A stretch of DNA of 64,000 nucleotides from Opitutaceae bacterium (GTDB lineage: Bacteria; Verrucomicrobiota; Verrucomicrobiia; Opitutales; Opitutaceae), in contig JABTUS010000002.1 in the NCBI GenBank assembly GCA_015075305.1, positions 124,001 to 188,000 of the forward strand, written 5' to 3'. Positions 1-64,000 of this stretch are shown one piece after another. A program made the translations under genes and the position numbers. Under the pieces are notes generated by a model. That model had not been told where the DNA came from. It did not search any database and was given only the letters and a program-made list of their open reading frames with translations. Position 1 is the stretch's first letter. Every line of letters starts with the position of its first letter.

Positions 1-1449
1 CGCATCGAGGAAATCCGCCGCGTGCTGAACCGCGCGGCGGAGGCCCTCAATGTCCAGGCCGGAATCGCCCAGGCCTCCACCGCTGGAGCGTCCGCATCAC
101 CATCCGATTCCACGGCATCCATCAACAATGCCCTTGCCGCTCTTTTCCCCGGCATCGCATTTGCCGCGACACGGTCGAAACTGGCGCGCATGATGCGCCA
201 GCCTGGCAACGCTCTGGTCGTCGCCGAGCCCGGACTGATCTGCCCCGACTCGCTTCAACTCTGGCGCGAGGCGTCTCCCAACCCGGGTGCTTCCTGGCAG
301 GTGCTCGACGCGAAAAACTGCGACACCGACACCAAGGCCGCGCTCTTTGGAGAGGATGGTCTTCCCGGCCCGATCACGCTCGCCGCCCGCGGAGGCACCC
401 TCGTCCTTCTCAACCTGGATTCACTGCCTGCAAGCGACCAGGCGAAACTCACCGGACTGCTCCAGGGCACGCCACCCACGCGGATGATTGCAACCGTCCG
501 CCGCGATCCCGACCTCCTGCTCGAGGAGGGTTTGATCGACGAGTCCCTCTATTTCCGCTTCTCGACAAGCGCCATCTCCATCCCTGCGCTCTGTGATCTC
601 GTCGAGCACATCGACGCGATTTTCACGGATGTGCTTCGCGCGTCGCCTGACTTTCCCTTCGCGTCGATGGATCTCCAGATTGAATCCGCGGCTTCGGCCG
701 CCATCCGCGGCTATCGCTGGCCCGACAATCTGTCGGAGCTGCGGGCCGTCGCCGACTGGACAGCCACGCAGATGCGCTCTCCACGGGTGGTCCTTTCCCA
801 CCTCCCGGAGCGCTTTCGGGGAATCCACATTGAGACGCTCGCCGACGCCCTTGCGAGAGCGCAGCGCGAGCACCTGCAGCGCGCCATACGCGTCACCCCG
901 AGTCCCGCCGAAGCGGCACGGGCCCTGGGCGTCACCCACGAGGATCTGACCCGGGCTCTCGCTTCGAATGGACCGGATCTCTTTTCAATCGGCAGCGAGG
1001 CCGTTCAACGGACGGAAGGCGCCCCGGCCGCATCAGTCGGGACACGCACGCGAAACGGATTCCTCATCATCGCCGCCGATGACCGGCTTCGCCTCCCGAT
1101 GGAGGCGCATTTCGCGGGCATTTCCATCGACACCCGTAGTGCGATTGACGGCCTGCAGGCCATCGCGCGGATCCTGCTCGCACCTGTCAGGCCCAGATTC
1201 GTGATCATCTGCGGGCCGACTCCTCCCTTTGAGCTGCCGGAATTCATCGCGCAGCTTCGACGCATCGAGCCTTCGCTCACCATCGCCACCCTGGGCGCCG
1301 AAACCGAGATCGACGGCGTCTCCTGCTTCCCCTCGCTCGACTGCATGGACAAGTTCGCGTCCTGCGTCGCCCACCTTCTCAGCGCGAGAACGCCCGCGCC
1401 CGTCAGCCCTCCGGCGGCCGCGGCCGCGGTCGCTGTCGCTGTCGCGTGA
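1..1449 (+). CDS. Degenerate sigma-54-activator-like (NtrC-type) AAA+ protein, 5' end outside window
   Basis: The frame is open from base 1, so the gene probably starts upstream; a GTG at 22 is the first in-window start. About 480 residues are visible. The central part follows the NtrC-type AAA+ layout: AALFGED resembles the usual ELFG segment, GGTLVLLNLDSLP sits where Walker B should be, RMIATVRRD matches the conserved IATxxRD strand, and RGYRWPDNLSEL matches the WPGN-x-REL segment. The P-loop position (LVVAEPGLICPD) has no GxxxxGK, and Walker B lacks its DE pair, so ATPase activity is unlikely. A Fis-like stretch follows (PSPAEAARALGVTHEDL). The C-terminal ~110 residues look like a receiver fold in which the phospho-acceptor position reads VIICGP. 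I infer a catalytically dead regulator; its partner is unknown. Confidence 0.6.
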   Translation, partial: RIEEIRRVLNRAAEALNVQAGIAQASTAGASASPSDSTASINNALAALFPGIAFAATRSKLARMMRQPGNALVVAEPGLICPDSLQLWREASPNPGASWQVLDAKNCDTDTKAALFGEDGLPGPITLAARGGTLVLLNLDSLPASDQAKLTGLLQGTPPTRMIATVRRDPDLLLEEGLIDESLYFRFSTSAISIPALCDLVEHIDAIFTDVLRASPDFPFASMDLQIESAASAAIRGYRWPDNLSELRAVADWTATQMRSPRVVLSHLPERFRGIHIETLADALARAQREHLQRAIRVTPSPAEAARALGVTHEDLTRALASNGPDLFSIGSEAVQRTEGAPAASVGTRTRNGFLIIAADDRLRLPMEAHFAGISIDTRSAIDGLQAIARILLAPVRPRFVIICGPTPPFELPEFIAQLRRIEPSLTIATLGAETEIDGVSCFPSLDCMDKFASCVAHLLSARTPAPVSPPAAAAAVAVAVA

Positions 1450-1493
1450 GAAGATTCTTGCGCGCCTGAAAAAGACCGCCTCCCATCGAAGGG

Positions 1494-2324
1494 ATGGCCT
1501 CCGACGGAGAAAAATCTGGAAACAGGGAATGCGGGGTCGTCTCGCCGCGGGGATTCACCCTTTCTCAAGCCGTCATCGGTCGCACGCTCGCCACTCCATG
1601 GAAGCGGCTGCTCTCCATTCTTCTGGACATGGTTGTCGTCGCGGTGCTCTCCCTGCTCTCCGGCCCGTGGCTCGGCCTCGCCACCGGCGCCATGCTGATC
1701 GTGCTGTTTGGAAACGATCCTGAAGCGCCGATCCCCAAGAAGGCCGTTCGATGGGCCTGCCGCGCCATGGGCGCCATCGTCATCGTGCTTTCCGTCCTCG
1801 CCCTCGGCCATCTCCCCTTGCTGAAGGAGCGCGGGTTGCAGATCGATGCGCTGACCGGATTCGAGCCCAGCCAGGCCCAGCGGGAGGTCATCGTCCTCCC
1901 GCCCAACGCGACAAACGGAGAAGTGCGCACGGTCGTCGATCGACTTCAGCACCAGGTGGAGGAACTGAAGAAGGACAACGAAACCCAGCGCAAAACCGCG
2001 GGTTCGTGGCTCGGACAAACTCGCACACTGGCAGGCGCGCTCGGCGTCACATTCGGCTGGTCGGGGGTGTACTTTACGCTGCTCGCCGGAAGCTGGCATG
2101 GCCGCACCCTCGGCAAAGCGCTGTTCGGCATCCAGGCGCTGAAAACCGACGGATCCGCCTTCACGTACTTCGATGCATTCGTGCGCCACGGTGGATACGT
2201 TGCAGGTGTCGCGATGGGCATGACCGGCTTTCTCAAACTGCTCTGGGATCCCAACCGACAGGCCGTCGAGGACCGCATTGCGGGCACCGTCGTGGTCTGC
2301 GTCACAGGGCAGGCCACTGCCTGA
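1494..2324 (+). CDS. RDD family integral membrane protein
   Basis: This 276-residue protein has hydrophobic segments near residues 38-75 and 90-107, a polar stretch with coiled-coil character (VDRLQHQVEELKKDNETQ, about residues 145-162), and a C-terminal membrane part. RDD-family landmarks are visible: GRTLGKALFGIQ before the last segment and RQAVEDRIAGTVVV at the end. RDD proteins are inner-membrane proteins, some with proposed transport roles; the substrate here is unknown. It starts 44 bases after the preceding gene and precedes a Tat-exported propeller protein, so it may belong to the same transcript. The inserted coiled-coil linker is longer than in minimal RDD proteins. Confidence 0.75.
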   Translation: MASDGEKSGNRECGVVSPRGFTLSQAVIGRTLATPWKRLLSILLDMVVVAVLSLLSGPWLGLATGAMLIVLFGNDPEAPIPKKAVRWACRAMGAIVIVLSVLALGHLPLLKERGLQIDALTGFEPSQAQREVIVLPPNATNGEVRTVVDRLQHQVEELKKDNETQRKTAGSWLGQTRTLAGALGVTFGWSGVYFTLLAGSWHGRTLGKALFGIQALKTDGSAFTYFDAFVRHGGYVAGVAMGMTGFLKLLWDPNRQAVEDRIAGTVVVCVTGQATA

Positions 2325-2363
2325 CTTCAATCCCGCCACAAGAGCACACGCGCACTCACCGTC

Positions 2364-3425
2364 ATGCCGTCCTCCGACAGTCTTCCTCGCCGCCAGTTCA
2401 TCCGCCTTTCCGCCGGCACGGCCGCAATCACCGCAATCGGCTGCGGTTTTCGCGGGATTTCCTTCGCAGACACCACCGCGCTTCCGACCCTTGGCCAGGG
2501 CGTGTTCCGGTATCGTCAGGTGACCGGCTGGGGCGAACTCGATGCCCGCACTCCAGTCAACAACTGCCACGGCCTGGCGCAAGATCGCCAGGGTCATGTG
2601 ATTCTCCTGACCGACGACGTCACCAACAACGTCATCATCTACGACAAGGCGGGAAGGCTGGTCCACAAATGGGGCACGTCCTTTCCCGGCGCTCACGGCC
2701 TTTCGCTGATCGACGAGGGGAAACGACAGGTCCTGTACATCACTGATCTGAAAACCAATCGTGTCACGAAGACTTCGCTTGATGGTGAGGTGCTCAATGA
2801 GTGGCTCTGGCCATCAACGCTCGGAAAGTACGCCAAGGCAGACGAGTACCGGCCGTCGTGGACCCTCCATCGCGACAACGGTGAGTTCTTCGTCCTCGAT
2901 GGGTACGGCCGCGACTATATTCTCCATTACGGCTCGGACGGCTTGCAGCGCCGCATCTTCGGAGGACCCGAGGGCGGCATCGTTCACTGGGGTCCGCACG
3001 GCGGCATGATTGACCGGCTTCCCAAGGGCGCGGATTCGTTGTTGATCGCCATGAGCGACCAGCGCTATCTCCTGCGTCTCGATCTTGATGGGAATCATCT
3101 GGAGCGGATCGAACTTCCGGGCGGCAACCCCCGCCAGATTAGAAAATACGGAACGCACTATTTCGTTGCCCACCTTGCCGACAACTGGCCCGCGGACCGC
3201 AACAGCCGTGGCTTCATTTCAATCCTCGACGAAAATTTCCGTGTTGTTTCCAACATCGGCGGACTGCCTCCTCACTACGACGACAATGGCCGGTTGCTCC
3301 CGATGTCGCACGATGGCTCAGTCTTTCAACACCCGCACGACCTGCTCGTCGACGACGACCAAAGCCTCTACGTCGCGCAATTCGCATCGGGCAGAACCTA
3401 TCCGTTGAAGTTCGAGCGCGTATGA
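2364..3425 (+). CDS. Tat-exported beta-propeller (NHL-like) protein
   Basis: The 353-residue product begins with a twin-arginine signal (RRQFIRLSAG near residue 9) followed by a hydrophobic stretch ending near the ISFADT segment, so export is probably folded and via Tat. The remainder has repeated strands of the NHL/six-bladed propeller type (HGLAQDRQGHVILLTDD, HGLSLIDE..VLYITDL, FFVLDGYGRDYILHY, HDLLVDDDQSLYVAQF). Relatives include peptidyl-hydroxyglycine lyase-like and 6-bladed propeller proteins; no catalytic assignment can be made. The gene follows the RDD gene by 39 bases and precedes a second propeller gene by about 100 bases. Confidence 0.7.
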   Translation: MPSSDSLPRRQFIRLSAGTAAITAIGCGFRGISFADTTALPTLGQGVFRYRQVTGWGELDARTPVNNCHGLAQDRQGHVILLTDDVTNNVIIYDKAGRLVHKWGTSFPGAHGLSLIDEGKRQVLYITDLKTNRVTKTSLDGEVLNEWLWPSTLGKYAKADEYRPSWTLHRDNGEFFVLDGYGRDYILHYGSDGLQRRIFGGPEGGIVHWGPHGGMIDRLPKGADSLLIAMSDQRYLLRLDLDGNHLERIELPGGNPRQIRKYGTHYFVAHLADNWPADRNSRGFISILDENFRVVSNIGGLPPHYDDNGRLLPMSHDGSVFQHPHDLLVDDDQSLYVAQFASGRTYPLKFERV

Positions 3426-3526
3426 GGCGATCCGAACGCGCACCGCCGCCCACGATTTGCCGTCGACCTGCCTGTCGTCGCCCGGCATTTTTGATCGAAT
3501 TATCCTGAGAGCGAAATTTCGAACTC

Positions 3527-4648
3527 ATGCACGTCAAACCATCCCTCACGCTTGTTTTCTCCTGCCTCATGGCCCTCACCTCCATTTCGAACGCGAAGGA
3601 AATCCATGCGTTCATCGGCACCTACTCTCAAACCTCCAGCAAGGGCATCTACGCCGTAACGCTCGACCTGGAATCCGGCAGGCTGGGACCGGTGTCCCTT
3701 GCCGCCGAGGCGCGGGATCCCTCCTTCCTCGCCTATTCCCCCGATCTGAAGTCTCTCTACGCGATCAATGAATCCGAGGGGCGCATCCGCTCCTTTTCCG
3801 TCGGAAGGGATCACACGCTGCGCCCGCTCAACGATCTTCCCACGGACGCGGGTTATCCGCCGGATCTGGCCGTAGATCCAAGCGGCAGGATGATCGTCAG
3901 TGCGATCTACGGTGGCGGTGCGGTCGTCGGGTTTCCGATCATGAAGAACGGTTCGCTCGGCCAGCGCTCCGCATTGATCAAGCACAGCGGAAAGTCAGTC
4001 AACGCCTCGCGCCAGGAAGCGCCCCACGCCCATGGCGTCACGTTCTCGAAGAACGGCCGGTTCGTCGTGATCCCCGATCTCGGCATCGATCAGGTGAAGG
4101 TCTACGCTGTTGATGCTGCAAAGGGAGGACTCGCCGCATCCGCAGGCGATCACCTCGCCATCGAACCCGGAAGCGGTCCGCGGCACGCCGTGTTTTCCAA
4201 GGATGGAAAATTTCTCTATGTGATCAACGAGCTGGTCAGCACGATCACCGTGGCATCATTCAACGAGAAGACCGGTGGGCTCAAGACGCTGCAGACCGTG
4301 GGCACGCTGCCGGCCGGTTTCACCGGAGAAAGCTCCACGGCGGAAATCGCGCTGCACCCCGGCGGGCGCTTCATCTACGGCTCCAATCGCGGGCACGACA
4401 GCATCGCGCGCTTCAGCCGCGACGACAAGTCGGGCAGGCTCACGTTTCTCGACACCACGCCAACGGGCGGACGGACGCCGCGGCATTTCGCAATCACCCC
4501 CGACGGCCGATGGCTCGTCGCGGCCAATCAGGACAGCGACACGCTCTGCGTTTTCCGGATCGACGCGAAGACTGGCGCCCTCACTGCCACCGGCAGCACC
4601 GCAAACGTGCCACGGCCCGTGTGCGTGCGGTTTGAGAGTTATCCGTAG
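3527..4648 (+). CDS. Secreted lactonase family (Pgl-type seven-bladed propeller) protein
   Basis: The protein is 373 residues with a Sec signal peptide (hydrophobic residues 6-20, cleavage near SNA-KE). The mature part matches the 6-phosphogluconolactonase/lactonase propeller family: FIGTYSQTSSKGIY at the start, DPSFLAYSPDLKSLYAINE, a histidine-rich HAHGVTFSKNGRFVVIPDLG, GPRHAVFSKDGKFLYVINEL, ALHPGGRFIYGSNRG and PRHFAITPDGRWLVAANQDS blades. Family members hydrolyse sugar lactones; the signal peptide argues for a periplasmic substrate rather than the pentose phosphate pathway. The start at 3527 is supported by the signal peptide. Confidence 0.8.
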   Translation: MHVKPSLTLVFSCLMALTSISNAKEIHAFIGTYSQTSSKGIYAVTLDLESGRLGPVSLAAEARDPSFLAYSPDLKSLYAINESEGRIRSFSVGRDHTLRPLNDLPTDAGYPPDLAVDPSGRMIVSAIYGGGAVVGFPIMKNGSLGQRSALIKHSGKSVNASRQEAPHAHGVTFSKNGRFVVIPDLGIDQVKVYAVDAAKGGLAASAGDHLAIEPGSGPRHAVFSKDGKFLYVINELVSTITVASFNEKTGGLKTLQTVGTLPAGFTGESSTAEIALHPGGRFIYGSNRGHDSIARFSRDDKSGRLTFLDTTPTGGRTPRHFAITPDGRWLVAANQDSDTLCVFRIDAKTGALTATGSTANVPRPVCVRFESYP

Positions 4649-4788
4649 GCGAGTCGGCTCCAACCTGCGGTGGCTGTGGCTGGTTTCCAACGCCACGCGC
4701 GATCTCCAAGCCGGTCACGACGGAGCGTGCCCCTCCAACATTTGTCCCCACCCCTCCATTTTCCCTGCCCCCGTTTGCCTTGCATCCA

Positions 4789-4805
4789 CCCCTCCGTTGG
4801 AGGGG
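4789..4805. terminator. Perfect hairpin between convergent genes
   Basis: CCCCTCC and GGAGGGG form a 7-bp stem around a GTT loop. It lies between the convergent lactonase (+) and SGNH hydrolase (-) genes, in a 228-base gap that also holds two more CCCCTCC copies (near 4733 and 4751). It has no clear T-tract, so a terminator role is inferred from position; it could also be a dispersed repeat of the kind seen at 9.3 kb. Confidence 0.35.
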
Positions 4806-4876
4806 CATGCTTTGTCATTCCCAGGGGACGCCCATCACCCCACGCCGCCGGTCAGCGACGTGCGATCGATCCGCCC

Positions 4877-5605
4877 CTACTTCAGCAGCTTGTTCAGCGG
4901 TCCCTTGATCGCGTCGGCCCAGATTTTGTAACCCGCCAGATTCGGATGCAGAAGGTCCGGCATGATGTCCTTCGACAGCGTGCCATCGGGTTCGAGAAAG
5001 CGCTTGTTGATGTTGAGAAACACGACGTGTTGTCCATCCTTCAGTTTCGCGATCATCTTGTTGATCTCATTGACTTGGGCGCGCTGCGGGGCGTCCTTCT
5101 CACCACGCGGAAAAATCGCGAGCAGCAAAATTTTGGCATCCGGCAGTTTGGCGCGCAGTCGCTCCACAATGGCACGCACCCCCTCGGCCACCTCGGCATT
5201 TGTATTGCGGGGTGTCGTCTTGTCAGGCTCAAACCCCGTGTTGTTCGTGCCAATCATCAGGACCACGGCCTTCGGCGAAATTCCGTCCAACTCCCCATTG
5301 TCAATGCGCCACAGCACATGCTGGGTGCGGTCGCCGCCTATGCCAAAATTGACCGCCTTGAGCGGCGCAAAGCGCTCGTTCCAGATTTCCAGTCCCTTTG
5401 TCCTCCATCCGTCAGTGATCGAATCGCCGAGGAAAAGGACATCGACATTGCCCGCCTTCGCAATCTCCACGAAACCCTTGTGCCGCGCCAGCCATCTGTC
5501 ATCGCGCGGAACAGGCACCGTCGCTGTGTTTGCTTGAACGGAAACCGCAAAGGCCGCCATGAGAAGCAGGCCGGACAAGGCACGGGAAAAACGGGGTGTT
5601 TTCAT
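4877..5605 (-). CDS. Secreted SGNH/GDSL hydrolase (PAF-acetylhydrolase-like)
   Basis: The 242-residue product starts at the ATG at 5605, which gives a signal peptide (FSRALSGLLLMAAFAVSVQA). All SGNH blocks are present: FLGDSITDGW with the nucleophile Ser, a Gly block (NFGIGGDRTQHVLWRI), the Asn block (LMIGTNNTG) and the Asp/His block (LLHPNLAGYKIW). This pattern matches the platelet-activating-factor acetylhydrolase-like esterases often found beside glycosidases, where they remove acyl groups from glycans. It is convergent with the lactonase and overlaps no other gene. Confidence 0.85.
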   Translation of the reverse strand: MKTPRFSRALSGLLLMAAFAVSVQANTATVPVPRDDRWLARHKGFVEIAKAGNVDVLFLGDSITDGWRTKGLEIWNERFAPLKAVNFGIGGDRTQHVLWRIDNGELDGISPKAVVLMIGTNNTGFEPDKTTPRNTNAEVAEGVRAIVERLRAKLPDAKILLLAIFPRGEKDAPQRAQVNEINKMIAKLKDGQHVVFLNINKRFLEPDGTLSKDIMPDLLHPNLAGYKIWADAIKGPLNKLLK

Positions 5606-5712
5606 CGGCCGGCAGACTGTCACTCCCGCCATGCCCTGGCCAGATCCTTTTTTCCGGGCGCACTTCAGTTGACGATTCGGCGAACCTCGGGCTGACTGGG
5701 CGGTTCATCTTC

Positions 5713-6996
5713 ATGGCAGACTTCCTGGACACCCCGGCCAACACCAAACTCGAACGCGCCTTTCTCGTGGGTGTGCAAACCTCCGACATGGCGCCTGGCG
5801 AGGGCGCGGAGTTGCTCAGCGAGCTGCGCGAACTGGTGGAAAACCTCAAGCTCACCGTCTGCCAGTCGTCCCTCGTCAATCTCCGCACACCGACTCCCGC
5901 GCTGCTTCTTGGCTCCGGCAAGGCGAAGGAAATCGCCGAGCTCGCCAAGGCCGAGGGCGCCGATGTCATCGTCTTTGACGAGGCGCTTTCACCGGCACAG
6001 CAGCGCAACTGGGAGGAGCTCTCGGAACTCGCCGTGATCGACCGCCAGGAGGTGATCCTCGAGGTTTTCGCCGACCGTGCGCAGACGCGCGAGGCCGTGC
6101 TCCAGGTCGCGCTGGCGCGCATGGAATACTCCCTGCCGCGCCTCACCCGCGCGTGGACCCACCTCTCGCGCCAGCGCGGCAAGGGTGCGCTCGGCGGCGA
6201 GGGCGAGACGCAGCTCGAGCAGGACCGGCGCATCGTGCGCGATCGCATCGTTCACCTGAAGGCGGAGCTCGCCGAGGTGCGCAAACAGCGCGGAACGCAG
6301 CGCCGCCGCCGCCAGCGCGTCCCGGTGCCCACGGCCGCCATCGTCGGCTACACCAACGCCGGAAAATCCTCGCTGCTCAACGCGCTCACCGGCGCGAGCG
6401 TGCTCGCCGAGGACAAACTCTTCGCCACGCTCGATCCCACAACGCGGCAGCTTCAGCTCCGCGGAAACCAGAAGCTGCTCGTCACCGACACCGTCGGTTT
6501 CATCCGCCGTCTTCCCCACGGTCTGGTCGAGGCGTTCAAGGCCACGCTTGAGGAGGTCGTTGTCGCCGACTTTCTCATTCACGTCCTCGACCTCACCAGT
6601 CCGAATGTCGCGCACCACCACGCCACCACGCTGGCGGTCCTGAAGGAACTGGGGGCCGACGACAAACCGATGATCACCGTCTTCAACAAGGTCGATCTGG
6701 CCGACAGCGCGGCGCTCACGCGCGCCCATCACCTGGCACCCGAGGCGCTCCGGCTTTCCGCGCGCACGGGCGAGGGCCTGCCAGCGCTCGTCGACCGCTG
6801 CCTCGAGCAGATCGCCGACACGCTCTGCATGTCCACGCTGCTCATCCCGCATGAGCGCTATGACATCGTGGCCCGCCTTCACCAGGTCGGCCACGTGCAG
6901 CATGAGGAGCAGCGCGACGACGGCGTTTTCCTGCAGTGCCGTTTTCCACCGGCACAGTCGGCGATTTTTGCGCCGTTTGTCGTCAACGGAGACTGA
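5713..6996 (+). CDS. hflX: GTPase HflX
   Basis: This 427-residue P-loop GTPase has the HflX N-terminal domain (LLLGSGKAKEIAELAK, residues 65-80; FDEALSPAQQRNWEE), the glycine-rich linker GKGALGGEGETQLEQDRR (about 157-173), and the G domain: G1 GYTNAGKS (212-219), G2 FATLDPTTR, G3 DTVGF, G4 NKVD. HflX binds the 50S subunit and rescues stalled ribosomes under stress. The ATG at 5713 is preferred over an in-frame ATG at 5596 because the conserved region begins at ERAFLVGVQ and the upstream stretch overlaps the divergent hydrolase start. Confidence 0.93.
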   Translation: MADFLDTPANTKLERAFLVGVQTSDMAPGEGAELLSELRELVENLKLTVCQSSLVNLRTPTPALLLGSGKAKEIAELAKAEGADVIVFDEALSPAQQRNWEELSELAVIDRQEVILEVFADRAQTREAVLQVALARMEYSLPRLTRAWTHLSRQRGKGALGGEGETQLEQDRRIVRDRIVHLKAELAEVRKQRGTQRRRRQRVPVPTAAIVGYTNAGKSSLLNALTGASVLAEDKLFATLDPTTRQLQLRGNQKLLVTDTVGFIRRLPHGLVEAFKATLEEVVVADFLIHVLDLTSPNVAHHHATTLAVLKELGADDKPMITVFNKVDLADSAALTRAHHLAPEALRLSARTGEGLPALVDRCLEQIADTLCMSTLLIPHERYDIVARLHQVGHVQHEEQRDDGVFLQCRFPPAQSAIFAPFVVNGD

Positions 6997-7010
6997 CCGC
7001 GCGGCGATTC

Positions 7011-7030
7011 CGTCACCGCACGGAGTGACG
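7011..7030. terminator. Short hairpin between convergent hflX and Dabb gene
   Basis: CGTCAC (7011-7016) pairs perfectly with GTGACG (7025-7030) around an 8-base loop, in the 56-base gap between two convergent genes. There is no T-run, so a bidirectional terminator is only suggested by position. Confidence 0.25.
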
Positions 7031-7052
7031 ACCCGCACGCCGGTCGATCCCG

Positions 7053-7352
7053 TTACTCGGCGTCGTAGATCTGCACCTTCGACCAGTAGGTCTTGAAGGT
7101 GTTCACGAACTTCTCGTGGATCGGATCCACCTGGTAGGCATCGTGTGCGGCAACGTCCCTGCAGATGACCGTGAGGCCAACCGAATAGGAACGGTCGATG
7201 ACCGGCCGGGGCGTGGTTGCAGCAGGGGCACCGACGTGGACCGCGGTGACCGACGTGATCGTGCCGAGCGACTCGACGCCCTTGCGAAATTCAGCGCATT
7301 GCGCGGCTGTCAGGTCGGGTCTGAGCCAGAAGAAGACGGTGTGAACGAGCAT
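7053..7352 (-). CDS. Dabb (stress-responsive A/B barrel) domain protein
   Basis: The 99-residue protein starts at the ATG at 7352 (MLVHTVFFWLRPDL). It shows the Dabb pattern: an N-terminal strand with a conserved His (HTVFFW), a central helix, RSYSVGLTVICRD, and HDAYQVDPIHEKFV with the conserved His near the C-terminus. Dabb proteins are small dimeric ferredoxin-like folds; function here is unknown. It is convergent with hflX and lies 73 bases downstream of the phosphate transporter gene on the same strand. Confidence 0.8.
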   Translation of the reverse strand: MLVHTVFFWLRPDLTAAQCAEFRKGVESLGTITSVTAVHVGAPAATTPRPVIDRSYSVGLTVICRDVAAHDAYQVDPIHEKFVNTFKTYWSKVQIYDAE

Positions 7353-7425
7353 GGAAAGGGTTGAGAGCGGGTCCAAGCCGATCGAAACTCCCGAAAAACT
7401 CCAACTCAAAAGGCGGATTATTCCG

Positions 7426-8487
7426 TTAGATCCAGAGGCTCAGCAGCCGCTGCGTGCTCCACCCGAGCAGCGCCGTGATCGGCAGCGTCAGGACCCACGC
7501 CCAAAGAATACGGGAAACTACGCCCCACTTGACTGCGCTCGCCCGCTTGGTGGCTCCCACGCCCATGATGGAGGTCGAAATCACGTGCGTCGTCGAAAGC
7601 GGCACCCCGATGTGCGTGGCGGCCTGGATGATCACCGCCGCCGTCGTCTCCGCAGCAAAGCCATGCACAGGCTGCAGCTTCACCATCTTGTGCCCCATCG
7701 TCTTGATGATGCGCCAGCCGCCAGCAGCCGTGCCCGCGGCCATCGTCAGCGCGCACAGCACCATCACCCATCGCTCCACCTTGAACTCGGGGGTGCGCAG
7801 AAATTCCATCCAGAAGGGCACATGGTCAAAGGCGCCGGCCTGCGTCCCCGTGAACAGCGCCAGCGCAATGATGCCCATGGTCTTCTGAGCGTCATTCGAT
7901 CCGTGGCTGAATCCCATCCAGGACGCGCTCACAAGCTGCAGCTTTCCAAAGATGATGTTGATCACGCGGGGACGCACTTTCCGCAGAATAGCGTAGAGAA
8001 CGAACATGATGATCGCGCCAATGATGAAGCCCATCAAGGGCGACAGCACCATCGGCAGAACCACCTTGGGCCACAGCCCCGTGTGTTTTCCCGCTGCGTC
8101 GACGACTGACCAGTGCAACACGTGCCAGTCCCCGGCGCTGGTGCCCACCGCCGCGCCGCAAAGCCCGCCCACAAGCGCGTGACTGGAGCTCGATGGAAGG
8201 CCGAGCCACCAGGTGAAGAGCCCCCAGATGATCGCACCCACCAGGGCCGCAAGCACGGTGCCCATCGTGAGCGCGTGCATGTCAACCAGTCCCCGACCGA
8301 TGGTCGTCGCCACCGCCGTTCCCCACATGGCGCCCGCAAGATTGAAAACGGCGGCCATCGCCAGCGCCTGCCGCGGGGAGAGCACCTTCGTCGACACCAC
8401 TGTCGCGATCGCATTGGCGGCGTCGTGAAAACCGTTGATGTACTCGAACACCAACGCCGCAAGAAGCACCAGCAGGAAGAGCGTCAT
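7426..8487 (-). CDS. pit: Pit-family inorganic phosphate transporter
   Basis: The 353-residue membrane protein has about ten hydrophobic segments and the two inverted-repeat signatures of PiT transporters: NGFHDAANAIATVVST near residue 18 in the first half and FSHGSNDAQKTMGIIAL near residue 220 in the second. PiT carriers import phosphate, usually as metal-phosphate with protons or cations. The gene follows the DUF47 gene by 12 bases on the same strand, the standard pairing of a low-affinity transporter with its PhoU-like accessory protein. Confidence 0.92.
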   Translation of the reverse strand: MTLFLLVLLAALVFEYINGFHDAANAIATVVSTKVLSPRQALAMAAVFNLAGAMWGTAVATTIGRGLVDMHALTMGTVLAALVGAIIWGLFTWWLGLPSSSSHALVGGLCGAAVGTSAGDWHVLHWSVVDAAGKHTGLWPKVVLPMVLSPLMGFIIGAIIMFVLYAILRKVRPRVINIIFGKLQLVSASWMGFSHGSNDAQKTMGIIALALFTGTQAGAFDHVPFWMEFLRTPEFKVERWVMVLCALTMAAGTAAGGWRIIKTMGHKMVKLQPVHGFAAETTAAVIIQAATHIGVPLSTTHVISTSIMGVGATKRASAVKWGVVSRILWAWVLTLPITALLGWSTQRLLSLWI

Positions 8488-8499
8488 GGGACGGTCTGC

Positions 8500-9138
8500 T
8501 CAGGAGTACTTCAATACGATCTGGAAAACCACGCTGCCGGCATCGCGGCACCGGTCGATGCACTTCTCCGTCATCTCGAAGAGATCCTGGAGGATCATTG
8601 TCTCCTTGGCATCGGTCGGCCCCACATAGAGTTCACGGATCAACCCGAGCATGACCTTGTCCGCCTCGTTCTCAGCGTATTTCAGACGTTCATTCGCCTC
8701 CTGCACCCCCTCAAGTTTCGCGCCCTTGCGGAGCTGCTTGACCATGAAGGCAACCGCCGCCGCCGCCTGTCCGAGCAGTTCCGCCTGTCGAATGAAACCC
8801 TCTCGCGGAAGTCTGCCCGGGTAGAGCGACAGGCGCGTCACCAGCTTCTCAACCGTCTTGGGAATGCGATGCAGCGCCAGCGACAACGCCTCGATGTCCT
8901 CGCGCTCAAGCGGCGTGACAAAGGTCTTGCAGAGCTCTTCGGTGATCTGCCCGGTGATCTGCTTGTTCTTTTGGCGACGCTGGATGAACTCATCGAGATC
9001 GCCCGCCGCGGTGCCGGTGCCGCTCTTCTGCAGGTAGGCCAGAAAAAGTTTTGTGCTGGTCAGAACCTCGTCCGCACTCGCCTCAAGCAAGTCGTAGAAC
9101 TTCTCATCTTTGCCGAACAGTTTGCGAAGCGTGAGCAT
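8500..9138 (-). CDS. DUF47 (PhoU-like) accessory protein of phosphate transporter
   Basis: This 212-residue, almost entirely helical protein matches the DUF47/PhoU-related family: an N-terminal LRKLFGKDEKFYDLLE, an acidic central helix (LEREDIEALSLALHRIPKTVEKL), and a C-terminal helix containing ENEADKVMLGLIRELY. It is the promoter-proximal gene of a two-gene operon with pit; DUF47 proteins regulate or are required for PiT transport. Confidence 0.9.
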   Translation of the reverse strand: MLTLRKLFGKDEKFYDLLEASADEVLTSTKLFLAYLQKSGTGTAAGDLDEFIQRRQKNKQITGQITEELCKTFVTPLEREDIEALSLALHRIPKTVEKLVTRLSLYPGRLPREGFIRQAELLGQAAAAVAFMVKQLRKGAKLEGVQEANERLKYAENEADKVMLGLIRELYVGPTDAKETMILQDLFEMTEKCIDRCRDAGSVVFQIVLKYS

Positions 9139-9320
9139 GGGATGAAAATTCTAAGGGAAAAGCCGCCCACGTTGTAAACGACCTTTCTCCCGTGAACCGA
9201 TGGTTTAGCCCAAGTCTTTCAAGGCAAGTCGCTTAAAATTCCTGGCATCGGCTGCCATGCTGAAATCCAGTGCGCTGCCTCAGCCTGACGCGTCCTGCGC
9301 CGTTGGCGCGCCGACCCCGG

Positions 9321-9510
9321 AGCCCCAACGGGGCGCAACATTTCCACCAATTGGTCGGCACTTTTCCAAAGCCCCGACGGGCCCCAACACCGCCACCCAC
9401 GGCGGGCGCGTCTCCGAAGCCCCAACGGGGCGCAACATTTCCAGCCCATGGCAACGCCATGGGACTTGCATCGCACAAAATCCGTCGAGCCCTGAAGGGG
9501 CGGCCCAACT
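9321..9510. repeat. Cluster of four REP-like GCCCC-AAC-GGGGC hairpin repeats
   Basis: Two near-identical 26-base copies (9321-9346 and 9418-9443) read AGCCCCAACGGGGCGCAAC followed by ATTTCCA. Two diverged copies lie at 9370-9389 (AGCCCCGACGGGCCCC) and 9488-9510 (AGCCCTGAAGGGGCGG). Each centres on a short GC hairpin with a 3-base loop. They occupy the 504-base gap between the DUF47 gene and the hydroxybutyrate dehydrogenase gene. The same gap holds an open minus-strand frame (9233-9658) that reads through the repeats and is not convincing as a gene. No REP-associated transposase is present nearby. Confidence 0.7.
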
Positions 9511-9642
9511 CGCGCTCAAAATTACGTTCAATCAACACCGCATGCCCCGCGTCCCGCAACGCATTCAACGCCGGATCCCAGTCGCTCACAAAACAATTGG
9601 CGGGTTCACAACCCACCCGTGCGCGGTGTCCGGCCCGGTGCC

Positions 9643-10425
9643 TCAACGGGCTGTCCATCCGCCATCGATGGGTAGCGCGGCGCCGGTTATTGAGCAGGCC
9701 TCGTCCCCGCAGAGAAACACTACCAACGCCGCGATTTCATCGATCTCAACAAACCGCTTGCTCGGCTGCGCGGCGAGAATGACTTCCCGAATCACGCGCT
9801 CGCGGGGCAGTTGATGCACCTTCGCCTGATCCTCGATCTGGCTCTCCACCAGCGCTGTCCTCACGTAACCCGGACAGATCGCATTGCACGTTACCCCCGT
9901 CTCCGCCAGCTCCAACGCCACACTTCGCGTCAGCCCCACCAAACCATGCTTTGCGGAAACATAGGCGCTCTTGTAGGGCGACGCCACCAGTCCATGGGCG
10001 GACGCGATATTGATGATTCGACCCCAGTTGCGTTCACGCATGCCCGGCACGACGCCTCGGATCGTGTGAAACGACGCATTCAATGCGATGTTCAGAATCG
10101 CCGTCCACCGCTCGGGCGGAAACTCCTCGACCGGCGACACAAACTGAATCCCCGCATTGTTCACGAGGATGTCGATCGATCCAAGTTTCTCCGCGGTCGC
10201 CCTCACCAGATCGACCGCCCGCTCCGGTTGACTGAAATCCGTGGCATCGTGGACGACTCTCACCCCCTTGCCCGCCGCCAATTCAGCCTGCAGCCGCGCA
10301 ATCTGCTCCGGATCTCCCATGCCGTGCAGCATCAGGTTCACTCCACGCCGCGCCAGCGCACGTGCGATGCCCAGGCCAATTCCACTGGTGGAGCCGGTTA
10401 TCAGTGCGTTTTTTCCAGCGAGCAT
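9643..10425 (-). CDS. bdhA: 3-hydroxybutyrate dehydrogenase (SDR family)
   Basis: This 260-residue classical short-chain dehydrogenase has the NAD site GSTSGIGLGIA (residues 11-21), NNAG (89-92), and catalytic Tyr155/Lys159 in YVSAKHG. The lengths and the LMLHG, IQFVSPVEEFPPERW, SAHGLVASPYKSAY and C-terminal GAALPIDGGWTA blocks are those of D-3-hydroxybutyrate dehydrogenase, which oxidises 3-hydroxybutyrate to acetoacetate. ATG at 10425 is chosen because the fold starts immediately after it. It is the last gene of a set with a CoA-transferase and thiolase, 24 bases behind the former, giving a complete 3-hydroxybutyrate to acetyl-CoA route. Confidence 0.88.
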   Translation of the reverse strand: MLAGKNALITGSTSGIGLGIARALARRGVNLMLHGMGDPEQIARLQAELAAGKGVRVVHDATDFSQPERAVDLVRATAEKLGSIDILVNNAGIQFVSPVEEFPPERWTAILNIALNASFHTIRGVVPGMRERNWGRIINIASAHGLVASPYKSAYVSAKHGLVGLTRSVALELAETGVTCNAICPGYVRTALVESQIEDQAKVHQLPRERVIREVILAAQPSKRFVEIDEIAALVVFLCGDEACSITGAALPIDGGWTAR

Positions 10426-10449
10426 GGTGACCGCCCAGTCCAAATACGC

Positions 10450-11802
10450 CTATCGGAGCGCGACTTCAAATGGCGCGCCCGTCTGTTTTCGCACTGCTTC
10501 GAGGTCCGCACCCGGTTGCAGCTCCACGAGCACCAGCCCTCCGCCCGCCTTGATTTCAAACACGGCGAGATTGGTGATGATCACGCTGACAACGCCCTTG
10601 CCGGTCAGCGGAAGCGTGCACCGACGCAGAATCTTGGGGCTGCCATCCTTCGCCGTGTGCTCCATCACGGCCACCACGCGCTTCACCCCGGCGACCAGAT
10701 CCATCGCACCACCCGGGCCCTTCACCATTTTTCCCGGCACCATCCAGTTCGCGATGTCGCCATTCTCAGCCACCTCCAGCGCACCAAGGATCGACAAATC
10801 AATGTGCCCGCCCCTGATCATGGCAAACGAGTCCGCACTGGAGAAAAAAGCCGAACCGGGGATCGTTGTTATCGTCTGCTTGCCCGCATTGATCAGATCC
10901 GGGTCGACCTGATCCTCCGTCGGAAACGGGCCGACACCAAGCAGGCCGTTCTCCGAATGCAGGGTCACCTTGATTCCCGGCGGAATGTGGTTGGCCACAA
11001 GCGTTGGAATGCCGATCCCGAGATTGACATAATAGCCGTCGCGCAGCTCCCGCGCGGCACGTCCGGCTATCAGCTCGCGCATCGGCGATTCAATCCTGGG
11101 GGATCCACTCTCCCGCACCGTGCGCGACTCAATGCGCTTCTCATACCGCTCACCCTTTACAATGCGATCGACAAAAATTCCCGGGACATGGATCTGATCG
11201 GGATCAAGCGCCCCCGCATCAACCAACTCCTCCACTTCAGCGACACACACGCGGCCGCACGTCGCGATCATCGGGTTGAAGTTCCGCGCGGTCTTGCGAA
11301 AGATGAGGTTTCCCTGGCGGTCCCCTTTCCACGCCTTGATCAGCGAGACATCCGTCTGAATGCCTCTCTCGAGCACGTACTCCTTTCCGTCGAAAACCTT
11401 GGTCTCCCGCCCTTCCGACAACTGGGTGCCGCAGGCTGTGCGCGTATAGAATCCTGGGATGCCCGCGCCTCCGGCCCGGAGGCGTTCGGCCAGCGTGCCC
11501 TGCGGAATCAGCTCCAACTCAAGTTCACCCGCAAGCACCTGCCGCTCGAATTCGCGGTTCTCCCCAACATAGGAGGCCATCACCTTCCGGACCTGCCGGG
11601 TCGCAAGCAGCAGTCCCATGCCGAAGTCATCGACACCCGCGTTGTTGCCGACGATCGTCAGCCCCTTCACCCCGCTGTCGCGGAGCGCGAGAATCAGATT
11701 CTCGGGGATGCCGCACAAACCAAAGCCGCCGGCCGCGATGACCAGATTGTCCTGAAGCACGCCTTCCAATGCCGATCGAGAGCTGGAGTAAACCTTGTTC
11801 AC
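10450..11802 (-). CDS. 3-oxoacid CoA-transferase, A and B subunits fused
   Basis: This 450-residue protein joins both halves of a family I CoA-transferase. The A part (residues 1 to about 230) has [13 protein letters not shown] and the [11 protein letters not shown] segment. The B part (about 240-450) has the catalytic glutamate in HSENGLLG (Glu284) and [13 protein letters not shown]. Bacteria often encode these as two genes; the fused form resembles mitochondrial SCOT. It transfers CoA from succinyl-CoA (or another acyl-CoA) to acetoacetate. It sits between the thiolase gene (52 bases upstream) and bdhA. Confidence 0.88.
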
Positions 11803-11854
11803 GGTGAAAGTTTATCAAAGGCGGAGTCGGAAATCCTCCAGGATGCGCCCCGTT

Positions 11855-13051
11855 TCATGACATCTCCACGCACACGGCCAGGCCCTCACCACCGCCGATG
11901 CAGATCGCGGCAACGCCGCGCCTCAGCCCGCGCTCGCGAAGCGACGAAAGGAGCGTGATCAGAATGCGGGCGCCACTGGCGCCGATCGGATGGCCGAGAG
12001 CAATGGCACCGCCGCGAACGTTGACCCTTTCAGCCGGCACGCCGAGCTCATGCATGAACGCCATCGGCACGACGGCAAAAGCCTCGTTGACCTCCCAAAG
12101 ATCCACATCGGCGACGCCCCATCCCGCCGCATCCAACGCCTGGCGCGCGGCGGGCACGGGCGCCGTGGTGAACCACACCGGCTCCTGCGCATGCGCGCCA
12201 AAGGCGACGATCCGCGCCAAGGGACTGAATCCCTTCGCCGCCGCGTGCGCCGCAGTTGTCAGAAGCAGCGCCGCGGCTCCGTCATTGATCGACGACGCAT
12301 TTGCCGCGGTGATTGTGCCGTCCTTCTGAAAGGCGGGCTTCAAGGTCGGAATCTTGTCGTACCTCACCTTCGCGGGCCCCTCGTCGTGCTCGATCTTCGT
12401 GAGACCACCTTTCGCATCAACGATCTCAACGGGAGTGATCTCACCGGCGAAGGATCCGTCCTTTTGCGCGGCATTCGCGCGCCGAAAACTCTCCACGGCA
12501 AAGGCGTCCTGCTGCTCACGGGTGAACGAATACTTCGCGGCGCATTTTTCCGCACAGGCTCCCATGTGCAGATTGTCGTAGGGATCCCAGAGCCCGTCGG
12601 ATACCAGCGAATCGATCACCTGCTGGTGGCCCAGGCGATACCCGTCGCGAGCCTTCGGAAGAAGGTACGGCGCCTGCGACATGCTCTCCATGCCACCCGC
12701 GACAACAATCGATCCCATTCCCGCCCGCAGCGCATGCGCGGCCTGCATGACGGACTGGAGCCCCGAGCCGCAGACCTTGTGCACCGTAACTGTTCGAACC
12801 GACAACGGGATCCCGGCATGAATCGCAGCCTGCCGCGCTGGTGCCTGCCCCTGCCCCGCCTGCAGCACATTGCCCAGAATGACATCGCTCACGTCGCCCG
12901 CAGCCACGCCGCCGCGAGCCAGCGCCCCCTTGATGGCCGCAGCCCCAAGCCTCCACGCAGGGACAGCCGCAAGCCCGCCTTGAAAGGCTCCGATTGGAGT
13001 ACGGGCAGCCGAAATAATGACGACGTCAGACACCGGGGAATTTTGATTCAA
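11855..13051 (-). CDS. atoB: Acetyl-CoA acetyltransferase (thiolase)
   Basis: The 398-residue thiolase has the acyl-accepting Cys94 in VCGSGLQS, NEAFAVVPM, the GHPIGASGAR histidine block, and the second active Cys in CIGGGEGLAV near the C-terminus. With the CoA-transferase it would cleave acetoacetyl-CoA to acetyl-CoA. The first start (TTG at 13051) gives a 6-residue extension over a GTG at 13033; neither has a strong ribosome-binding site. A copy of the nine-member promoter element lies directly upstream (13079-13141), so this gene and the two behind it may share the control of the polysaccharide genes. Confidence 0.9.
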   Translation of the reverse strand: MNQNSPVSDVVIISAARTPIGAFQGGLAAVPAWRLGAAAIKGALARGGVAAGDVSDVILGNVLQAGQGQAPARQAAIHAGIPLSVRTVTVHKVCGSGLQSVMQAAHALRAGMGSIVVAGGMESMSQAPYLLPKARDGYRLGHQQVIDSLVSDGLWDPYDNLHMGACAEKCAAKYSFTREQQDAFAVESFRRANAAQKDGSFAGEITPVEIVDAKGGLTKIEHDEGPAKVRYDKIPTLKPAFQKDGTITAANASSINDGAAALLLTTAAHAAAKGFSPLARIVAFGAHAQEPVWFTTAPVPAARQALDAAGWGVADVDLWEVNEAFAVVPMAFMHELGVPAERVNVRGGAIALGHPIGASGARILITLLSSLRERGLRRGVAAICIGGGEGLAVCVEMS

Positions 13052-13078
13052 ACTTTGAAGGCAAGAATATCATGCCAA

Positions 13079-13141
13079 GGATAATCGTCTGCTGAGGACA
13101 TTGGCTACGTCCGTTGACTCAATGTTGCGCACTATCGTCGC
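13079..13141 (-). promoter_or_regulatory. Regulon promoter element copy 1 (thiolase operon)
   Basis: Read toward the thiolase gene: a 24-base box (GCGACGATAGTG, n7, TTGAG) at 13141-13118, 7 bases, ACGTAGC at 13110-13104, 18 bases, ATTATCC at 13085-13079 (TATCCT or TTATCC as -10). The inferred transcription start is near 13072, about 20-40 bases ahead of the start codon. The first box is the most diverged of the nine at its outer end, but the spacing is exact. Confidence 0.7.
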
Positions 13142-13241
13142 ACAGGAGGCGGCGATTCCGAATCAGGAACCGCCCGTCGGAGTCGCATATTGGCGATGCT
13201 TCGCCGTGCGGGCGCGCTTTTCCAAGACACAAGTCTGATTT

Positions 13242-14195
13242 CTACTTTGATCGCGCCGCAAGCTCATGATCCCTCCGCAGGTGGCGGATCAGTTCCGCCG
13301 TCAAGTCCTGCTTCAGCCTCGCGATTTCCTCTTCCGAATAGCGCTTCCAGCCCGCACCGGACTTCACACCCAGTTTCCCCTGTTCAACCAGCTGCTTCAA
13401 TCCATTCGGCGGCTCCTTGTCAGCGCACAATTCTGCAAAGATCGACCGACAGACTTCCAGGTACACATCCAGCCCGCCAAGGTCCGCCGTGCCGAAAACT
13501 CCGCTGATCGGGATCCGTCGGCCGAAGCCGGCCCTCGCCACCGTGTCGACATCCTCCGGCGACGCGATTCCCCTGGCCACAAGATCCATGGCCTCGCGCT
13601 GGAGTGCGAACGCCAGCCGGTTTCCAATGAAACCCGCAATTTCCCGACGCACCAGCACGGGTGTCTTGCCGCATCGCTCAAGCAGTCCCTTGATCTCCCC
13701 CACCACCGCAGGTCGCGTCAATGGATGAGGCACAAGCTCAACCAGGGGCACCAGATGCGCGGGATTCCAATAGTGCATCACGAGGAAGCGCTCCTTTCGC
13801 TTTCCGCCCAAGATGCCATCAGCCAGACTCGACGGCACAAACGTCGATGTATTGCTGGCAAGAATCGTCGCGTCGCCGCACAGCTGGTCCAGCTGTTTGA
13901 ACAGCTCATGCTTCAACTCCAGCCTTTCCGGGACGGCCTCGATGACCAGTTCCGAACCGGCAACCGCCTTTTCCATCCGCTCCCCGGTGGCGATCCGGCC
14001 AGCCACGTCATCAACGGAAACCGCCAACAAACCGTGACTGCGCAGCATGGCAGCATTGCTGCGCACCGTTTCCATGGCGCGCTCAAGCTGACGCGCATCG
14101 ATGTCCTGCAGCCGCACAGAATACCCGTTCGCCGAAAAATTCAGCGCAATATTCGCCCCCATGGTGCCGGCACCGATAACTGTGATTTTCTGCAT
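13242..14195 (-). CDS. 3-hydroxyacyl-CoA dehydrogenase (3-hydroxybutyryl-CoA dehydrogenase type)
   Basis: The 317-residue protein starts at ATG 14195, directly before the NAD fold (ITVIGAGTMGANIA). Family blocks follow: ASNTSTFVPSSLA, the catalytic His region MHYWNPAHLVPLVELV, GFIGNRLAFALQREAMDLV and the C-terminal GVKSGAGWKRY. It would interconvert 3-hydroxybutyryl-CoA and acetoacetyl-CoA. The lambda-crystallin-like L-gulonate 3-dehydrogenases are close in size and fold, so a sugar-acid substrate is a second possibility given the surrounding genes. It lies 70 bases downstream of a sulfatase on the same strand, so it may be read from the polysaccharide operon. Confidence 0.8.
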   Translation of the reverse strand: MQKITVIGAGTMGANIALNFSANGYSVRLQDIDARQLERAMETVRSNAAMLRSHGLLAVSVDDVAGRIATGERMEKAVAGSELVIEAVPERLELKHELFKQLDQLCGDATILASNTSTFVPSSLADGILGGKRKERFLVMHYWNPAHLVPLVELVPHPLTRPAVVGEIKGLLERCGKTPVLVRREIAGFIGNRLAFALQREAMDLVARGIASPEDVDTVARAGFGRRIPISGVFGTADLGGLDVYLEVCRSIFAELCADKEPPNGLKQLVEQGKLGVKSGAGWKRYSEEEIARLKQDLTAELIRHLRRDHELAARSK

Positions 14196-14265
14196 GACAA
14201 TTCCAATCGTTCTTTTCTCGTCCGGACGCTGACTGGCGAATTCCAACGGAATCCGCTACTCTCAA

Positions 14266-16269
14266 TCAGAATGACGCAAGCCAGCAAAGGCTTCTCCCGA
14301 TAGAAAGACCACCGCCTAGCCGAGGAAATGTAGATAGGCGGATAGGATGCTCTGGTGTGATTTCGATCGGTGCCACACCAGCATCAGTCAAGTTCCCCGC
14401 TTTCGCCACCGGCATACTCGCCTGGTCGATTTGGCTCAGGGCGTGAACGACGATCCACTGACGCATCAGTCCAAGATCTCCAACTGGCTTGGTCGCAGCT
14501 ACGCGTAGCAGCACATCAGCGATTGGTCGCGCGGCGTCACCCAGCCGGTCCGCAACATTCCCCGCGACCAGCGCCTCCAAGGGCCGGCCGTTTTCAAGCA
14601 ATCTGGCCACAACTGGCAACGCGGGTCTTGCGTCGCCGATCTGCCCCAGTGCTTCGGCAGCGGCAAGAGCTACTTCAGAAAAGGAATCCTCAAGCGCATG
14701 GCCGAGAAGCTCGGCTGCTGGCTGGGCCTTCTTTCCAAGAACTCCAAGGCCAACCGCTGCCCAATACCGCACGGGCGGATACTCATCGACCAACGCATGC
14801 GCCAAGGCAGCCAGACCATTCGCACCGTCCTCCATCAAACGCACAGTATCGATGCACCGATCAAGTTGGTAGGCATCACTGTGAGCATAGGCATATTCGC
14901 TGCCACCGACTGCAAAATCCCGAAGCATTTGTTCGGGGATCAAGCCCGTGTCCCTGGTAGCTCGCACCCAATCGAAGTGTAGTTTTCGGAGGCGCCGCAG
15001 CTCCATCGCGTAATCCGGATTTGCTGAAAGATCCTGCAGCTCCGCCGGGTCCGATTGGATGTCATAGAGTTCCTCAATGCCTTGCCGAGCTGCCATGAAA
15101 TGGGTCAAGCCAACTGGCAGACCACCGACCTTCGCCAGGCGACGGAATTCCTGCGAAGTCTGGAGGAGATCCATGTAAGTCAAACCAGGAAAATGTGGGA
15201 GGTCGGGACGATAGTTGCGGTGATACCGAAACCGGTCGTTTCGCACTGTGCGGCTGGTGTCGCATCGCTCATCCATACGGTCACGAATGCCATAGACATA
15301 TTCACGTGGCTCGCCCGTCGATGAACCGAGAAAAACCCGCCCGGGCATCATCGCTGGAGGTTCGATCCCTGCAACACTCAGGACCGTCGGCGCCAAGTCC
15401 ACAGTACTCACCAGTTGCCGATCCGCCGTACCGGCCGGAACCTGCAGCAGATGGCGCCAACGCGGAGGACAATAAACGATCAGCGGCACCCGGGTGCTTG
15501 AGTCGTACAGGAATTGCTTGGCGCGTGGAAAGCCGGCACCGTGATCAGAGAAGAATATCACAATGGTCTCATCCTCAAGCCCGTCCTCCTGAAGTTGCAG
15601 CAGCAACGCCGCTACCTGCCGATCGAGCGCGGTGATCATTTCGTGATATCGAGCCCATTCCTTCCTCACAGCCGGGGTGTCGGGAAGCCACGCTGGAAGT
15701 TTCAATCGGGAACCATCTCGTTGGGCAATCTGCACCGCACCTCCTGCGGCGCGGGCAAATTGCTCGGGAGTCGCACGCAAGAACTGCTCATGGGTCACCT
15801 TGAAATCAAATACGCTGAAGAAAGGTTGGTTTTCCGATCGATTCCGCCAGTGGGCTTTCCGACTCGATTCATCCCACGCGCCGCGCGGGGTGACAAAATT
15901 GTAGTCCTCCTTGACGTTGTTTGTGCAATAGTAGCCGGCCTTGCGGAGCAGAGCCGGCAACAGTGGAGTCTCGGCTGACAGTGTCGCGATGCACCTCATG
16001 TGTTGAGACCCAAGCGACGAAGCGTACATGCCAGTGATGAGACTCGAACGCGAAGGTGCGCAGACCCCGGCAACGGTAAAGGCTCGTTCATAGCGGACTC
16101 CTCTTGCCGCCAATCGATCCAGGGTGGGAGACTGCGCGTCGGGATCACCATAGGCACCGAGATTTGGACTCATGTCCTCGGCCAATAGCCACACGATGTT
16201 GGGTCGCGGATTCGCGGCGATTCCGACAATCAGGCAAGCAAAGGCCGGATATGTCAGAACATACTTCAC
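14266..16269 (-). CDS. Secreted type I sulfatase with C-terminal HEAT-like repeats
   Basis: Starting at GTG 16269 (2 bases after the upstream stop) gives a 667-residue protein with a short hydrophobic leader. The sulfatase N-terminus is clear: RPNIVWLLAEDMSPN metal site, then the formylglycine motif CAPSR with Cys70 and the following SSLITG; FFSDHGAGF carries the second metal pair. The Cys-type site needs an anaerobic-type maturase or FGE encoded elsewhere. After about residue 500 come alternating Ala/Leu-rich helices (ALAHALVDEYPPVRYWAAVGLG, AEALGQIGDARPALP) typical of HEAT repeats, which are not part of the catalytic fold. It is translationally linked to the glycosidase upstream and probably desulfates the same glycan. 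Confidence 0.88.
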   Translation of the reverse strand: MKYVLTYPAFACLIVGIAANPRPNIVWLLAEDMSPNLGAYGDPDAQSPTLDRLAARGVRYERAFTVAGVCAPSRSSLITGMYASSLGSQHMRCIATLSAETPLLPALLRKAGYYCTNNVKEDYNFVTPRGAWDESSRKAHWRNRSENQPFFSVFDFKVTHEQFLRATPEQFARAAGGAVQIAQRDGSRLKLPAWLPDTPAVRKEWARYHEMITALDRQVAALLLQLQEDGLEDETIVIFFSDHGAGFPRAKQFLYDSSTRVPLIVYCPPRWRHLLQVPAGTADRQLVSTVDLAPTVLSVAGIEPPAMMPGRVFLGSSTGEPREYVYGIRDRMDERCDTSRTVRNDRFRYHRNYRPDLPHFPGLTYMDLLQTSQEFRRLAKVGGLPVGLTHFMAARQGIEELYDIQSDPAELQDLSANPDYAMELRRLRKLHFDWVRATRDTGLIPEQMLRDFAVGGSEYAYAHSDAYQLDRCIDTVRLMEDGANGLAALAHALVDEYPPVRYWAAVGLGVLGKKAQPAAELLGHALEDSFSEVALAAAEALGQIGDARPALPVVARLLENGRPLEALVAGNVADRLGDAARPIADVLLRVAATKPVGDLGLMRQWIVVHALSQIDQASMPVAKAGNLTDAGVAPIEITPEHPIRLSTFPRLGGGLSIGRSLCWLASF

Positions 16270-16271
16270 GA

Positions 16272-18647
16272 TCAATTTGGACGAATATCCGACAGAATTT
16301 CGCGCGCCGACCCGGCGGTCCCCAGCAGATAGATTGGAGAGTCGCTCAGCAATACCGTCGGACTCTTGATTGCCCCGCCCATCGCATCCTGGCACTCGAG
16401 TTCAGTTGGAACGGTGATTGCAGTCTGCCCGGACGGATCCCACAACACGACCGTCGCGTGCGAGCCCGACTCAAACGCAACTCCGAATCCCGCGGCAACC
16501 GTCCTGTCCGTGACATGGCGCGGCGTCGCACCCATAAGGTTATTGAACACAGCCAAGGCCGGAAAAATCTTGCGCACGGCGCCGTCGGCGAAAAGGCAGC
16601 TCTCAGTGCCGGGCTTGTTGACCGAACCCGTGCAGCCGGAGTGCAGAAAGATCTTTTCTCCTCCACGCGCAAGAAAAAGCGTTGCATAGCGGATGGTGTA
16701 GTCGGCGACCTGCTTTTCAGTCAGCAATTGTGGTTCCGACCACAACCCCGGAATGGGAACAAACGGCTCGCGAGGAAGATCGTCAGTTCCAAAATAGGAG
16801 AATTCCGTCATCCAGAGCGGCTTGATCCCGCCATGGGCGGCCATGGTTTCAAGGAGCGTATCCATGGAGCCCGTGAGCGTTTCGGGCAACCGGAGTTTCC
16901 CACCATTCCGCATTCCTGCCGACGGATAGTCGTGCACACCAAGAATGTCGCAGAAATCCAGCAGACCGTTTTTCAGCATCCGTTGGGCTGAGACGTCCCC
17001 CGGAAACATTCCGCCGCCTACGATGCGTGCTTGAGGGTTCGCCGATCGAATAGCCGGCACCGCCGTGCGCAGCAAAGCGAGGTAGTCCTCGAAAGTGTAA
17101 CTCTTGAGTTCCTTCGTCTTCAGCACCTCTTCGCTGGGCAGCGAATACAGCGTGAAGAGCGCCTCGTTCAGGAATTCCCAGACCTGAATGCGATCCTGGT
17201 AGCGCTTGACCGACGTCGACACAAAACGGTTCAGCTCCTGGGGATCCTCGGGCAGCCACGCCCAGCGTGCGCGCAGGAGCAATTCCTGGTCGTCGCCCTG
17301 GCCACCACCACCATGACGGGGCGAGTACTTGCGGATCGTCGCAAGGTCCGCGGCGGTGGAATTCCACTCGGCTGACGGAAACGGAATCATCGCCATCAGA
17401 TTGAGCCCCTGATCCGTCACGCGATGGACCTGCGGGTCGCTGACCTCCCAATGATAGTCGCCGCGGGCAGGCTCAATGTGCTGCCACTTGAGGGACCAGT
17501 CGCGATACCACGTGATGCCTGCTTTTTTGGCGAGAGCGAGCAGGTTGGACGTGGGATAGGCATGATTGACGCCCATGACAGTCTCCGTCGTGGTGCGGGG
17601 AGGGACAATAGCAACCCGCAGCAGGCGCGGCTTGATCGAGAAATCCCCGCTGCTGCACATGGGCTGGATCCGGTAGAACCCGCGCCAGTGTGGCGGCAAT
17701 GAGACTACTTTTTCTGCGGCACCTCTCGCGGGTATCTCCAAGTCGGCCTCGGTCAGCTCGACCGGTAGGTCGGCATAGTCGGTCACCTTGAAACTGAACC
17801 GGGCATAGGCTGTCTTGTCGCTGTCGTTGGATGCGGTGATTTTCAACGTCACCGCGTCACCAACCGTGAACACCCCGGACAGTGCCGTGGTGGTGACGCC
17901 CACCTCGAGCTCCGCGCGCGGCGCGAAGTCCGTGGCCTGTGTGCCTTTCTCGAGCTGGATGGCATCAACATCCACCGCCACATTCTCCTCTTCCGTCAGG
18001 TCGGGCCCGGCCAGGACGAACAAAAAAGGATGCCTGGCGACAAACGTATGGCTGTAGCGCCGCCACTCTTGTGTCAGTGTCACATTCTTGAGTATTTCCG
18101 CCCCTGGCTCCGACAGGCCCTCGCCGGCATCGTCGTTCTGCACTCCGAAGGCACCCCTGACACCTTCACGCGATGCACGCATGTCCAGCGATATCGTATA
18201 AGTTTCGCCCGGAACCACCTCGATCCAGCCGAGATTGGCCGCCAATGGCCGCAGTTCGCGGTGATTGACGGGACGGAAGTAATCAAAATTAAAGACCGGG
18301 GTATTCTCTCCGCCCAGCCGGATCCTCAGGAAGGACTGTCCGTGGGCCGCCCCCTTTTTTTCCACCTGGCCGTGCAAGGATTCAAAATTGCCCCAGTTGG
18401 GAATCAGAGGAGCCCAGGCGTTTTTGTAGCCGGCACCCCGCCCGAGCGAGGACCATCCGGTGCTGCCCGCTTCAAAGGAGCCGTTCGGCACAAGGTTCTT
18501 CCCGCCCACAGCTGGAACCGTATCGGTAAAACGAACTCTTTGCTGATTTTCAGCGCCGTGGGAGACGGTCAGCCAAACGCATGGAATGACAATGACAGCC
18601 AGCCCCATGGCCCACCTTTGCAAGACGCTGCCTGTTTCCAACTTCAT
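16272..18647 (-). CDS. Secreted clan GH-A glycosidase (GH39-like) with N-terminal carbohydrate-binding domain
   Basis: The 791-residue protein starts at ATG 18647 with a signal peptide. Residues from about 45 to 220 form a jelly-roll-type binding module (NLVPNGSFEAGSTGWSSLG ... VDVDAIQLEKGTQ). A beta-rich linker follows, then a TIM barrel with GVNHAYPTSNLLALAKKAGITWYRDW, the acid/base Glu495 in EFLNEAL and the likely nucleophile Glu615 in PLWMTEFSY, the spacing of clan GH-A. Similar architecture recurs at 58895 and in the truncated gene at the right edge. Substrate unknown; GH39 members include beta-xylosidases and iduronidases. It is the first gene behind promoter copy 2. Confidence 0.8.
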   Translation of the reverse strand: MKLETGSVLQRWAMGLAVIVIPCVWLTVSHGAENQQRVRFTDTVPAVGGKNLVPNGSFEAGSTGWSSLGRGAGYKNAWAPLIPNWGNFESLHGQVEKKGAAHGQSFLRIRLGGENTPVFNFDYFRPVNHRELRPLAANLGWIEVVPGETYTISLDMRASREGVRGAFGVQNDDAGEGLSEPGAEILKNVTLTQEWRRYSHTFVARHPFLFVLAGPDLTEEENVAVDVDAIQLEKGTQATDFAPRAELEVGVTTTALSGVFTVGDAVTLKITASNDSDKTAYARFSFKVTDYADLPVELTEADLEIPARGAAEKVVSLPPHWRGFYRIQPMCSSGDFSIKPRLLRVAIVPPRTTTETVMGVNHAYPTSNLLALAKKAGITWYRDWSLKWQHIEPARGDYHWEVSDPQVHRVTDQGLNLMAMIPFPSAEWNSTAADLATIRKYSPRHGGGGQGDDQELLLRARWAWLPEDPQELNRFVSTSVKRYQDRIQVWEFLNEALFTLYSLPSEEVLKTKELKSYTFEDYLALLRTAVPAIRSANPQARIVGGGMFPGDVSAQRMLKNGLLDFCDILGVHDYPSAGMRNGGKLRLPETLTGSMDTLLETMAAHGGIKPLWMTEFSYFGTDDLPREPFVPIPGLWSEPQLLTEKQVADYTIRYATLFLARGGEKIFLHSGCTGSVNKPGTESCLFADGAVRKIFPALAVFNNLMGATPRHVTDRTVAAGFGVAFESGSHATVVLWDPSGQTAITVPTELECQDAMGGAIKSPTVLLSDSPIYLLGTAGSAREILSDIRPN

Positions 18648-18665
18648 TGTTCGTTGTGATGGCAA

Positions 18666-18998
18666 TACTCGGCGAGACAGGATGCTGTAAGTGGCATGGA
18701 TCTGGAGGGGGTAGATTTCACCTTGTCATCATGCTTGTTCCCTCCGTCTGCCGCTACGCTTTATGGCTCAATGCATGGCACTATTATATCGAGATTCGCG
18801 CTTCCGACCCGCTTCCCCCCGAAGGCTTCCAAAGGATTCTTCGGAATAATCCGGCCATGGGCAGTCGGGATTGTGAGTCCCGAGAATTGCGGAGCCTTCG
18901 TCAGAAGATATCCCGCATATTTTTTCATGGGCTTGATTGCGCAACAGCCAGCACAGGACACGGCAAGTTCGGTCGTCGCGCCAGGTGGAAGACGAGCA
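18666..18998. other. 333-base gap holding promoter copy 2
   Basis: The gap between the downstream glycosidase and the upstream sulfatase contains the promoter element at 18728-18790. The rest (18791-18998) has an open minus-strand frame (87 codons, 18761-19024) with no recognisable family and overlapping the sulfatase end; I do not support it as a gene. Confidence 0.5.
18728..18790 (-). promoter_or_regulatory. Regulon promoter element copy 2 (glycosidase/sulfatase)
   Basis: Toward the glycosidase gene: GATATAATAGTG-n7-TTGAG at 18790-18767, 7 bases, GCGTAGC at 18759-18753, 18 bases, GCATGAT at 18734-18728 (CATGAT as -10). The predicted start of transcription is near 18721, giving a leader of about 74 bases before ATG 18647. 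Confidence 0.75.
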
Positions 18999-20420
18999 TC
19001 AGTTGATGATATACGCGGCGGCAATGGTATCCTGGTTTGATTTGATCCACTCGCGCATGTACTGTCGGTGCTCCGCCAGGATCGATTGATATTCCGGGCT
19101 GCCGGCTAGGTTCCGCATTTCGCCGGGATCCTTGTTCAGGTCGATCAATTGCTCGCGGCGGTCGCCCGAATTGTAGATGACGTATTTGTAGCGGGCCGTC
19201 CGGATGACGCGGAAGGCGCCGCCCTCGATCACCACGTAGCTGCGCCAGGAAGTCTGCTGTCCTTGAGCCACCTGATGCAGGCTCTGACCCGGCAGCGATG
19301 AAGGGACGGGGATGCCGGCGAAGCCCATCAGCGTGGGGATGAGATCCAGCCCGGTGGAAATCAGATGCTCCCGGTCCACCACACCGGGTCGGACGACGCC
19401 CTTGTAACTGACGATCAGTGGTATCCGGATCGCTTCCTCGTAGGGCACCGACTTGTGCTCCAAACGATGGGCGCCGGCCATCTCGCCATGGTCGCTGGTG
19501 AAAACCACCAAGGTGTTCTCATCCAGACCCGTCTCGCGCAGGGCGTCGAGCACCTGGCCAATCTCAGCGTCGGCTTTTTCCGTGAGTCGGGAGTAGGCCC
19601 AGCGATGCAAGCGCCACTGTTCCGTGCTCCAGTTCTCCCGGATATAATGGCGGTAGACCCGATTGTCCGCCGTCCACATTCCCTCCGCCTCGCCCGGCGG
19701 AACCTCGAAATTGTCCGGCAGGGGCGGACAGATCCTCGCAAAGAACTCCTCCCGGGAAACGCCCGGGGGAAGTTTCAACGCCTCGTCCAGATCCCGCAAT
19801 TCCACCTTCGAATTCATCAGCGCAGGCCAGTAGATCTTCTTTGCCTGTGCGTAGTCCCGCAGGCCCATGTAGCAGATGTCGTGCGGATTGATGAACGAGG
19901 CGACCAGGAGGAACGGCTGCGTGTGCTTTCCCCGGAGGAAGGCAACACAGGCATTGGCCAGACCCGCCCGTTCATCCTTGGAAATGAACTCAAACCCGCT
20001 TTCCGCGGGCTTCACCGCCGAATGCCACTTGCCACCATAGGCTGCCACATAGCCTGCACCTCGGAAGACCCGGCCCAGGCTGTGGTTCAGGACTTTCTCG
20101 GGCACAGGCAGCATGACGCCTTCATTGAAACCAATCCCCATGCGGCTGGGCAGAACTCCCGTCATCATGGAGGTACGCGACGGTCCGCAGACCGGATTCG
20201 CGCAGAATGCCTTCTCGAACCGCACCCCGGAGGCGGCGAGTCGGTCGAGGGCCGGCGTGCTCACGTAGCGGTTGCCTGTGCAGCTCATCATGCCTGCTTG
20301 CTGCTGATCGGTGATGATCAGAAGCACATTCGGCCGCTTCGACGGAGCCGCGCCAACCGGCGTGCCCAGGAAGGAAATGGCACAAGCGAGCGCCACGAAC
20401 GGCAATTGTGTCTTGGTCAT
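18999..20420 (-). CDS. Secreted type I sulfatase
   Basis: The 473-residue protein has a signal peptide ending near VGAAPS, the metal site RPNVLLIITDQQ, the formylglycine motif CGPSR with Cys78, and the second metal pair in FTSDHGEMAGAH. Its length matches single-domain arylsulfatase/choline-sulfatase-like enzymes. It lies 57 bases behind another sulfatase on the same strand and probably forms one transcript with it. The sulfate ester it hydrolyses cannot be told from sequence. Confidence 0.9.
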   Translation of the reverse strand: MTKTQLPFVALACAISFLGTPVGAAPSKRPNVLLIITDQQQAGMMSCTGNRYVSTPALDRLAASGVRFEKAFCANPVCGPSRTSMMTGVLPSRMGIGFNEGVMLPVPEKVLNHSLGRVFRGAGYVAAYGGKWHSAVKPAESGFEFISKDERAGLANACVAFLRGKHTQPFLLVASFINPHDICYMGLRDYAQAKKIYWPALMNSKVELRDLDEALKLPPGVSREEFFARICPPLPDNFEVPPGEAEGMWTADNRVYRHYIRENWSTEQWRLHRWAYSRLTEKADAEIGQVLDALRETGLDENTLVVFTSDHGEMAGAHRLEHKSVPYEEAIRIPLIVSYKGVVRPGVVDREHLISTGLDLIPTLMGFAGIPVPSSLPGQSLHQVAQGQQTSWRSYVVIEGGAFRVIRTARYKYVIYNSGDRREQLIDLNKDPGEMRNLAGSPEYQSILAEHRQYMREWIKSNQDTIAAAYIIN

Positions 20421-20477
20421 GAAATCTTTTTTTGGAGGTGAAGTATTGTGCTCCGAACGACAAACGGACCGTCATCA

Positions 20478-22067
20478 TCAATCGGGCAATGGGCCCGTGC
20501 TATCCGATGTTTCCGCCAGAGTGGGCGGCAGGTGGTCGACGAATTTCGCCTCGGTCCGCCGTAGCTCGGCGATCGCCCTGTTGCGGAGTTTGAGCAGGAG
20601 CGCCTGGTGTTCCGGCAGCACGGCGAGGTTGGTCAACTCCTCGGGATCGGTCTCCAGGTCGTAGATCTCCTCCATTTCATCGGCGATCAGGTAGCGGACA
20701 TATTTGTACCGACCGTCGCGCAGCAGAACATACCACGGGATGTTTGCGATGCGAGTGAGACGGCGATCGGTCGGGATCACGTCAGTCTCCGCGCCGTAGC
20801 TGTCTCCGGTGTTGGTCATCAGCATCGGGGAGTTCCAGGTCGTAGTCTCCGGGTTCTCCAGCAACGGGCGGATGTCGCGGCCATGAGTCTTCCAAGGTAT
20901 CCCCACCCCGGCGGTGCTGCAAAGCAGATCGATCAGATCAGGCGCGTTGACCGGATGCCGGCACACCTTGCCGGCAGGAATCCGGCCGGCCCAAGAGATA
21001 ATCAGGGGCGACGCAACGGTCGCATCATAGGGTGCCACCTTGTGGTTGAAGCCGTGCTCGCCAAGGCCGTAGCCTTGGTCGGCGGCGAAGACGACGAGGG
21101 TGCTTTCCAACTGCCCGGAGGCCTCCACGGCGGCCAGGACGCGCCCCACTCCCTCGTCCAAAGCCAGCATACATTCGTTCACCTGCTGGATCCAGGAGTC
21201 ATAGGTCTTCTCGGCGAACACGGTGTCGAAGCTCGTCTTCCTTTCTTCGTTCGTCCGCATGACCGGCCGGCCATCGCGACCGGGCTTCCAAGCTTTGGTC
21301 TTTTCCAAGTACGCCGGTTTGCCAGGCCACGGGCCAAAGATGTCGACCGGCATCGGCGCGGACTTCCCAGCAAAGAATCCCCGGTGTCGTTCGGCAGGCG
21401 TCGTCGGCCCGTGAACCGCAGGGTAGCACAGCCACAAGTACCATGGCTTGTCGGGGTCCCGGTGCCGACCATTGATGTAATCGACCGCCAGGTCGGTGTA
21501 GTTGTCAGTCGAGTAACCTTGGACCGGCTGATCCACTCCGTCAGTGGTCAGGATCTGACTGGCGTAGTAATTGCCAGCGTTCTCCGGATGCCCGGGCCGG
21601 TTCCAGACAACCTGGTAATCCCAGTCGCGGCCATAGCCTGTATCGGTACCGGTGTGCCACTTGCCGATCTGCGCGGTCTGGTAGCCCTGCTGGCGGAACT
21701 GGGCCGGCACAAAGGGACACAGCGCCGGGTCGTAGGAGCTGGACGGATACCGTCCCACCATCGTCATGCTCATCACCGCATGCTGGAGTCGACCGGTAAG
21801 CATCGACGCCCGCGACGGCATGCACCAAGCCCCGAAGTAGCTACGCTCAAACCGCACGCCCCTCGCGGCCAATCGGTCGATGTTCGGCGTCCGGATCCAC
21901 GCAGGACCGCCGCCGTAGCAACCCAGCGTCCTGTATGACTGATCGTCTGAGAAGATAAACAGTATGTTCGGCCGCTTGGCCCCGGGCGGGTCGGCGGCGA
22001 GCAGCCGAGTAAAGGAAAACAGGACCACGCTGACAAGCAGGACAGTCCGGCGCAGACGGAAGGACAT
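20478..22067 (-). CDS. Secreted type I sulfatase
   Basis: ATG 22067 gives 529 residues and a clean signal peptide (RRTVLLVSVVLFSFTRLLAA). Diagnostic sites are RPNILFIFSDDQSYRTLG, the formylglycine motif CMPSR with Cys82, and AADQGYGLGEHGF as the second metal region. It is the first sulfatase downstream of the TonB receptor gene, 184 bases after that stop; the gap contains a small CTGTCA-TGACAG hairpin (22195-22209) and no T-tract, so read-through from the receptor operon is possible. Confidence 0.9.
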   Translation of the reverse strand: MSFRLRRTVLLVSVVLFSFTRLLAADPPGAKRPNILFIFSDDQSYRTLGCYGGGPAWIRTPNIDRLAARGVRFERSYFGAWCMPSRASMLTGRLQHAVMSMTMVGRYPSSSYDPALCPFVPAQFRQQGYQTAQIGKWHTGTDTGYGRDWDYQVVWNRPGHPENAGNYYASQILTTDGVDQPVQGYSTDNYTDLAVDYINGRHRDPDKPWYLWLCYPAVHGPTTPAERHRGFFAGKSAPMPVDIFGPWPGKPAYLEKTKAWKPGRDGRPVMRTNEERKTSFDTVFAEKTYDSWIQQVNECMLALDEGVGRVLAAVEASGQLESTLVVFAADQGYGLGEHGFNHKVAPYDATVASPLIISWAGRIPAGKVCRHPVNAPDLIDLLCSTAGVGIPWKTHGRDIRPLLENPETTTWNSPMLMTNTGDSYGAETDVIPTDRRLTRIANIPWYVLLRDGRYKYVRYLIADEMEEIYDLETDPEELTNLAVLPEHQALLLKLRNRAIAELRRTEAKFVDHLPPTLAETSDSTGPLPD

Positions 22068-22251
22068 GGGTGGATGCGGGGAGGTGGGTGAGCAGCGAAG
22101 CAGGTGAAGGAGAAGCATGGCCACCTGCTGCTAAAGAGTTTATATTCAGAAGGCGTTTCTCGATACGGATCAACGGCAGAAACCTTCAGTTAGCCTGTCA
22201 CTCTGACAGAATTGCTCCAGATGTCCTCCTGCCCGCACGATTCGGTGGCGA

Positions 22252-25200
22252 CTAGAATTCGAAGGTGTTGGTGATTTGCCAGCTCACACCTTCCTTGATA
22301 CGGAAGGCTGCAGCCGAGCCGTCCGGCTGCGCGTTGATCGGGATCAGTTCATTCTTGCCCAATAAGTTCCTGGTGTTCAGCTGTGCATGCCACTTGATGT
22401 TCCTTGATATTTTTCTCGTGTATCCGATCCAAAGGTCAAGGCCCTCATCCCCTGGACCATAATACGGTTTCTTGATATCATAGGAATTCAGCGAAACGCC
22501 GTTGATGGTCGTCGTAATCGAAGGATAGCCGATGACAACCTTGTCCTCCCAACGATATGCCCCACCCAGATTGAAGTTCTTCAATTTTCCCTCCGAGAAA
22601 CGATAGTTGGTGATAAAATTGACCCGCCATTGCCGAACTTCCGGTGCAAGACTGCCGTCGAGCAGTTGCTGCAGCTTATAGTTATTGTAGACTCCGCTGT
22701 TCCATCGCTCGCTGTATGTCGCCGTGCCGGTCCCACTCATCAGCATATTCCCGCCAGGGCCGTTCCAAACAGCATTGCGCGCGTCCATCCACTTTTTCAT
22801 TGTACCCCCGGCGATATTGGTCCGACCAGCTTTGATGTTCGCCGCATTGAGGGCGATATCCCAATCATTCACAGGCTTGAAATTGAGCTCTATCTCATAG
22901 CCCTTCGAAAACGTGTCCGTGGTCCCAGTCATGCCCGCAGGTGGCAAGGCAAAGCTTGCGCCAGCCCCCAGCTGCCAAAATGCATCGGTCGGCTGACCAC
23001 CCAGATTCCACGCGGTCCAAATCTCGGGGGCGAAGTTATCCAGGACAGCCTTGACGTCCTGCTGCTGTCTCGCTCGGTCTGCCTGGGTCTGCGTGAACAC
23101 ACCGTTCACGACCGCTCCATAATTGTATTCCGGTCCGGCATAGAGAGGGTTGCCAGTAAGGCCCGCTTCGTAACGTTTCGCGCTGATCCACGAGGCCCGC
23201 TCTATGTCGCCAATGACGTTGGCATTGAGTAGCGTGTAGGATGCGTTATTGGCAGTGCTGTCGAATTTGTTTACCCTCACTAGGAAACGACTGTCGAGAA
23301 ACGACACCACTATGCCATAGTCGGTTGTCACTCCTTCCGGGCTGTCCATGGGCTTGGCCAGGACATCGACCCGGCTTGCTGCCGGCTGGAAATTCGAGGA
23401 AGTGTTATAGAACAAACTGAAATCCATACCCTTGGGCAACCTGTTGCGAATGAAATCCGGCGTGTGAACGACCACACTGTAGCTCTTGCTCGATACGTTC
23501 ACCCGGTTCGACGGTGTGGTGGGGAGCACGTAGCGGGCAGCTGATTCATCGGCAAATCCGTCGGGCGCGTTGGTCGCAGCGATCTTGTAGGCCTTGTCAA
23601 TGTCCTTACGGTAACCGAAAGTTGTGACGATCTTGTCTTTCCAGAAGTAACCCTGCCAGACGAAGGCCTGTGAACTGACCTTGTCGCGACCTTTGTTCGC
23701 GAAGGTAGTGAGAAGGCGCTTGTCTCCGAGGTCGGTACTCAGGACCTGAACAGGGACATTGGTCCAACCAACGTAGTTGGCCGGATTTTCCGACTGGGTC
23801 GAAACAAGGTTGTTTCGCAATGGATTCACCCAAACCGCCGCTGGATTGACGTAACTGGCGTCCGCTGGATTTCTTGACGGCTTCCAAGTGGCGTCAAATG
23901 CGACAGCAGTATTGTTGGTCAGAAACAATTCCCTTTGGATGTTTGAAAGGTTGAGACCGGAGGCCGAATTTCTGCCCCTCAAATCGGGTCCGAGGTAGGT
24001 GATGGTATTGAATTCACGCCGGATAAACAACTGGCCACTAAACAGGCTGGAACCGGTGTTGATCGCGTAATTTCCGCGTGATTGATCCGCCCGGAAGTAA
24101 TCGTTCTGGCTGACCGCCGCAGTGAAGACATGTCTGCCGAGAAATGTGGCGAGCCAGGATTGTTTCAGGAAATCATCGGCCCGCAGCTCAGCGAACGCGG
24201 TCACATGGAGATCCTTGCGCTCTGTCTGCGTGCCGTTCCCTCCCTGAACCGAGCGGTTTGCGACCATCGGCCGGCCGACATTCGGATTGGGTGTCCCGTC
24301 CGGGAGAAGCGAATTGACATCAACCGTAATGGCGGCGTCGCCAGTGCCCACGCCCCATAAAAAGGCGTCATTCGACATTTCATAGCGCTGATGATCGAAC
24401 GCGACCTCAAGGCCGACCCGGTTGTTCCAGAAGGTCTGGCTTAGGGCGATGTTGACCGCCTCGAAGTTGCGCCGTTCCCTTTTCGTCGGCCCATCGATCA
24501 ACAGATGAAAATAGTCGTAGATGCTGGTATCGACAATGGCCTTGTTCTTGATATCAAAAGCGAATGGCACGCCCAGGCGCCTGGCTATTTCACTGGTCGT
24601 GCCCACCATGCTCAGTCGCGCCGTTCCAAACAAGCCACCGATGGTTCCGTCGACAGACCCGTTGGGCCCAAGACCGCCTATCGCCTCATTGTATGCGGTC
24701 TGATTGGCGTAATATTTACCGATCTGCACCCCGCTTACGCCCGGGTCCAGGAAAGCATAATTGCCATTGTTTAGATCGGATATTCCGGGTTGATAAAACG
24801 TACTGCTCGGCAACAATGAACCCGACCCTGGGATAGAGGGAAAAAACAAGTTTCTATAGCGGAAATCATCGGTGTATTTATTGAGATTGTTGAATACCCT
24901 TCCGTTGACCGTGGTCGTACCCGTCTCGAACCAGGGGGTGATTCGATCCATCGGCGGCATGCTGCGCGGGTTGTTGGACTTGATCTTACCGTGCTCATAA
25001 TTGACCCGCAGGCTGGTGTGAGCCGATCCCTTGTTCAAAAATCTCGGATCATAGCGGAGCGCTCCGAAAATCCGTTCGTCATCATTGAACGCCGGTTTCT
25101 GCTGATAGTAAGTGCGGTCCTTCAAAGTGTCCAACCTGATGGCCAGCTCTTTCTTCAACAGCACGCGGTTCAAATCCAATGACGCACGGATGCTGTTGTT

Positions 25201-26127
25201 GCTGTCGAAGCGTGTCGCCACCGAGCCAAGGTTCTTGAATCCCGCCTGCTTGAGACTGCTATTGATCAGGCCTCCCGGACTGCCCAGGCCAAAAAGAATC
25301 GCGTTGGGTCCGCGCTGCATTTCCACACGGTCGATATTGTAGGTGTCCCAAGGGATGTCGGTCGTGTTCAGATCGCGGGTGTTGTCGGCAGTGGCAAGGC
25401 CACGGATGCGGTTGTTCTTGTCGGGCTCCGCCAGCATGCCTCGCTCAGTGAGCACGACGCCGTTGCCCGCACCCGTGAAGTTGCCTCCGACCCCGCCGAT
25501 CTCAGTTCCCAGCGTATAGACGAGGAGCTCTCGGCTGTTCCTTGCGCCGATATCCTTGAGAAACTGTGGTGTGATGATCGAGAGAGCTGAGCCAATATCC
25601 CGCCGGTTGGTCCTGATGCGCGTGCCAGCCAATGTGCTTGTCGCCAGATAGCCGTCGTCTTCCTCGCCTGTCACCGTGAAGGGTGAGAGCACGATGGCAT
25701 CGTCATCCTGCGGCGGAGCGTTTCGCGATTCCGACGCTGAAGCCGCGGTTGCCCCGGCGGTCGTGGGCACCGGGGACTCAGTGCGACGTTCGGTCCGCGC
25801 CACCGCCACCGCGCTATTGCTGGCATCCCGGCTGGCGACAAGCGGCGTGTCGGCCAGCATTTGATCAAGCGCCTTGGTGATGTTGAACCTGCCCTTTACC
25901 TCATTGGTCGTCACCCCGGCGAGGTCCGCGTTGGAGTATAGCAACTGCTGGCCTGATTGCGCGGAAAACAATTTCAGGGCATTTACCGCGCTACCAGCAG
26001 GAATATCGAAGGTCGCTTCTCTGGTCATATCCGCAGCCAGCGCGCTCGCGGATAAAGCCAAGCTGCACGCCAAGGTGACGAAGGCTAACCACAAGGACCG
26101 ACAAACAACAGAGGAGTAGGAGGTCAT
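22252..26127 (-). CDS. TonB-dependent outer-membrane receptor with N-terminal STN domain
   Basis: The 1,291-residue protein has a signal peptide, then a secretin/TonB short N-terminal (STN) domain (about residues 36-110: FDIPAGSAVNALKLFSAQSGQQLLYS), a low-complexity linker, a plug domain (about 150-290: GSALSIITPQFLKDIGARNSRELL; VEMQRGPNAILFGLGSPGG), and a long beta-barrel ending in an aromatic residue (ITNTFEF). STN domains signal outer-membrane ligand occupancy through FecR to an ECF sigma factor, and exactly those two genes lie upstream. It should import an oligosaccharide released outside the cell. No SusD-like gene accompanies it. Confidence 0.92.
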   Translation of the reverse strand: MTSYSSVVCRSLWLAFVTLACSLALSASALAADMTREATFDIPAGSAVNALKLFSAQSGQQLLYSNADLAGVTTNEVKGRFNITKALDQMLADTPLVASRDASNSAVAVARTERRTESPVPTTAGATAASASESRNAPPQDDDAIVLSPFTVTGEEDDGYLATSTLAGTRIRTNRRDIGSALSIITPQFLKDIGARNSRELLVYTLGTEIGGVGGNFTGAGNGVVLTERGMLAEPDKNNRIRGLATADNTRDLNTTDIPWDTYNIDRVEMQRGPNAILFGLGSPGGLINSSLKQAGFKNLGSVATRFDSNNSIRASLDLNRVLLKKELAIRLDTLKDRTYYQQKPAFNDDERIFGALRYDPRFLNKGSAHTSLRVNYEHGKIKSNNPRSMPPMDRITPWFETGTTTVNGRVFNNLNKYTDDFRYRNLFFPSIPGSGSLLPSSTFYQPGISDLNNGNYAFLDPGVSGVQIGKYYANQTAYNEAIGGLGPNGSVDGTIGGLFGTARLSMVGTTSEIARRLGVPFAFDIKNKAIVDTSIYDYFHLLIDGPTKRERRNFEAVNIALSQTFWNNRVGLEVAFDHQRYEMSNDAFLWGVGTGDAAITVDVNSLLPDGTPNPNVGRPMVANRSVQGGNGTQTERKDLHVTAFAELRADDFLKQSWLATFLGRHVFTAAVSQNDYFRADQSRGNYAINTGSSLFSGQLFIRREFNTITYLGPDLRGRNSASGLNLSNIQRELFLTNNTAVAFDATWKPSRNPADASYVNPAAVWVNPLRNNLVSTQSENPANYVGWTNVPVQVLSTDLGDKRLLTTFANKGRDKVSSQAFVWQGYFWKDKIVTTFGYRKDIDKAYKIAATNAPDGFADESAARYVLPTTPSNRVNVSSKSYSVVVHTPDFIRNRLPKGMDFSLFYNTSSNFQPAASRVDVLAKPMDSPEGVTTDYGIVVSFLDSRFLVRVNKFDSTANNASYTLLNANVIGDIERASWISAKRYEAGLTGNPLYAGPEYNYGAVVNGVFTQTQADRARQQQDVKAVLDNFAPEIWTAWNLGGQPTDAFWQLGAGASFALPPAGMTGTTDTFSKGYEIELNFKPVNDWDIALNAANIKAGRTNIAGGTMKKWMDARNAVWNGPGGNMLMSGTGTATYSERWNSGVYNNYKLQQLLDGSLAPEVRQWRVNFITNYRFSEGKLKNFNLGGAYRWEDKVVIGYPSITTTINGVSLNSYDIKKPYYGPGDEGLDLWIGYTRKISRNIKWHAQLNTRNLLGKNELIPINAQPDGSAAAFRIKEGVSWQITNTFEF

Positions 26128-26430
26128 GATGGATATGGGCGGAATGCCGCTGGGTTGCTGGGGGTTGCGGAATCCGCTTGGATATACATGACGGAAGGAT
26201 TGAGAAATTCACTAGAAGCTTGCGGGATTTCCTTCGCCAAACCAGCGATCAGACTGCAACAGCTGCCTACCGCGGCCCAAGGCCGGTTCCCTGCCAGTCG
26301 GGCGTGCCTTTAATCCGGTGGTCTGTTACCCGCAGATTCCACCCTAACCTGCCAGTCGGCTTCGTCCCAATGCAGCCTCTGCCATCACCCGCGGGAGCTG
26401 CATGGGATCAATCGTGGCATGAGTGGCATC
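26128..26430. other. 303-base gap between FecR and receptor genes with a direct repeat
   Basis: No gene is visible. The sequence CCTGCCAGTCGG occurs twice (26290-26301 and 26348-26359), 58 bases apart in the same orientation. The receptor promoter, possibly ECF-dependent, should lie here, but I could not define -35 and -10 boxes with confidence. The nine-copy element is absent. Confidence 0.45.
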
Positions 26431-27459
26431 CTACCGGCGAAGGCGAAGGATCGTCTTATCGCCGGAGCGTTCCGCAATGACATCAAAGCGGGCTTCGAGA
26501 AGCTCGACCAGAACCTCGCAATTGTCCGCACGGAAGGTGCCGCCGAACGTGCGGCGGGCGAGACTCGGACTCTCAATGACCAACTGGTGCCGATTGTAAC
26601 GGTTGAATTGCGCCACCACCTCGCTGAGCGGCTGCATGTCGAATTCCAGCAGTTTCACCTGCCAGGCGAGCGCCTCTTTCGCCTCGGGTGAGGAAATCGC
26701 CACAACCGTCGCCGTCGGCATGGCAAACGTGGCGGTCGGCAGGGCGAGCGTTGCCTTTTGACCAGCACCCAGGAGCGGAGGCTGTTCGTTCTGACCCGAC
26801 TTTGGGAGCACGGATTGGCCCCTCGCCGCGTCTTCCAGCCGCACCTTCCCTTCCGTCACCAGCACTTCCAGCCTGGAAGAGGTCAGCGCCACGTTGAAGG
26901 CCGTGCCAACGGCCCGGACCGACACTCCTGCCGCGCTCACGATGAACGGGCGGGCAGGATCCTTCGCCACCGTGAAGAAGGCCTCGCCGCGTCGCAGGTC
27001 CACCCGCCGCTCGTCGGCGGTGAAATTTGCGCTCACGACCGTGTCGCCATTCAACCAGACAGTGGAAGCGTCAGGAAGCTCGAGCTTCTTCATTCCACCC
27101 GCCTCGCTCGCAATGGTGTATTGGACGAGCCGGGGATTGGGACCCGGCCATTGGATAAACACAATGGCAATGGCGGCGGCAGTGGCAAGGACCGTGGGCA
27201 ACCAAACCCTGCGGATCTTGAAAACCGGCCTCCGCTCAACCACCGGCACGCTCTGGAAGCTTCTCAATTTCTTGATACGATCGAGGTTTTTCCAGATTTC
27301 ATCGAACTGGCTGTAATGTTCGGCGTGACGGCAATCCGCACTGAGCCACTTTTGAAATTCCTGTTCTTCATCGGGAGTCAGGCCGACTTCGCGCCGGCCG
27401 AACCACTCGGCGGCCTGGCGATCGATAGCGCGGTTGATGATTCGTGGACCGGTGTTCAT
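26431..27459 (-). CDS. FecR-family anti-sigma/sigma-regulator
   Basis: The 342-residue protein starts at ATG 27459, overlapping the sigma gene stop by 4 bases (ATGA). Layout: a cytoplasmic N-terminal helix bundle of the DUF4880 type (AAEWFGRREVGLTPDEEQEFQKW, residues 12-34), one membrane segment (VLATAAAIAIVFIQW), a periplasmic FecR domain (LPDASTVWLNGDTVVSANF; RGEAFFTVAKDPARPFIVSAAGVSVRAVGTAFNV), and a C-terminal DUF4974/STN-like part. It should relay receptor occupancy from the STN domain of the 22-26 kb receptor to the ECF sigma factor. Confidence 0.9.
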   Translation of the reverse strand: MNTGPRIINRAIDRQAAEWFGRREVGLTPDEEQEFQKWLSADCRHAEHYSQFDEIWKNLDRIKKLRSFQSVPVVERRPVFKIRRVWLPTVLATAAAIAIVFIQWPGPNPRLVQYTIASEAGGMKKLELPDASTVWLNGDTVVSANFTADERRVDLRRGEAFFTVAKDPARPFIVSAAGVSVRAVGTAFNVALTSSRLEVLVTEGKVRLEDAARGQSVLPKSGQNEQPPLLGAGQKATLALPTATFAMPTATVVAISSPEAKEALAWQVKLLEFDMQPLSEVVAQFNRYNRHQLVIESPSLARRTFGGTFRADNCEVLVELLEARFDVIAERSGDKTILRLRR

Positions 27460-28097
27460 GCGCAATCCTTGTGCGCCCCATGGGCCCGGAGGTAATCGCG
27501 GCATTTCATCATGCCGGTCGTGGTGTGGGCGCTGATGGTGTGTCGCGAGATCCCGAGCAGTTTCGAAATCTCGTCATAGGAAAGGTTCTTGAATTTCTTG
27601 AGCAAAATCACCTGTCGGCACCGCTCCGGGAGTGCCAGAACCGCCTCTTCAAGCAGCTCGAGCTCCTGATCATGAATGTCGCCGCCCGTGGCGCCGTGTT
27701 CCTCAATCAAGTCGGGAATTCGCTCGATATTCACTAGATCATCCGTCGGCATGGCGTATTTCCGTCGAAAAACATCCACGGCCAGATTCCGGGCAATGAC
27801 GAACAGCATGGATTTGGGAGACCGAATTCCGCCGTGCGCGCGGACCCGAATGATGCGAAGGTAGGCTTCCTGAATCACGTCATCCACGTCGGTCAGAGAG
27901 GGAAAACGACCGCGCAGGTAGGCTCGGAGCGCCGGCTCGTGTGGGTGCACATCGCTCGCGAACCAGCGGTTTACCTCGCAGGCGGGAAGAACAGACAGAT
28001 GGGTGCAAGCATCCACGGTTTGAAGCAGCCGAATCAACTCCAGTTCAAGCCCGGTCGCATGAGATTGAGGGTGAGCAATGATTTGCCCGCGGACCAA
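27456..28097 (-). CDS. ECF RNA polymerase sigma factor (FecI-like)
   Basis: The recognisable sigma domains start near residue 47: sigma2 LRAYLRGRFPSLTDVDDVIQEAYLRI and FVIARNLAVDVFRRK, then sigma4 LPERCRQVILLKKFKNLSYDEISKLLGIS with its helix-turn-helix. The annotated start is the leftmost TTG; a GTG at 28016 would give 186 residues, closer to the usual size. Translationally coupled to fecR. A copy of the promoter element lies 286 bases upstream of the TTG, so the sigma factor is itself a likely target of the local regulon. Confidence 0.85.
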   Translation of the reverse strand: MVRGQIIAHPQSHATGLELELIRLLQTVDACTHLSVLPACEVNRWFASDVHPHEPALRAYLRGRFPSLTDVDDVIQEAYLRIIRVRAHGGIRSPKSMLFVIARNLAVDVFRRKYAMPTDDLVNIERIPDLIEEHGATGGDIHDQELELLEEAVLALPERCRQVILLKKFKNLSYDEISKLLGISRHTISAHTTTGMMKCRDYLRAHGAHKDCA

Positions 28098-28596
28098 GGG
28101 GAAGGTTCCCTTTCAGCAGTTTCCGCGAAGTGAATTCCTTCCATTGAGAATCGCTCACGCTGCATTCTGGCACCAATGAGCATCCAATCGCTGTCGCGGG
28201 CCGCTTGCGCCATATCTCTGGCCATCCCAGCCCCGTGCGCATCTGAAAGCAAGCGTACCAAGGCGACGCAGATCGCGGACTGGAAACAAAGAATCTGCTT
28301 GTTCATGTTCCAAGTCGGGCAGGGTGGGTGCCGGTGCTGGTTTCTGTGCGATCTCGATTTCGACGCGACCGTTCGGTGTGAGACAGTACTCTTTCACCAT
28401 GCGCTCTACCACGCTTAAGCGCTCAATCGCTGGCACTATTCTCTCGGTAGCCCAACTGCGGCCTTCGGTCCTGCGAAGTCGGGCCGCGTTGTGGGATGCG
28501 GTAGCTGGCTCCAGCTCAAAGGGCAGATCGTGTCAGGTATGGCTGCATAAAGGTGACAGGAATCGGGCTTGCATCCTGAAACCCCGTCGAACCGAT
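28098..28596. other. 499-base gap with promoter copy 3 and a long imperfect hairpin
   Basis: It contains the element at 28383-28445 and an imperfect inverted repeat at 28451-28495 (CCCAACTGCGGCC against GGCCGCGTTGTGGG, two single-base bulges, inner TTCG/CGAA pairing). The hairpin lies about 100 bases after the stop of the upstream propeller gene and may end that transcript, although no T-tract follows. About 280 bases between the predicted transcription start and the sigma gene contain a weak 90-codon frame (28034-28306) that I do not support. Confidence 0.5.
28383..28445 (-). promoter_or_regulatory. Regulon promoter element copy 3 (ECF sigma/FecR/TonB operon)
   Basis: Toward the sigma gene: GAGAGAATAGTG-n7-TTGAG at 28445-28422, 7 bases, GCGTGGT at 28414-28408, 18 bases, GTACTGT at 28389-28383 (TACTGT as -10). 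The first box fits the consensus very well. The inferred transcript has an unusually long leader (about 280 bases or more). Confidence 0.7.
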
Positions 28597-30699
28597 TCAT
28601 CTCGTGGGTGGCGACAAGCGTGGCTCGCGCTCCAGCTTATCTCGGTCGAGCACCACGAAGCTGCTCGCTTGCCTCCCAGCTAGATACAGGTATCGATCCG
28701 TCACTGCCAGGCCGTAGGCCATCTTGATCCGTCGGTCCTGAATGAAGTATCGCATCACGGGATGGTCGGGGTCGCGCACGTCAATCGCCGCCATCGAATC
28801 GTTGGTCGAGTTGATCACGTACGCAGTGCCTTCCCGCACGGATATTCGACCGGGCCCGCGCAGGCCTGGATCTGTGAAACGGCTCCTCAATCTCAACCTT
28901 CCAAAGTCCGATATATCGTAAACCGAGACAGTACCGGCGTTGTAGGCGACCGCGTAGAGGAAACTCCCATCTGCCGCGAGGGCACATGTGCCCTTCAATC
29001 GCTCGCGGTCGTAGTCACGATCTACGATCACCGGATGACGGGGATCAGCGATGTCCACAGCGATCACTGATGAGCCTGGGCCATAGCCGGCGAGATAAAG
29101 CATCTGTCCGTGCGGCAATACGGCGAAAGCGCCGTCGCCGGTATGGAATTCCGCCAGGACACCGGGAGTAGCGGGATCAGCGAGATCCAGAACATAGACC
29201 TTGCTTTCCGAAGCGTGGGTCACAAATGCGAGCGAACCCTGGAATGCGATCTTCCGCAGCCGCGTGTAGCTCGACCGTGTCGTCTCCAGGACAGCCCCTT
29301 CTCCACCGACGCGGAGTGCACTCCGCCTCACGGGTCGTGAGGGATCGGAAATATCGTAGAAGCTCACAATGGCGTTGGACATGGAAACCACGGCGAGCAG
29401 GTCACCTTCGGCCGCGACTCCGAAGGGGTCGAGGATATCCGAGGCGCGAATGCTGTGCACCCAACGCGCACTTCCGTCCGACCCGAGCTGGAAGATCGCA
29501 ACATTGCCACCATCGCGGCAGGGTACGTAGGCGTAGCCTCGGTGGACAAGGATGTCCTCGGGTTCGGCCAACTCTCGAAAATTCACTGTCTCGCTCACGA
29601 GCGCCGTGCCGAAATCGCGCTGAGGCGAAGGCGGTGGCGAAATGCCGCCCTGCCGGGCGACCCTGGTCAGCTCGGCCAGTCTAGCCCGCGGGATTACCTG
29701 GCGGACGATGTTGCCCTTCACCGTGCCGGCGATCGCAACCACGAAGTCGGGCGCGTCCAGTCGGATGCCATGATCGAGCCAATCGCCCGACGAGGCTGTG
29801 GGCAGCGCGCCCAAACTCACCCAGTTTTTTCCGTAGTCGAGAGAGGCATAGATTTCCCGTTCTTCGGTGTAGGTGGAATAAAGCACGGCGCCATAACCGA
29901 TATTGATGAAATCGTCCGCCGAACCGCGGAGCACAGCCACATTTTCCCACCGCTCGCCCAAGTTGCCGCTGCGGTAAACTCGGCCGGCCTGATCGGCCTG
30001 CAGAACATAGGAGGCACCCAAGTATTCGGTGGCGAAAAGCGCACTGTCGCCCAGCTTCTGCTGCCGGTTCCAAGTGCGGCCGTCGTCGGTGCTCTTGAAG
30101 ACCGACCCCTCGAAGCCGTTCAAGACAATGCCGTTTCCGACCCGCATGAAACGATAGAGCGCATCGCTCGAAACGATCCCGAGGTCGACCCAAGTCGCGC
30201 CATCGTCCGTGGAACGATAGACGTGACCGCCGTCGGAATCCGTGTCGTTTGTGAGCAGCGTGCCTGTCTGGGTCACCATGAGCCCGTAGGCGGCGGCCGC
30301 ACCCACGCGATTGCGGTTCGGCGCGGCTGGACGCAGTTGCCGCCAGGTTCCGCCGCCGTCTCCGGTGCCAAAGATCTCCGCGCGATCTGTCAGCAGGTAG
30401 AACGCCTGACGGCCGCGGGCCGCGAGGCAGGTGATGGCATCACGCGTGGGAGAGGCGATCTCGTGCCAGTGCGCTCCGTAATCGGAACTCAGAAAAATCC
30501 GACCAGGATCCGGTTTTCGCGTGGCACAGACCACTGTTCCGTCACCAAGATCACAAATCGCATCGATTCGACCAGCAGAGCCCAGCGATTGAATTTCCCA
30601 GGAAGAAAACGAGGCCCGAATTGCCGCTTCGTCGAGTCCGGTCGCGCCTCGAAGCAGAGCCGCGGCACCACAGAGCAGGAGCAACAGGCAGCATTTCAT
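28597..30699 (-). CDS. Secreted BNR-repeat / LVIVD-repeat double beta-propeller protein
   Basis: ATG 30699 gives 700 residues with a signal peptide (MKCCLLLLLCGAAALL). The N-terminal half carries at least six BNR/Asp-box-type repeats (SSDYGAHWHEI, STDDGATWVDLG, STDDGRTWNRQ, SLDYGKNWVSLG). The C-terminal half carries LVIVD-type repeats (YDISDPSRPV, LDLADPATPG, VDIADPRHPV, YDISDFGRL, IDVRDPDHPV). It follows the SSS symporter gene by only 4 bases. Such propellers serve as binding proteins or, for the BNR half, resemble sialidase-type folds; no catalytic triad was recognised. Confidence 0.7.
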   Translation of the reverse strand: MKCCLLLLLCGAAALLRGATGLDEAAIRASFSSWEIQSLGSAGRIDAICDLGDGTVVCATRKPDPGRIFLSSDYGAHWHEIASPTRDAITCLAARGRQAFYLLTDRAEIFGTGDGGGTWRQLRPAAPNRNRVGAAAAYGLMVTQTGTLLTNDTDSDGGHVYRSTDDGATWVDLGIVSSDALYRFMRVGNGIVLNGFEGSVFKSTDDGRTWNRQQKLGDSALFATEYLGASYVLQADQAGRVYRSGNLGERWENVAVLRGSADDFINIGYGAVLYSTYTEEREIYASLDYGKNWVSLGALPTASSGDWLDHGIRLDAPDFVVAIAGTVKGNIVRQVIPRARLAELTRVARQGGISPPPSPQRDFGTALVSETVNFRELAEPEDILVHRGYAYVPCRDGGNVAIFQLGSDGSARWVHSIRASDILDPFGVAAEGDLLAVVSMSNAIVSFYDISDPSRPVRRSALRVGGEGAVLETTRSSYTRLRKIAFQGSLAFVTHASESKVYVLDLADPATPGVLAEFHTGDGAFAVLPHGQMLYLAGYGPGSSVIAVDIADPRHPVIVDRDYDRERLKGTCALAADGSFLYAVAYNAGTVSVYDISDFGRLRLRSRFTDPGLRGPGRISVREGTAYVINSTNDSMAAIDVRDPDHPVMRYFIQDRRIKMAYGLAVTDRYLYLAGRQASSFVVLDRDKLEREPRLSPPTR

Positions 30700-30703
30700 C
30701 GAC

Positions 30704-32299
30704 CTACCAGTAACGCCAGTAGACCACCACCCACGAGACGGCATAGATGCTGAACCATAGCTTCAGATTTGCATACCATGGCCGGCGCACGCCCTCATCG
30801 TAATGGGCAAGGATCGAAGGTTTCCAGTGGAAGGGTTCACACTTCTCAGGCGGAGGCGGCTCCGTGAGAAGCGAGACCAGTACAATGGCAACCATGATGA
30901 TCACTTCGGCAATGAAAGCCTGGTAGAACCAGTGGAGATTCCAGCCCAAATGGTAATTCAAAAGCACAACACCGCCCTGGATCACGAAGCCACCGAGCAG
31001 GCCAAACAGTGCTCCGGCGTTGTTGGTGCGCTTGTAGAGAATCCCCAGAAAGATAACTGAAATGATCGGAGTTGAGAGAAATGTGATGCTCTGCTGGAAA
31101 TAGAGGAAAATTCCACCGAACTTCACGATCAGCGGAACCGTCAACCCCGCGAGCACGAGCGTGACGCAGGACGCGATTCGCCCAACCCGGATCAGATCCA
31201 GATCGCCCACGCCGGGTCGGAGGGGCCGGTAGATGTTCAATGAAAAGATTGTGGATGTCGAGTTGGCGAGTGCGCTCACCGTTGACATGACCGCTGCCAG
31301 AAATCCGGCGAGGACTATTCCACGCAGGCCCCAATCCGGTGAAAAATGTTTCAATGCAAACGGGAACGCCAGGTCGGGTGTCGCCAGGGCTGGTGCCTGC
31401 TTCATCACATAAATGTAGTGCCAGACCACAAGACCCACGAGGCAGGTCACCAGCGGCCGGAGAAATCCGATGAACCCGGCAAACACGATGCCCATGAGAC
31501 CATCCCACGTCGAGCGTGCGGCAAGCACGCGCTGGATCATCACTTGGTTCGTGGCCTGATAGAAGATGAACAGTCCAAGCGATCCGGCGATGAGCCCCAG
31601 CATCGGCGCAATGCCGTCGCCCGGCGGCCGGTACAGATGAAAGCGATCCGGAGCCGCGAGTTCCATGGCCCTCCACCCTCCCGGCACATGCTTCAGGGAA
31701 ACCCAAAAGAGAAGCAGCCCGCCACCCACCAGCATCGCGCACTGCACCGCATCGGTGTACATGACCGAAATGTACCCGCCCTTGATGGTATAGGCCGCGA
31801 CAAGCGCGATCGTCGCCCAGAGAATGAGATGAAGGTTCCAGCCAGTGAGATCTGAGAGCGCCAGCGCGCCTCCGTAGAGCACGGGCGGCATAAAAATGAA
31901 AATGTACGCAAACAGCATCGTGTAGCTGTAGATGCGCCCGGCGGCCGGTCCGAAGCGTTTCTCCAGAAACTCCGGCATCGTCGAAATACGGTTCTTCAAG
32001 TAAATCGGGATGAAAAAGACCATCAGCAGCGTGTAACACGGCAGGGCAAAAATCTCCCAGTTCGCAATGCTGAGTCCGTGTTGAAAGGCGGCTCCGGCAG
32101 TTCCAACAATCTGTTCACTCGATACGCTTGTCGCAACGAACGCCGCGCCAATAATCCACCATGGGAGCCGTCCCTTGGTGAGGAAGTAGTCGTCGGCAAG
32201 CCTCTTTTCCTTGCGGCCCGCAAACATCCCCACGATGACAACGAAAAGGATTGATCCCCCAATGATCAGAAGATCGAGGTTCGATAGCTGGAAAACCAT
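30704..32299 (-). CDS. Sodium:solute symporter (SSS/SGLT family)
   Basis: ATG 32299 gives 531 residues and about 14 membrane segments. Typical blocks are GRKEKRLADDYFLTKGRLPWWIIGAAFVATSVSSEQ near the N-terminus and FLAAVMSTVSALANSTSTIFSLNIYRP in the middle, the latter containing the sodium-site serines of SSS carriers. SGLT-like members import monosaccharides or sugar acids with sodium. It is flanked by a LmbE deacetylase (12 bases upstream) and a propeller protein (4 bases downstream), consistent with uptake of sugars freed in the periplasm. Confidence 0.9.
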   Translation of the reverse strand: MVFQLSNLDLLIIGGSILFVVIVGMFAGRKEKRLADDYFLTKGRLPWWIIGAAFVATSVSSEQIVGTAGAAFQHGLSIANWEIFALPCYTLLMVFFIPIYLKNRISTMPEFLEKRFGPAAGRIYSYTMLFAYIFIFMPPVLYGGALALSDLTGWNLHLILWATIALVAAYTIKGGYISVMYTDAVQCAMLVGGGLLLFWVSLKHVPGGWRAMELAAPDRFHLYRPPGDGIAPMLGLIAGSLGLFIFYQATNQVMIQRVLAARSTWDGLMGIVFAGFIGFLRPLVTCLVGLVVWHYIYVMKQAPALATPDLAFPFALKHFSPDWGLRGIVLAGFLAAVMSTVSALANSTSTIFSLNIYRPLRPGVGDLDLIRVGRIASCVTLVLAGLTVPLIVKFGGIFLYFQQSITFLSTPIISVIFLGILYKRTNNAGALFGLLGGFVIQGGVVLLNYHLGWNLHWFYQAFIAEVIIMVAIVLVSLLTEPPPPEKCEPFHWKPSILAHYDEGVRRPWYANLKLWFSIYAVSWVVVYWRYW

Positions 32300-32311
32300 G
32301 ACGATTTCCAA

Positions 32312-33019
32312 TCAGGGAAGAACCCGGTAGGCTTTGACGCGATGAAAGGCCTCTTCACGTCGGAACCCCTCGGCGTATTTACAACCACAGTTTAGTCCAC
32401 GAAAGCGCGCCATCACGTCGAGCATGTCCATGATGTCAGCGTCGGAATGCTCCTTCATCGATGCGAGCTGGCTCACATGCCTGCTCAGCATCGCACGCTT
32501 GGTCTCCATGACATCCGTGATGTCCACATACTCCTGAGGCACGAAGTTGATGCCGCTGGGATGGTCCATGTAAAACACCTGACTCAGGCCAAATCGGCAT
32601 GGCGGGCGCTTCGGTCCGGGAATGTTGGGCAATCCCTTCTGATGGTAGGCATCAAACACAAGCTGCCCAACGTAGCGATGATCCGGATGGTAATCATCCG
32701 GACTGTGTGTCAGAATGATGTCTGGATCCGCTTCACGAAGAATATCTATCATCAGATTCCGCTGTGCCTCGTTCGGATAGACACACTCATCATCCACCCC
32801 GCCCCAGATCAACTTGGCGCCGATCAAGTCGGCGCCGGCTTGGGCTTCGGCGTGTCGTGTAGCCGCGAGTTCGGCGGGTCTTGCGTGCAGATCTCCCATG
32901 TTGCCGCTCGTAAAGCACGCATGAAAAATCCTGTGCCCTTGGCGCGCGTACTTGGCCAGGGTGCCGGCACAAAAAATTTCTATGTCGTCAGGGTGAGCCG
33001 CAACAGCGAGAACGTTCAT
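32312..33019 (-). CDS. LmbE/PIG-L family zinc deacetylase
   Basis: The 235-residue protein starts at ATG 33019 (MNVLAVAAHPDD). The zinc motif AHPDDIE (residues 8-14) and the third ligand in YHPDHRYVG are intact, as is the FTSGNMGD block. PIG-L enzymes de-N-acetylate GlcNAc-containing sugars. No signal peptide is visible, so it should act in the cytoplasm, perhaps on an amino sugar brought in by the adjacent symporter. Its start codon follows a terminator-like hairpin by about 3 bases. Confidence 0.88.
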   Translation of the reverse strand: MNVLAVAAHPDDIEIFCAGTLAKYARQGHRIFHACFTSGNMGDLHARPAELAATRHAEAQAGADLIGAKLIWGGVDDECVYPNEAQRNLMIDILREADPDIILTHSPDDYHPDHRYVGQLVFDAYHQKGLPNIPGPKRPPCRFGLSQVFYMDHPSGINFVPQEYVDITDVMETKRAMLSRHVSQLASMKEHSDADIMDMLDVMARFRGLNCGCKYAEGFRREEAFHRVKAYRVLP

Positions 33020-33022
33020 GAA

Positions 33023-33056
33023 CAAAAGGGCCGGCAGGCGAATGCGCTCTGCCGGC
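33023..33056 (-). terminator. Terminator-like hairpin after second TonB receptor gene
   Basis: On the minus strand GCCGGCAG pairs with CTGCCGGC (8-bp perfect stem, 11-base loop; arms 33049-33056 and 33030-33037), followed by CCTTTTGTT. It lies about 22 bases after the receptor stop and directly before the LmbE start codon. The T-run is short, so partial termination or mRNA stabilisation is as likely as full termination. Confidence 0.5.
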
Positions 33057-33078
33057 AATAGAGGGGGATGTCTGGTTT

Positions 33079-36000
33079 TTAGAACTCCAATGTGTTGGTC
33101 ACAGCCCAAGCGGATCCAACCTTGATTCGGTAGGCGGCAGGCGTGCCGTCAGGCTGGGTATTGATTGGGATCAGCTTGTTCTTTCCGAATGCGTTGTCCA
33201 CATTCAGTTGGATTCGCCAGGTGAGCTTCGTATTGATCTTCTTCGAATAACCAATCCAGACGTTGACATTGGTGTCGCGTGGTCCCCAGTAGGGATGCTC
33301 GACATCATAGGTCTCGGACTTTATTCCAGCGATGGTTGCATAGACTGAGGGATAGCCGATCGCGATCTTGTCCTGCCACTGGTACGAACCACCGATATTG
33401 AAGCCTTTGAAACGGCCGCTGGTAAACCGATAATTGGTTATTAGATTGAACCGCCATGGGCGCAGTTCGGCGTTGTTGGTTCCATTGAGAAGCTGGCTCA
33501 GCGACCAAGGGCTCCACACATTCGCATCCCACTGATCCTTCCATGTTGAGCGGCTGGTGCCTGATGTGCGAAGCAATTGACCGCCCGCACTTGTGAAGTA
33601 GGCATTCTCGGCCTCAAGGAACGCCCGAGTGCTCGAACCACCGATATTTGTCTGAACAGCCTTCGTCTTTGCAGCATTCAATGTGATATCCCAGTTGTCA
33701 GTCGGCTTGAGGTAGAGTTCATACTCATATCCTTTCGACTCATTGTCACTGGTTGCAGTCATGCCATCCGGAAGAAACCCGCCGAGGCCTGCCGTCCATG
33801 GCTCATTGTAGTTATTTTGCCAGCGGTAGTCAGACATTGCGGCTTGGCTGCCAATCGGCATTTTCCACGCTTCCCAAAAGGCGGGATTGGTGATGAAAGG
33901 CGAACTGAGTGTGGCCTGAACTGCGGCCTTCTGATCGGCGATGTCCTGTGCCGTCTGAGTAAATACACCATTCACATTGGTGCCATAGTTGTAGCTGGAT
34001 CCCGCATACTTTGGATCGCCCGTCAGACCCGCCTCGAAGCGTTTTGCGGCGACCCACGTGCGCACCACAAGACTTCCTGCAAGCCATGCATTGGCCACAT
34101 TGTAGTTGGCACCGGTGGACAGCGACTCATACTTCGTAACCTTGAGCGCAATCCGGCCATTCATTGCTGAAAGCATGACTCCATAATCCTTCGTTTCACC
34201 CGAGGGCGGAGCAATGGGCACGTTCATGATGTCCACACGGCTGGAGGCGGGTACAAAGTTCTTCGACTTGTTGGCAAAGAGACTGATATTAATGTCGGTC
34301 GGCAAACGTCGGCGAATGAACATGGGAGTATGCACCACTACACTGTAGCTCCGAGTCTGGCCCTTTATGGTGTTGAAGGGTTTCTCTGGAAGCACATACG
34401 AGGGGTCCTGCTCGTTTACTGTGCCGTAGTTCGTTGTCGGCTGAACCTTGGAATAGGACTTTGCGGTATCCTCGCGCCAACCATAAGTGGGAATGACGGT
34501 ATTGTCGAACAGCGAACCCTGGTAAACAAGTATCCTCGATGCCAGGGAGCTTCGCCGTTTGACGGAGCTGGTGAGCAGGGAGTCCATGTCGGGCTCGAAA
34601 TAGAGCGTGTCCACCGGAAGATTGACCCAGCCGACGTAATTGGCGGGATTCTCCGACTGAGTGGAATTCGTGCGCCTCCACGGATCAAACCAAGTTGCCG
34701 CCGGGTTTACGTAACCGTTCGCAGCCGGATCGGTTGGCTTGTTCCATCGGGAATTGAACACCCGCAGTTGCGAACCCGATGCTGGACGCTGGTCAACCGA
34801 AACGGCATTGAGGTTACTGCCTTGAGCTGAGGTGGCATTCGCAAGACTCGAACCAAGATAGCTGATGGTCTGGAACCAACGGTAAGGATCAAGCGCACTG
34901 CCAATGATTGCATCCGGGTCGGCTGTGGCACCCAGAGGAGCAAAGGCGGAGCTTGCCGCGCTCCGCAACTTGCTCTTGTAATCGGTTTCATTGTAGACGC
35001 CGGTAAGCGTATGACGTCCAATGATCTTGGTTAGCCATGATTCACGCAGAACGTCCGTGGCCCGAAATTCGGCAAATGCGGTCGCGCGTTTGGATTCGCG
35101 GCGACTGCCGGAATCGGAGCCACCATAATATGTCGAGGTGGTGATGAATGGGCGACCCACATTCGGATTGGGTGAGCCATCTCCCAAGACCGTGTTTATG
35201 TCGACCGTGATGGCACCGTCAGTTCCATTGTATGGATTATAGTCATTCAGATAGTGATGCTGCTTGTCGTAAACGAGCTCTATGCCCAGGCGGTTTTCGA
35301 AGTAGGTCTGGCTCAGGTGAAGGTTGATTGCCTCAAATTCCTGACGCGTCAACCGATTCGGGCCCGAGATGCCCTTGTTGTAGAAGTCAAAGATTGAGGA
35401 ATCGGTAAGGCTGGCATTCTTGTAAGCGCTGGCGAACGGGAGCTTCGCCGCCGCGGCCGCCTGTTGCTGCTGGGTAATAACAAGCAGCCCGTTCGTCGGC
35501 ATGCCTTGGATGCTCTTGTCAATGGTTCCGTTAGGCGCGAGACCATACTGCTGACCGACATAGAACATGCCTGGAGCGCGGAATGGACCGCTCTGCGTAC
35601 TGGAAGACGGATCAGGGAAAATCGCGTAGCTTCCCTGGTAAAGGCCTGTCAACCATGGCTGGAAGTTGGGACTGCTTGCCGTCATTGAACCAGAGTTGGC
35701 AACGTCCGCGAAGTAGTAGTTGGCGTAGTTGAAATCAAAGGTCCTCTTCGCAAGATTCAGATGCTGATACCCTGCTGTGTTTGCAGGCATCGTTCCGGTC
35801 GCGAACCAGGGAGTTATCCGATCGACCGGAGGCATCGTGTAGGGATTGCGCGCCTTGACTTTCCCCGTTTCAAAATTGGCGCGCAGAGACGTGCTGATCG
35901 ACTTGGTATTGAGAAACTTCGGGTCGTAGCGAAGCGCTCCATAAACGCGCTTGTTGTCGGAAAACGAGGGCTTTTGCTGAAAATAGGTGTAGTCCTTGAG

Positions 36001-36768
36001 CAGGTCGACCCTCATGGCCAACTCGTCCTTCAGAAGAACCTGATTCTTATCCAGCGCGAAGCGCCAGCTGCCATGGCTGCCATAACGTCCGGTAATTGAA
36101 CCGTTGCTCTTCCGCAGATCAGCCTGCTTTAGGCTGGAATTGATGAGACCCGCTGGGCTGCCCAATCCGAAAAGGATGGAATTGGCGCCGCGTTGGATTT
36201 CGATTGTATCGACATTGTACGCGTCCCACGGGATGTCGGACGATTCAAATTCGCGCGTATTGTCCGCAGCACTGAGCCCGCGGATGCGCGTATTAAGATC
36301 CGGTCGCGCCATTTTTCCCCACTCGTAAACGGTCTGACCCGCGCCGTTGCCACCGAAGTTGCCATAGAGTCCTCCCACTTCGGTGCCGGTCGTCATCGTC
36401 AGGAGGCTCTGGGTATTCGTCGCCCCTGTATCCCTCAGAAACTGCGAAGTGACGATCTGAAGGGCTGAACCAATGTCATCAACGTTGGAACGAATGCGAG
36501 TTCCAGCCAGGGTGGTCTTCGCCCGATAGCCTGTCTGGGCCTCTCCGTAGACATTGAACGGCTCAAGACGGACTGTCGCATCTTCCGATGATTCGGTGTC
36601 CTCCGTCGATGCGACGTCGGCAGCAGTAAGCGGCCGAGCGGGTGTCGTGGAGGCGGACCCCGATCCGGGGCTTGCAGCTTGACCCGATAGGGAGACGGCG
36701 GCTGCCGCCGACGCAAGTAGCGCGCAGAGCGGCTGCAGGAATTGCCTGAATCCAAGTATGTTGTTCAT
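33079..36768 (-). CDS. TonB-dependent outer-membrane receptor without STN domain
   Basis: The 1,229-residue protein has a signal peptide, a short Ser/Thr/Ala-rich linker, then the plug (ALQIVTSQFLRDTGATNTQSLL; TIEIQRGANSILFGLGSPAG) and a long barrel ending in VTNTLEF. It closely resembles the 22-26 kb receptor throughout plug and barrel, but begins directly at the plug, so it cannot signal through FecR. Promoter copy 4 lies 75 bases upstream of its start, and a divergent AraC gene is on the other side of that promoter. Probable import of a glycan fragment. Confidence 0.92.
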   Translation of the reverse strand: MNNILGFRQFLQPLCALLASAAAAVSLSGQAASPGSGSASTTPARPLTAADVASTEDTESSEDATVRLEPFNVYGEAQTGYRAKTTLAGTRIRSNVDDIGSALQIVTSQFLRDTGATNTQSLLTMTTGTEVGGLYGNFGGNGAGQTVYEWGKMARPDLNTRIRGLSAADNTREFESSDIPWDAYNVDTIEIQRGANSILFGLGSPAGLINSSLKQADLRKSNGSITGRYGSHGSWRFALDKNQVLLKDELAMRVDLLKDYTYFQQKPSFSDNKRVYGALRYDPKFLNTKSISTSLRANFETGKVKARNPYTMPPVDRITPWFATGTMPANTAGYQHLNLAKRTFDFNYANYYFADVANSGSMTASSPNFQPWLTGLYQGSYAIFPDPSSSTQSGPFRAPGMFYVGQQYGLAPNGTIDKSIQGMPTNGLLVITQQQQAAAAAKLPFASAYKNASLTDSSIFDFYNKGISGPNRLTRQEFEAINLHLSQTYFENRLGIELVYDKQHHYLNDYNPYNGTDGAITVDINTVLGDGSPNPNVGRPFITTSTYYGGSDSGSRRESKRATAFAEFRATDVLRESWLTKIIGRHTLTGVYNETDYKSKLRSAASSAFAPLGATADPDAIIGSALDPYRWFQTISYLGSSLANATSAQGSNLNAVSVDQRPASGSQLRVFNSRWNKPTDPAANGYVNPAATWFDPWRRTNSTQSENPANYVGWVNLPVDTLYFEPDMDSLLTSSVKRRSSLASRILVYQGSLFDNTVIPTYGWREDTAKSYSKVQPTTNYGTVNEQDPSYVLPEKPFNTIKGQTRSYSVVVHTPMFIRRRLPTDINISLFANKSKNFVPASSRVDIMNVPIAPPSGETKDYGVMLSAMNGRIALKVTKYESLSTGANYNVANAWLAGSLVVRTWVAAKRFEAGLTGDPKYAGSSYNYGTNVNGVFTQTAQDIADQKAAVQATLSSPFITNPAFWEAWKMPIGSQAAMSDYRWQNNYNEPWTAGLGGFLPDGMTATSDNESKGYEYELYLKPTDNWDITLNAAKTKAVQTNIGGSSTRAFLEAENAYFTSAGGQLLRTSGTSRSTWKDQWDANVWSPWSLSQLLNGTNNAELRPWRFNLITNYRFTSGRFKGFNIGGSYQWQDKIAIGYPSVYATIAGIKSETYDVEHPYWGPRDTNVNVWIGYSKKINTKLTWRIQLNVDNAFGKNKLIPINTQPDGTPAAYRIKVGSAWAVTNTLEF

Positions 36769-36842
36769 TGGGCAGTGGGGTGTCTGGGTTTTGAAATCTC
36801 AATCAGCACAAGCGGTCACGCATGTGTGATGATTTCCTGATG

Positions 36843-36905
36843 AGAATGCCAGTTTCCAGGCACAACGGCTACGCCTCAACTCTCAAACGCTGACACTATT
36901 ATCTC
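36843..36905 (-). promoter_or_regulatory. Regulon promoter element copy 4 (second TonB receptor; divergent to AraC gene)
   Basis: Toward the receptor: GAGATAATAGTG-n7-TTGAG at 36905-36882, 7 bases, GCGTAGC at 36874-36868, 18 bases, GCATTCT at 36849-36843 (CATTCT as -10). This is the copy closest to the consensus. The predicted start is near 36836, a leader of about 68 bases. The remaining 195 bases up to the AraC gene show a small GGGTC/GACCC hairpin (36961-36981) and nothing else recognised. Confidence 0.8.
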
Positions 36906-37100
36906 ACCTCGCAATTTCAGCCCAGAGACTGACCACCGCACGCGGAACAAATCACTGGATGGGTCGCAAAAAAGCGGACCCGTGTGAGCTTCCCGCCTCA
37001 AGATTTGCCCAAGTTTGCGCACTGTGTCAGGAGTTCAACGCAAGCACCTTCATCCTGCCTTGCCATTCGAAATCGACGATGAAAGCCTCTCGAAACATCG

Positions 37101-38027
37101 ATGCCCCTGCAACGCGAAGAAATTCAGTTCGCCTCAAACAGCACCCTTCGCATTCTCCGTTGGAACCGGAGCGTTGATCGTGTTGAAATCGTGCAAGGCG
37201 CGGGCCGGTCCGTGCCAATTTCAGGCCATGGCGATCACTGGCACTATCATCGAGCACAGGAGTTGACTTTCATTCAGCGTGGTTCAGGCACGCGTTTCGT
37301 CGCGGATCACATAGAACTTTTTGAGGCGGGCGACCTGCTGCTGATCGGCGCGAATGTGCCGCACTATTGGCACCAGCGGAGCGTTTCGTCCGGTCTGGCC
37401 ATTCAATGGGATTTTCCCTTCGATCACGGCATTTGGAGCCTCGGGGAGACGGCATCGCTGCGCAGGCTCGCCGATTTTTCACTGCGCGGTCTTCATTTTG
37501 AGGGCAGGACCGCGGAAGTTGCGCGCCGCCAGATGGAAGAACTGCAGAATCTCACCGGTCTCGCGCGCCTGGCTCTCTTTCTGCAGATTCTCGACGGGCT
37601 CGCTCGTGCGCCTGGCAGGGAAGTCCGGCCGTTGTCCGCCCGCCCGTTTGCACTGACGGGTTCAGCGGAGCACCAGGAGGCAATTCGCCAGGCAGTCAGC
37701 TATATTCTCGCCCACTTTCATCAGCCGATCGGGCTCTCCGAACTGCTGCGTCTAACCAGCATGAGCCGAGCAACCTTTGCGCGGCAGTTTCGCCGTCATG
37801 CCGGCAGATCGTTCTCGACGTTTCTCAACCAGGTAAGACTACAGGCTGTCTGCCGCGCGCTTCGCGACACCACCGAGCTGGTCGGAAACATCGCGCTCGA
37901 CAATGGATTCAGCCAGCTCTCATTCTTCAATCGGCTCTTCCGTCGCGAATTCGGCTTGTCTCCCAAGGAATTCAGGGAAACAAAATCGAAAACCCGTGCG
38001 CTGCCAGACAGCCCGATTGGCCAGTAG
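37101..38027 (+). CDS. AraC-family transcriptional regulator with N-terminal cupin domain
   Basis: The 308-residue protein has a cupin-like sensing domain (about residues 30-90: HGDHWHYHRAQELTFIQRGSG; ELFEAGDLLLIGANVPHYW) and two C-terminal helix-turn-helix motifs (about 195-295: IGLSELLRLTSMSRATFARQFRR; LVGNIALDNGFSQLSFFNRLFRREFGLSPKEFR). The ATG at 37101 is directly before the fold. It is the only AraC-type regulator in the window and is divergent from a gene with promoter copy 4. The element geometry, a 24-base box immediately before a weak -35 region, fits class II AraC activation, so I propose it as the activator; the sugar ligand is unknown. Confidence 0.88.
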   Translation: MPLQREEIQFASNSTLRILRWNRSVDRVEIVQGAGRSVPISGHGDHWHYHRAQELTFIQRGSGTRFVADHIELFEAGDLLLIGANVPHYWHQRSVSSGLAIQWDFPFDHGIWSLGETASLRRLADFSLRGLHFEGRTAEVARRQMEELQNLTGLARLALFLQILDGLARAPGREVRPLSARPFALTGSAEHQEAIRQAVSYILAHFHQPIGLSELLRLTSMSRATFARQFRRHAGRSFSTFLNQVRLQAVCRALRDTTELVGNIALDNGFSQLSFFNRLFRREFGLSPKEFRETKSKTRALPDSPIGQ

Positions 38028-38079
38028 TGGAGGAGGAATGGCTCCCTCGATGGGAACAAGGCACCAATTGCAGCCATCA

Positions 38080-39051
38080 ATGAAATCCCTTCAACGCACT
38101 CCTTCCGGCAAGGTCAATCACTTGTCCCCCACAATCTGCCTCGTCTTGCTTTGGTGCACCTGCTCGTTTGGTGATCCCATCCCTGCGACAGAAGGGATCA
38201 GCAAGGACACCCTTGAAGGCATCGTGATGCCAGGTGCAGCCCTGGCGAAGCTCGCAGGAGGCATGCAGTTTGTTGAGGGGCCCGTATGGTTGAATGGAGC
38301 GTTGGTTTTCAGCGACATTCCTGCGAACACGCTTTGGAAATGGTCGGCGTCGGACGGTCTCACCGTTTTTCGGAAGCCAAGTGGCCACGCAAACGGCAAC
38401 ACGCTTGATCGTGCTGGCAGGCTGATCACCTGCGAACATTCCAACCGACGCGTAAGCATTCTGGAGGCGGATGGAACCGTGCGCACCCTTGTTGAACGCA
38501 GCAATGGTCGGCGGTTCAATTCACCGAATGACGTTGTCGTAAAATCAGACGGCAGCGTATGGTTCACCGACCCCTCCTACGGCCTCCCGTCCCCTGAATC
38601 CCGGGAACAGGCGCTCAATCAAGTCTACCGTTTGGATCCAAGGACCGGCAATGTTGCGATCGTGGCAAGCGACTTCGACATGCCCAACGGGCTCTGTTTC
38701 TCCCCAAACGAAGATCTGCTCTACGTCTCGGATTCCGGCAGTCCGCGGCACGTGCGAGTTTTCACGGTCAACCCGGATGGTACGCTCGCCGGTGGTCGGG
38801 TATTCTGCCGCATCGAGGTCGGTGTGCCCGACGGAATCCGCTGCGACGCCAGCGGCCGTCTCTACGTCAGCGCCGCGGATGGCGTTCACGTTTTTTCTCC
38901 CAGTGGTGCGGAGACGGGTAGAATATTCGTACCGGAAACAACGGCGAACCTCTGCTTTGGCGGTCCTGATGGCAGGACACTTTTCATCACGGCGAGCACT
39001 TCACTCTATTCCATCAAACTGCGGACCGCAGGGGCAGGATGGGGCAGATAG
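38080..39051 (+). CDS. SMP-30/gluconolactonase family secreted protein
   Basis: ATG 38080 gives 323 residues with a signal sequence (SPTICLVLLWCTCSFG). SMP-30 landmarks: FVEGPVWLNGALVFSDIPANTLWKW near the start, GNTLDRAGRLITCEHSNRRV, NSPNDVVVKSDGSVWFTDPSYG (metal-binding Asn and Asp) and MPNGLCFSPNEDLLYVSDSG. Family members are metal-dependent sugar-lactone hydrolases. It follows the AraC gene on the same strand by 52 bases and would suit hydrolysis of an aldonolactone formed during sugar oxidation. Confidence 0.85.
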   Translation: MKSLQRTPSGKVNHLSPTICLVLLWCTCSFGDPIPATEGISKDTLEGIVMPGAALAKLAGGMQFVEGPVWLNGALVFSDIPANTLWKWSASDGLTVFRKPSGHANGNTLDRAGRLITCEHSNRRVSILEADGTVRTLVERSNGRRFNSPNDVVVKSDGSVWFTDPSYGLPSPESREQALNQVYRLDPRTGNVAIVASDFDMPNGLCFSPNEDLLYVSDSGSPRHVRVFTVNPDGTLAGGRVFCRIEVGVPDGIRCDASGRLYVSAADGVHVFSPSGAETGRIFVPETTANLCFGGPDGRTLFITASTSLYSIKLRTAGAGWGR

Positions 39052-39187
39052 GCAATCGCGCACACCGACCACAGTGTAGTCGACGAGACTGTGCAGGACA
39101 TACTTCAGAGGTCTTGCGGCGAAGCGGCCGAGCAAGGTCGCCGAGGATGGATTCCGTCCTGTTCAGGCAAGTCCGCGTCTGATACCT

Positions 39188-39250
39188 GAGACAACAATAT
39201 CAACGATTGAGCGAAAAGTCGTAGAGGTTGTGAGGTATCCCCGATATGGT
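39188..39250 (+). promoter_or_regulatory. Regulon promoter element copy 5 (xylose-isomerase-like gene)
   Basis: GAGACAACAATA-n7-TTGAG at 39188-39211, 7 bases, TCGTAGA at 39219-39225, 18 bases, ATATGGT at 39244-39250 (TATGGT as -10). Transcription should start near 39257, which excludes the in-frame GTG-region start at 39246 and supports ATG 39285. Confidence 0.65.
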
Positions 39251-39284
39251 TGGTGCGGCATCTGTCGCAGACACATCACCATCC

Positions 39285-40328
39285 ATGTCCAGCTTGAACA
39301 ACTACCGCTTTTCCTTTGGTCCTTGGAACATCAGTGAGGGCTCCGATCCGTTTGGCCCCATGACACGGGCTGCAGTCGACATCGAATCCAAGTTCGCACT
39401 TTACCGTCCGATGGGTTTCGAAGGCGTGCAGTTCCACGATGATGACGTGGTTCCTGACATCGACAGTCTGACACACGCACAGGTGCTGGCGAAGGCGGCC
39501 GGTGTGAAGAAGGCATTGGACAACCAGGGCCTCGCCGCAGAATTTGTGGCGCCAAGACTTTGGTTCGCACCGCAGACCATTGATGGAGGCTACACATCCA
39601 ATTCAGCCGCCGACCGTCAATATGCGATCGACCGCTCATTGCGCTCGATCGACATGGCCCGCGCCATCGGCACAAAAGCGATTGTGCTGTGGCTTGCGCG
39701 TGAAGGAACGTACGTTCGTGAGGCCAAGAATGTCGTCACCGCCTACCAACGTCTTCTCGAAGCTGTCAACAGGATGCTGGCCTACGACAAGACCATCGAG
39801 GTTTGGATCGAGCCGAAACCCAACGAACCCACCGACCTCGCATTTGTGCCGACTGCCGGTCACGCGGTATCGCTGGCCTACGCGTCTGACGACCAGAGTC
39901 GTGTGAAGATCGTCATCGAAAGCGCGCACGCCATTCTCGCCAATCTTGACCCTGCGGATGAAATGGCCTTCGCGCTCGCTCATGACAAACTGGGCAGCAT
40001 TCACCTGAACGACCAGAACGGGCTGAAGTACGACCAGGACAAGAATTTTGGAAGCGCCAACCTTCGCGGAGCCTTCAACCAGGTCTTGGTGCTCGAAGAG
40101 CATGGGTATGGCCGACGCGGCGAATTCGTGGGCTTGGATGTGAAGGCCATGCGCACGCAGCGCGGCTCTCCGGTCATTGATCACCTGAAGACCACGCGCC
40201 AGATCTTTCTTGATCTCGTCACAAAAGTCCGAGCGTACGACCGCAGGCGTGTCGAAGACTTCCGTGCGGCGCGAGACTATGAGGGCTTGGAGCTCTACAC
40301 GCTCCAGCATCTTCTAGGCGCCCGCTAG
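39285..40328 (+). CDS. Xylose-isomerase-like TIM-barrel sugar isomerase
   Basis: The 347-residue protein aligns by eye with class I xylose isomerases: FHDDD (His51), LWLAREG, WIEPKPNEP (Glu176, Lys178), VIESAH (Glu212, His215), KYDQDKNFG (Asp250, Asp252) and FVGLDVKAMRTQ (Asp285). One expected metal ligand differs: where XylA has HIDLN, this protein has SIHLN, giving His240 in place of Asp. It is about 40 residues shorter than XylA. It likely isomerises an aldose to a ketose in the cytoplasm; whether the sugar is xylose is open. The stop codon TAG now overlaps the TA target of an IS630 insertion without loss of coding sequence. Confidence 0.8.
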   Translation: MSSLNNYRFSFGPWNISEGSDPFGPMTRAAVDIESKFALYRPMGFEGVQFHDDDVVPDIDSLTHAQVLAKAAGVKKALDNQGLAAEFVAPRLWFAPQTIDGGYTSNSAADRQYAIDRSLRSIDMARAIGTKAIVLWLAREGTYVREAKNVVTAYQRLLEAVNRMLAYDKTIEVWIEPKPNEPTDLAFVPTAGHAVSLAYASDDQSRVKIVIESAHAILANLDPADEMAFALAHDKLGSIHLNDQNGLKYDQDKNFGSANLRGAFNQVLVLEEHGYGRRGEFVGLDVKAMRTQRGSPVIDHLKTTRQIFLDLVTKVRAYDRRRVEDFRAARDYEGLELYTLQHLLGAR

Positions 40329-41532
40329 TGTTCTGTTGCTGAAATGACTAGACTTAAAAGTCGTTATCGTTCAACCTGCAAGCATGAGCAGGAAACCGAC
40401 GATTCTGACGGTCACGGCAGACCAACGTGGCGTTTTGGAGCGCTGGGTGGGCGCGCACGGTACGCCCCAGCAGGTGGTGAAGCGCTGCCGGATCATTTTG
40501 CGCAAGGCCGAAGGGCTGGACGATGCCACGATTGCGGAGGAGCTGGAGGTGAACCGGCACACCTGCCGGCTGTGGCGCCAGCGCTTTGTGTCCGCAGGTC
40601 CGCAAGGATTGTGGGACGTGGCGAATGGCCGCGGGCGCAAGCCGCGCCGAGGGCTGGCGAAAAGGATCGTCGAAGCGACGCTGCACACGAAGCCGCCGGG
40701 GCGGACGCACTGGAGCGCGCGAACCCTGGCGAAGGCGCAGGGCGTGCATGCGAGCACAGTCGCGCGTATCTGGCAGGAGCATGGGTTGCAGCCGCACCGA
40801 CAGGAGACGTTCAAACTCTCCCGCGATCCACAGTTTGTGCCCAAACTGCTCGATGTGGTGGGCGTTTACCTCAACCCACCGCAAAACGCGGTGGTGCTCT
40901 GCGTGGACGAGAAAAGCCAGATTCAGGCGCTGGATCGCACGCAACCAGGCCTGCCGCTGAAGCGCGGTCGCTGCGGCACCTGGACGCACGACTACGTGCG
41001 CCATGGCACGACCACGCTGTTTGCCGCATTGAACGTGGCCGCCGGCAAGATCAGCGGCCACTGCTTCCCGCGCCACCGGCACATCGAGTTCCTGAAGTTC
41101 CTGCGACAAATCGACGCGGAATATGCCGAGGCGGACGAGCTCCATCTTATCGTCGACAATTACGGCACCCACAAACACGAGCGGGTGCAGCGCTGGCTCG
41201 CCCGGCGTCCACGCTTCAAACTGCACTTCATTCCCACCAGTTCGAGCTGGCTCAATCTGGTGGAGCGCTGGTTTGCCGAACTCACCGGCAAGGCGGTGCG
41301 TCGCGGCAGCTTCTCCAGTGTTCCCGATCTGATCAACTCGATCACCCGCTTCATCGAGCAATGGAACCAGGAGCCCACGCCATTTGTTTGGACCGCCAAG
41401 GCGGAGGACATCCTTGCCAGGATCGAACGCTGTCGTCGCCGGCTCGAGGCCATCCAGCCCGGTTGCACCCGGCGAAAGCCGCGCAAGAAGGCCGCATGAT
41501 ATATGTATAGTCATTTCCGCGACAGAACACTA
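40326..41532 (+). mobile_element. IS630-family insertion sequence with TA target duplication
   Basis: The element spans 40328-41530 between TA dinucleotides at 40326-40327 and 41531-41532. Its terminal inverted repeats (40328-40353 and 41505-41530) match at 23 of 26 positions and begin GTGTTCTGT. A single intact transposase is inside. It inserted exactly at the TAG stop of the isomerase gene; because the element begins with G, the stop codon is rebuilt. It separates the isomerase from the oxidoreductase gene that follows. Confidence 0.92.
40384..41499 (+). CDS. IS630-family transposase
   Basis: The 371-residue protein has an N-terminal helix-turn-helix pair (LDDATIAEELEVNRHTCRLWRQRF; HWSARTLAKAQGVHASTVARIWQEHGL) and the DDE catalytic residues in VVLCVDEKSQI, LIVDNYGTH and NLVERWFAEL. 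It is intact, so the element may be active. It is the only transposase in the window. Confidence 0.95.
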   Translation: MSRKPTILTVTADQRGVLERWVGAHGTPQQVVKRCRIILRKAEGLDDATIAEELEVNRHTCRLWRQRFVSAGPQGLWDVANGRGRKPRRGLAKRIVEATLHTKPPGRTHWSARTLAKAQGVHASTVARIWQEHGLQPHRQETFKLSRDPQFVPKLLDVVGVYLNPPQNAVVLCVDEKSQIQALDRTQPGLPLKRGRCGTWTHDYVRHGTTTLFAALNVAAGKISGHCFPRHRHIEFLKFLRQIDAEYAEADELHLIVDNYGTHKHERVQRWLARRPRFKLHFIPTSSSWLNLVERWFAELTGKAVRRGSFSSVPDLINSITRFIEQWNQEPTPFVWTAKAEDILARIERCRRRLEAIQPGCTRRKPRKKAA

Positions 41533-41568
41533 GTGCGGGCTGGCGCTTGCGGCAATCCCTCCCGGCCA

Positions 41569-42723
41569 GTGAATCGAAAGCTACGCTTTGGAATGATCGG
41601 AGGCGGACGCGGAGCATTCATTGGCTCAGTCCACCGCTTGGCCGCATTGATGGATGGGAAGGCTGAGCTCGCCGCCGGCGCGTTCTCCAGCGATCCCGCC
41701 CGCTCGCGTGCATCGGGTGCCGACCTTTTCCTTTCACCGGACCGCGTCTACGGCAGCTATCACGAGATGATCAAGGCCGAGGTCGAGCAGCCTGCGGAGA
41801 GAAGGCTCGATTTCGTGGTGATCGTCACGCCCAACCATGAACATTTTCCACCGGCAAAGCTGCTGCTTGAATCCGGCTTCAATGTGGTCTGTGACAAGCC
41901 CGTGGCGTTCAGTCTGGCCGAGGCTCGCAGGCTCCGTTCCATCGTGCGTCGCACGGGCAAGGTGTTTGTGCTCACCCACAACTACACGGGTACCGCCATG
42001 GTGAAGCAGGCCCGCGCCTTGGTTCACTCGGGCCACCTCGGTGTCATTCGCAAAGTCGTGGTGGAGTATCCGCAGGGCTGGCTCGCAACCAAGCTTGAAG
42101 CCAGCGGCCAAAAACAGGCGTCCTGGCGCACCGATCCAAAGCGAAGTGGCGCGGCTGGAAGCATGGGAGACATAGGCACTCACGCCGAAAATCTCGCGCG
42201 TTACATCACAGGTCTGCGCATTGAGTCGCTCTGCGCCGATCTCACCGCATTTGTTCCCGGCCGACGGCTCGACGATGACGGCAATATCCTGCTGCGATTT
42301 CACGGCGGTGCGCGTGGCGTGCTCCTCGCTTCGCAAATCTGCATCGGCGATGAGAACGCCTTCAACATCCGAGTATACGGTGACAAGGCCTCGTTGGAAT
42401 GGCACCAGGAGTACCCAGGCGATCTCGTGGTCAAATACCCCGACCGACCGCGCGAGCTCTGGCGTCATGGCAATTCGTACCTCGACCCGCGGGCAGCCCG
42501 TCTCACCCGGGTCCCACCCGGCCATCCCGAGGGCTATCTGGAGGCTTTTGGAAACATCTACCGTGAGGCATTCCGCGCGATTGCCGCTGAGGTTGAGGGC
42601 CGAAAACCGCCCAGGGATCTGGATTTTCCCACGATCGAGGACGGCGTTGACGGCATGATCTTCATCGAGACCGTGGTGAAATCCGCCAAACACGGCGCTC
42701 GCTGGGTGAAGTTCCCAGCTTAG
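41569..42723 (+). CDS. Gfo/Idh/MocA family oxidoreductase
   Basis: The 384-residue protein begins with a Rossmann fold ([19 protein letters not shown]) and has the conserved [31 protein letters not shown] block with the EKP-like Lys, plus [19 protein letters not shown] containing the catalytic Asp/His pair. Such enzymes oxidise or reduce sugars with NAD(P). GTG 41569 is the native-looking start; an ATG at 41503 inside the IS right end is in frame and would add 22 residues. It was probably the second gene of the promoter copy 5 operon before the IS inserted. Confidence 0.87.
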
Positions 42724-42902
42724 CGACAGGACCATGAAGCAGTCACTTCCAGCCCGGACACACGGGAGCCAAGGAAGTGAACGACTGTCATCCTTCAGCG
42801 CCAGCAGCCATGCCATCTGTGACGAGCGCTTGCCAGGTCTTGTTTGACGACCTGCGCGACCCTTTACCGGGAAACAGTAGGCATATGCCCGTGAGGCGCA
42901 CG

Positions 42903-43655
42903 CTACTCCCGCGCTGCGATCAATTTTTTCGCCGCAAGGAATTTTTCGATCGATTCCGCGACAAGGCGATTGCCTGCGGGAGTCAGATGCACGCCATCGC
43001 TGGCAATGTATCGCGCGGGACCGTGCAGTTCCATCAAGTCGCGCAGGAAGCGGTCCAGATCGAACAGCGGCAGCCCGAGCTGTTGAGCCAGCTGACGCGT
43101 GCGCTGGCGGTACCGTTCCACCTCCTGATCCAGTCCTCCGCGCTCAAGAAAATAGGGCTTTCCGCCGTCGACATGCCAGGAGTTTATGACGGGAGGAAAG
43201 GTCAGCAGCACCATCTTCCCGCCGCTCGCGATGACCGCGCGGTGGATGGCGCGCAGGTTGCGCTCATAATCGTCGAGCGTAACGTTGCGAACTCCTTCTG
43301 TGGCGTCGTTGCCACCAAACTCCACGAGCACCAGTCCCGGTCGGTGGCTGAGCACGTCGGTTTCCAGGCGCCGCAGGCCTTCGCTCGATGTGTTCCCGTC
43401 ACCGCCGGCATTGATCAGCGTCACGCGGTGGCTTCCGTTCTCGCGATACCTGGCCGAGAGCAGTTCAACCCAGCCCAGACCTTGGGGCACGCCATAACCA
43501 TGCGTGATCGAATCGCCAAAGGCCACCACGCGCATCTCTGCGCTTGGTGGTGCACTGACGTGATGGCAGCCGGCTCCGCAGGCAAGAAAGCCAGCAAACA
43601 GGAAAACGATTCGGATCAGCGGAGTCGTGCGGAGCATTCCACAATGAGGGAGCAC
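42903..43655 (-). CDS. SGNH/GDSL esterase, probable lipoprotein
   Basis: The 250-residue product has a hydrophobic leader ending in FLACGAGC, a plausible lipobox. SGNH blocks are present: VAFGDSITHGYG (nucleophile Ser), NAGGDGNTS, VEFGGNDATEG and SDGVHLTPAGN (catalytic Asp/His). It resembles TesA-type arylesterases and probably removes acyl groups from glycans at the cell envelope. An alternative start at 43637 would shorten the leader by 6 residues. It is the last gene of the minus-strand enzyme run, 63 bases after the sulfatase. Confidence 0.83.
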   Translation of the reverse strand: MLPHCGMLRTTPLIRIVFLFAGFLACGAGCHHVSAPPSAEMRVVAFGDSITHGYGVPQGLGWVELLSARYRENGSHRVTLINAGGDGNTSSEGLRRLETDVLSHRPGLVLVEFGGNDATEGVRNVTLDDYERNLRAIHRAVIASGGKMVLLTFPPVINSWHVDGGKPYFLERGGLDQEVERYRQRTRQLAQQLGLPLFDLDRFLRDLMELHGPARYIASDGVHLTPAGNRLVAESIEKFLAAKKLIAARE

Positions 43656-43718
43656 TGGAGTTTCAAATTCAATTTCAGGCGCTTGAGCACGGTGGTGAGC
43701 GCATGGAGGATCGAAAAA

Positions 43719-45335
43719 TCATGATCTCGGCGGGCGGGCGTCGCGCCAGCCCTTCCGGAGTTTCGCTGTCAGTTCGCGGACAATTTTCGCATTCTCCGGC
43801 CTGGCGGCAATATTCTCATTCTCCGCAGGATCAAACTCGTGATCGTAGAGCTCCGTCGTCACGATTTTCTCCATGGCGTCGAATGGGCACCAGATCGTGA
43901 AACGGTATCGGTCCGTTCGCATGGAGTAGCCCATCAAACCATTTTCCGGGTAGCGATCGTAGCCCGGCGGATTGGGAATCGCCAGCGGGACCACGTTATG
44001 CGGCTTCTCGAGTTTCTGTCTCCAGTACTGGGTGAACGCGGCTGACTTCCATGGCAGGTCAGGATCCGACAGCAGCGGCGCAAAGCTGCTGCCCTCAAGG
44101 TTCTTCGGTCGCGGCAGCCCGGTCAGTTCGCACAGGGAGGGATACATGTCCACAAACTCCACCAGGGCATTCGTATGCTTTCCCCGGGACTTCATTCCGG
44201 GCGCGCTGACGACCAGCGGGGCGCGAGCAGACCCCTCGAAATTCGTCAGCTTCGCCCACAGGCTGTGCTCGCCCAGGTGATAGCCGTGATCGCCCAGCAG
44301 CACGACAATCGTATTGCCGGACAGGCCGAGCCGGTCGAGCTCCGCAAGGATCCGCCCAACCTGCGCGTCAATGAAGCTGATGCAGGCATAGTAGCCATGC
44401 ACAAACCTACGGCGCAACTCGACGGGGATGACTCCATCCTTCGGAACATCCGAAAACGCGCGAAATTCATTCCAGGACACCTGCAACGCGATTGGGGGCG
44501 CATCCTTCGGAGGAAAGTTGTTCTCAGGCAGGGTGAGCTTGGATGGATCGTAAAGTTCCCAGTATTTCTTCGGCGCGATTAAAGGCGTGTGTGGCTTTAG
44601 GAAGCCGACTGCCAGAAAGAAAGGCTGGCTGTTCCCCACTCCAAATTTCTGCCGCTCCTTGAAGTCATAGAGCGAACGAATGGCTCGGTCGGCGATCTCT
44701 CCATCAGCGAGCACATTGTCGGGCAGATCCGGGGATTCCGCCAGAAATCCGCGGACGATCGTGTTGAGATAGTCATCAACCTGGGCACCCGTCTTCTTTT
44801 GCGTCGCGGCATACACGCGGCGAGCCTCGGCAATCCCGGCGTCCGTATAGTAGTAGCGCGGCTTCGGGCGCCATGCGGGCACACTCCATGACGGCGGATC
44901 ATCCATCCGGTTGGCATCGGATGGCGCATCAATCAAGCCCGGACCGAAGGCGGCGTGAAACACCTTGCCTATGCCCTCGCTGTGATAGCCGTGGTTCTTG
45001 AACTGTTGCGGCAGGGTGACAACGTCGGGCACGCGTTCGCGAAAATGGGTTGTCAGATTGTAAACCCGGGTTGTGTCGGGTCGAAGCCCTGTCAAAAAAC
45101 TGGCTCGGGACGCGTTGCAGATGGCCTGCTGACAATACGCCCGGTCGAAAACCATGCCGCGCGCTGCAAGGCGGTCGATGTTCGGCGTGAGCACTTCCCG
45201 ATTTCCATAGGCTCCGATCTGCGTGCCGAGATCGTCGGCCACGATGAAAAGCACATTCGGACGATCCGCAGCAACCATGTCGGCGGCGGAAATAAGCAAC
45301 GTCGCAATCAATGACACGAGCGGGACGAGTCTCAT
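43719..45335 (-). CDS. Secreted sulfatase (iduronate-2-sulfatase-like)
   Basis: The 538-residue protein has a signal peptide ending near MVAADR, the metal site RPNVLFIVADDLG, and the formylglycine motif as CNASR with Cys73, the C-x-A-S-R variant. LLGDHGYHLGEHSLWAK carries the second metal pair. The extended inserts (DDYLNTIVRGF; FFLAVGFLKPHTPLIAPKKYWELYDP) are those of iduronate-2-sulfatase-like enzymes. Its ATG overlaps the upstream stop by 4 bases, so it is translationally coupled to the 45-48 kb glycosidase-like gene. Confidence 0.9.
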   Translation of the reverse strand: MRLVPLVSLIATLLISAADMVAADRPNVLFIVADDLGTQIGAYGNREVLTPNIDRLAARGMVFDRAYCQQAICNASRASFLTGLRPDTTRVYNLTTHFRERVPDVVTLPQQFKNHGYHSEGIGKVFHAAFGPGLIDAPSDANRMDDPPSWSVPAWRPKPRYYYTDAGIAEARRVYAATQKKTGAQVDDYLNTIVRGFLAESPDLPDNVLADGEIADRAIRSLYDFKERQKFGVGNSQPFFLAVGFLKPHTPLIAPKKYWELYDPSKLTLPENNFPPKDAPPIALQVSWNEFRAFSDVPKDGVIPVELRRRFVHGYYACISFIDAQVGRILAELDRLGLSGNTIVVLLGDHGYHLGEHSLWAKLTNFEGSARAPLVVSAPGMKSRGKHTNALVEFVDMYPSLCELTGLPRPKNLEGSSFAPLLSDPDLPWKSAAFTQYWRQKLEKPHNVVPLAIPNPPGYDRYPENGLMGYSMRTDRYRFTIWCPFDAMEKIVTTELYDHEFDPAENENIAARPENAKIVRELTAKLRKGWRDARPPRS

Positions 45336-47818
45336 GGTAAGCAGTGTTTCATTTCTTGGTCCATATATTGCAGCAGGCCCTCGTCGCCAAATTCCCGGTC
45401 ATGGAGGCAGGCCGCCTCCCGCACAATCCCCAATATGTTGCCAAGGTATTTCCGTGGGGCGTTTAGATGGAGACTCCACAGAGCGGGATTCTGCTTTCTC
45501 ACCAGCGGTAAATAGTGATTCCGGTACTCCACCACCTGTTCGATTGCCGCTCTCAGAAGCCTCCGCGACTGTGCAACCTGTCGCTGACGCATATCCGGCT
45601 CACTGGTATTTCGCGCGGCATTCGCAAACACGAGGGCCTGATGATAGTCCCGGTGCAGCCGCACCAGAGCCTGGGTGGCTCGGGCCAACTCATGCAGATG
45701 CTGAATCTCCACCGCATCAGGCGCCGTAACCACGGCCTCCGCCAACAGCCGCTCGGCACGATCAGCAATGTCGATCTCCTTCGTAATCGAGAATCGCTTC
45801 AGCCATTTCCGCTGGGTCGATGACGTCACACGGCGGAGTTCCTCCGGTTGGGGAGCCTGGGGCATGGTGAACGAAAACGTGATCCACTGGGCGATGCCGG
45901 CTACTTCCTCTTCCGACAGCCCAGCATTTTTCAAAGCCGACATGTCGGTCGACCATGGCTTGAGGTATTCGCCCCAGCGGAAAAAATCCACGCTCTCGAT
46001 ACAGTCAGGCTTGGTCTCCAGATAAAACGCCTCAGTGATCTTGTGAGTGCCTTGGAGTGCCTGGAATACCTTTTGCCCGGCCGAGGGACCATACTTGGCC
46101 TGACACCAGTTCCGCATATACCGATTCCCGTCCAGGTCCGGATGCCAGCAACCGACCTCGACACCGGCTCCTTGCAGCATCCCGCCAATCATGCCGCCTC
46201 GAGCATATCTCTGCAGCGTCTGCAAGTGGATGGGCAGTGACCAGCTCAGGTGGCTCAGGATGGGCGAAACAGGCGAGACTATCCCCGGCCCGTCCGCTTC
46301 GTAATGCTGGAAGAAAAAAATGATCGGCACGCCCTGCCCCAGGATCTCACTGTCCGGGGCCAGCCACGACTGGCAATCGCTCCCCGGTGGTGAGCCCAAG
46401 GACAGGAAGAACGCTTCCACCTCGGGCCCAAGGCGTTGCTTGAGCTCCCGGAGCACCGCCACCCTGTCACCATGGAATTCCGGATGATGGATCGGGATGA
46501 AGTGCTGCAGGGCGGCCGGGCAGGTCATGAACCGGATCGTGGGTTTCACTGCGCGCGCAGTCCGGATGATCAATTCCGAATAGTCGGAGATCCGTTGCAG
46601 GTAGGGGTATTCCTTGCATCGGGCGCAGCCGCAGACCAGTTCGCCTCCCACGTCGGAAAGCATGAAGTGCAGGATCTCGATCTCCGGAAAGGTTTCGACG
46701 AATTCCTTGACCGCACTCTCCACGAATCGGCGGGTGGCCGGATGAGAGGGACAAAGGTTCCTGCGATCGTTGCCCAGTTCGTGGGCCAGATGGTCTCCAA
46801 ACGGTTCCGCAAGGATCCCCGGATGAACCCGGGCGATGGCTTCCCGATAAGCCTGCGTCGCCACCCGGCCCGGCGCGAAGTTGAAACTCAGGGGATTCCA
46901 AGTGATTGCCGGCATGGCGCCTTGCCTGATGGCATTGGCATACTTCGCATGCAGCCTCCTCTGTTGCCCGAGTATCTGCTCCTCGCGCTTCTCCCCGCCT
47001 AGTTCGGGGAAATCCCTGTAACGAAGAAGTTCCTTGGTCGATCCTCCACCCCAGTCGGTGGCCATCGACATGTTCAGACGCCATCGTCCGATCACGTCGG
47101 GCGGTTCATCGACAAAGACCATCATCGGCCAGCCGCGATAACGGATGCTGGGCACAAAGCTCTGATCAATCCGTGGCACCCCCCGCCGGCTGCTCCGTTC
47201 CTCGAGCTCATGGGCCCCATAGAGCACCCCGCGGTCCACGGGCGATGTGATCAGCAGCATTTCCCGTCGGTCCTGCCTGACCGGCTTGATGATAAAGCCG
47301 TCGCCATTCAAAGTCTCGTCGGTCACCTGAAGGCCCGCCTGCTCCGCAAGCGCCGAAACCAAATCGAATTGCCCCGGCGCACCCAGGACAACAATCCGCC
47401 CATCGGGCAGCGTTGCGGGAAGCGTCTTCCGACCGGGGTCCACTTCCACGACCACACCGTTGCTCAGCCCCAACTTGACCAAGGCAGAACGCAAGGTTTC
47501 AGCCCCGGTTCGGATTGGGGCCGATGCATTGTCAGCTATCACTATGGCCTCGACCCGATCGCCCCAGATCGGTTGCGCCTGCAACTCCTCGCGAGTGAAG
47601 CGCAGAACAAAAGGCGAATCGGGATATCCCAGCGGCAGCGTCTGTACGCAACGCATCGGCTCGGAGTAGTCGTAAGACCAACCAACCTTGCAGAGGAGGC
47701 AGAACAACCACAGTCCAATGAACGCCCAGACAGCACCAGGCACCTCGGCCCGCATCGACGCAGCCTGCGAACGGCAGCAGGTGGTCGAAGGCAAAGGTGG
47801 GCGGAATATCATGAGCAT
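45332..47818 (-). CDS. Large secreted glycosidase-like protein with GH20/GH67-type N-terminal domain
   Basis: Up to 828 residues; an ATG at 47755 would give a better signal peptide (VWAFIGLWLFCLLC). The N-terminal part (about residues 85-215: IVIADNASAPIRTGAETLRSAL; GRIVVLGAPGQ; RGVLYGAHELEE) is the non-catalytic alpha/beta domain found before the barrels of hexosaminidases and alpha-glucuronidases. The central region (FVPSIRYRGWPMMVF; EILHFMLSDVGGELVCGCARC) looks like a TIM barrel with a CxC-x2-C pair, and the last 200 residues are helical. An alpha-glucuronidase-type activity would suit the locus, but no catalytic residue was assigned. Confidence 0.6.
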   Translation of the reverse strand: MLMIFRPPLPSTTCCRSQAASMRAEVPGAVWAFIGLWLFCLLCKVGWSYDYSEPMRCVQTLPLGYPDSPFVLRFTREELQAQPIWGDRVEAIVIADNASAPIRTGAETLRSALVKLGLSNGVVVEVDPGRKTLPATLPDGRIVVLGAPGQFDLVSALAEQAGLQVTDETLNGDGFIIKPVRQDRREMLLITSPVDRGVLYGAHELEERSSRRGVPRIDQSFVPSIRYRGWPMMVFVDEPPDVIGRWRLNMSMATDWGGGSTKELLRYRDFPELGGEKREEQILGQQRRLHAKYANAIRQGAMPAITWNPLSFNFAPGRVATQAYREAIARVHPGILAEPFGDHLAHELGNDRRNLCPSHPATRRFVESAVKEFVETFPEIEILHFMLSDVGGELVCGCARCKEYPYLQRISDYSELIIRTARAVKPTIRFMTCPAALQHFIPIHHPEFHGDRVAVLRELKQRLGPEVEAFFLSLGSPPGSDCQSWLAPDSEILGQGVPIIFFFQHYEADGPGIVSPVSPILSHLSWSLPIHLQTLQRYARGGMIGGMLQGAGVEVGCWHPDLDGNRYMRNWCQAKYGPSAGQKVFQALQGTHKITEAFYLETKPDCIESVDFFRWGEYLKPWSTDMSALKNAGLSEEEVAGIAQWITFSFTMPQAPQPEELRRVTSSTQRKWLKRFSITKEIDIADRAERLLAEAVVTAPDAVEIQHLHELARATQALVRLHRDYHQALVFANAARNTSEPDMRQRQVAQSRRLLRAAIEQVVEYRNHYLPLVRKQNPALWSLHLNAPRKYLGNILGIVREAACLHDREFGDEGLLQYMDQEMKHCLP

Positions 47819-47837
47819 GGGTAGGTTGGACAGGCGA

Positions 47838-49781
47838 TCATAAGTCCCAACGCGCAGCCCGCGGCTTGCGCAGGAGGATTTTCACGACCGCGCCGGGCTT
47901 GAGATCAAACTCCACCACCAGGTGGGTTTCACCCGCCGTGTTGCCAACGAGGGTGTAGGGCAGTCCGCCGGTATCGATTTCCGCGGGAGAAGCGTCGCTG
48001 GCGATCGGCACGTTCCACAACGCGAGGGCGTACCCGGGGAAAGTGGCCTCGGTCTGCATGTCCAGGGTGAGCGTGAGTCCGGCGGATGCGTCGAAGCGCT
48101 GGGTCCGGCGAACCCGAACGTCGGGGAGGACTGTCCGGTGGAGGACGCTGCCCTTTTCCCTGCTCTCGGTCCGGGTGTAATCGAACCACCAGACCGGGTT
48201 GGGGCTCTCGCGCTCGAAGCGCACCTGCCGCCGCTGCTCCTCGATGAGGATGAATTCGCACGAAAGCGGATCCTTGAAGGGCAGGCTCAGGGCGGTGGTG
48301 GGCACAACCGGGGTCTCGCGCAGCCGCTGCACGGTGGAGAGCCGGGTGCTCCACGGGATCCGGGCTGGCGAGGAAAGCACGCCATGGTGGTTCAACGAGC
48401 CATGGGTCCACCAGGCATCGTAGAGCTGGTGTCGGGTCCGGCTGGAATACACGGTGCGCGGCGTCGCCGGGTAGTGGCGGCGGAAGTAATCCACGAAGTC
48501 GAGGCTTCGGGCAAAAGCCAGCTTGTACCGCTTGGTGAGCTCGAAGGCGAGCAGGCGCTGGTAACGCTCGACATAAGCGAGCATGGCGGCCGTGTGGTCT
48601 CCCGCATAAAAGATCGGGTTGGGATTGTCACCCCACGCGCGGTCGGTGCCTCCGTAGAGCGGGGTCACGATCGCCGGACGGCGATTCATCTTCGCCAGGT
48701 TGCGCAGCTCGTCCAGGCCGTCCTCGAGACACTCGACCGTGCGCTCGAAGCGGCCTTCGGCGGCGCTATAGTGCCAGTCCACCGGCCCGAGGAAATGAAA
48801 TGATCCGCAGAAATCCCACTGGTGGGCCACGACCTCGCCACCGCCCCCCTGACGTATGCGCCGGCTGTCCTCGGGCGAGGAATAATAGGGAAATTCCGGC
48901 ATGCCGAGCCAGGGCATGCAATTGGCCTCAACGAGGCCGCAGTGGTCGTTGATCCCAAGAGCCGCGAAGGCGCGCGGGTATCCCGGGTCCTCGTTGTGCC
49001 GCATCTCGACGCGGACAGCGCGATGGTCGAGCGGATCGGGGATGAACACGCGGGCCTTGGCCAGGCCCTCCCCGTATGCCTGTACGAGTTCCTCGTGCGT
49101 GGTGCCCGGCAGGTCCGGCAGATGCGGCACGACAAGGTCACCGAAGCTCCGGTTGTACCCGAGCAATTTCCGACCCGTGGGATTGTCGGGGTTGAATTGG
49201 TCCAGCGGCAGACGGTAATCCAGCGGGATTCCCGTGGCATGAAGCGTCGGCTCCGGCGTCAGACTGCCGAACGTGGAAAAGGACAGCACGATGTAAGTCT
49301 CATCGATCACCGCAAAGTAGCGGTACTGAACTTCGTTTCCGGTCCGCCATTCCGCGAGGTAGTTCCCAGTCTGCACCGGCCGGTAGCGAAAGACGGCGGC
49401 GGCGCCTTCCCGGATGAGCGACGCCGGTTCGGACGGAAGCCGGGCCAGCCACCGTAGGTCGCCTCCCGCCTGGAATGCATCGCCGGGGTCCGCCTGTTCG
49501 AGATAGCGCGGGTAAATGCGAAGTTGACCGGCATCGACTTCCGGCGGCAGGTGAAACCGGAACTCGATCGACTCACCGAGGCTCAGGAGCCGGCTCGTCG
49601 TGGTCCAAAATGGCTGAGCACCGCTCACCGCGACTTGGAAGGCTGCAACGCCGATCAGGATACCAAGCGCGCACGATAACGAACGGAATCGCAGCGGCGA
49701 CAAGGCTGACAACGTCCTGTCAGAGGCAGGTGAAGAGGGAAGCGGTGGTGGACCAAACATGCGGATAGGGTTAGTCGACAT
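47838..49781 (-). CDS. Secreted protein of unknown function
   Basis: ATG 49781 (overlapping the previous stop by 11 bases) gives 647 residues with a membrane-spanning leader (CALGILIGVAAFQVAVSGAQ). No family was recognised. It has an N-terminal beta-rich part (SLGESIEFRFHLPPEVDAGQLRIYP), a central region rich in Trp, His and Asp (HQWDFCGSFHFLGPVDWHY; GGTDRAWGDNPNP) that could hold an active site, and a C-terminal beta-sandwich-like part. An alternative start is ATG 49760. Its position inside an operon of glycan-active enzymes suggests a carbohydrate role. The longer reading to 49940 is rejected as overlap. Confidence 0.7.
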   Translation of the reverse strand: MSTNPIRMFGPPPLPSSPASDRTLSALSPLRFRSLSCALGILIGVAAFQVAVSGAQPFWTTTSRLLSLGESIEFRFHLPPEVDAGQLRIYPRYLEQADPGDAFQAGGDLRWLARLPSEPASLIREGAAAVFRYRPVQTGNYLAEWRTGNEVQYRYFAVIDETYIVLSFSTFGSLTPEPTLHATGIPLDYRLPLDQFNPDNPTGRKLLGYNRSFGDLVVPHLPDLPGTTHEELVQAYGEGLAKARVFIPDPLDHRAVRVEMRHNEDPGYPRAFAALGINDHCGLVEANCMPWLGMPEFPYYSSPEDSRRIRQGGGGEVVAHQWDFCGSFHFLGPVDWHYSAAEGRFERTVECLEDGLDELRNLAKMNRRPAIVTPLYGGTDRAWGDNPNPIFYAGDHTAAMLAYVERYQRLLAFELTKRYKLAFARSLDFVDYFRRHYPATPRTVYSSRTRHQLYDAWWTHGSLNHHGVLSSPARIPWSTRLSTVQRLRETPVVPTTALSLPFKDPLSCEFILIEEQRRQVRFERESPNPVWWFDYTRTESREKGSVLHRTVLPDVRVRRTQRFDASAGLTLTLDMQTEATFPGYALALWNVPIASDASPAEIDTGGLPYTLVGNTAGETHLVVEFDLKPGAVVKILLRKPRAARWDL

Positions 49782-51789
49782 GAACTGGCACCGGCGCATC
49801 CCTTGACTCCGCCTCGGGTCCATCGACCAGCACGGCATTCTCGATGGCATAGAGTCCGCCACCGGTGCCGTGGAGCTTGAATCGCTGCGGCTCTTCCAGC
49901 AGGGCGAGATCCGCGGCTTCTGCGAGCCTAACTCTGCCAATCAACTCTCGGTCCACCCAAGCCGCGAATCCATCGCCATCACGACGCAACCTGAGCCGGA
50001 ATGTGCGGCCGGCGCTCCAGTGCGGTCCGCGCATCGCAGTCAATGGCTTCATCGGTGCACCGGGAGGACAGGAGACGAGTCGGGCTCCCTGGTCCGACAG
50101 CTCAAGTCCGAAGGCACCCTCGCGACCGGGACGATCATCTGGTGCAAGCATGAGGAAAGCGTAAGCCTGGTCGCCCCAGCTCGTGAAATCCAAGGTGAGG
50201 CTGCCTTGCCTGCCAATCGCGTACTCCACAACTGGCGTGATCTCGCTGAAGCGCGCTACCCTGGTTCCGCCAAAACGGAAGGTGTTGCCCTGCCGGCGGT
50301 CCCACGGAACATGGCAGGTGAGGACAGAATTCTTCTGGCTGCTCACACTCCAAGCTACGAGCGTCGCCCAGAGTTCGTCGCCAATCAAGGAAAGGGACCA
50401 GGAGTCTGCGGTCGTTCCACCATCCTCGACCGGATTGGTGCCGTTGTTGTAGCCCCAGGAACCGGGCACAACGCGCCAGCTGCTGGGATTCAGCGGGTCG
50501 GCGAGATCGAATTCGTAGAGCCGTTGCACCCCTGTTGGATCGTTGATCGATGGTATCTGCCAGGTTGAAAGATATCCCTTGCCGTCGCGTTGGAAACCGC
50601 CGCCGCCTTCCTCTTGATTTCGGACAAGGATTGGCGCAGCTGCTATTTGACTGTGATCCAGCGTGGTTTGCAGGTCCGGCAGGATAAGCCCGCGAATTGT
50701 GATGTCGCGCTGGCCATGCTGCCAGAGCAGCACGTAATCCCCGGTGGCAGTCCGAGGATAGATTCGGATTCCGATCATGCGGCCATCGCTGCCCTCCTGG
50801 CGTGGGAGCCCGGCGTAGAGCACATGCGTGGTTTGCCACGGGCCGGCAAAACTCTTGGTGCTCGAACGCAGTATCCGACCATCGATGTGCTTCCAGTCCA
50901 CAAAGCCATTGCTTCCATCCGCCGTGGTGTAGGCCAGACAGGGGGTGCCTTCCAAGTCTCGGAATGCGAAAGGATCCCCGGCGTAGGTCAATCCCGTGGC
51001 AGTTGGATCGACGAGCAATCCGGTGTTTTCCCACGTGCCGCCAGGACGTTTACGATGGCCGTAAATGCGCGCATAGGATCCTTCTCGGCCGCCTCCGTAT
51101 TGCTCATCCACCGAATAATACGACGTGAACTGGTAAAGGGTGCCATCCTCGTCGGCCACAACGCCGGAGTTGTTCTGCGGGGCGCAAAGCGGATCGAACT
51201 TTCGCTGGTTGCCCGTGCAGATCACCTCGCGGGCCGACCATGGCACACGGCTGACGGGCCCCGCTGCGCGAACGGCGCGAAACGGCCGCGGCATTTCGGC
51301 AATGGCCCAGGTACCCTGCAGCTGCACCCCGGCGACCACATCGCAACCAGGTTCCCCACCTGACACAATCTCCACCGAGATCATCTCGCCTGCCTCTACT
51401 GCGAGCGGCGGAGACAATAAGGTCCGATATTCCTGCCCAACATCAAGAGGTGGTTGAGTTCTCCCATTCGTGCGCGTGTGCAGGTTGAGCGGAAAGGGAT
51501 GGACTGGGATGACGGCGCGCTCAGCCCGACGCTCCCCGCGAATGCGCAGTCCCGCCACGATGGGTTGCCGCGTCGGTCCCAAGCCGTTTGCCAGCCTTAC
51601 ATAAAACCCACTGAGCGTGAACGACTCTGTCGCAACATGTTCAAGTATGACCGCCCCCGGCCGCACCTGCGTTCCGGCAAGACGCCCTTCAGGAGGAAAA
51701 GATTTCGAACCCAAGACCGGGGATTGCGCATGAGAAGCAGTCACCAGCAATAGACACTGAAGTAGGGAGAAAGCGAGCAAGAGGGGCAC
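49771..51789 (-). CDS. Secreted five-bladed propeller (GH43/GH32-like) protein with C-terminal sandwich domain
   Basis: The 672-residue protein starts at GTG 51789 with a signal peptide (LLLAFSLLQCLLLVTASHAQ). After an N-terminal beta domain, residues 210-480 have propeller features of GH43/GH32-type enzymes (NNSGVVADEDGTLYQFTSY; YAGDPFAFRDLEGTPCLAYTT; GYLSTWQIPSIND). The C-terminal ~190 residues resemble a concanavalin-like sandwich (FRLRLRRDGDGFAAWVDRELIGRVRL). Catalytic acids were not assigned. It is the first gene behind promoter copy 6, and the inferred transcription start falls on its start codon. Confidence 0.65.
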   Translation of the reverse strand: MPLLLAFSLLQCLLLVTASHAQSPVLGSKSFPPEGRLAGTQVRPGAVILEHVATESFTLSGFYVRLANGLGPTRQPIVAGLRIRGERRAERAVIPVHPFPLNLHTRTNGRTQPPLDVGQEYRTLLSPPLAVEAGEMISVEIVSGGEPGCDVVAGVQLQGTWAIAEMPRPFRAVRAAGPVSRVPWSAREVICTGNQRKFDPLCAPQNNSGVVADEDGTLYQFTSYYSVDEQYGGGREGSYARIYGHRKRPGGTWENTGLLVDPTATGLTYAGDPFAFRDLEGTPCLAYTTADGSNGFVDWKHIDGRILRSSTKSFAGPWQTTHVLYAGLPRQEGSDGRMIGIRIYPRTATGDYVLLWQHGQRDITIRGLILPDLQTTLDHSQIAAAPILVRNQEEGGGGFQRDGKGYLSTWQIPSINDPTGVQRLYEFDLADPLNPSSWRVVPGSWGYNNGTNPVEDGGTTADSWSLSLIGDELWATLVAWSVSSQKNSVLTCHVPWDRRQGNTFRFGGTRVARFSEITPVVEYAIGRQGSLTLDFTSWGDQAYAFLMLAPDDRPGREGAFGLELSDQGARLVSCPPGAPMKPLTAMRGPHWSAGRTFRLRLRRDGDGFAAWVDRELIGRVRLAEAADLALLEEPQRFKLHGTGGGLYAIENAVLVDGPEAESRDAPVPVHVD

Positions 51790-51794
51790 GCGGC

Positions 51795-51857
51795 AGCCTA
51801 TCAGTTCATGGAGACCGTCTCTCCATCTGAATTCTCAAATAGCAGTACTATCATCTC
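51795..51857 (-). promoter_or_regulatory. Regulon promoter element copy 6 (51.8-kb enzyme operon)
   Basis: Toward the propeller gene: GAGATGATAGTA-n7-TTGAG at 51857-51834, 7 bases, ATGGAGA at 51826-51820 (a poor match to RCGTAGC), 18 bases, ATAGGCT at 51801-51795 (TAGGCT as -10). The hexamer ends 6 bases before the GTG start at 51789. Confidence 0.6.
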
Positions 51858-51887
51858 ATCGATGCCACGTGGTGCGGATCTTCGTGA

Positions 51888-54800
51888 CTACCTGACCGTG
51901 CCTCCTTGCTTGAGATCGAACCATGAGGTGTACTTGTCACCAAACAAGCCGGCGCTCGAGAAATCACATGCGTTGAATTGCCTTCCGCCGCCATCGGTCA
52001 GTCGGGCCAGGATCCACGGTCCTTCTCCAGCAGGTGTTTCGATGGGCTCGATCTTCAGGCCATCGAGCGTGAGAGCGATGGGCTGCTCTTGCTGGCCGGC
52101 GTTGTATCGGGCATCGCAGGAGAAGAGGATCGGCCCCTGGAAGACGGCGACTTTGCCGGCATAGTCTTCCGCGCCGGTTTGAAAACGCGGAGTGAAGTCC
52201 AGCAAAAGGGTGAGCGTGTCGCCGGTGTTCCACTGGCGACGAATCGGCAGGTAGCTTCCGGCCGGCGGCGCCGAAAGCGCCTTGCCGTTCAACGTCACCC
52301 GGGTCTGCGCGGACCATTCCGGAATACGGAGATGTAGAGTGAAGGTCTCCGGCTCCTTCACCGTCACCCCGAGACGGATGCCACCCCGGGAGGGATATTG
52401 TGTGGTCTGCTCCAGGCTGATCCGGTTGCCCGACTCCAGATCGGCCACGATTTTCGAAGGACCGTAGAAGTTGAGCACCAAGCCATCCTGGTTTTCCATC
52501 AAGGCCCAGTTGGCGATATTGCCCAAGGCGCGGGCCGCATTGGTGGAACAGCAGCTCAACGCTCTCCCGTCGTGCGGACCCTGCCGGTTCAGCACGCAGA
52601 ACTGCCGGAGCCCATCCGGTTGAGTGGCATAAGTGGAGCAGGTTCCACCATAAGGAATGGAGCCGAGGGCGCTGTTGATCGCGCTCCACTCGAGTTCGTC
52701 GGCGACACGAGAGTCGCCGGTCAGCCGCAGCATATCGGTGGAAAGGAGTGACCAGGCAACCGTGCAGCAAGTCTCAATGGTTCCCTTGTTGAACGGCGTG
52801 CCGAGCAAGCCTTCGTTGGTGGAGAAGCCGCCCGTGATGTGCCGCTCGGTCCTGCGCAGGGTTCGCCACAGGCGTTCAAAGGCGGTCTTGTAGGAGACGT
52901 CTCCGCTCAACCAATACATTTCGGAGAGCGCCATGATATTGTGGACACTTTCCCAGCGGCGCACCGGAAAGTCGCTGACCGTGGGATGACCCTGGCCAAG
53001 GTGATAGAAAGCCACGCCACCCGGTTCATTCCATGCCTCATGAATCATGTAGTTGGCCAGATCCAGGTAACGTTGGTCCCGTGTCACGCCATAGAGCCGC
53101 ACGATGGCATGGCTGATCGATTCGCTGGCGCCGCCCGTCTTGGGCAGGACGTCGCCAGCCGGGCCGTAAGCCTGGATCACGAGATCGGCGACCCTGCGCG
53201 CGGCCTCCAGCGCGGGCCGGTATTGCGTATCCTCATAGTAGTCGAGCAATCCACATAGAGTCGCATAATGATTCCAGAGCTCCAGCGAGCCAGCGATGCT
53301 TTCGAATGGCCCAAGGTAGCCGTCGGCGCGCTGGGTGCTGATCAAGTCGCGCACAAAGGCGTCGACATGCGCCTTGAGCTCGGGGTTGCGCGTCACGCGC
53401 CAGATCAGTTGGGCCGAGCTCAGGTATTGTCCGGTGAATACCCCTGCCCAGGGTGGAAGTCCCTTTTCCGGACGCTCACGCTGAATGCGCAAGAGTCCCG
53501 GGTTCTGCTGGGTAAAACTTTTCATGTATTCAGCCAGACGACGGATGCGGCCTCCGAGGTAGCCCTGGAGCCGGATCTCGAGATGGGCCGGCTTCACCAG
53601 CTGCGGAGTGACTGCTTGGCCGGGGGACAGCAGCCAGTCCCTGGAATTGGCTTCGTGGAAGATCAGTCGATGAATCTGGCGGGAACGGGTTTCGCCCTGC
53701 GGGGATCTTGCGACGATGGTCCAATAGATGTCCGATGCTCCGGCTTGATCGAGTGTCAGATTGATTTCCCGGGAAGTGCCGGCTGCGACCGTTTTCAATA
53801 GTTGAGTGCCGCGGGCATCCTTGAAGGTCAGTACCCGATATTCGCCGGCCCCGAGCGATGGCAGCCATTGCAGTTTTGTCCCCTTGGGTTTGTACGAGTG
53901 GGAGCCGTCCGAGGGACCGAGGAGTTGCGGAGGAGGTGGCGGTGCGGGCTTGCCGCCGATTGCGCGGAGTTCGCCGGGCACGATCAGGGAATTCTCTTCG
54001 CTGAGGTTCAGGGCGGTTGCCTTGATCCAAGCTTCCGAAGGGTTGCCAGCCAATAGGCGGACTTCCTCGATGTCGCCTCCGTATTGTGATTCCTTGGCAT
54101 CGGAAACCGAGCGGCCGATGCGGACCTGGGTCGATTCGAGCCGGAGCAGCGAATGGAAGTCCTTGGCGGTCCCACGTCCGCCCAAGCTGATCAGGCGCGA
54201 CCCGGTGGCGGCATTGTAGGAAAATACGGCTGACTGCCATTGGCCGATGCCGACACCGTCCAAACTCAATTCGGAAGTGCCGGAGCGAAAGAGCAGGCGG
54301 CCGCCGCTGGTAAGCACATCGAATCCGCTGCTGGAGAAAAGAGTGAGGGGTTCGGTATTCGCCGGCCTAAAGCGGCAAATCAGGGTCAGGTTGGGACTGG
54401 CGGCCTGATCCTGCGGGGGAGTCACTTCCAGATAGCCCCGATTGCTGCTGTCGAAAGTGATCCAGCGATGGGACTGGTCCATGATCAACCCGGCCGTCCA
54501 GCCATTCTGAACCACGAAACCCTGTTTCAATAGGTCCGACCCCCGCCCGGTGGCGTCCGTCAGGTCGCCGGACAAATGGAGGACAGCCAGATGCGACTTG
54601 TCCCAGATCAGCTTTGTCGGGAGAGCAGGGGCATGGGGATTGCCAAGATACAGGTCGAAGCCCTGGCCGGAAGTTCCAGCCTTGATCTTCGGAATGCGGA
54701 CATAAAATCGGATGTCGTCCGGTCTCCAGGAGACCATCTCCAAATCCAGAACGGCACCATCCGCTCCAATGGCACGCAGGTCACGCCCGCCGTCTGCCGA

Positions 54801-55001
54801 AAGGGTTCTTGGAAAATGTGCATCGCCCAACTTTACCCATAAAGGAAAATCAGCAAGATCTTCGCCGATCGACGAAGCGTCGATGCCAATATGCTGGCGA
54901 TGGGTCCATGCCTTGTCCCACCATTCGTTCGCATGCAGGAAGCCCGCGGACGCAAGAATGAATGCGACGCATCGAACACCGCGCAGTTTTCGTGAAGCCA
55001 T
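51888..55001 (-). CDS. Secreted DUF2341-LamG-GH127 multidomain protein (beta-L-arabinofuranosidase-like)
   Basis: ATG 55001 gives 1,037 residues with a signal peptide. Residues 25-125 are DUF2341-like (WWDKAWTHRQHIGID), 140-340 a LamG/concanavalin-like binding domain, 365-450 a fibronectin-like segment, and 470-1030 a GH127 (DUF1680) catalytic module. The GH127 zinc site is visible: ETCC (Glu743, Cys745) and SCCSTN (Cys817, Cys818), with a candidate acid/base Glu730. GH127 enzymes release beta-L-arabinofuranose, though the family is broader. Divergent from the GH2 gene, with one promoter element for each direction between them. Confidence 0.8.
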   Translation of the reverse strand: MASRKLRGVRCVAFILASAGFLHANEWWDKAWTHRQHIGIDASSIGEDLADFPLWVKLGDAHFPRTLSADGGRDLRAIGADGAVLDLEMVSWRPDDIRFYVRIPKIKAGTSGQGFDLYLGNPHAPALPTKLIWDKSHLAVLHLSGDLTDATGRGSDLLKQGFVVQNGWTAGLIMDQSHRWITFDSSNRGYLEVTPPQDQAASPNLTLICRFRPANTEPLTLFSSSGFDVLTSGGRLLFRSGTSELSLDGVGIGQWQSAVFSYNAATGSRLISLGGRGTAKDFHSLLRLESTQVRIGRSVSDAKESQYGGDIEEVRLLAGNPSEAWIKATALNLSEENSLIVPGELRAIGGKPAPPPPPQLLGPSDGSHSYKPKGTKLQWLPSLGAGEYRVLTFKDARGTQLLKTVAAGTSREINLTLDQAGASDIYWTIVARSPQGETRSRQIHRLIFHEANSRDWLLSPGQAVTPQLVKPAHLEIRLQGYLGGRIRRLAEYMKSFTQQNPGLLRIQRERPEKGLPPWAGVFTGQYLSSAQLIWRVTRNPELKAHVDAFVRDLISTQRADGYLGPFESIAGSLELWNHYATLCGLLDYYEDTQYRPALEAARRVADLVIQAYGPAGDVLPKTGGASESISHAIVRLYGVTRDQRYLDLANYMIHEAWNEPGGVAFYHLGQGHPTVSDFPVRRWESVHNIMALSEMYWLSGDVSYKTAFERLWRTLRRTERHITGGFSTNEGLLGTPFNKGTIETCCTVAWSLLSTDMLRLTGDSRVADELEWSAINSALGSIPYGGTCSTYATQPDGLRQFCVLNRQGPHDGRALSCCSTNAARALGNIANWALMENQDGLVLNFYGPSKIVADLESGNRISLEQTTQYPSRGGIRLGVTVKEPETFTLHLRIPEWSAQTRVTLNGKALSAPPAGSYLPIRRQWNTGDTLTLLLDFTPRFQTGAEDYAGKVAVFQGPILFSCDARYNAGQQEQPIALTLDGLKIEPIETPAGEGPWILARLTDGGGRQFNACDFSSAGLFGDKYTSWFDLKQGGTVR

Positions 55002-55007
55002 GAGACA

Positions 55008-55071
55008 GGTATGCACCAATTTCCAAGCGAGATACTACGCCTCAGCACTCAATCTTCGCTACTATTTGCTC
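55008..55071 (-). promoter_or_regulatory. Regulon promoter element copy 7 (GH127 gene)
   Basis: Toward the GH127 gene: GAGCAAATAGTA-n7-TTGAG at 55071-55048, 7 bases, GCGTAGT at 55040-55034, 19 bases (one more than the others), GCATACC at 55014-55008 (CATACC as -10). The -10-like hexamer ends 6 bases before ATG 55001 and no ribosome-binding site precedes that ATG, so a leaderless message is predicted. Confidence 0.7.
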
Positions 55072-55258
55072 AGCGAAGGCACGATTTCCCTGCACTTCGG
55101 GTTCGCAGATCCTCCCGGACACGCACTTTCTCAAACCCGCGGAGCAGTCCACTACGACAACGAGATTCACCGCTATGATCTCACGGAGTTCCTCGAAGAC
55201 ACTCTCGAGCAGGACCGCATTCAGCAGCGCATATTTTATGACCACGCTTTTCTTCATT

Positions 55259-55321
55259 GAGCCAATAATGTGATTCTTTGAGAGCATAGACGTAGCCTTC
55301 ATCCACATAAGAAGGCATGCT
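55259..55321 (+). promoter_or_regulatory. Regulon promoter element copy 8 (GH2 gene)
   Basis: GAGCCAATAATG-n7-TTGAG at 55259-55282, 7 bases, ACGTAGC at 55290-55296, 18 bases, GCATGCT at 55315-55321 (CATGCT as -10). The predicted start is near 55328, a leader of about 92 bases. It is nearly identical to copy 9 from TTCTTTGAG onward. Confidence 0.75.
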
Positions 55322-55419
55322 CGGAAACACATCGCCGCGTCCAGTTGCCCAGGCACATGCCTCGCCGGTATTGTCGCCCAACCCAGATATTCCGCCACGG
55401 CACCGCCGAGATTCGTCCC

Positions 55420-58400
55420 ATGAAGCCATCCACAATCCTCGCATCCCTCCTTTTGCTCTCAACGCTGGCCGGCACCGCGGCTGCCTCATCTGAGACACCT
55501 CGACAGACTGTCCCTCTTGACGGCTCATGGTCCTTCCAACTCGATCCCGACAGCGTCGGGCGGAAGGAACAATGGTACAAGGACGCCAGACTGCTCTCCG
55601 GCAGGATCGTCGTGCCCGGCGCTTGGGACGCCCAGGGATACGGTCCGGAAACGGACAAGATGCGGCACAACTTCATCGGCAGGGGCTGGTACAAGCGAAC
55701 GGTCGACATCCCGGCCGCCGCCGGCGACCAGCGCTTCTTTCTGCGCTTCGGCGGCGTGTACCGCGCAGTGCGCGTGTGGGTGAACGGACGTGAAGCCGGC
55801 TCTCACCTCGGCTACGTTTCGGCCTTCGAGTTCGACATCACTCCTTTCGTGAAGCCGGGCCAGCCGGCATCCATAGCGCTCGAGGTCAACTCTCAGCAGC
55901 AAATCGACGTCGATCCGCTCATGGGCTGCATCGACATCCCCGACCACCTCTTCAGCTTCTGGGGCGGCATCTGGGGCCACATCGCGATTGAGCGCCGCAG
56001 CGCGACCTGGCTGGAGGAACTGTTCGTGCAGCCACAGCTCGCCGCCGGCAGCGCACTCGTCTCCGCCCGGCTCAGCGGCGCGGCCGGCACCGCCGACACC
56101 GTGCGCCTCGATGTGTTTGCTCCGGACGGCCGCAAGGCCGCCGAACGCCAGGTGCCGCTCCACCAGGTGCTCGCCAACGACCGGATCGAACTCGTGGTAG
56201 AGCTGCCCGACGCGCCGCGATGGACTCCGGAAACGCCACATCTGCACCGGGCCCGCCTCACACTGCTGGACGGAAACCGCACGGTGGACGTCGTCGAAAC
56301 GCGATTCGGCATGCGCAGCATCGAGATCCGCGGCACCGACTTCCACGTCAATGGAACGAAATACTACCTCAACGGCTACGGCGACGATGCGGTTTATCCG
56401 GATACGATCGCGCCACCATCCGACAAGCAGTTCTACCTCGACCGGCTCAGGGTCGCCAAAAGTTACGGCTTCAACTTCGTCCGTCACCACAGCCATTTCC
56501 TGCCGCCGGAATACTACGAGGCCTGCGACGAGATCGGCATGTTCGTCTCGCCGGAGCTGCCAATTGCCTACATGCGCTACTACAACCGCGCGAAGGGCGC
56601 GGCCCGCGACACCTACCGCCGCGAATGGGCCGGTGCCATTCTCCGCTACCGCAACCATCCCTCGATATTCGACTGGTGCATGGGCAACGAGCTGTGGGGC
56701 GGCGTCGACCTCGCCCCTGAACTCTACAACCTCGCCAAGCGCCTTGATCCCACGCGCCCGGTCATCGATACGGACGGCGTCTTTCCAGCGGGCTTCATCG
56801 ACGGAACCAAGGATCGTGCCACGGTGGACTTCTACACCGTGATGTTCGGCATCCTCACCACGCCGCTCGAAAACCCGGACAAGTTCAAAACCGGCACCCC
56901 GCTCAAGCCGGTCATCACACACGAGGAGGGCAACTTCGTCAGCTTCCCCCGCCTCGATTCCATCCCGCTCTACGACCAGTCGCCATTCAAACCTTTCTGG
57001 CTGACCGTCGCCCGCGACAAGATTGCGCGGGCTGGACTCCTCGACGAAACGGCGAACTGGTCCCTGCAGTCGGAGAAACTCTACTACCTCTGTCACAAAT
57101 TCAACCTCGAGGCCCTGCGCAAGAATCCGAAGATCTCCGGCTACCACTGGTGGCTGCTGCAGCCTTGGTATCCCGGTTCAAACGGCTTGGTCGACGTCCA
57201 CCGCCGCCCGAACTCCATCACGCCAGAGCAGGTCCGCCAGATCAACGGTCCGGTCGTGCTCCTCCAGGACGGCCTGCAGCTGAACTACCGCGGTCGCGAG
57301 CAGGTCCGGCTCCAACTTTCAGTTTCGAACTATTCTCCGAACGTATTCAAGGACGCGACGCTTGCCTGGCGAATCAACCGCGGCACGGAGGTTCTTCAAC
57401 GGGGCAATCGTTCCACCGGGGAGATCGAGCAGGGTCAGATAGTGCCGCTCGGCGCGCTTGAGTTCGCGCTGCCCGATCCGGCTGGCCCCGAGAAGTTCCA
57501 GGTCCAGATCGAACTTAAGGCTGGCGGCAAGATCTGTACGAACCAGTGGGAAGCCTGGGTCTATCCCTCTCGCTCCCCAACCGTCGACGCACGCGTGCCT
57601 ATGTATGGCAGCGCCGATCTCCTCCCCATGCTGAAGGCATTCAATCCGCGCCCAATTCCTGCCGACGGCGTGCTGCCGGCACCAGCCGTGTACGTGGCGC
57701 GCCAGCCCAACTCCCGCCTGCTCGAGACCGCTGAGCGCGGCAGCAGCGTGGTGCTGCTTTCGCCGACGGATGTTTTTCCCACGGACGTCACCACCTGGAA
57801 AACCGCCTGGTGGCTCGGTGTGTTCCCGGGCGACAGCAACGCCGGAACGGTCGTTTACGATTCACCCGTGACAAAGGCCATGGCACCCGACGGTTGGTGC
57901 GACGCCGGCTGGTTCCACCTGCTGCAGGGCGCACAGACCGTCATCCTCGACACCCTGCTCGCTCAGCCGGACGTCCTGATCCGCGCACTGAATGTCCACA
58001 GCGCGCCGACACCCTTCACCCGCGAGCTCGATTTCGACTACGTCTGGAGAAACAAATCGCTGCTTTTCGAGACCGGCGTTGGCCAAGGCTCATGGATCGT
58101 CAGCGGACTCAACTTCGACAACGCGCTCCGTCACGGCGGGCCGGAAGGCCCATGGCTGCTCGCGCAGCTGCTCACCCGCGCACAGAGCCTGCCTCACCCC
58201 CGGCACTCGATCCCGCTGGCCACGCTCCGCGACGCCGTCTCAAAATCGCCGTTCGCTCAGGGCTCGCTGGTGTCAGGCTATGCCCGCACCCTGAAGCACA
58301 AGGGCGAGACTGCGCGCGGCCTCAGCTACCGCGAGATCAACGCTGACGGCCTGCGCATACGCCAGGAGGAGGCGCTGCATGAACTCGCCTGGGAAACTGC

Positions 58401-58779
58401 GCCAGTGCCAACGGCCGCTCGCACGACCTTCGTCTTTGCCGGTGGCACGGCGTTCGCCGAGCGCAGCGCGAGCAACATGGGCTTCGGCCTTTGGGTGAAC
58501 GGTGCCAAGATCCTCAACTTCGATGCCACCAAGGAAGCGACAACCTGGCGGAGCGACGACGGCCGCTACATTCTAGGCTTCGTGCCCGTGCTCAGCCAGT
58601 CCTCGTGGTCCGAGTCGACAGGCCTGTTCTACCTGTCTGTGCCCGGCGAAGCGCTCACCGCAGGCCAGCCCGCGAAGATCCGCGTGCACTCGATCGGCCA
58701 CGACAACGCCCGCTGGTTCATGCTGAACCCATACACCGACGTCCTCGACGGAGCCATCGTCGCCGACGCCACACGCTGA
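55420..58779 (+). CDS. Secreted glycoside hydrolase family 2 enzyme
   Basis: ATG 55420 gives 1,119 residues with a signal peptide (TILASLLLLSTLAGTAAA). GH2 order is clear: sugar-binding sandwich (LDGSWSFQLDPD; GRGWYKRTVDIP; FGGVYRAVRVWVNGREAG), immunoglobulin-like domain, then the TIM barrel (FHVNGTKYYLNGYGDDAVYPD; YGFNFVRHHSHFLPPEYYEACDEIGMFV) with acid/base Glu424 in MGNELWGG and a likely nucleophile in THEEGNF. A long C-terminal extension of about 450 residues follows. GH2 covers beta-galactosidases, glucuronidases and mannosidases; which one applies is not clear. Confidence 0.88.
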   Translation: MKPSTILASLLLLSTLAGTAAASSETPRQTVPLDGSWSFQLDPDSVGRKEQWYKDARLLSGRIVVPGAWDAQGYGPETDKMRHNFIGRGWYKRTVDIPAAAGDQRFFLRFGGVYRAVRVWVNGREAGSHLGYVSAFEFDITPFVKPGQPASIALEVNSQQQIDVDPLMGCIDIPDHLFSFWGGIWGHIAIERRSATWLEELFVQPQLAAGSALVSARLSGAAGTADTVRLDVFAPDGRKAAERQVPLHQVLANDRIELVVELPDAPRWTPETPHLHRARLTLLDGNRTVDVVETRFGMRSIEIRGTDFHVNGTKYYLNGYGDDAVYPDTIAPPSDKQFYLDRLRVAKSYGFNFVRHHSHFLPPEYYEACDEIGMFVSPELPIAYMRYYNRAKGAARDTYRREWAGAILRYRNHPSIFDWCMGNELWGGVDLAPELYNLAKRLDPTRPVIDTDGVFPAGFIDGTKDRATVDFYTVMFGILTTPLENPDKFKTGTPLKPVITHEEGNFVSFPRLDSIPLYDQSPFKPFWLTVARDKIARAGLLDETANWSLQSEKLYYLCHKFNLEALRKNPKISGYHWWLLQPWYPGSNGLVDVHRRPNSITPEQVRQINGPVVLLQDGLQLNYRGREQVRLQLSVSNYSPNVFKDATLAWRINRGTEVLQRGNRSTGEIEQGQIVPLGALEFALPDPAGPEKFQVQIELKAGGKICTNQWEAWVYPSRSPTVDARVPMYGSADLLPMLKAFNPRPIPADGVLPAPAVYVARQPNSRLLETAERGSSVVLLSPTDVFPTDVTTWKTAWWLGVFPGDSNAGTVVYDSPVTKAMAPDGWCDAGWFHLLQGAQTVILDTLLAQPDVLIRALNVHSAPTPFTRELDFDYVWRNKSLLFETGVGQGSWIVSGLNFDNALRHGGPEGPWLLAQLLTRAQSLPHPRHSIPLATLRDAVSKSPFAQGSLVSGYARTLKHKGETARGLSYREINADGLRIRQEEALHELAWETAPVPTAARTTFVFAGGTAFAERSASNMGFGLWVNGAKILNFDATKEATTWRSDDGRYILGFVPVLSQSSWSESTGLFYLSVPGEALTAGQPAKIRVHSIGHDNARWFMLNPYTDVLDGAIVADATR

Positions 58780-58790
58780 CCTTTTCCCTT

Positions 58791-58810
58791 CCGGCGCATC
58801 CGTGCGCCGG
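58791..58810 (+). terminator. Perfect hairpin after GH2 gene
   Basis: CCGGCGCA pairs with TGCGCCGG (8 bp) around TCCG, a UNCG-type tetraloop, 11 bases after the GH2 stop. There is no T-tract, so it may limit read-through or protect the 3' end of the GH2 message rather than terminate fully. Confidence 0.4.
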
Positions 58811-58894
58811 CGTCACCTCCCGTCCTTTTCCGCCAGCCACGTCCTTCGGCGTGGGTTGGCGAATGTGCCCTTCCTTGCTATCATGCACCGGACC

Positions 58895-61285
58895 ATGCCG
58901 TCCCTCCACGCGCCGCACGTTCGCCTTCTTCTCCTCGGCTGTCTCGGATCCGCCATCGGGTTCGTTTTCGCCGCCGCTGCAATCAATCCCACCGAGGTGC
59001 GCGTACGCTGGCAGCCGCGGTTGCCACCCACCGACGCCCGGAACCTGGTGCCGAACAGCGGCTTCGAGCTCGGAGGCGCCGGCTGGTCGAGTCTTGGCGA
59101 AAGGACTGCCTGGGGCGGCGACCTTTCCTCGCTTTTCGGCACCGTCACCACCGCCGAAAAATACGAGGGCGACCGCAGCCTCGAGGTGGCCATGGGCCCC
59201 GGCGTCACACCGGTTACCCACTTCGACTGCTGGCCCGCCGCCACCGTCGTACAGGAGGCCCCGCTCGCAGTGAACCTGGGTTGGATCGACGTGGTGCCAG
59301 GAAAAACCTACACGCTCTCCGCCTATTTGAAGGCCGACCATGCCGGCGTGCCGGCGCGCCTCGTCATGCGCTTCGGCGGCGACCCGGCACCCGATCCGCA
59401 CCCGACCAATACCGAGCACTCTGTCGTGCTTTCCGAACGCTGGGAACGCCATGCCTTCACCTTCAAGGCAACTTCGATGAGCGTATGCGTGGGCGTCGGT
59501 CCCGACCTCCGCCGGCGGCCCGGCGCGAGCGCCCGCGTGTGGATCGACGCCGTGCAGTTCGAGGAGGGTGCGCAGGCGTCCGCCTACGAGTCCCGCGCTC
59601 CGATCGAGGTGGCGATCGAGTCCGGCCACTTCGGAAATGTCTACACTGTCGGCGAACCTCCAGGTCTTCGCGTGACGACCTTCAACCGCTCAGGTAAAGG
59701 CGCGGATATCGACGTAGACGTCACACTCACGGACTATTTCGACCTGCCGCTGCCTGGGTCCCACCAGCGCTTCAACGCACCGGCAGGCAGACAATCCGTC
59801 GTCACGATGCCTCTGCCGCTGCCCGGCCCAGGCTATTACCGCGCAACGGCCGTCGCAACGTCGGCCGGTCTTCGGCAGGAATCGCGTTTCCCGCTGGCAT
59901 TGATCCACGACTACCGCAGGCCCGAAACCCTGTTCGGGCTGAACCACGCTCCGACCAATCGCGATCTCCTCGACCAATTCCGCCGCGCTGGCGTGTTCTG
60001 GGCCCGCGAATGGTCGCTCGACTGGGAGGAGGTGCAGCCGAAGCCTGGGCCGTTCCGCTGGGAGGAAGCCGATCGGCAGGTGTCCCGGCTGGAGGTTGCC
60101 AACTGGAAGATCCTCGCCCTCCTGCCGGCTTTCGCGTCCGCGAAATGGGCCAGCTCGCTCCCTCCCGACTACAAGCTGCCGCCGAAGGTCTGGCGAGCGA
60201 CCCCCGAATGGGCCTGGCTCGCAGTCGCGCCGAAAGACAACGCGAATCTGGCAAACTATATCCGGGCGACTGCGACGCGTTACCAGGGTCGCGTCGCCTA
60301 CTATGAATTTCTCAACGAGCCCACGACCAGCACCGCACTGCCCGCACCCTACCGCGGACTGCCGGGTTTCACCTACGACGCGCAAGCCTACGTGGATCTC
60401 CTGAAAATCGCCTCGCGCACATTGCGCGACGCGAACCCGTCAGCGAAGCTTGTCGGCGGATACTCACTGGAGGTGCTGCACCGCGCCCCGCACTTCATCC
60501 GCGCCGGCGGTCTCGAGCTCATCGATATTCTCAACATTCACCCGTACGGCTTTTTCGAGGATCAGCCCGAGGACTTCATCCCGCAGATGAACGAGCTTCT
60601 TTCACTCATGGACCATTCTCCAACGGGCCGAAAGCCGATCTGGGTCACGGAAGCCGGCTACTACGCCGAGGACGACAAGGCGCGTGAGCCGTGGATCGAG
60701 CCGAACGCGCCATTCGCGATGGAGAGCGAGAAAGCGGCGGCCGACCAGACGATCCGCCACGCGGTCATCATGTTCTCCCACGGGGTGGAAATGATCTTCT
60801 ACCACATGGGCAGCTCCGGCGAGGTGAACGACGGCATGCGCGACCTCGGCAACGCCCTGCTCGGCCCCGGGGGCACGCCCCAGAAAACCTATCCGGCCCT
60901 CGCGTTCCTGTCGCACCTGTTTGCCCCCGGATTCAAATACGTCGCCCCGCTCGACAAGCCCGCCTTGCTCAAGGGCCTGCCCACCGATTCCATCTACGGA
61001 TACGCCTTCCAATGCGGCAGCAAGGCTGTCCTCGTCGCCTGGTCGCCGGGCGACGCGCAGCACGACCATGTGTGGATGCTCAAGATTCCCCGCGACGTCG
61101 ACGCCTACAATCTTGTCGGCACGAAACTCCACGAAGGCGGCAACGGCAAGACCGTGGTGCTGGGCGACTCGCCGGTTTATCTCGTCACGGAACTCATGCC
61201 CGCCGAAGATCTCGCCCGCTCGCAGATCCTCAGAGTCGGCCGCCACCCCCAAGCCCTCCCGCCACCGACGTTCATGGGCTTCTAG
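58895..61285 (+). CDS. Secreted clan GH-A glycosidase (GH39-like) with N-terminal binding domain
   Basis: ATG 58895 gives 796 residues with a signal peptide (VRLLLLGCLGSAIGFVFAAAA); ATG 58883 is an alternative. The order is a jelly-roll binding module (NLVPNSGFELGGAGWSSLGE; WIDAVQFEEGAQ), a beta-rich linker, and a TIM barrel with FGLNHAPTNRDLLDQFRRAGVFWAREW, acid/base Glu475 in EFLNEPT and nucleophile Glu586 in IWVTEAGYY. It is a paralogue of the enzymes at 16272 and 62840. It follows GH2 by 115 bases on the same strand, and a hairpin lies between. Confidence 0.8.
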   Translation: MPSLHAPHVRLLLLGCLGSAIGFVFAAAAINPTEVRVRWQPRLPPTDARNLVPNSGFELGGAGWSSLGERTAWGGDLSSLFGTVTTAEKYEGDRSLEVAMGPGVTPVTHFDCWPAATVVQEAPLAVNLGWIDVVPGKTYTLSAYLKADHAGVPARLVMRFGGDPAPDPHPTNTEHSVVLSERWERHAFTFKATSMSVCVGVGPDLRRRPGASARVWIDAVQFEEGAQASAYESRAPIEVAIESGHFGNVYTVGEPPGLRVTTFNRSGKGADIDVDVTLTDYFDLPLPGSHQRFNAPAGRQSVVTMPLPLPGPGYYRATAVATSAGLRQESRFPLALIHDYRRPETLFGLNHAPTNRDLLDQFRRAGVFWAREWSLDWEEVQPKPGPFRWEEADRQVSRLEVANWKILALLPAFASAKWASSLPPDYKLPPKVWRATPEWAWLAVAPKDNANLANYIRATATRYQGRVAYYEFLNEPTTSTALPAPYRGLPGFTYDAQAYVDLLKIASRTLRDANPSAKLVGGYSLEVLHRAPHFIRAGGLELIDILNIHPYGFFEDQPEDFIPQMNELLSLMDHSPTGRKPIWVTEAGYYAEDDKAREPWIEPNAPFAMESEKAAADQTIRHAVIMFSHGVEMIFYHMGSSGEVNDGMRDLGNALLGPGGTPQKTYPALAFLSHLFAPGFKYVAPLDKPALLKGLPTDSIYGYAFQCGSKAVLVAWSPGDAQHDHVWMLKIPRDVDAYNLVGTKLHEGGNGKTVVLGDSPVYLVTELMPAEDLARSQILRVGRHPQALPPPTFMGF

Positions 61286-61371
61286 CGGGAATTGCTGAAA
61301 CGCACCGGAGGTCCAAAAAAATTGCTGTTCGCATGCGAATGAGTCGAAGCTAACATTGGTGCACACACGCT

Positions 61372-61434
61372 GAGCGAATAGTCCCATTCTTTGAGCTCAT
61401 GCACGTAGCTTGGAAGCATCGGAAAAGGCATGCT
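61372..61434 (+). promoter_or_regulatory. Regulon promoter element copy 9 (DegT gene)
   Basis: GAGCGAATAGTC-n7-TTGAG at 61372-61395, 7 bases, ACGTAGC at 61403-61409, 18 bases, GCATGCT at 61428-61434 (CATGCT as -10). The predicted start is near 61441, a leader of about 108 bases before ATG 61549. A perfect 12-base palindrome, TTCGCATGCGAA, lies upstream at 61328-61339. Confidence 0.75.
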
Positions 61435-61548
61435 TTTCGCTGCAAGCTCAATGCCTCGAGCCATGGTTTTCTCAGTCGCTCAACTCGGCCCCCGAATCAA
61501 TGGATCGAGGAATCATCAAACCCAATTCAATCAACAAGACCCTTCCTC

Positions 61549-62796
61549 ATGAAACAACCTGACTCTTCAGACCTTCAATGGCCCCATGAATTTCCCGGCG
61601 TTCACTGGATCGATGAAAAGGAGGAGCTAAGCGTCCTTGATGTGCTGCGCAATGGCTCGCTCTTTCGCTACTACGGCACCAAACCGCCGCATCATGTGGA
61701 CGATCTTGAGCATGCGGCACGCGAGTTCTATGACGTGAAACACGCCCTCGCGATAAACAGCGGCACCGGAGCGTTGATCTGCGCGATGACTGCGCTCGGC
61801 ATCGGCCCGGGCTGCGAGGTCATCGTCCCCGCATTCTTGTGGGTGGCCTCCGTGGGCGCGATCGTCCAAGTCGGAGCCATTCCTGTCATCAGTGAAGTGG
61901 ATGACTCGTTCAACCTTGATCCTGCCAGGCTCGAACGCGCCATCACTCCACGCACCAAGCTCATCATCGCCATTCATATGGCGGGCGCACCGTGTGATAT
62001 GGACCCAATCATGGCCGTTGCTCAACGCCATGGCATCAAGGTACTTGAGGACTGTGCGCAGGCCAACGGCGGCTCATATCGGGGCCGCAGGCTTGGCTCG
62101 ATTGGACACATGGCCATTTTCAGCCTTCAGCTTAACAAGAACATGACCTGCGGTGAAGGTGGTTTGATTGTCACCAACGACGACAAACTCTACGAACGCG
62201 CCTTTTCAGCCCATGACATGGGCATGGTGCGCCGGAACGGACGCCTTGCCCAGCCTGAGGACTATGCGCTTTCCTGGGGCCAGGGCCGACGCATGAGCGA
62301 ACTTTGCGGTGCCGTAGCTGGTGTGCAGCTGAAAAAACTGCCGGCTATCCTCGATCGGATGCGCAACTCGAAGCGTCGCATCAAAGCCGGACTCACCGGA
62401 ACGGCTGGTTTGGCGTTCCGCAGGATTGTGGACGACAAGGGCGACACCGGTCCGTTTCTCATTCTGCTGCTGGAAAATGCCACAATCGCACAGGGCCTCC
62501 TTGTCCAACTGCGGAGCAGCGGCTTTCACAATGCATTCCGCATCGCGGACTACGGCCTTCACATCTATTCGAACATCACCGCATTGGTGAAAAAAACTCC
62601 ACTGTCCCCCGCCGGCAATCCTTGGTCGGCACCAGAGAATCGCTCGAGCGTTTACCAATACGCAAAGGGCGCGTGTCCTCTCAGTGACTCTCTCTTCGAA
62701 AGATCAGTCCTGCTGCCCATTCCCTCCTGCCTCACAAGCGCCCAGGAAGACACCGCAATTGGGACAATAAAGAAGGCCCTCCGCACCAAGGCATAA
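61549..62796 (+). CDS. DegT/DnrJ/EryC1/StrS-family PLP enzyme
   Basis: The 415-residue protein starts at ATG 61549. PLP-fold blocks: SGTGALICAMTALGIGPGCEVIVPAFLW, EDCAQANGGSYRGRRLGSIG (Asp168 contacts the pyridine N) and FSLQLNKNMTCGEGG with the Schiff-base Lys197. DegT enzymes usually aminate keto-sugars attached to nucleotides. Their presence in a catabolic locus is unusual; related enzymes act as sugar dehydratases or isomerases. No signal peptide, so it acts in the cytoplasm. It is the first gene behind promoter copy 9 and is followed 43 bases later by a glycosidase gene. Confidence 0.85.
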   Translation: MKQPDSSDLQWPHEFPGVHWIDEKEELSVLDVLRNGSLFRYYGTKPPHHVDDLEHAAREFYDVKHALAINSGTGALICAMTALGIGPGCEVIVPAFLWVASVGAIVQVGAIPVISEVDDSFNLDPARLERAITPRTKLIIAIHMAGAPCDMDPIMAVAQRHGIKVLEDCAQANGGSYRGRRLGSIGHMAIFSLQLNKNMTCGEGGLIVTNDDKLYERAFSAHDMGMVRRNGRLAQPEDYALSWGQGRRMSELCGAVAGVQLKKLPAILDRMRNSKRRIKAGLTGTAGLAFRRIVDDKGDTGPFLILLLENATIAQGLLVQLRSSGFHNAFRIADYGLHIYSNITALVKKTPLSPAGNPWSAPENRSSVYQYAKGACPLSDSLFERSVLLPIPSCLTSAQEDTAIGTIKKALRTKA

Positions 62797-62839
62797 TCCG
62801 CAGGAACGGGGGAACAGCGTGAATTTTCGTCCTGTTGAA

Positions 62840-64000
62840 ATGCCAGGAGTGACATTGCGAACAAGCCTGCTCGTCCTGGCATTTGCCGTCTGTTCGACCA
62901 TTATCGTTGGCCAGGATATGAACCTCGTCGTGAACGGCTCGTTTGAAGAGCGGGTTCACAATCTTCCCGCGGGATGGATGAATGAACTGGACGAGAAAGA
63001 CCAAGCCATAGCGACATGGAACATCGATGGCGGAGCCACGGGGAGCGGCAATTCAGTGAGGATCGACTGCACATCGTCCCCCATGCCAGGAACCAGCTAT
63101 GCGGCACTGCTGCAAAAGGGAATCGCGCTGATTGCCGGGCGGGAGTACACTCTGGTTTTCAAGGCCAGGAGTGCGGCAATCGCGGACAGCGCATTCTCCG
63201 TACAAGTAAAGGACACGCGCAATCTTTCGGTACCAGTCTTTCGGGCGATCGTAAGGGCAGGCACAGAGTGGAAGGAATTCCAGTTTGCATTCAAACCGGA
63301 CCGTGACATGTCGCGGGACAATTCGCTCCTGCAGTTCGTGCTGGCATCGACCGGCACGGTCTGGCTCGATGATGTTTCCCTGCAAAGCACATCGAATGCG
63401 GGTGCCAACGTGGTCGCTGCGCCAAGATTTCAGCCGCGGCTTGCCCGCACTGCCTCAAGAAACCTGATACCGAACGGCTCCTTCGAATGCGGAGGAGACG
63501 GCTGGCTGTCACTAGGCGAGGGACTGCCCTATGGGGGAAACGTTGCCGGCTTGTATGGCAATATTGAGACTGGTCGGTCCCCGGACGGTGCACACTCCTT
63601 TCGAATCGATCATGGGCCCGGTCTCACCCCCGAATCATACTTTGACTGTTTTCCACCACAATACATCCGGCAGCGCCGACTATTGGTCGCCAATCGCGGA
63701 TGGATGGACGTCGAGCCTGGACGCCCCTACACTCTCTCTGCTTTCATGAGATCCGATCGGCCCGGCACAAAGGGGGTCCTGCAGTTTGTCTTCAATGCGG
63801 ATGCAAATAAGTCAATGGAGCCTTTGACAAAGGAAGTGCTGCTCACTGGAGAGTGGCAGCGTTTCTCGTACACTGTGATCGCTCCGGCCGACAGCGTTTA
63901 TATAGCAGTCGGTGCAGACGTCCGCGATGCGGCCATGTCTGCAAACATCATGTTCTGGGTGGATGCCATCCAACTGGAAGCTGGCGAATCAATGAGTTCT
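62840..64000 (+). CDS. Secreted protein with tandem carbohydrate-binding domains, probable GH39-like glycosidase, truncated by window end
   Basis: The frame is open from ATG 62840 to the last base (387 codons); a GTG at 62819 is an alternative start. After a signal peptide (SLLVLAFAVCSTIIVGQ) come two related jelly-roll modules: residues about 28-190 (NLVVNGSFEERVHNLPAGW ... VWLDDVSLQ) and about 210-387 (NLIPNGSFECGGDGWLSLGEG ... WVDAIQLEAGE). The second matches the binding module of the glycosidases at 16272 and 58895, so a catalytic barrel is expected beyond the window. The extra first module is absent from those two. Confidence 0.75.
   Translation, partial: MPGVTLRTSLLVLAFAVCSTIIVGQDMNLVVNGSFEERVHNLPAGWMNELDEKDQAIATWNIDGGATGSGNSVRIDCTSSPMPGTSYAALLQKGIALIAGREYTLVFKARSAAIADSAFSVQVKDTRNLSVPVFRAIVRAGTEWKEFQFAFKPDRDMSRDNSLLQFVLASTGTVWLDDVSLQSTSNAGANVVAAPRFQPRLARTASRNLIPNGSFECGGDGWLSLGEGLPYGGNVAGLYGNIETGRSPDGAHSFRIDHGPGLTPESYFDCFPPQYIRQRRLLVANRGWMDVEPGRPYTLSAFMRSDRPGTKGVLQFVFNADANKSMEPLTKEVLLTGEWQRFSYTVIAPADSVYIAVGADVRDAAMSANIMFWVDAIQLEAGESMSS

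Follow-up and report, generated by a model that had tools for sequence, protein, structure and literature searches.

A predicted AraC/RhaR-type activator and its tandem-repeat operator in a polysaccharide-degradation gene cluster of an Opitutaceae bacterium

The regulator and the surrounding gene cluster

The window (the whole stretch of 64,000 nucleotides that we analyzed) lies on C2, a 551-kb contig of an Opitutaceae bacterium. The gene cluster in this region holds several sulfatases, members of GH127 and GH2, TonB receptors, a PIG-L deacetylase, and an SSF transporter; just past the window are a polysaccharide lyase and two further sulfatases. Given the sulfatases, glycoside hydrolases, TonB receptors, and lyase, this is likely to be a sulfated-polysaccharide cluster. 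In its middle lies the gene for an AraC/RhaR-type regulator (Table 1).

Table 1. The regulator gene, the predicted operator copies, and neighboring genes (window positions)
Feature	Position	Strand	Remarks
Operator copy 1	13104..13142	-	before thiolase gene 11855-13051
Operator copy 2	18753..18791	-	before CBM4_9 protein 16272-18665
Operator copy 3	28408..28446	-	degenerate 3' end; ~300 nt before ECF sigma ORF 27456-28097
TonB-dependent receptor	33079..36768	-	Plug domain; first gene behind copy 4
-10 hexamer of copy 4 (CATTCT)	36843..36848	-	
Operator copy 4	36868..36906	-	half-site 1 36890-36906, half-site 2 36869-36885
AraC/RhaR-type regulator	37101..38027	+	308 aa; N-terminal cupin-type sensor and double-HTH DNA-binding domain
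Operator copy 5	39187..39225	+	before xylose-isomerase-like gene (start 39285)
Xylose-isomerase-family TIM-barrel protein	39285..40328	+	PF01261
Operator copy 6	51820..51858	-	before ORF 49771-51789
Operator copy 7	55034..55072	-	before GH127 gene; ATG 6 nt after -10
Operator copy 8	55258..55296	+	before GH2 gene
Operator copy 9	61371..61409	+	before DegT-type aminotransferase

The regulator has the C-terminal double helix-turn-helix (HTH_18 / HTH_AraC) of the AraC/XylS family: it scores over the cut-offs for HTH_18 (PF12833; E = 6.8e-21, 74.8 bits) and PF00165 (40 bits). No other HTH_18 protein (E <= 1e-5) is encoded in the window, in line with the first-pass annotation, or anywhere else on the contig, although the whole genome has 16, including this one. 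The cupin domain that had been noted in the protein is also there: Cupin_2 matches at E = 1.4e-6 (28.3 bits, cut-off 27.2). In the AlphaFold2 model (mean pLDDT of 85.3), the sensor domain has an RhaR/AraC-like fold, and an N-terminal cupin-type domain is the hallmark of the sugar-responsive AraC subgroup. Among the matches listed, the closest solved sensor domain is that of E. coli RhaR (Z = 14.4, rmsd 2.8, 147 residues, 19% identity), followed by arabinose-bound AraC (2arc_B; Z = 11.2, 13% identity over the structurally aligned part) and the lactose sensor BgaR (Z = 11.1). The C-terminal domain matches AdpA bound to DNA (Z = 15.9, rmsd 1.6, 110 residues) and MarA bound to DNA (Z = 12.6), and it also resembles the DNA-binding structures of AraC. 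But the protein is far below the NCBIfam equivalog cut-offs for RhaS (56.4 bits, with a cut-off of 288), RhaR (46.3; 363), and AraC (55; 208). It is a member of the AraC/XylS family, and both the regulator and its DNA signal, which is described below, seem to be undescribed so far.

The xylose-isomerase-like protein scores 202 bits against TIGR02631, which is under the cut-off of 447. Between its gene and a MocA oxidoreductase is an IS630-family transposase (40384-41499, plus strand; NCBIfam, 247.8 bits). Since the xylose-isomerase-like and MocA genes are adjacent in L002, G055, G082, and G065, the insertion sequence probably entered the operon in this genome. (Handles beginning with G, C, and L are ours, for genomes, contigs, and loci.) Also inside the cluster is a surface-signaling triad of an ECF sigma factor, FecR, and an STN-type TonB receptor (22252-28097, minus strand). 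At 9312-9443 of the window are two 35-nt repeats that are 91% alike, 97 nt apart from start to start, and contain a GCCCCAACGGGGC palindrome.

Ten copies of a tandem-repeat operator

The first-pass annotation had proposed nine related promoters in the window, and all nine were recovered. EM motif discovery on the upstream regions of 37 ORFs, with no motif supplied, found eight of them, and a scan with a position weight matrix (PWM) added the ninth. With a 50-mer PWM, the nine copies scored 32.7-56.3 bits, the next window position scored 3.0, and the maximum from 20 shuffles was 7.8. (Each copy was scored with a PWM of the other 8 plus itself; the ninth, at 32.7, was outside the PWM.) EM also gave diffuse solutions in nearly every region, one of them with a log-likelihood of 226.4, as compared to 223.1 for the operator, but these look like coding composition and we set them aside.

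When up to 3 mismatches were allowed, a search of the whole genome returned 11 matches: the nine window copies, a site at C2:194430 on the plus strand, and a match on contig C7 with 3 mismatches, which we attribute to chance. The reversed control pattern had no matches anywhere in the genome. The site at C2:194430 is 6.4 kb past the end of the window and precedes a TonB receptor of 1220 residues (L027). All ten sites lie at 137-194 kb of C2 in a genome of 4.87 Mb, so they are restricted to one 57-kb cluster.

Every one of the nine window sites has a same-strand ORF of at least 150 codons within 450 nt of its -10 hexamer. Copy 3 is the weakest case and may be a relic. The interval from copy 3 to the ECF gene has a small open frame of ~90 codons (28035-28305, minus strand; identified by eye), which may be what is left of a gene that copy 3 formerly served. 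For copy 9, the aminotransferase ORF starts at 61399, within the operator itself; translation therefore probably begins at an ATG that is 114 nt past the -10 hexamer. Copy 4 lies between the regulator gene and the TonB receptor gene and is divergent from the regulator, as had been noted; we predict that it is the promoter of the receptor. (The region singled out in the first-pass annotation starts at 36843, which is the last base of the -10 hexamer of copy 4.) The position of copy 4 is conserved in front of regulator orthologs. Copy 4 had also been called the best consensus match. This depends on the scoring: it has the top 39-mer PWM score of the nine (50.1 bits), but copy 8 narrowly exceeds it when the 50-mer PWM is used (56.3 as compared to 55.5 bits).

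Some of the same genes are behind sites in related genomes. These include the ortholog of the TonB receptor (G055 and G082), the thiolase (G055 and G082), and the xylose-isomerase-like gene (G055, G082, G065, and G215). Operator sites in relatives also precede thiolase, CoA-transferase, and short-chain dehydrogenase genes (L078, 3595-7046; L085, 5165-7471), and a thiolase is behind an operator in the window as well (11855-14246, minus strand). A 3-keto-acid/CoA pathway that is tied to a polysaccharide regulon would be unusual.

To describe the operator, we collected matches of at least 24 bits from selected loci (n = 55; weaker true sites are missed). Reducing these by similarity left 53 sites, which still include a coding match from G067; 54 sites, with G067 dropped, were used for the -10 analysis. 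The first-pass annotation had described a box of 24 bases, but the conserved element is longer, at 38-39 bp, and is built from a 17-bp half-site, TGAGnnnnTAGnnnnAG, that occurs twice in direct orientation, with a period of 21 bp. The consensus from the 53 sites (from this genome and its relatives) is TGAGAnAATAGTGCCA-n3-wTTGAGynnnnAGGCGTAGC. Among offsets of 4-29, the internal similarity of the motif peaks at 21 (53 sites; P = 0.0007 by column permutation). In 14 other sites, all but one from outside the family, the identity is 0.50 at offset 21 and 0.35 or less elsewhere between offsets 6 and 28 (P = 0.0001), but because these sites were chosen by their best match to a consensus with GAG in both halves, this test is partly built in. 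(The set leaves out G420, a near copy of G432, and the homologs that have no site.)

A -10 element, GG-YATnnT, follows at a nearly fixed distance: in 36 sites the hexamer begins 19 nt past CGTAGC, in 17 sites it begins 20 nt past it, and in just one of the 54 it is elsewhere. The log-likelihood of this element is 224, as compared to 49 or less in 8 shuffles. The half-sites end 20-21 bp before the -10. In three cases (54999-55013, minus strand, in the window; L006, 5880-5895, minus strand; L009, 5845-5861, minus strand), the -10 hexamer is followed by a start codon at a distance of 6-8 nt, which raises the possibility of leaderless transcripts. If the spacer is 17 bp, the -35 slot reads TAGCnn. 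It takes in the last 3 bp of the second half-site and matches a -35 poorly, as had been claimed.

A long conserved element in front of genes could also be an RNA leader or a repeat element instead of a DNA operator. But the repeats are direct and not inverted, and because the -10 is downstream of the element, transcripts from that promoter do not include it. We view this idea as practically negligible. Tandem direct-repeat half-sites 21 bp apart, with the proximal half-site over the -35 position and a -10 at promoter spacing, are instead the layout expected of a class II activator of the AraC family, and the first-pass reading of the promoters as class II agrees with this geometry.

The same layout bears on whether the regulator might bind these sites but chiefly repress, as an apo-repressor of promoters that are otherwise competent. 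Repressor sites more often cover the region from the -10 to the start. Here the site is upstream of the -35 slot and overlaps it, the -35 is poor, and a -10 is present, all of which fits activation. There is a precedent for repression, in that AraC itself represses without its sugar (as described in PMC4760080), but we consider a chiefly repressing role for this regulator to be highly improbable.

Co-occurrence of the regulator and the operator

The first-pass annotation had suggested comparing the co-occurrence of this regulator clade and the motif across genomes. We did this for 252 genomes of the family, using a motif pattern that finds 9 of the 10 sites in the genome of origin (copy 6 is missed). 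Homologs of the regulator at E <= 1e-60 are found in 12 of the 252 genomes, 6 of them at 57-100% identity, and motif matches are found in 13. All six genomes with close orthologs (at least 57% identity) have at least two sites, as compared to 1 of the other 246. (The pattern has 9 matches in each of G000, G055, and G065, 10 in G215, 8 in G082, and 2 in G064.) For this table (6/0/1/245), Fisher's exact test gives P = 2e-11; this and the P value for the phylum, below, overstate the independence of the genomes, which are related. In USDV, whose homolog is 62% identical, the site is 1.8 kb from the regulator gene and precedes the xylose-isomerase-like gene.

The motif is not strictly confined to genomes with the clade. 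G132 has 3 sites on an 18.9-kb contig without an ortholog of the regulator. This assembly is 81% complete and also lacks the xylose-isomerase-like gene, which adjoins the regulator gene, so the contig with both is likely to be missing. None of the other 245 genomes without a close ortholog has two or more sites. Six of them have a single match: four are coding, one is chance-like, and the sixth, in G120, may be real. It adjoins a 62% homolog of MocA on a 3.3-kb contig, has no -10 at the usual distance, and is found in a genome with just a 37% AraC homolog, which is encoded elsewhere. The four that we rejected as protein-coding (G025, G067, G091, and G068, which are related genomes that have this coding sequence in common) encode YVFxLKFWQYPL or close to it on the other strand, as judged by eye.

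The motif might have been tied to the xylose-isomerase-like neighbor instead of to the AraC gene. Of the 12 loci whose AraC is at least 40% identical, 10 have a homolog of this neighbor (at least 70% identity) close to the AraC gene; in one of the 10, L008, another gene lies between the two, L095 lacks the neighbor, and L096 has just a 25% homolog. But the xylose-isomerase-like gene is present in 32 of the 252 genomes, and motif matches are found only in the six of these that have a close AraC ortholog, so we rejected this possibility.

Two other candidates for the protein that reads the motif need to be weighed. First, the ECF sigma factor that is encoded in the cluster along with its FecR anti-sigma factor could recognize the element as its promoter. 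The ECF, FecR, and STN-type receptor genes are all in the window, and the ECF gene is preceded by copy 3. But no ECF homolog (E <= 1e-10) is found on the motif-bearing contigs of G055, G082, G065, G215, or G132, and in G064, which is a single contig, the ECF homologs are all over 350 kb from the sites. Also, 38 bp of conserved columns with a 21-bp repeat, followed by a separate sigma-70-like -10, is unlike the plan of an ECF promoter. Because a cognate ECF sigma factor does not co-occur with the motif, this explanation is largely refuted, and we give it almost no credence. Since relatives' motif-bearing contigs lack the ECF homolog, the triad is probably a later insertion.

Second, another AraC-type paralog, or a regulator of another kind, could bind the sites, with the local AraC protein merely co-inherited. 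The genome does encode 15 further HTH_18 proteins, the sites in G132 and perhaps G120 have no close ortholog of the regulator, and a Pfam scan found NrtR-type and DeoR-type proteins at the edges of the G065 cluster. It also gave a partial match to a sigma-54 activator at 22-1449 of the window. However, the site is kept directly before orthologs of the regulator in several families, and AraC is the only DNA-binding family common to the scanned ORFs of the G000, G055, and G065 clusters (the scan covered 10 of the 32 listed ORFs in G055 and 10 of 29 in G065). No other DNA-binding family was found in the ten scanned ORFs of the G055 cluster or in nine ORFs beyond the window. We think that a different reader is very unlikely and that the local regulator is probably the protein that recognizes the motif.

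The association extends across the phylum. Among 387 genomes, 18 have the regulator (E <= 1e-60), 18 have the motif, and 13 have both; in 12 of the 13, a motif match is beside the regulator gene (Fisher P = 1e-16). Ten orthologs from outside the family, at 44-49% identity, have a divergently oriented site 42-124 nt ahead of the regulator gene, so the co-occurrence holds in other families as well. In a survey of 31 loci (two of them, L002 and L097, are one record), a divergent site with at least 23 of 30 positions matching was present in 18 distinct orthologs; the own-strand control reached at most 18. Sites in G441 and G022 (21 each), G568 (19), and G269 and G258 (17 each) were marginal, and six homologs at 39-45% identity (G125, G130, G249, G092, G069, and G313) had no divergent site above the level of the own-strand control. 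G125 (L094) does have a weak element, of 15.9 bits, before a xylose-isomerase-like gene. We disregarded matches in G049, G374, G489, G537, G437, and G568 (C7), and second matches in G482 and G485, as chance hits that do not adjoin an ortholog. G523 has a second match on C23.

With a pattern tuned to the orthologs, eight of the ten genomes with non-family orthologs have one match genome-wide and the other two have two, as compared to 8 matches in each of G000, G055, and G065. This suggests that the regulon grew in the lineage of G000, G055, and G065. In four more distant homologs (G441, G568, G269, and G258; 37-41% identity), both half-sites of the candidate elements end ACA-type and not GCCA/CGTA. 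These proteins have SHFxHxF in place of SFFNRLF as their second recognition helix, with no change in the first helix (TFxRxF) or in the TGA box. Two of the four candidate elements do not outscore the own-strand control, which makes operator drift no more than a suggestion. We see it as an even bet that this is an ancient verrucomicrobial regulator-operator pair, in which one divergent operator expanded to a regulon of 8-10 promoters in one lineage, and in which the inner parts of the half-sites and the second helix changed together in distant homologs.

Proposed mechanism and relation to known regulators

From the sequence analyses, we predict, with a probability of about 90%, that the protein is an AraC/RhaR-type activator of its own polysaccharide-degradation gene cluster. 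The first-pass annotation had named it the likely activator of the nine promoters, and both the co-conservation of regulator and motif and the geometry of the operator favor this. What the computation shows directly is that there are ten sites with a common architecture, that a -10 follows them at a fixed distance, that they are confined to the cluster, and that they are co-conserved with the regulator across the phylum; physical binding, activation, and a sugar ligand are inferred.

In the proposed mechanism, the cupin domain would sense a small sugar that is released from the polysaccharide degraded by the cluster. Two DNA-binding domains would then occupy the tandem 17-bp half-sites (TGAGnnnnTAGnnnnAG), 21 bp apart, with the downstream half-site reaching the -35 position of a sigma-70-type promoter whose -10 is GG-YATnnT. 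As there is no good -35, RNA polymerase would be recruited through contact with the activator (class II). This would activate ten or more transcription units across 57 kb, with targets that include genes for TonB receptors, GH127, GH2, thiolase, the xylose-isomerase-like protein, a CBM protein, and the aminotransferase.

This mode of action is known, while the operator is apparently new. The araI1-araI2 operators of AraC have 17-bp half-sites with a 21-bp period and overlap the -35. At araBAD of E. coli, the promoter-proximal operator araI2 recruits RNA polymerase, and AraC likewise has a cupin sensor, a double HTH, and two proximal operators (as described in PMC4760080). The regulator differs from AraC in its half-site sequence, in having ten dispersed promoters, and in the 13% identity of its sensor domain. 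CdhR of Pseudomonas aeruginosa is reported to bind half-sites (GGTCGC) with a 15-bp spacer, which gives the same 21-bp direct-repeat period, and its gene is also divergent from its target, but it belongs to the GATase-1-like subfamily and acts from a class I position (PMC5806209). The activator site of AggR, from enteroaggregative E. coli, is 21-22 bp before the -10, close to the 20-21 bp here, but a single site can suffice for AggR, as compared to two tandem half-sites here (PMC6392122). CgrA (ZGAL_3159), of the carrageenan regulon of Zobellia in another phylum, is also an AraC-family protein and positively regulates a polysaccharide cluster of the sulfatase/GH127 type (PMC5698469). Among the titles and abstract openings listed by our searches of open-licence papers, none showed an operator or AraC-type regulator for verrucomicrobial polysaccharide clusters.

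With a defined operator, membership in the regulon can be read from the sequence, even for unannotated genes. The operator also suggests a design for inducible promoters in the Verrucomicrobiota. Regulon growth could be put to the test by comparing the homologs that have one site and those that have ten. If the proposed history is true, the regulator and its operator are a natural series for watching how a regulon grows and how its operator code drifts.
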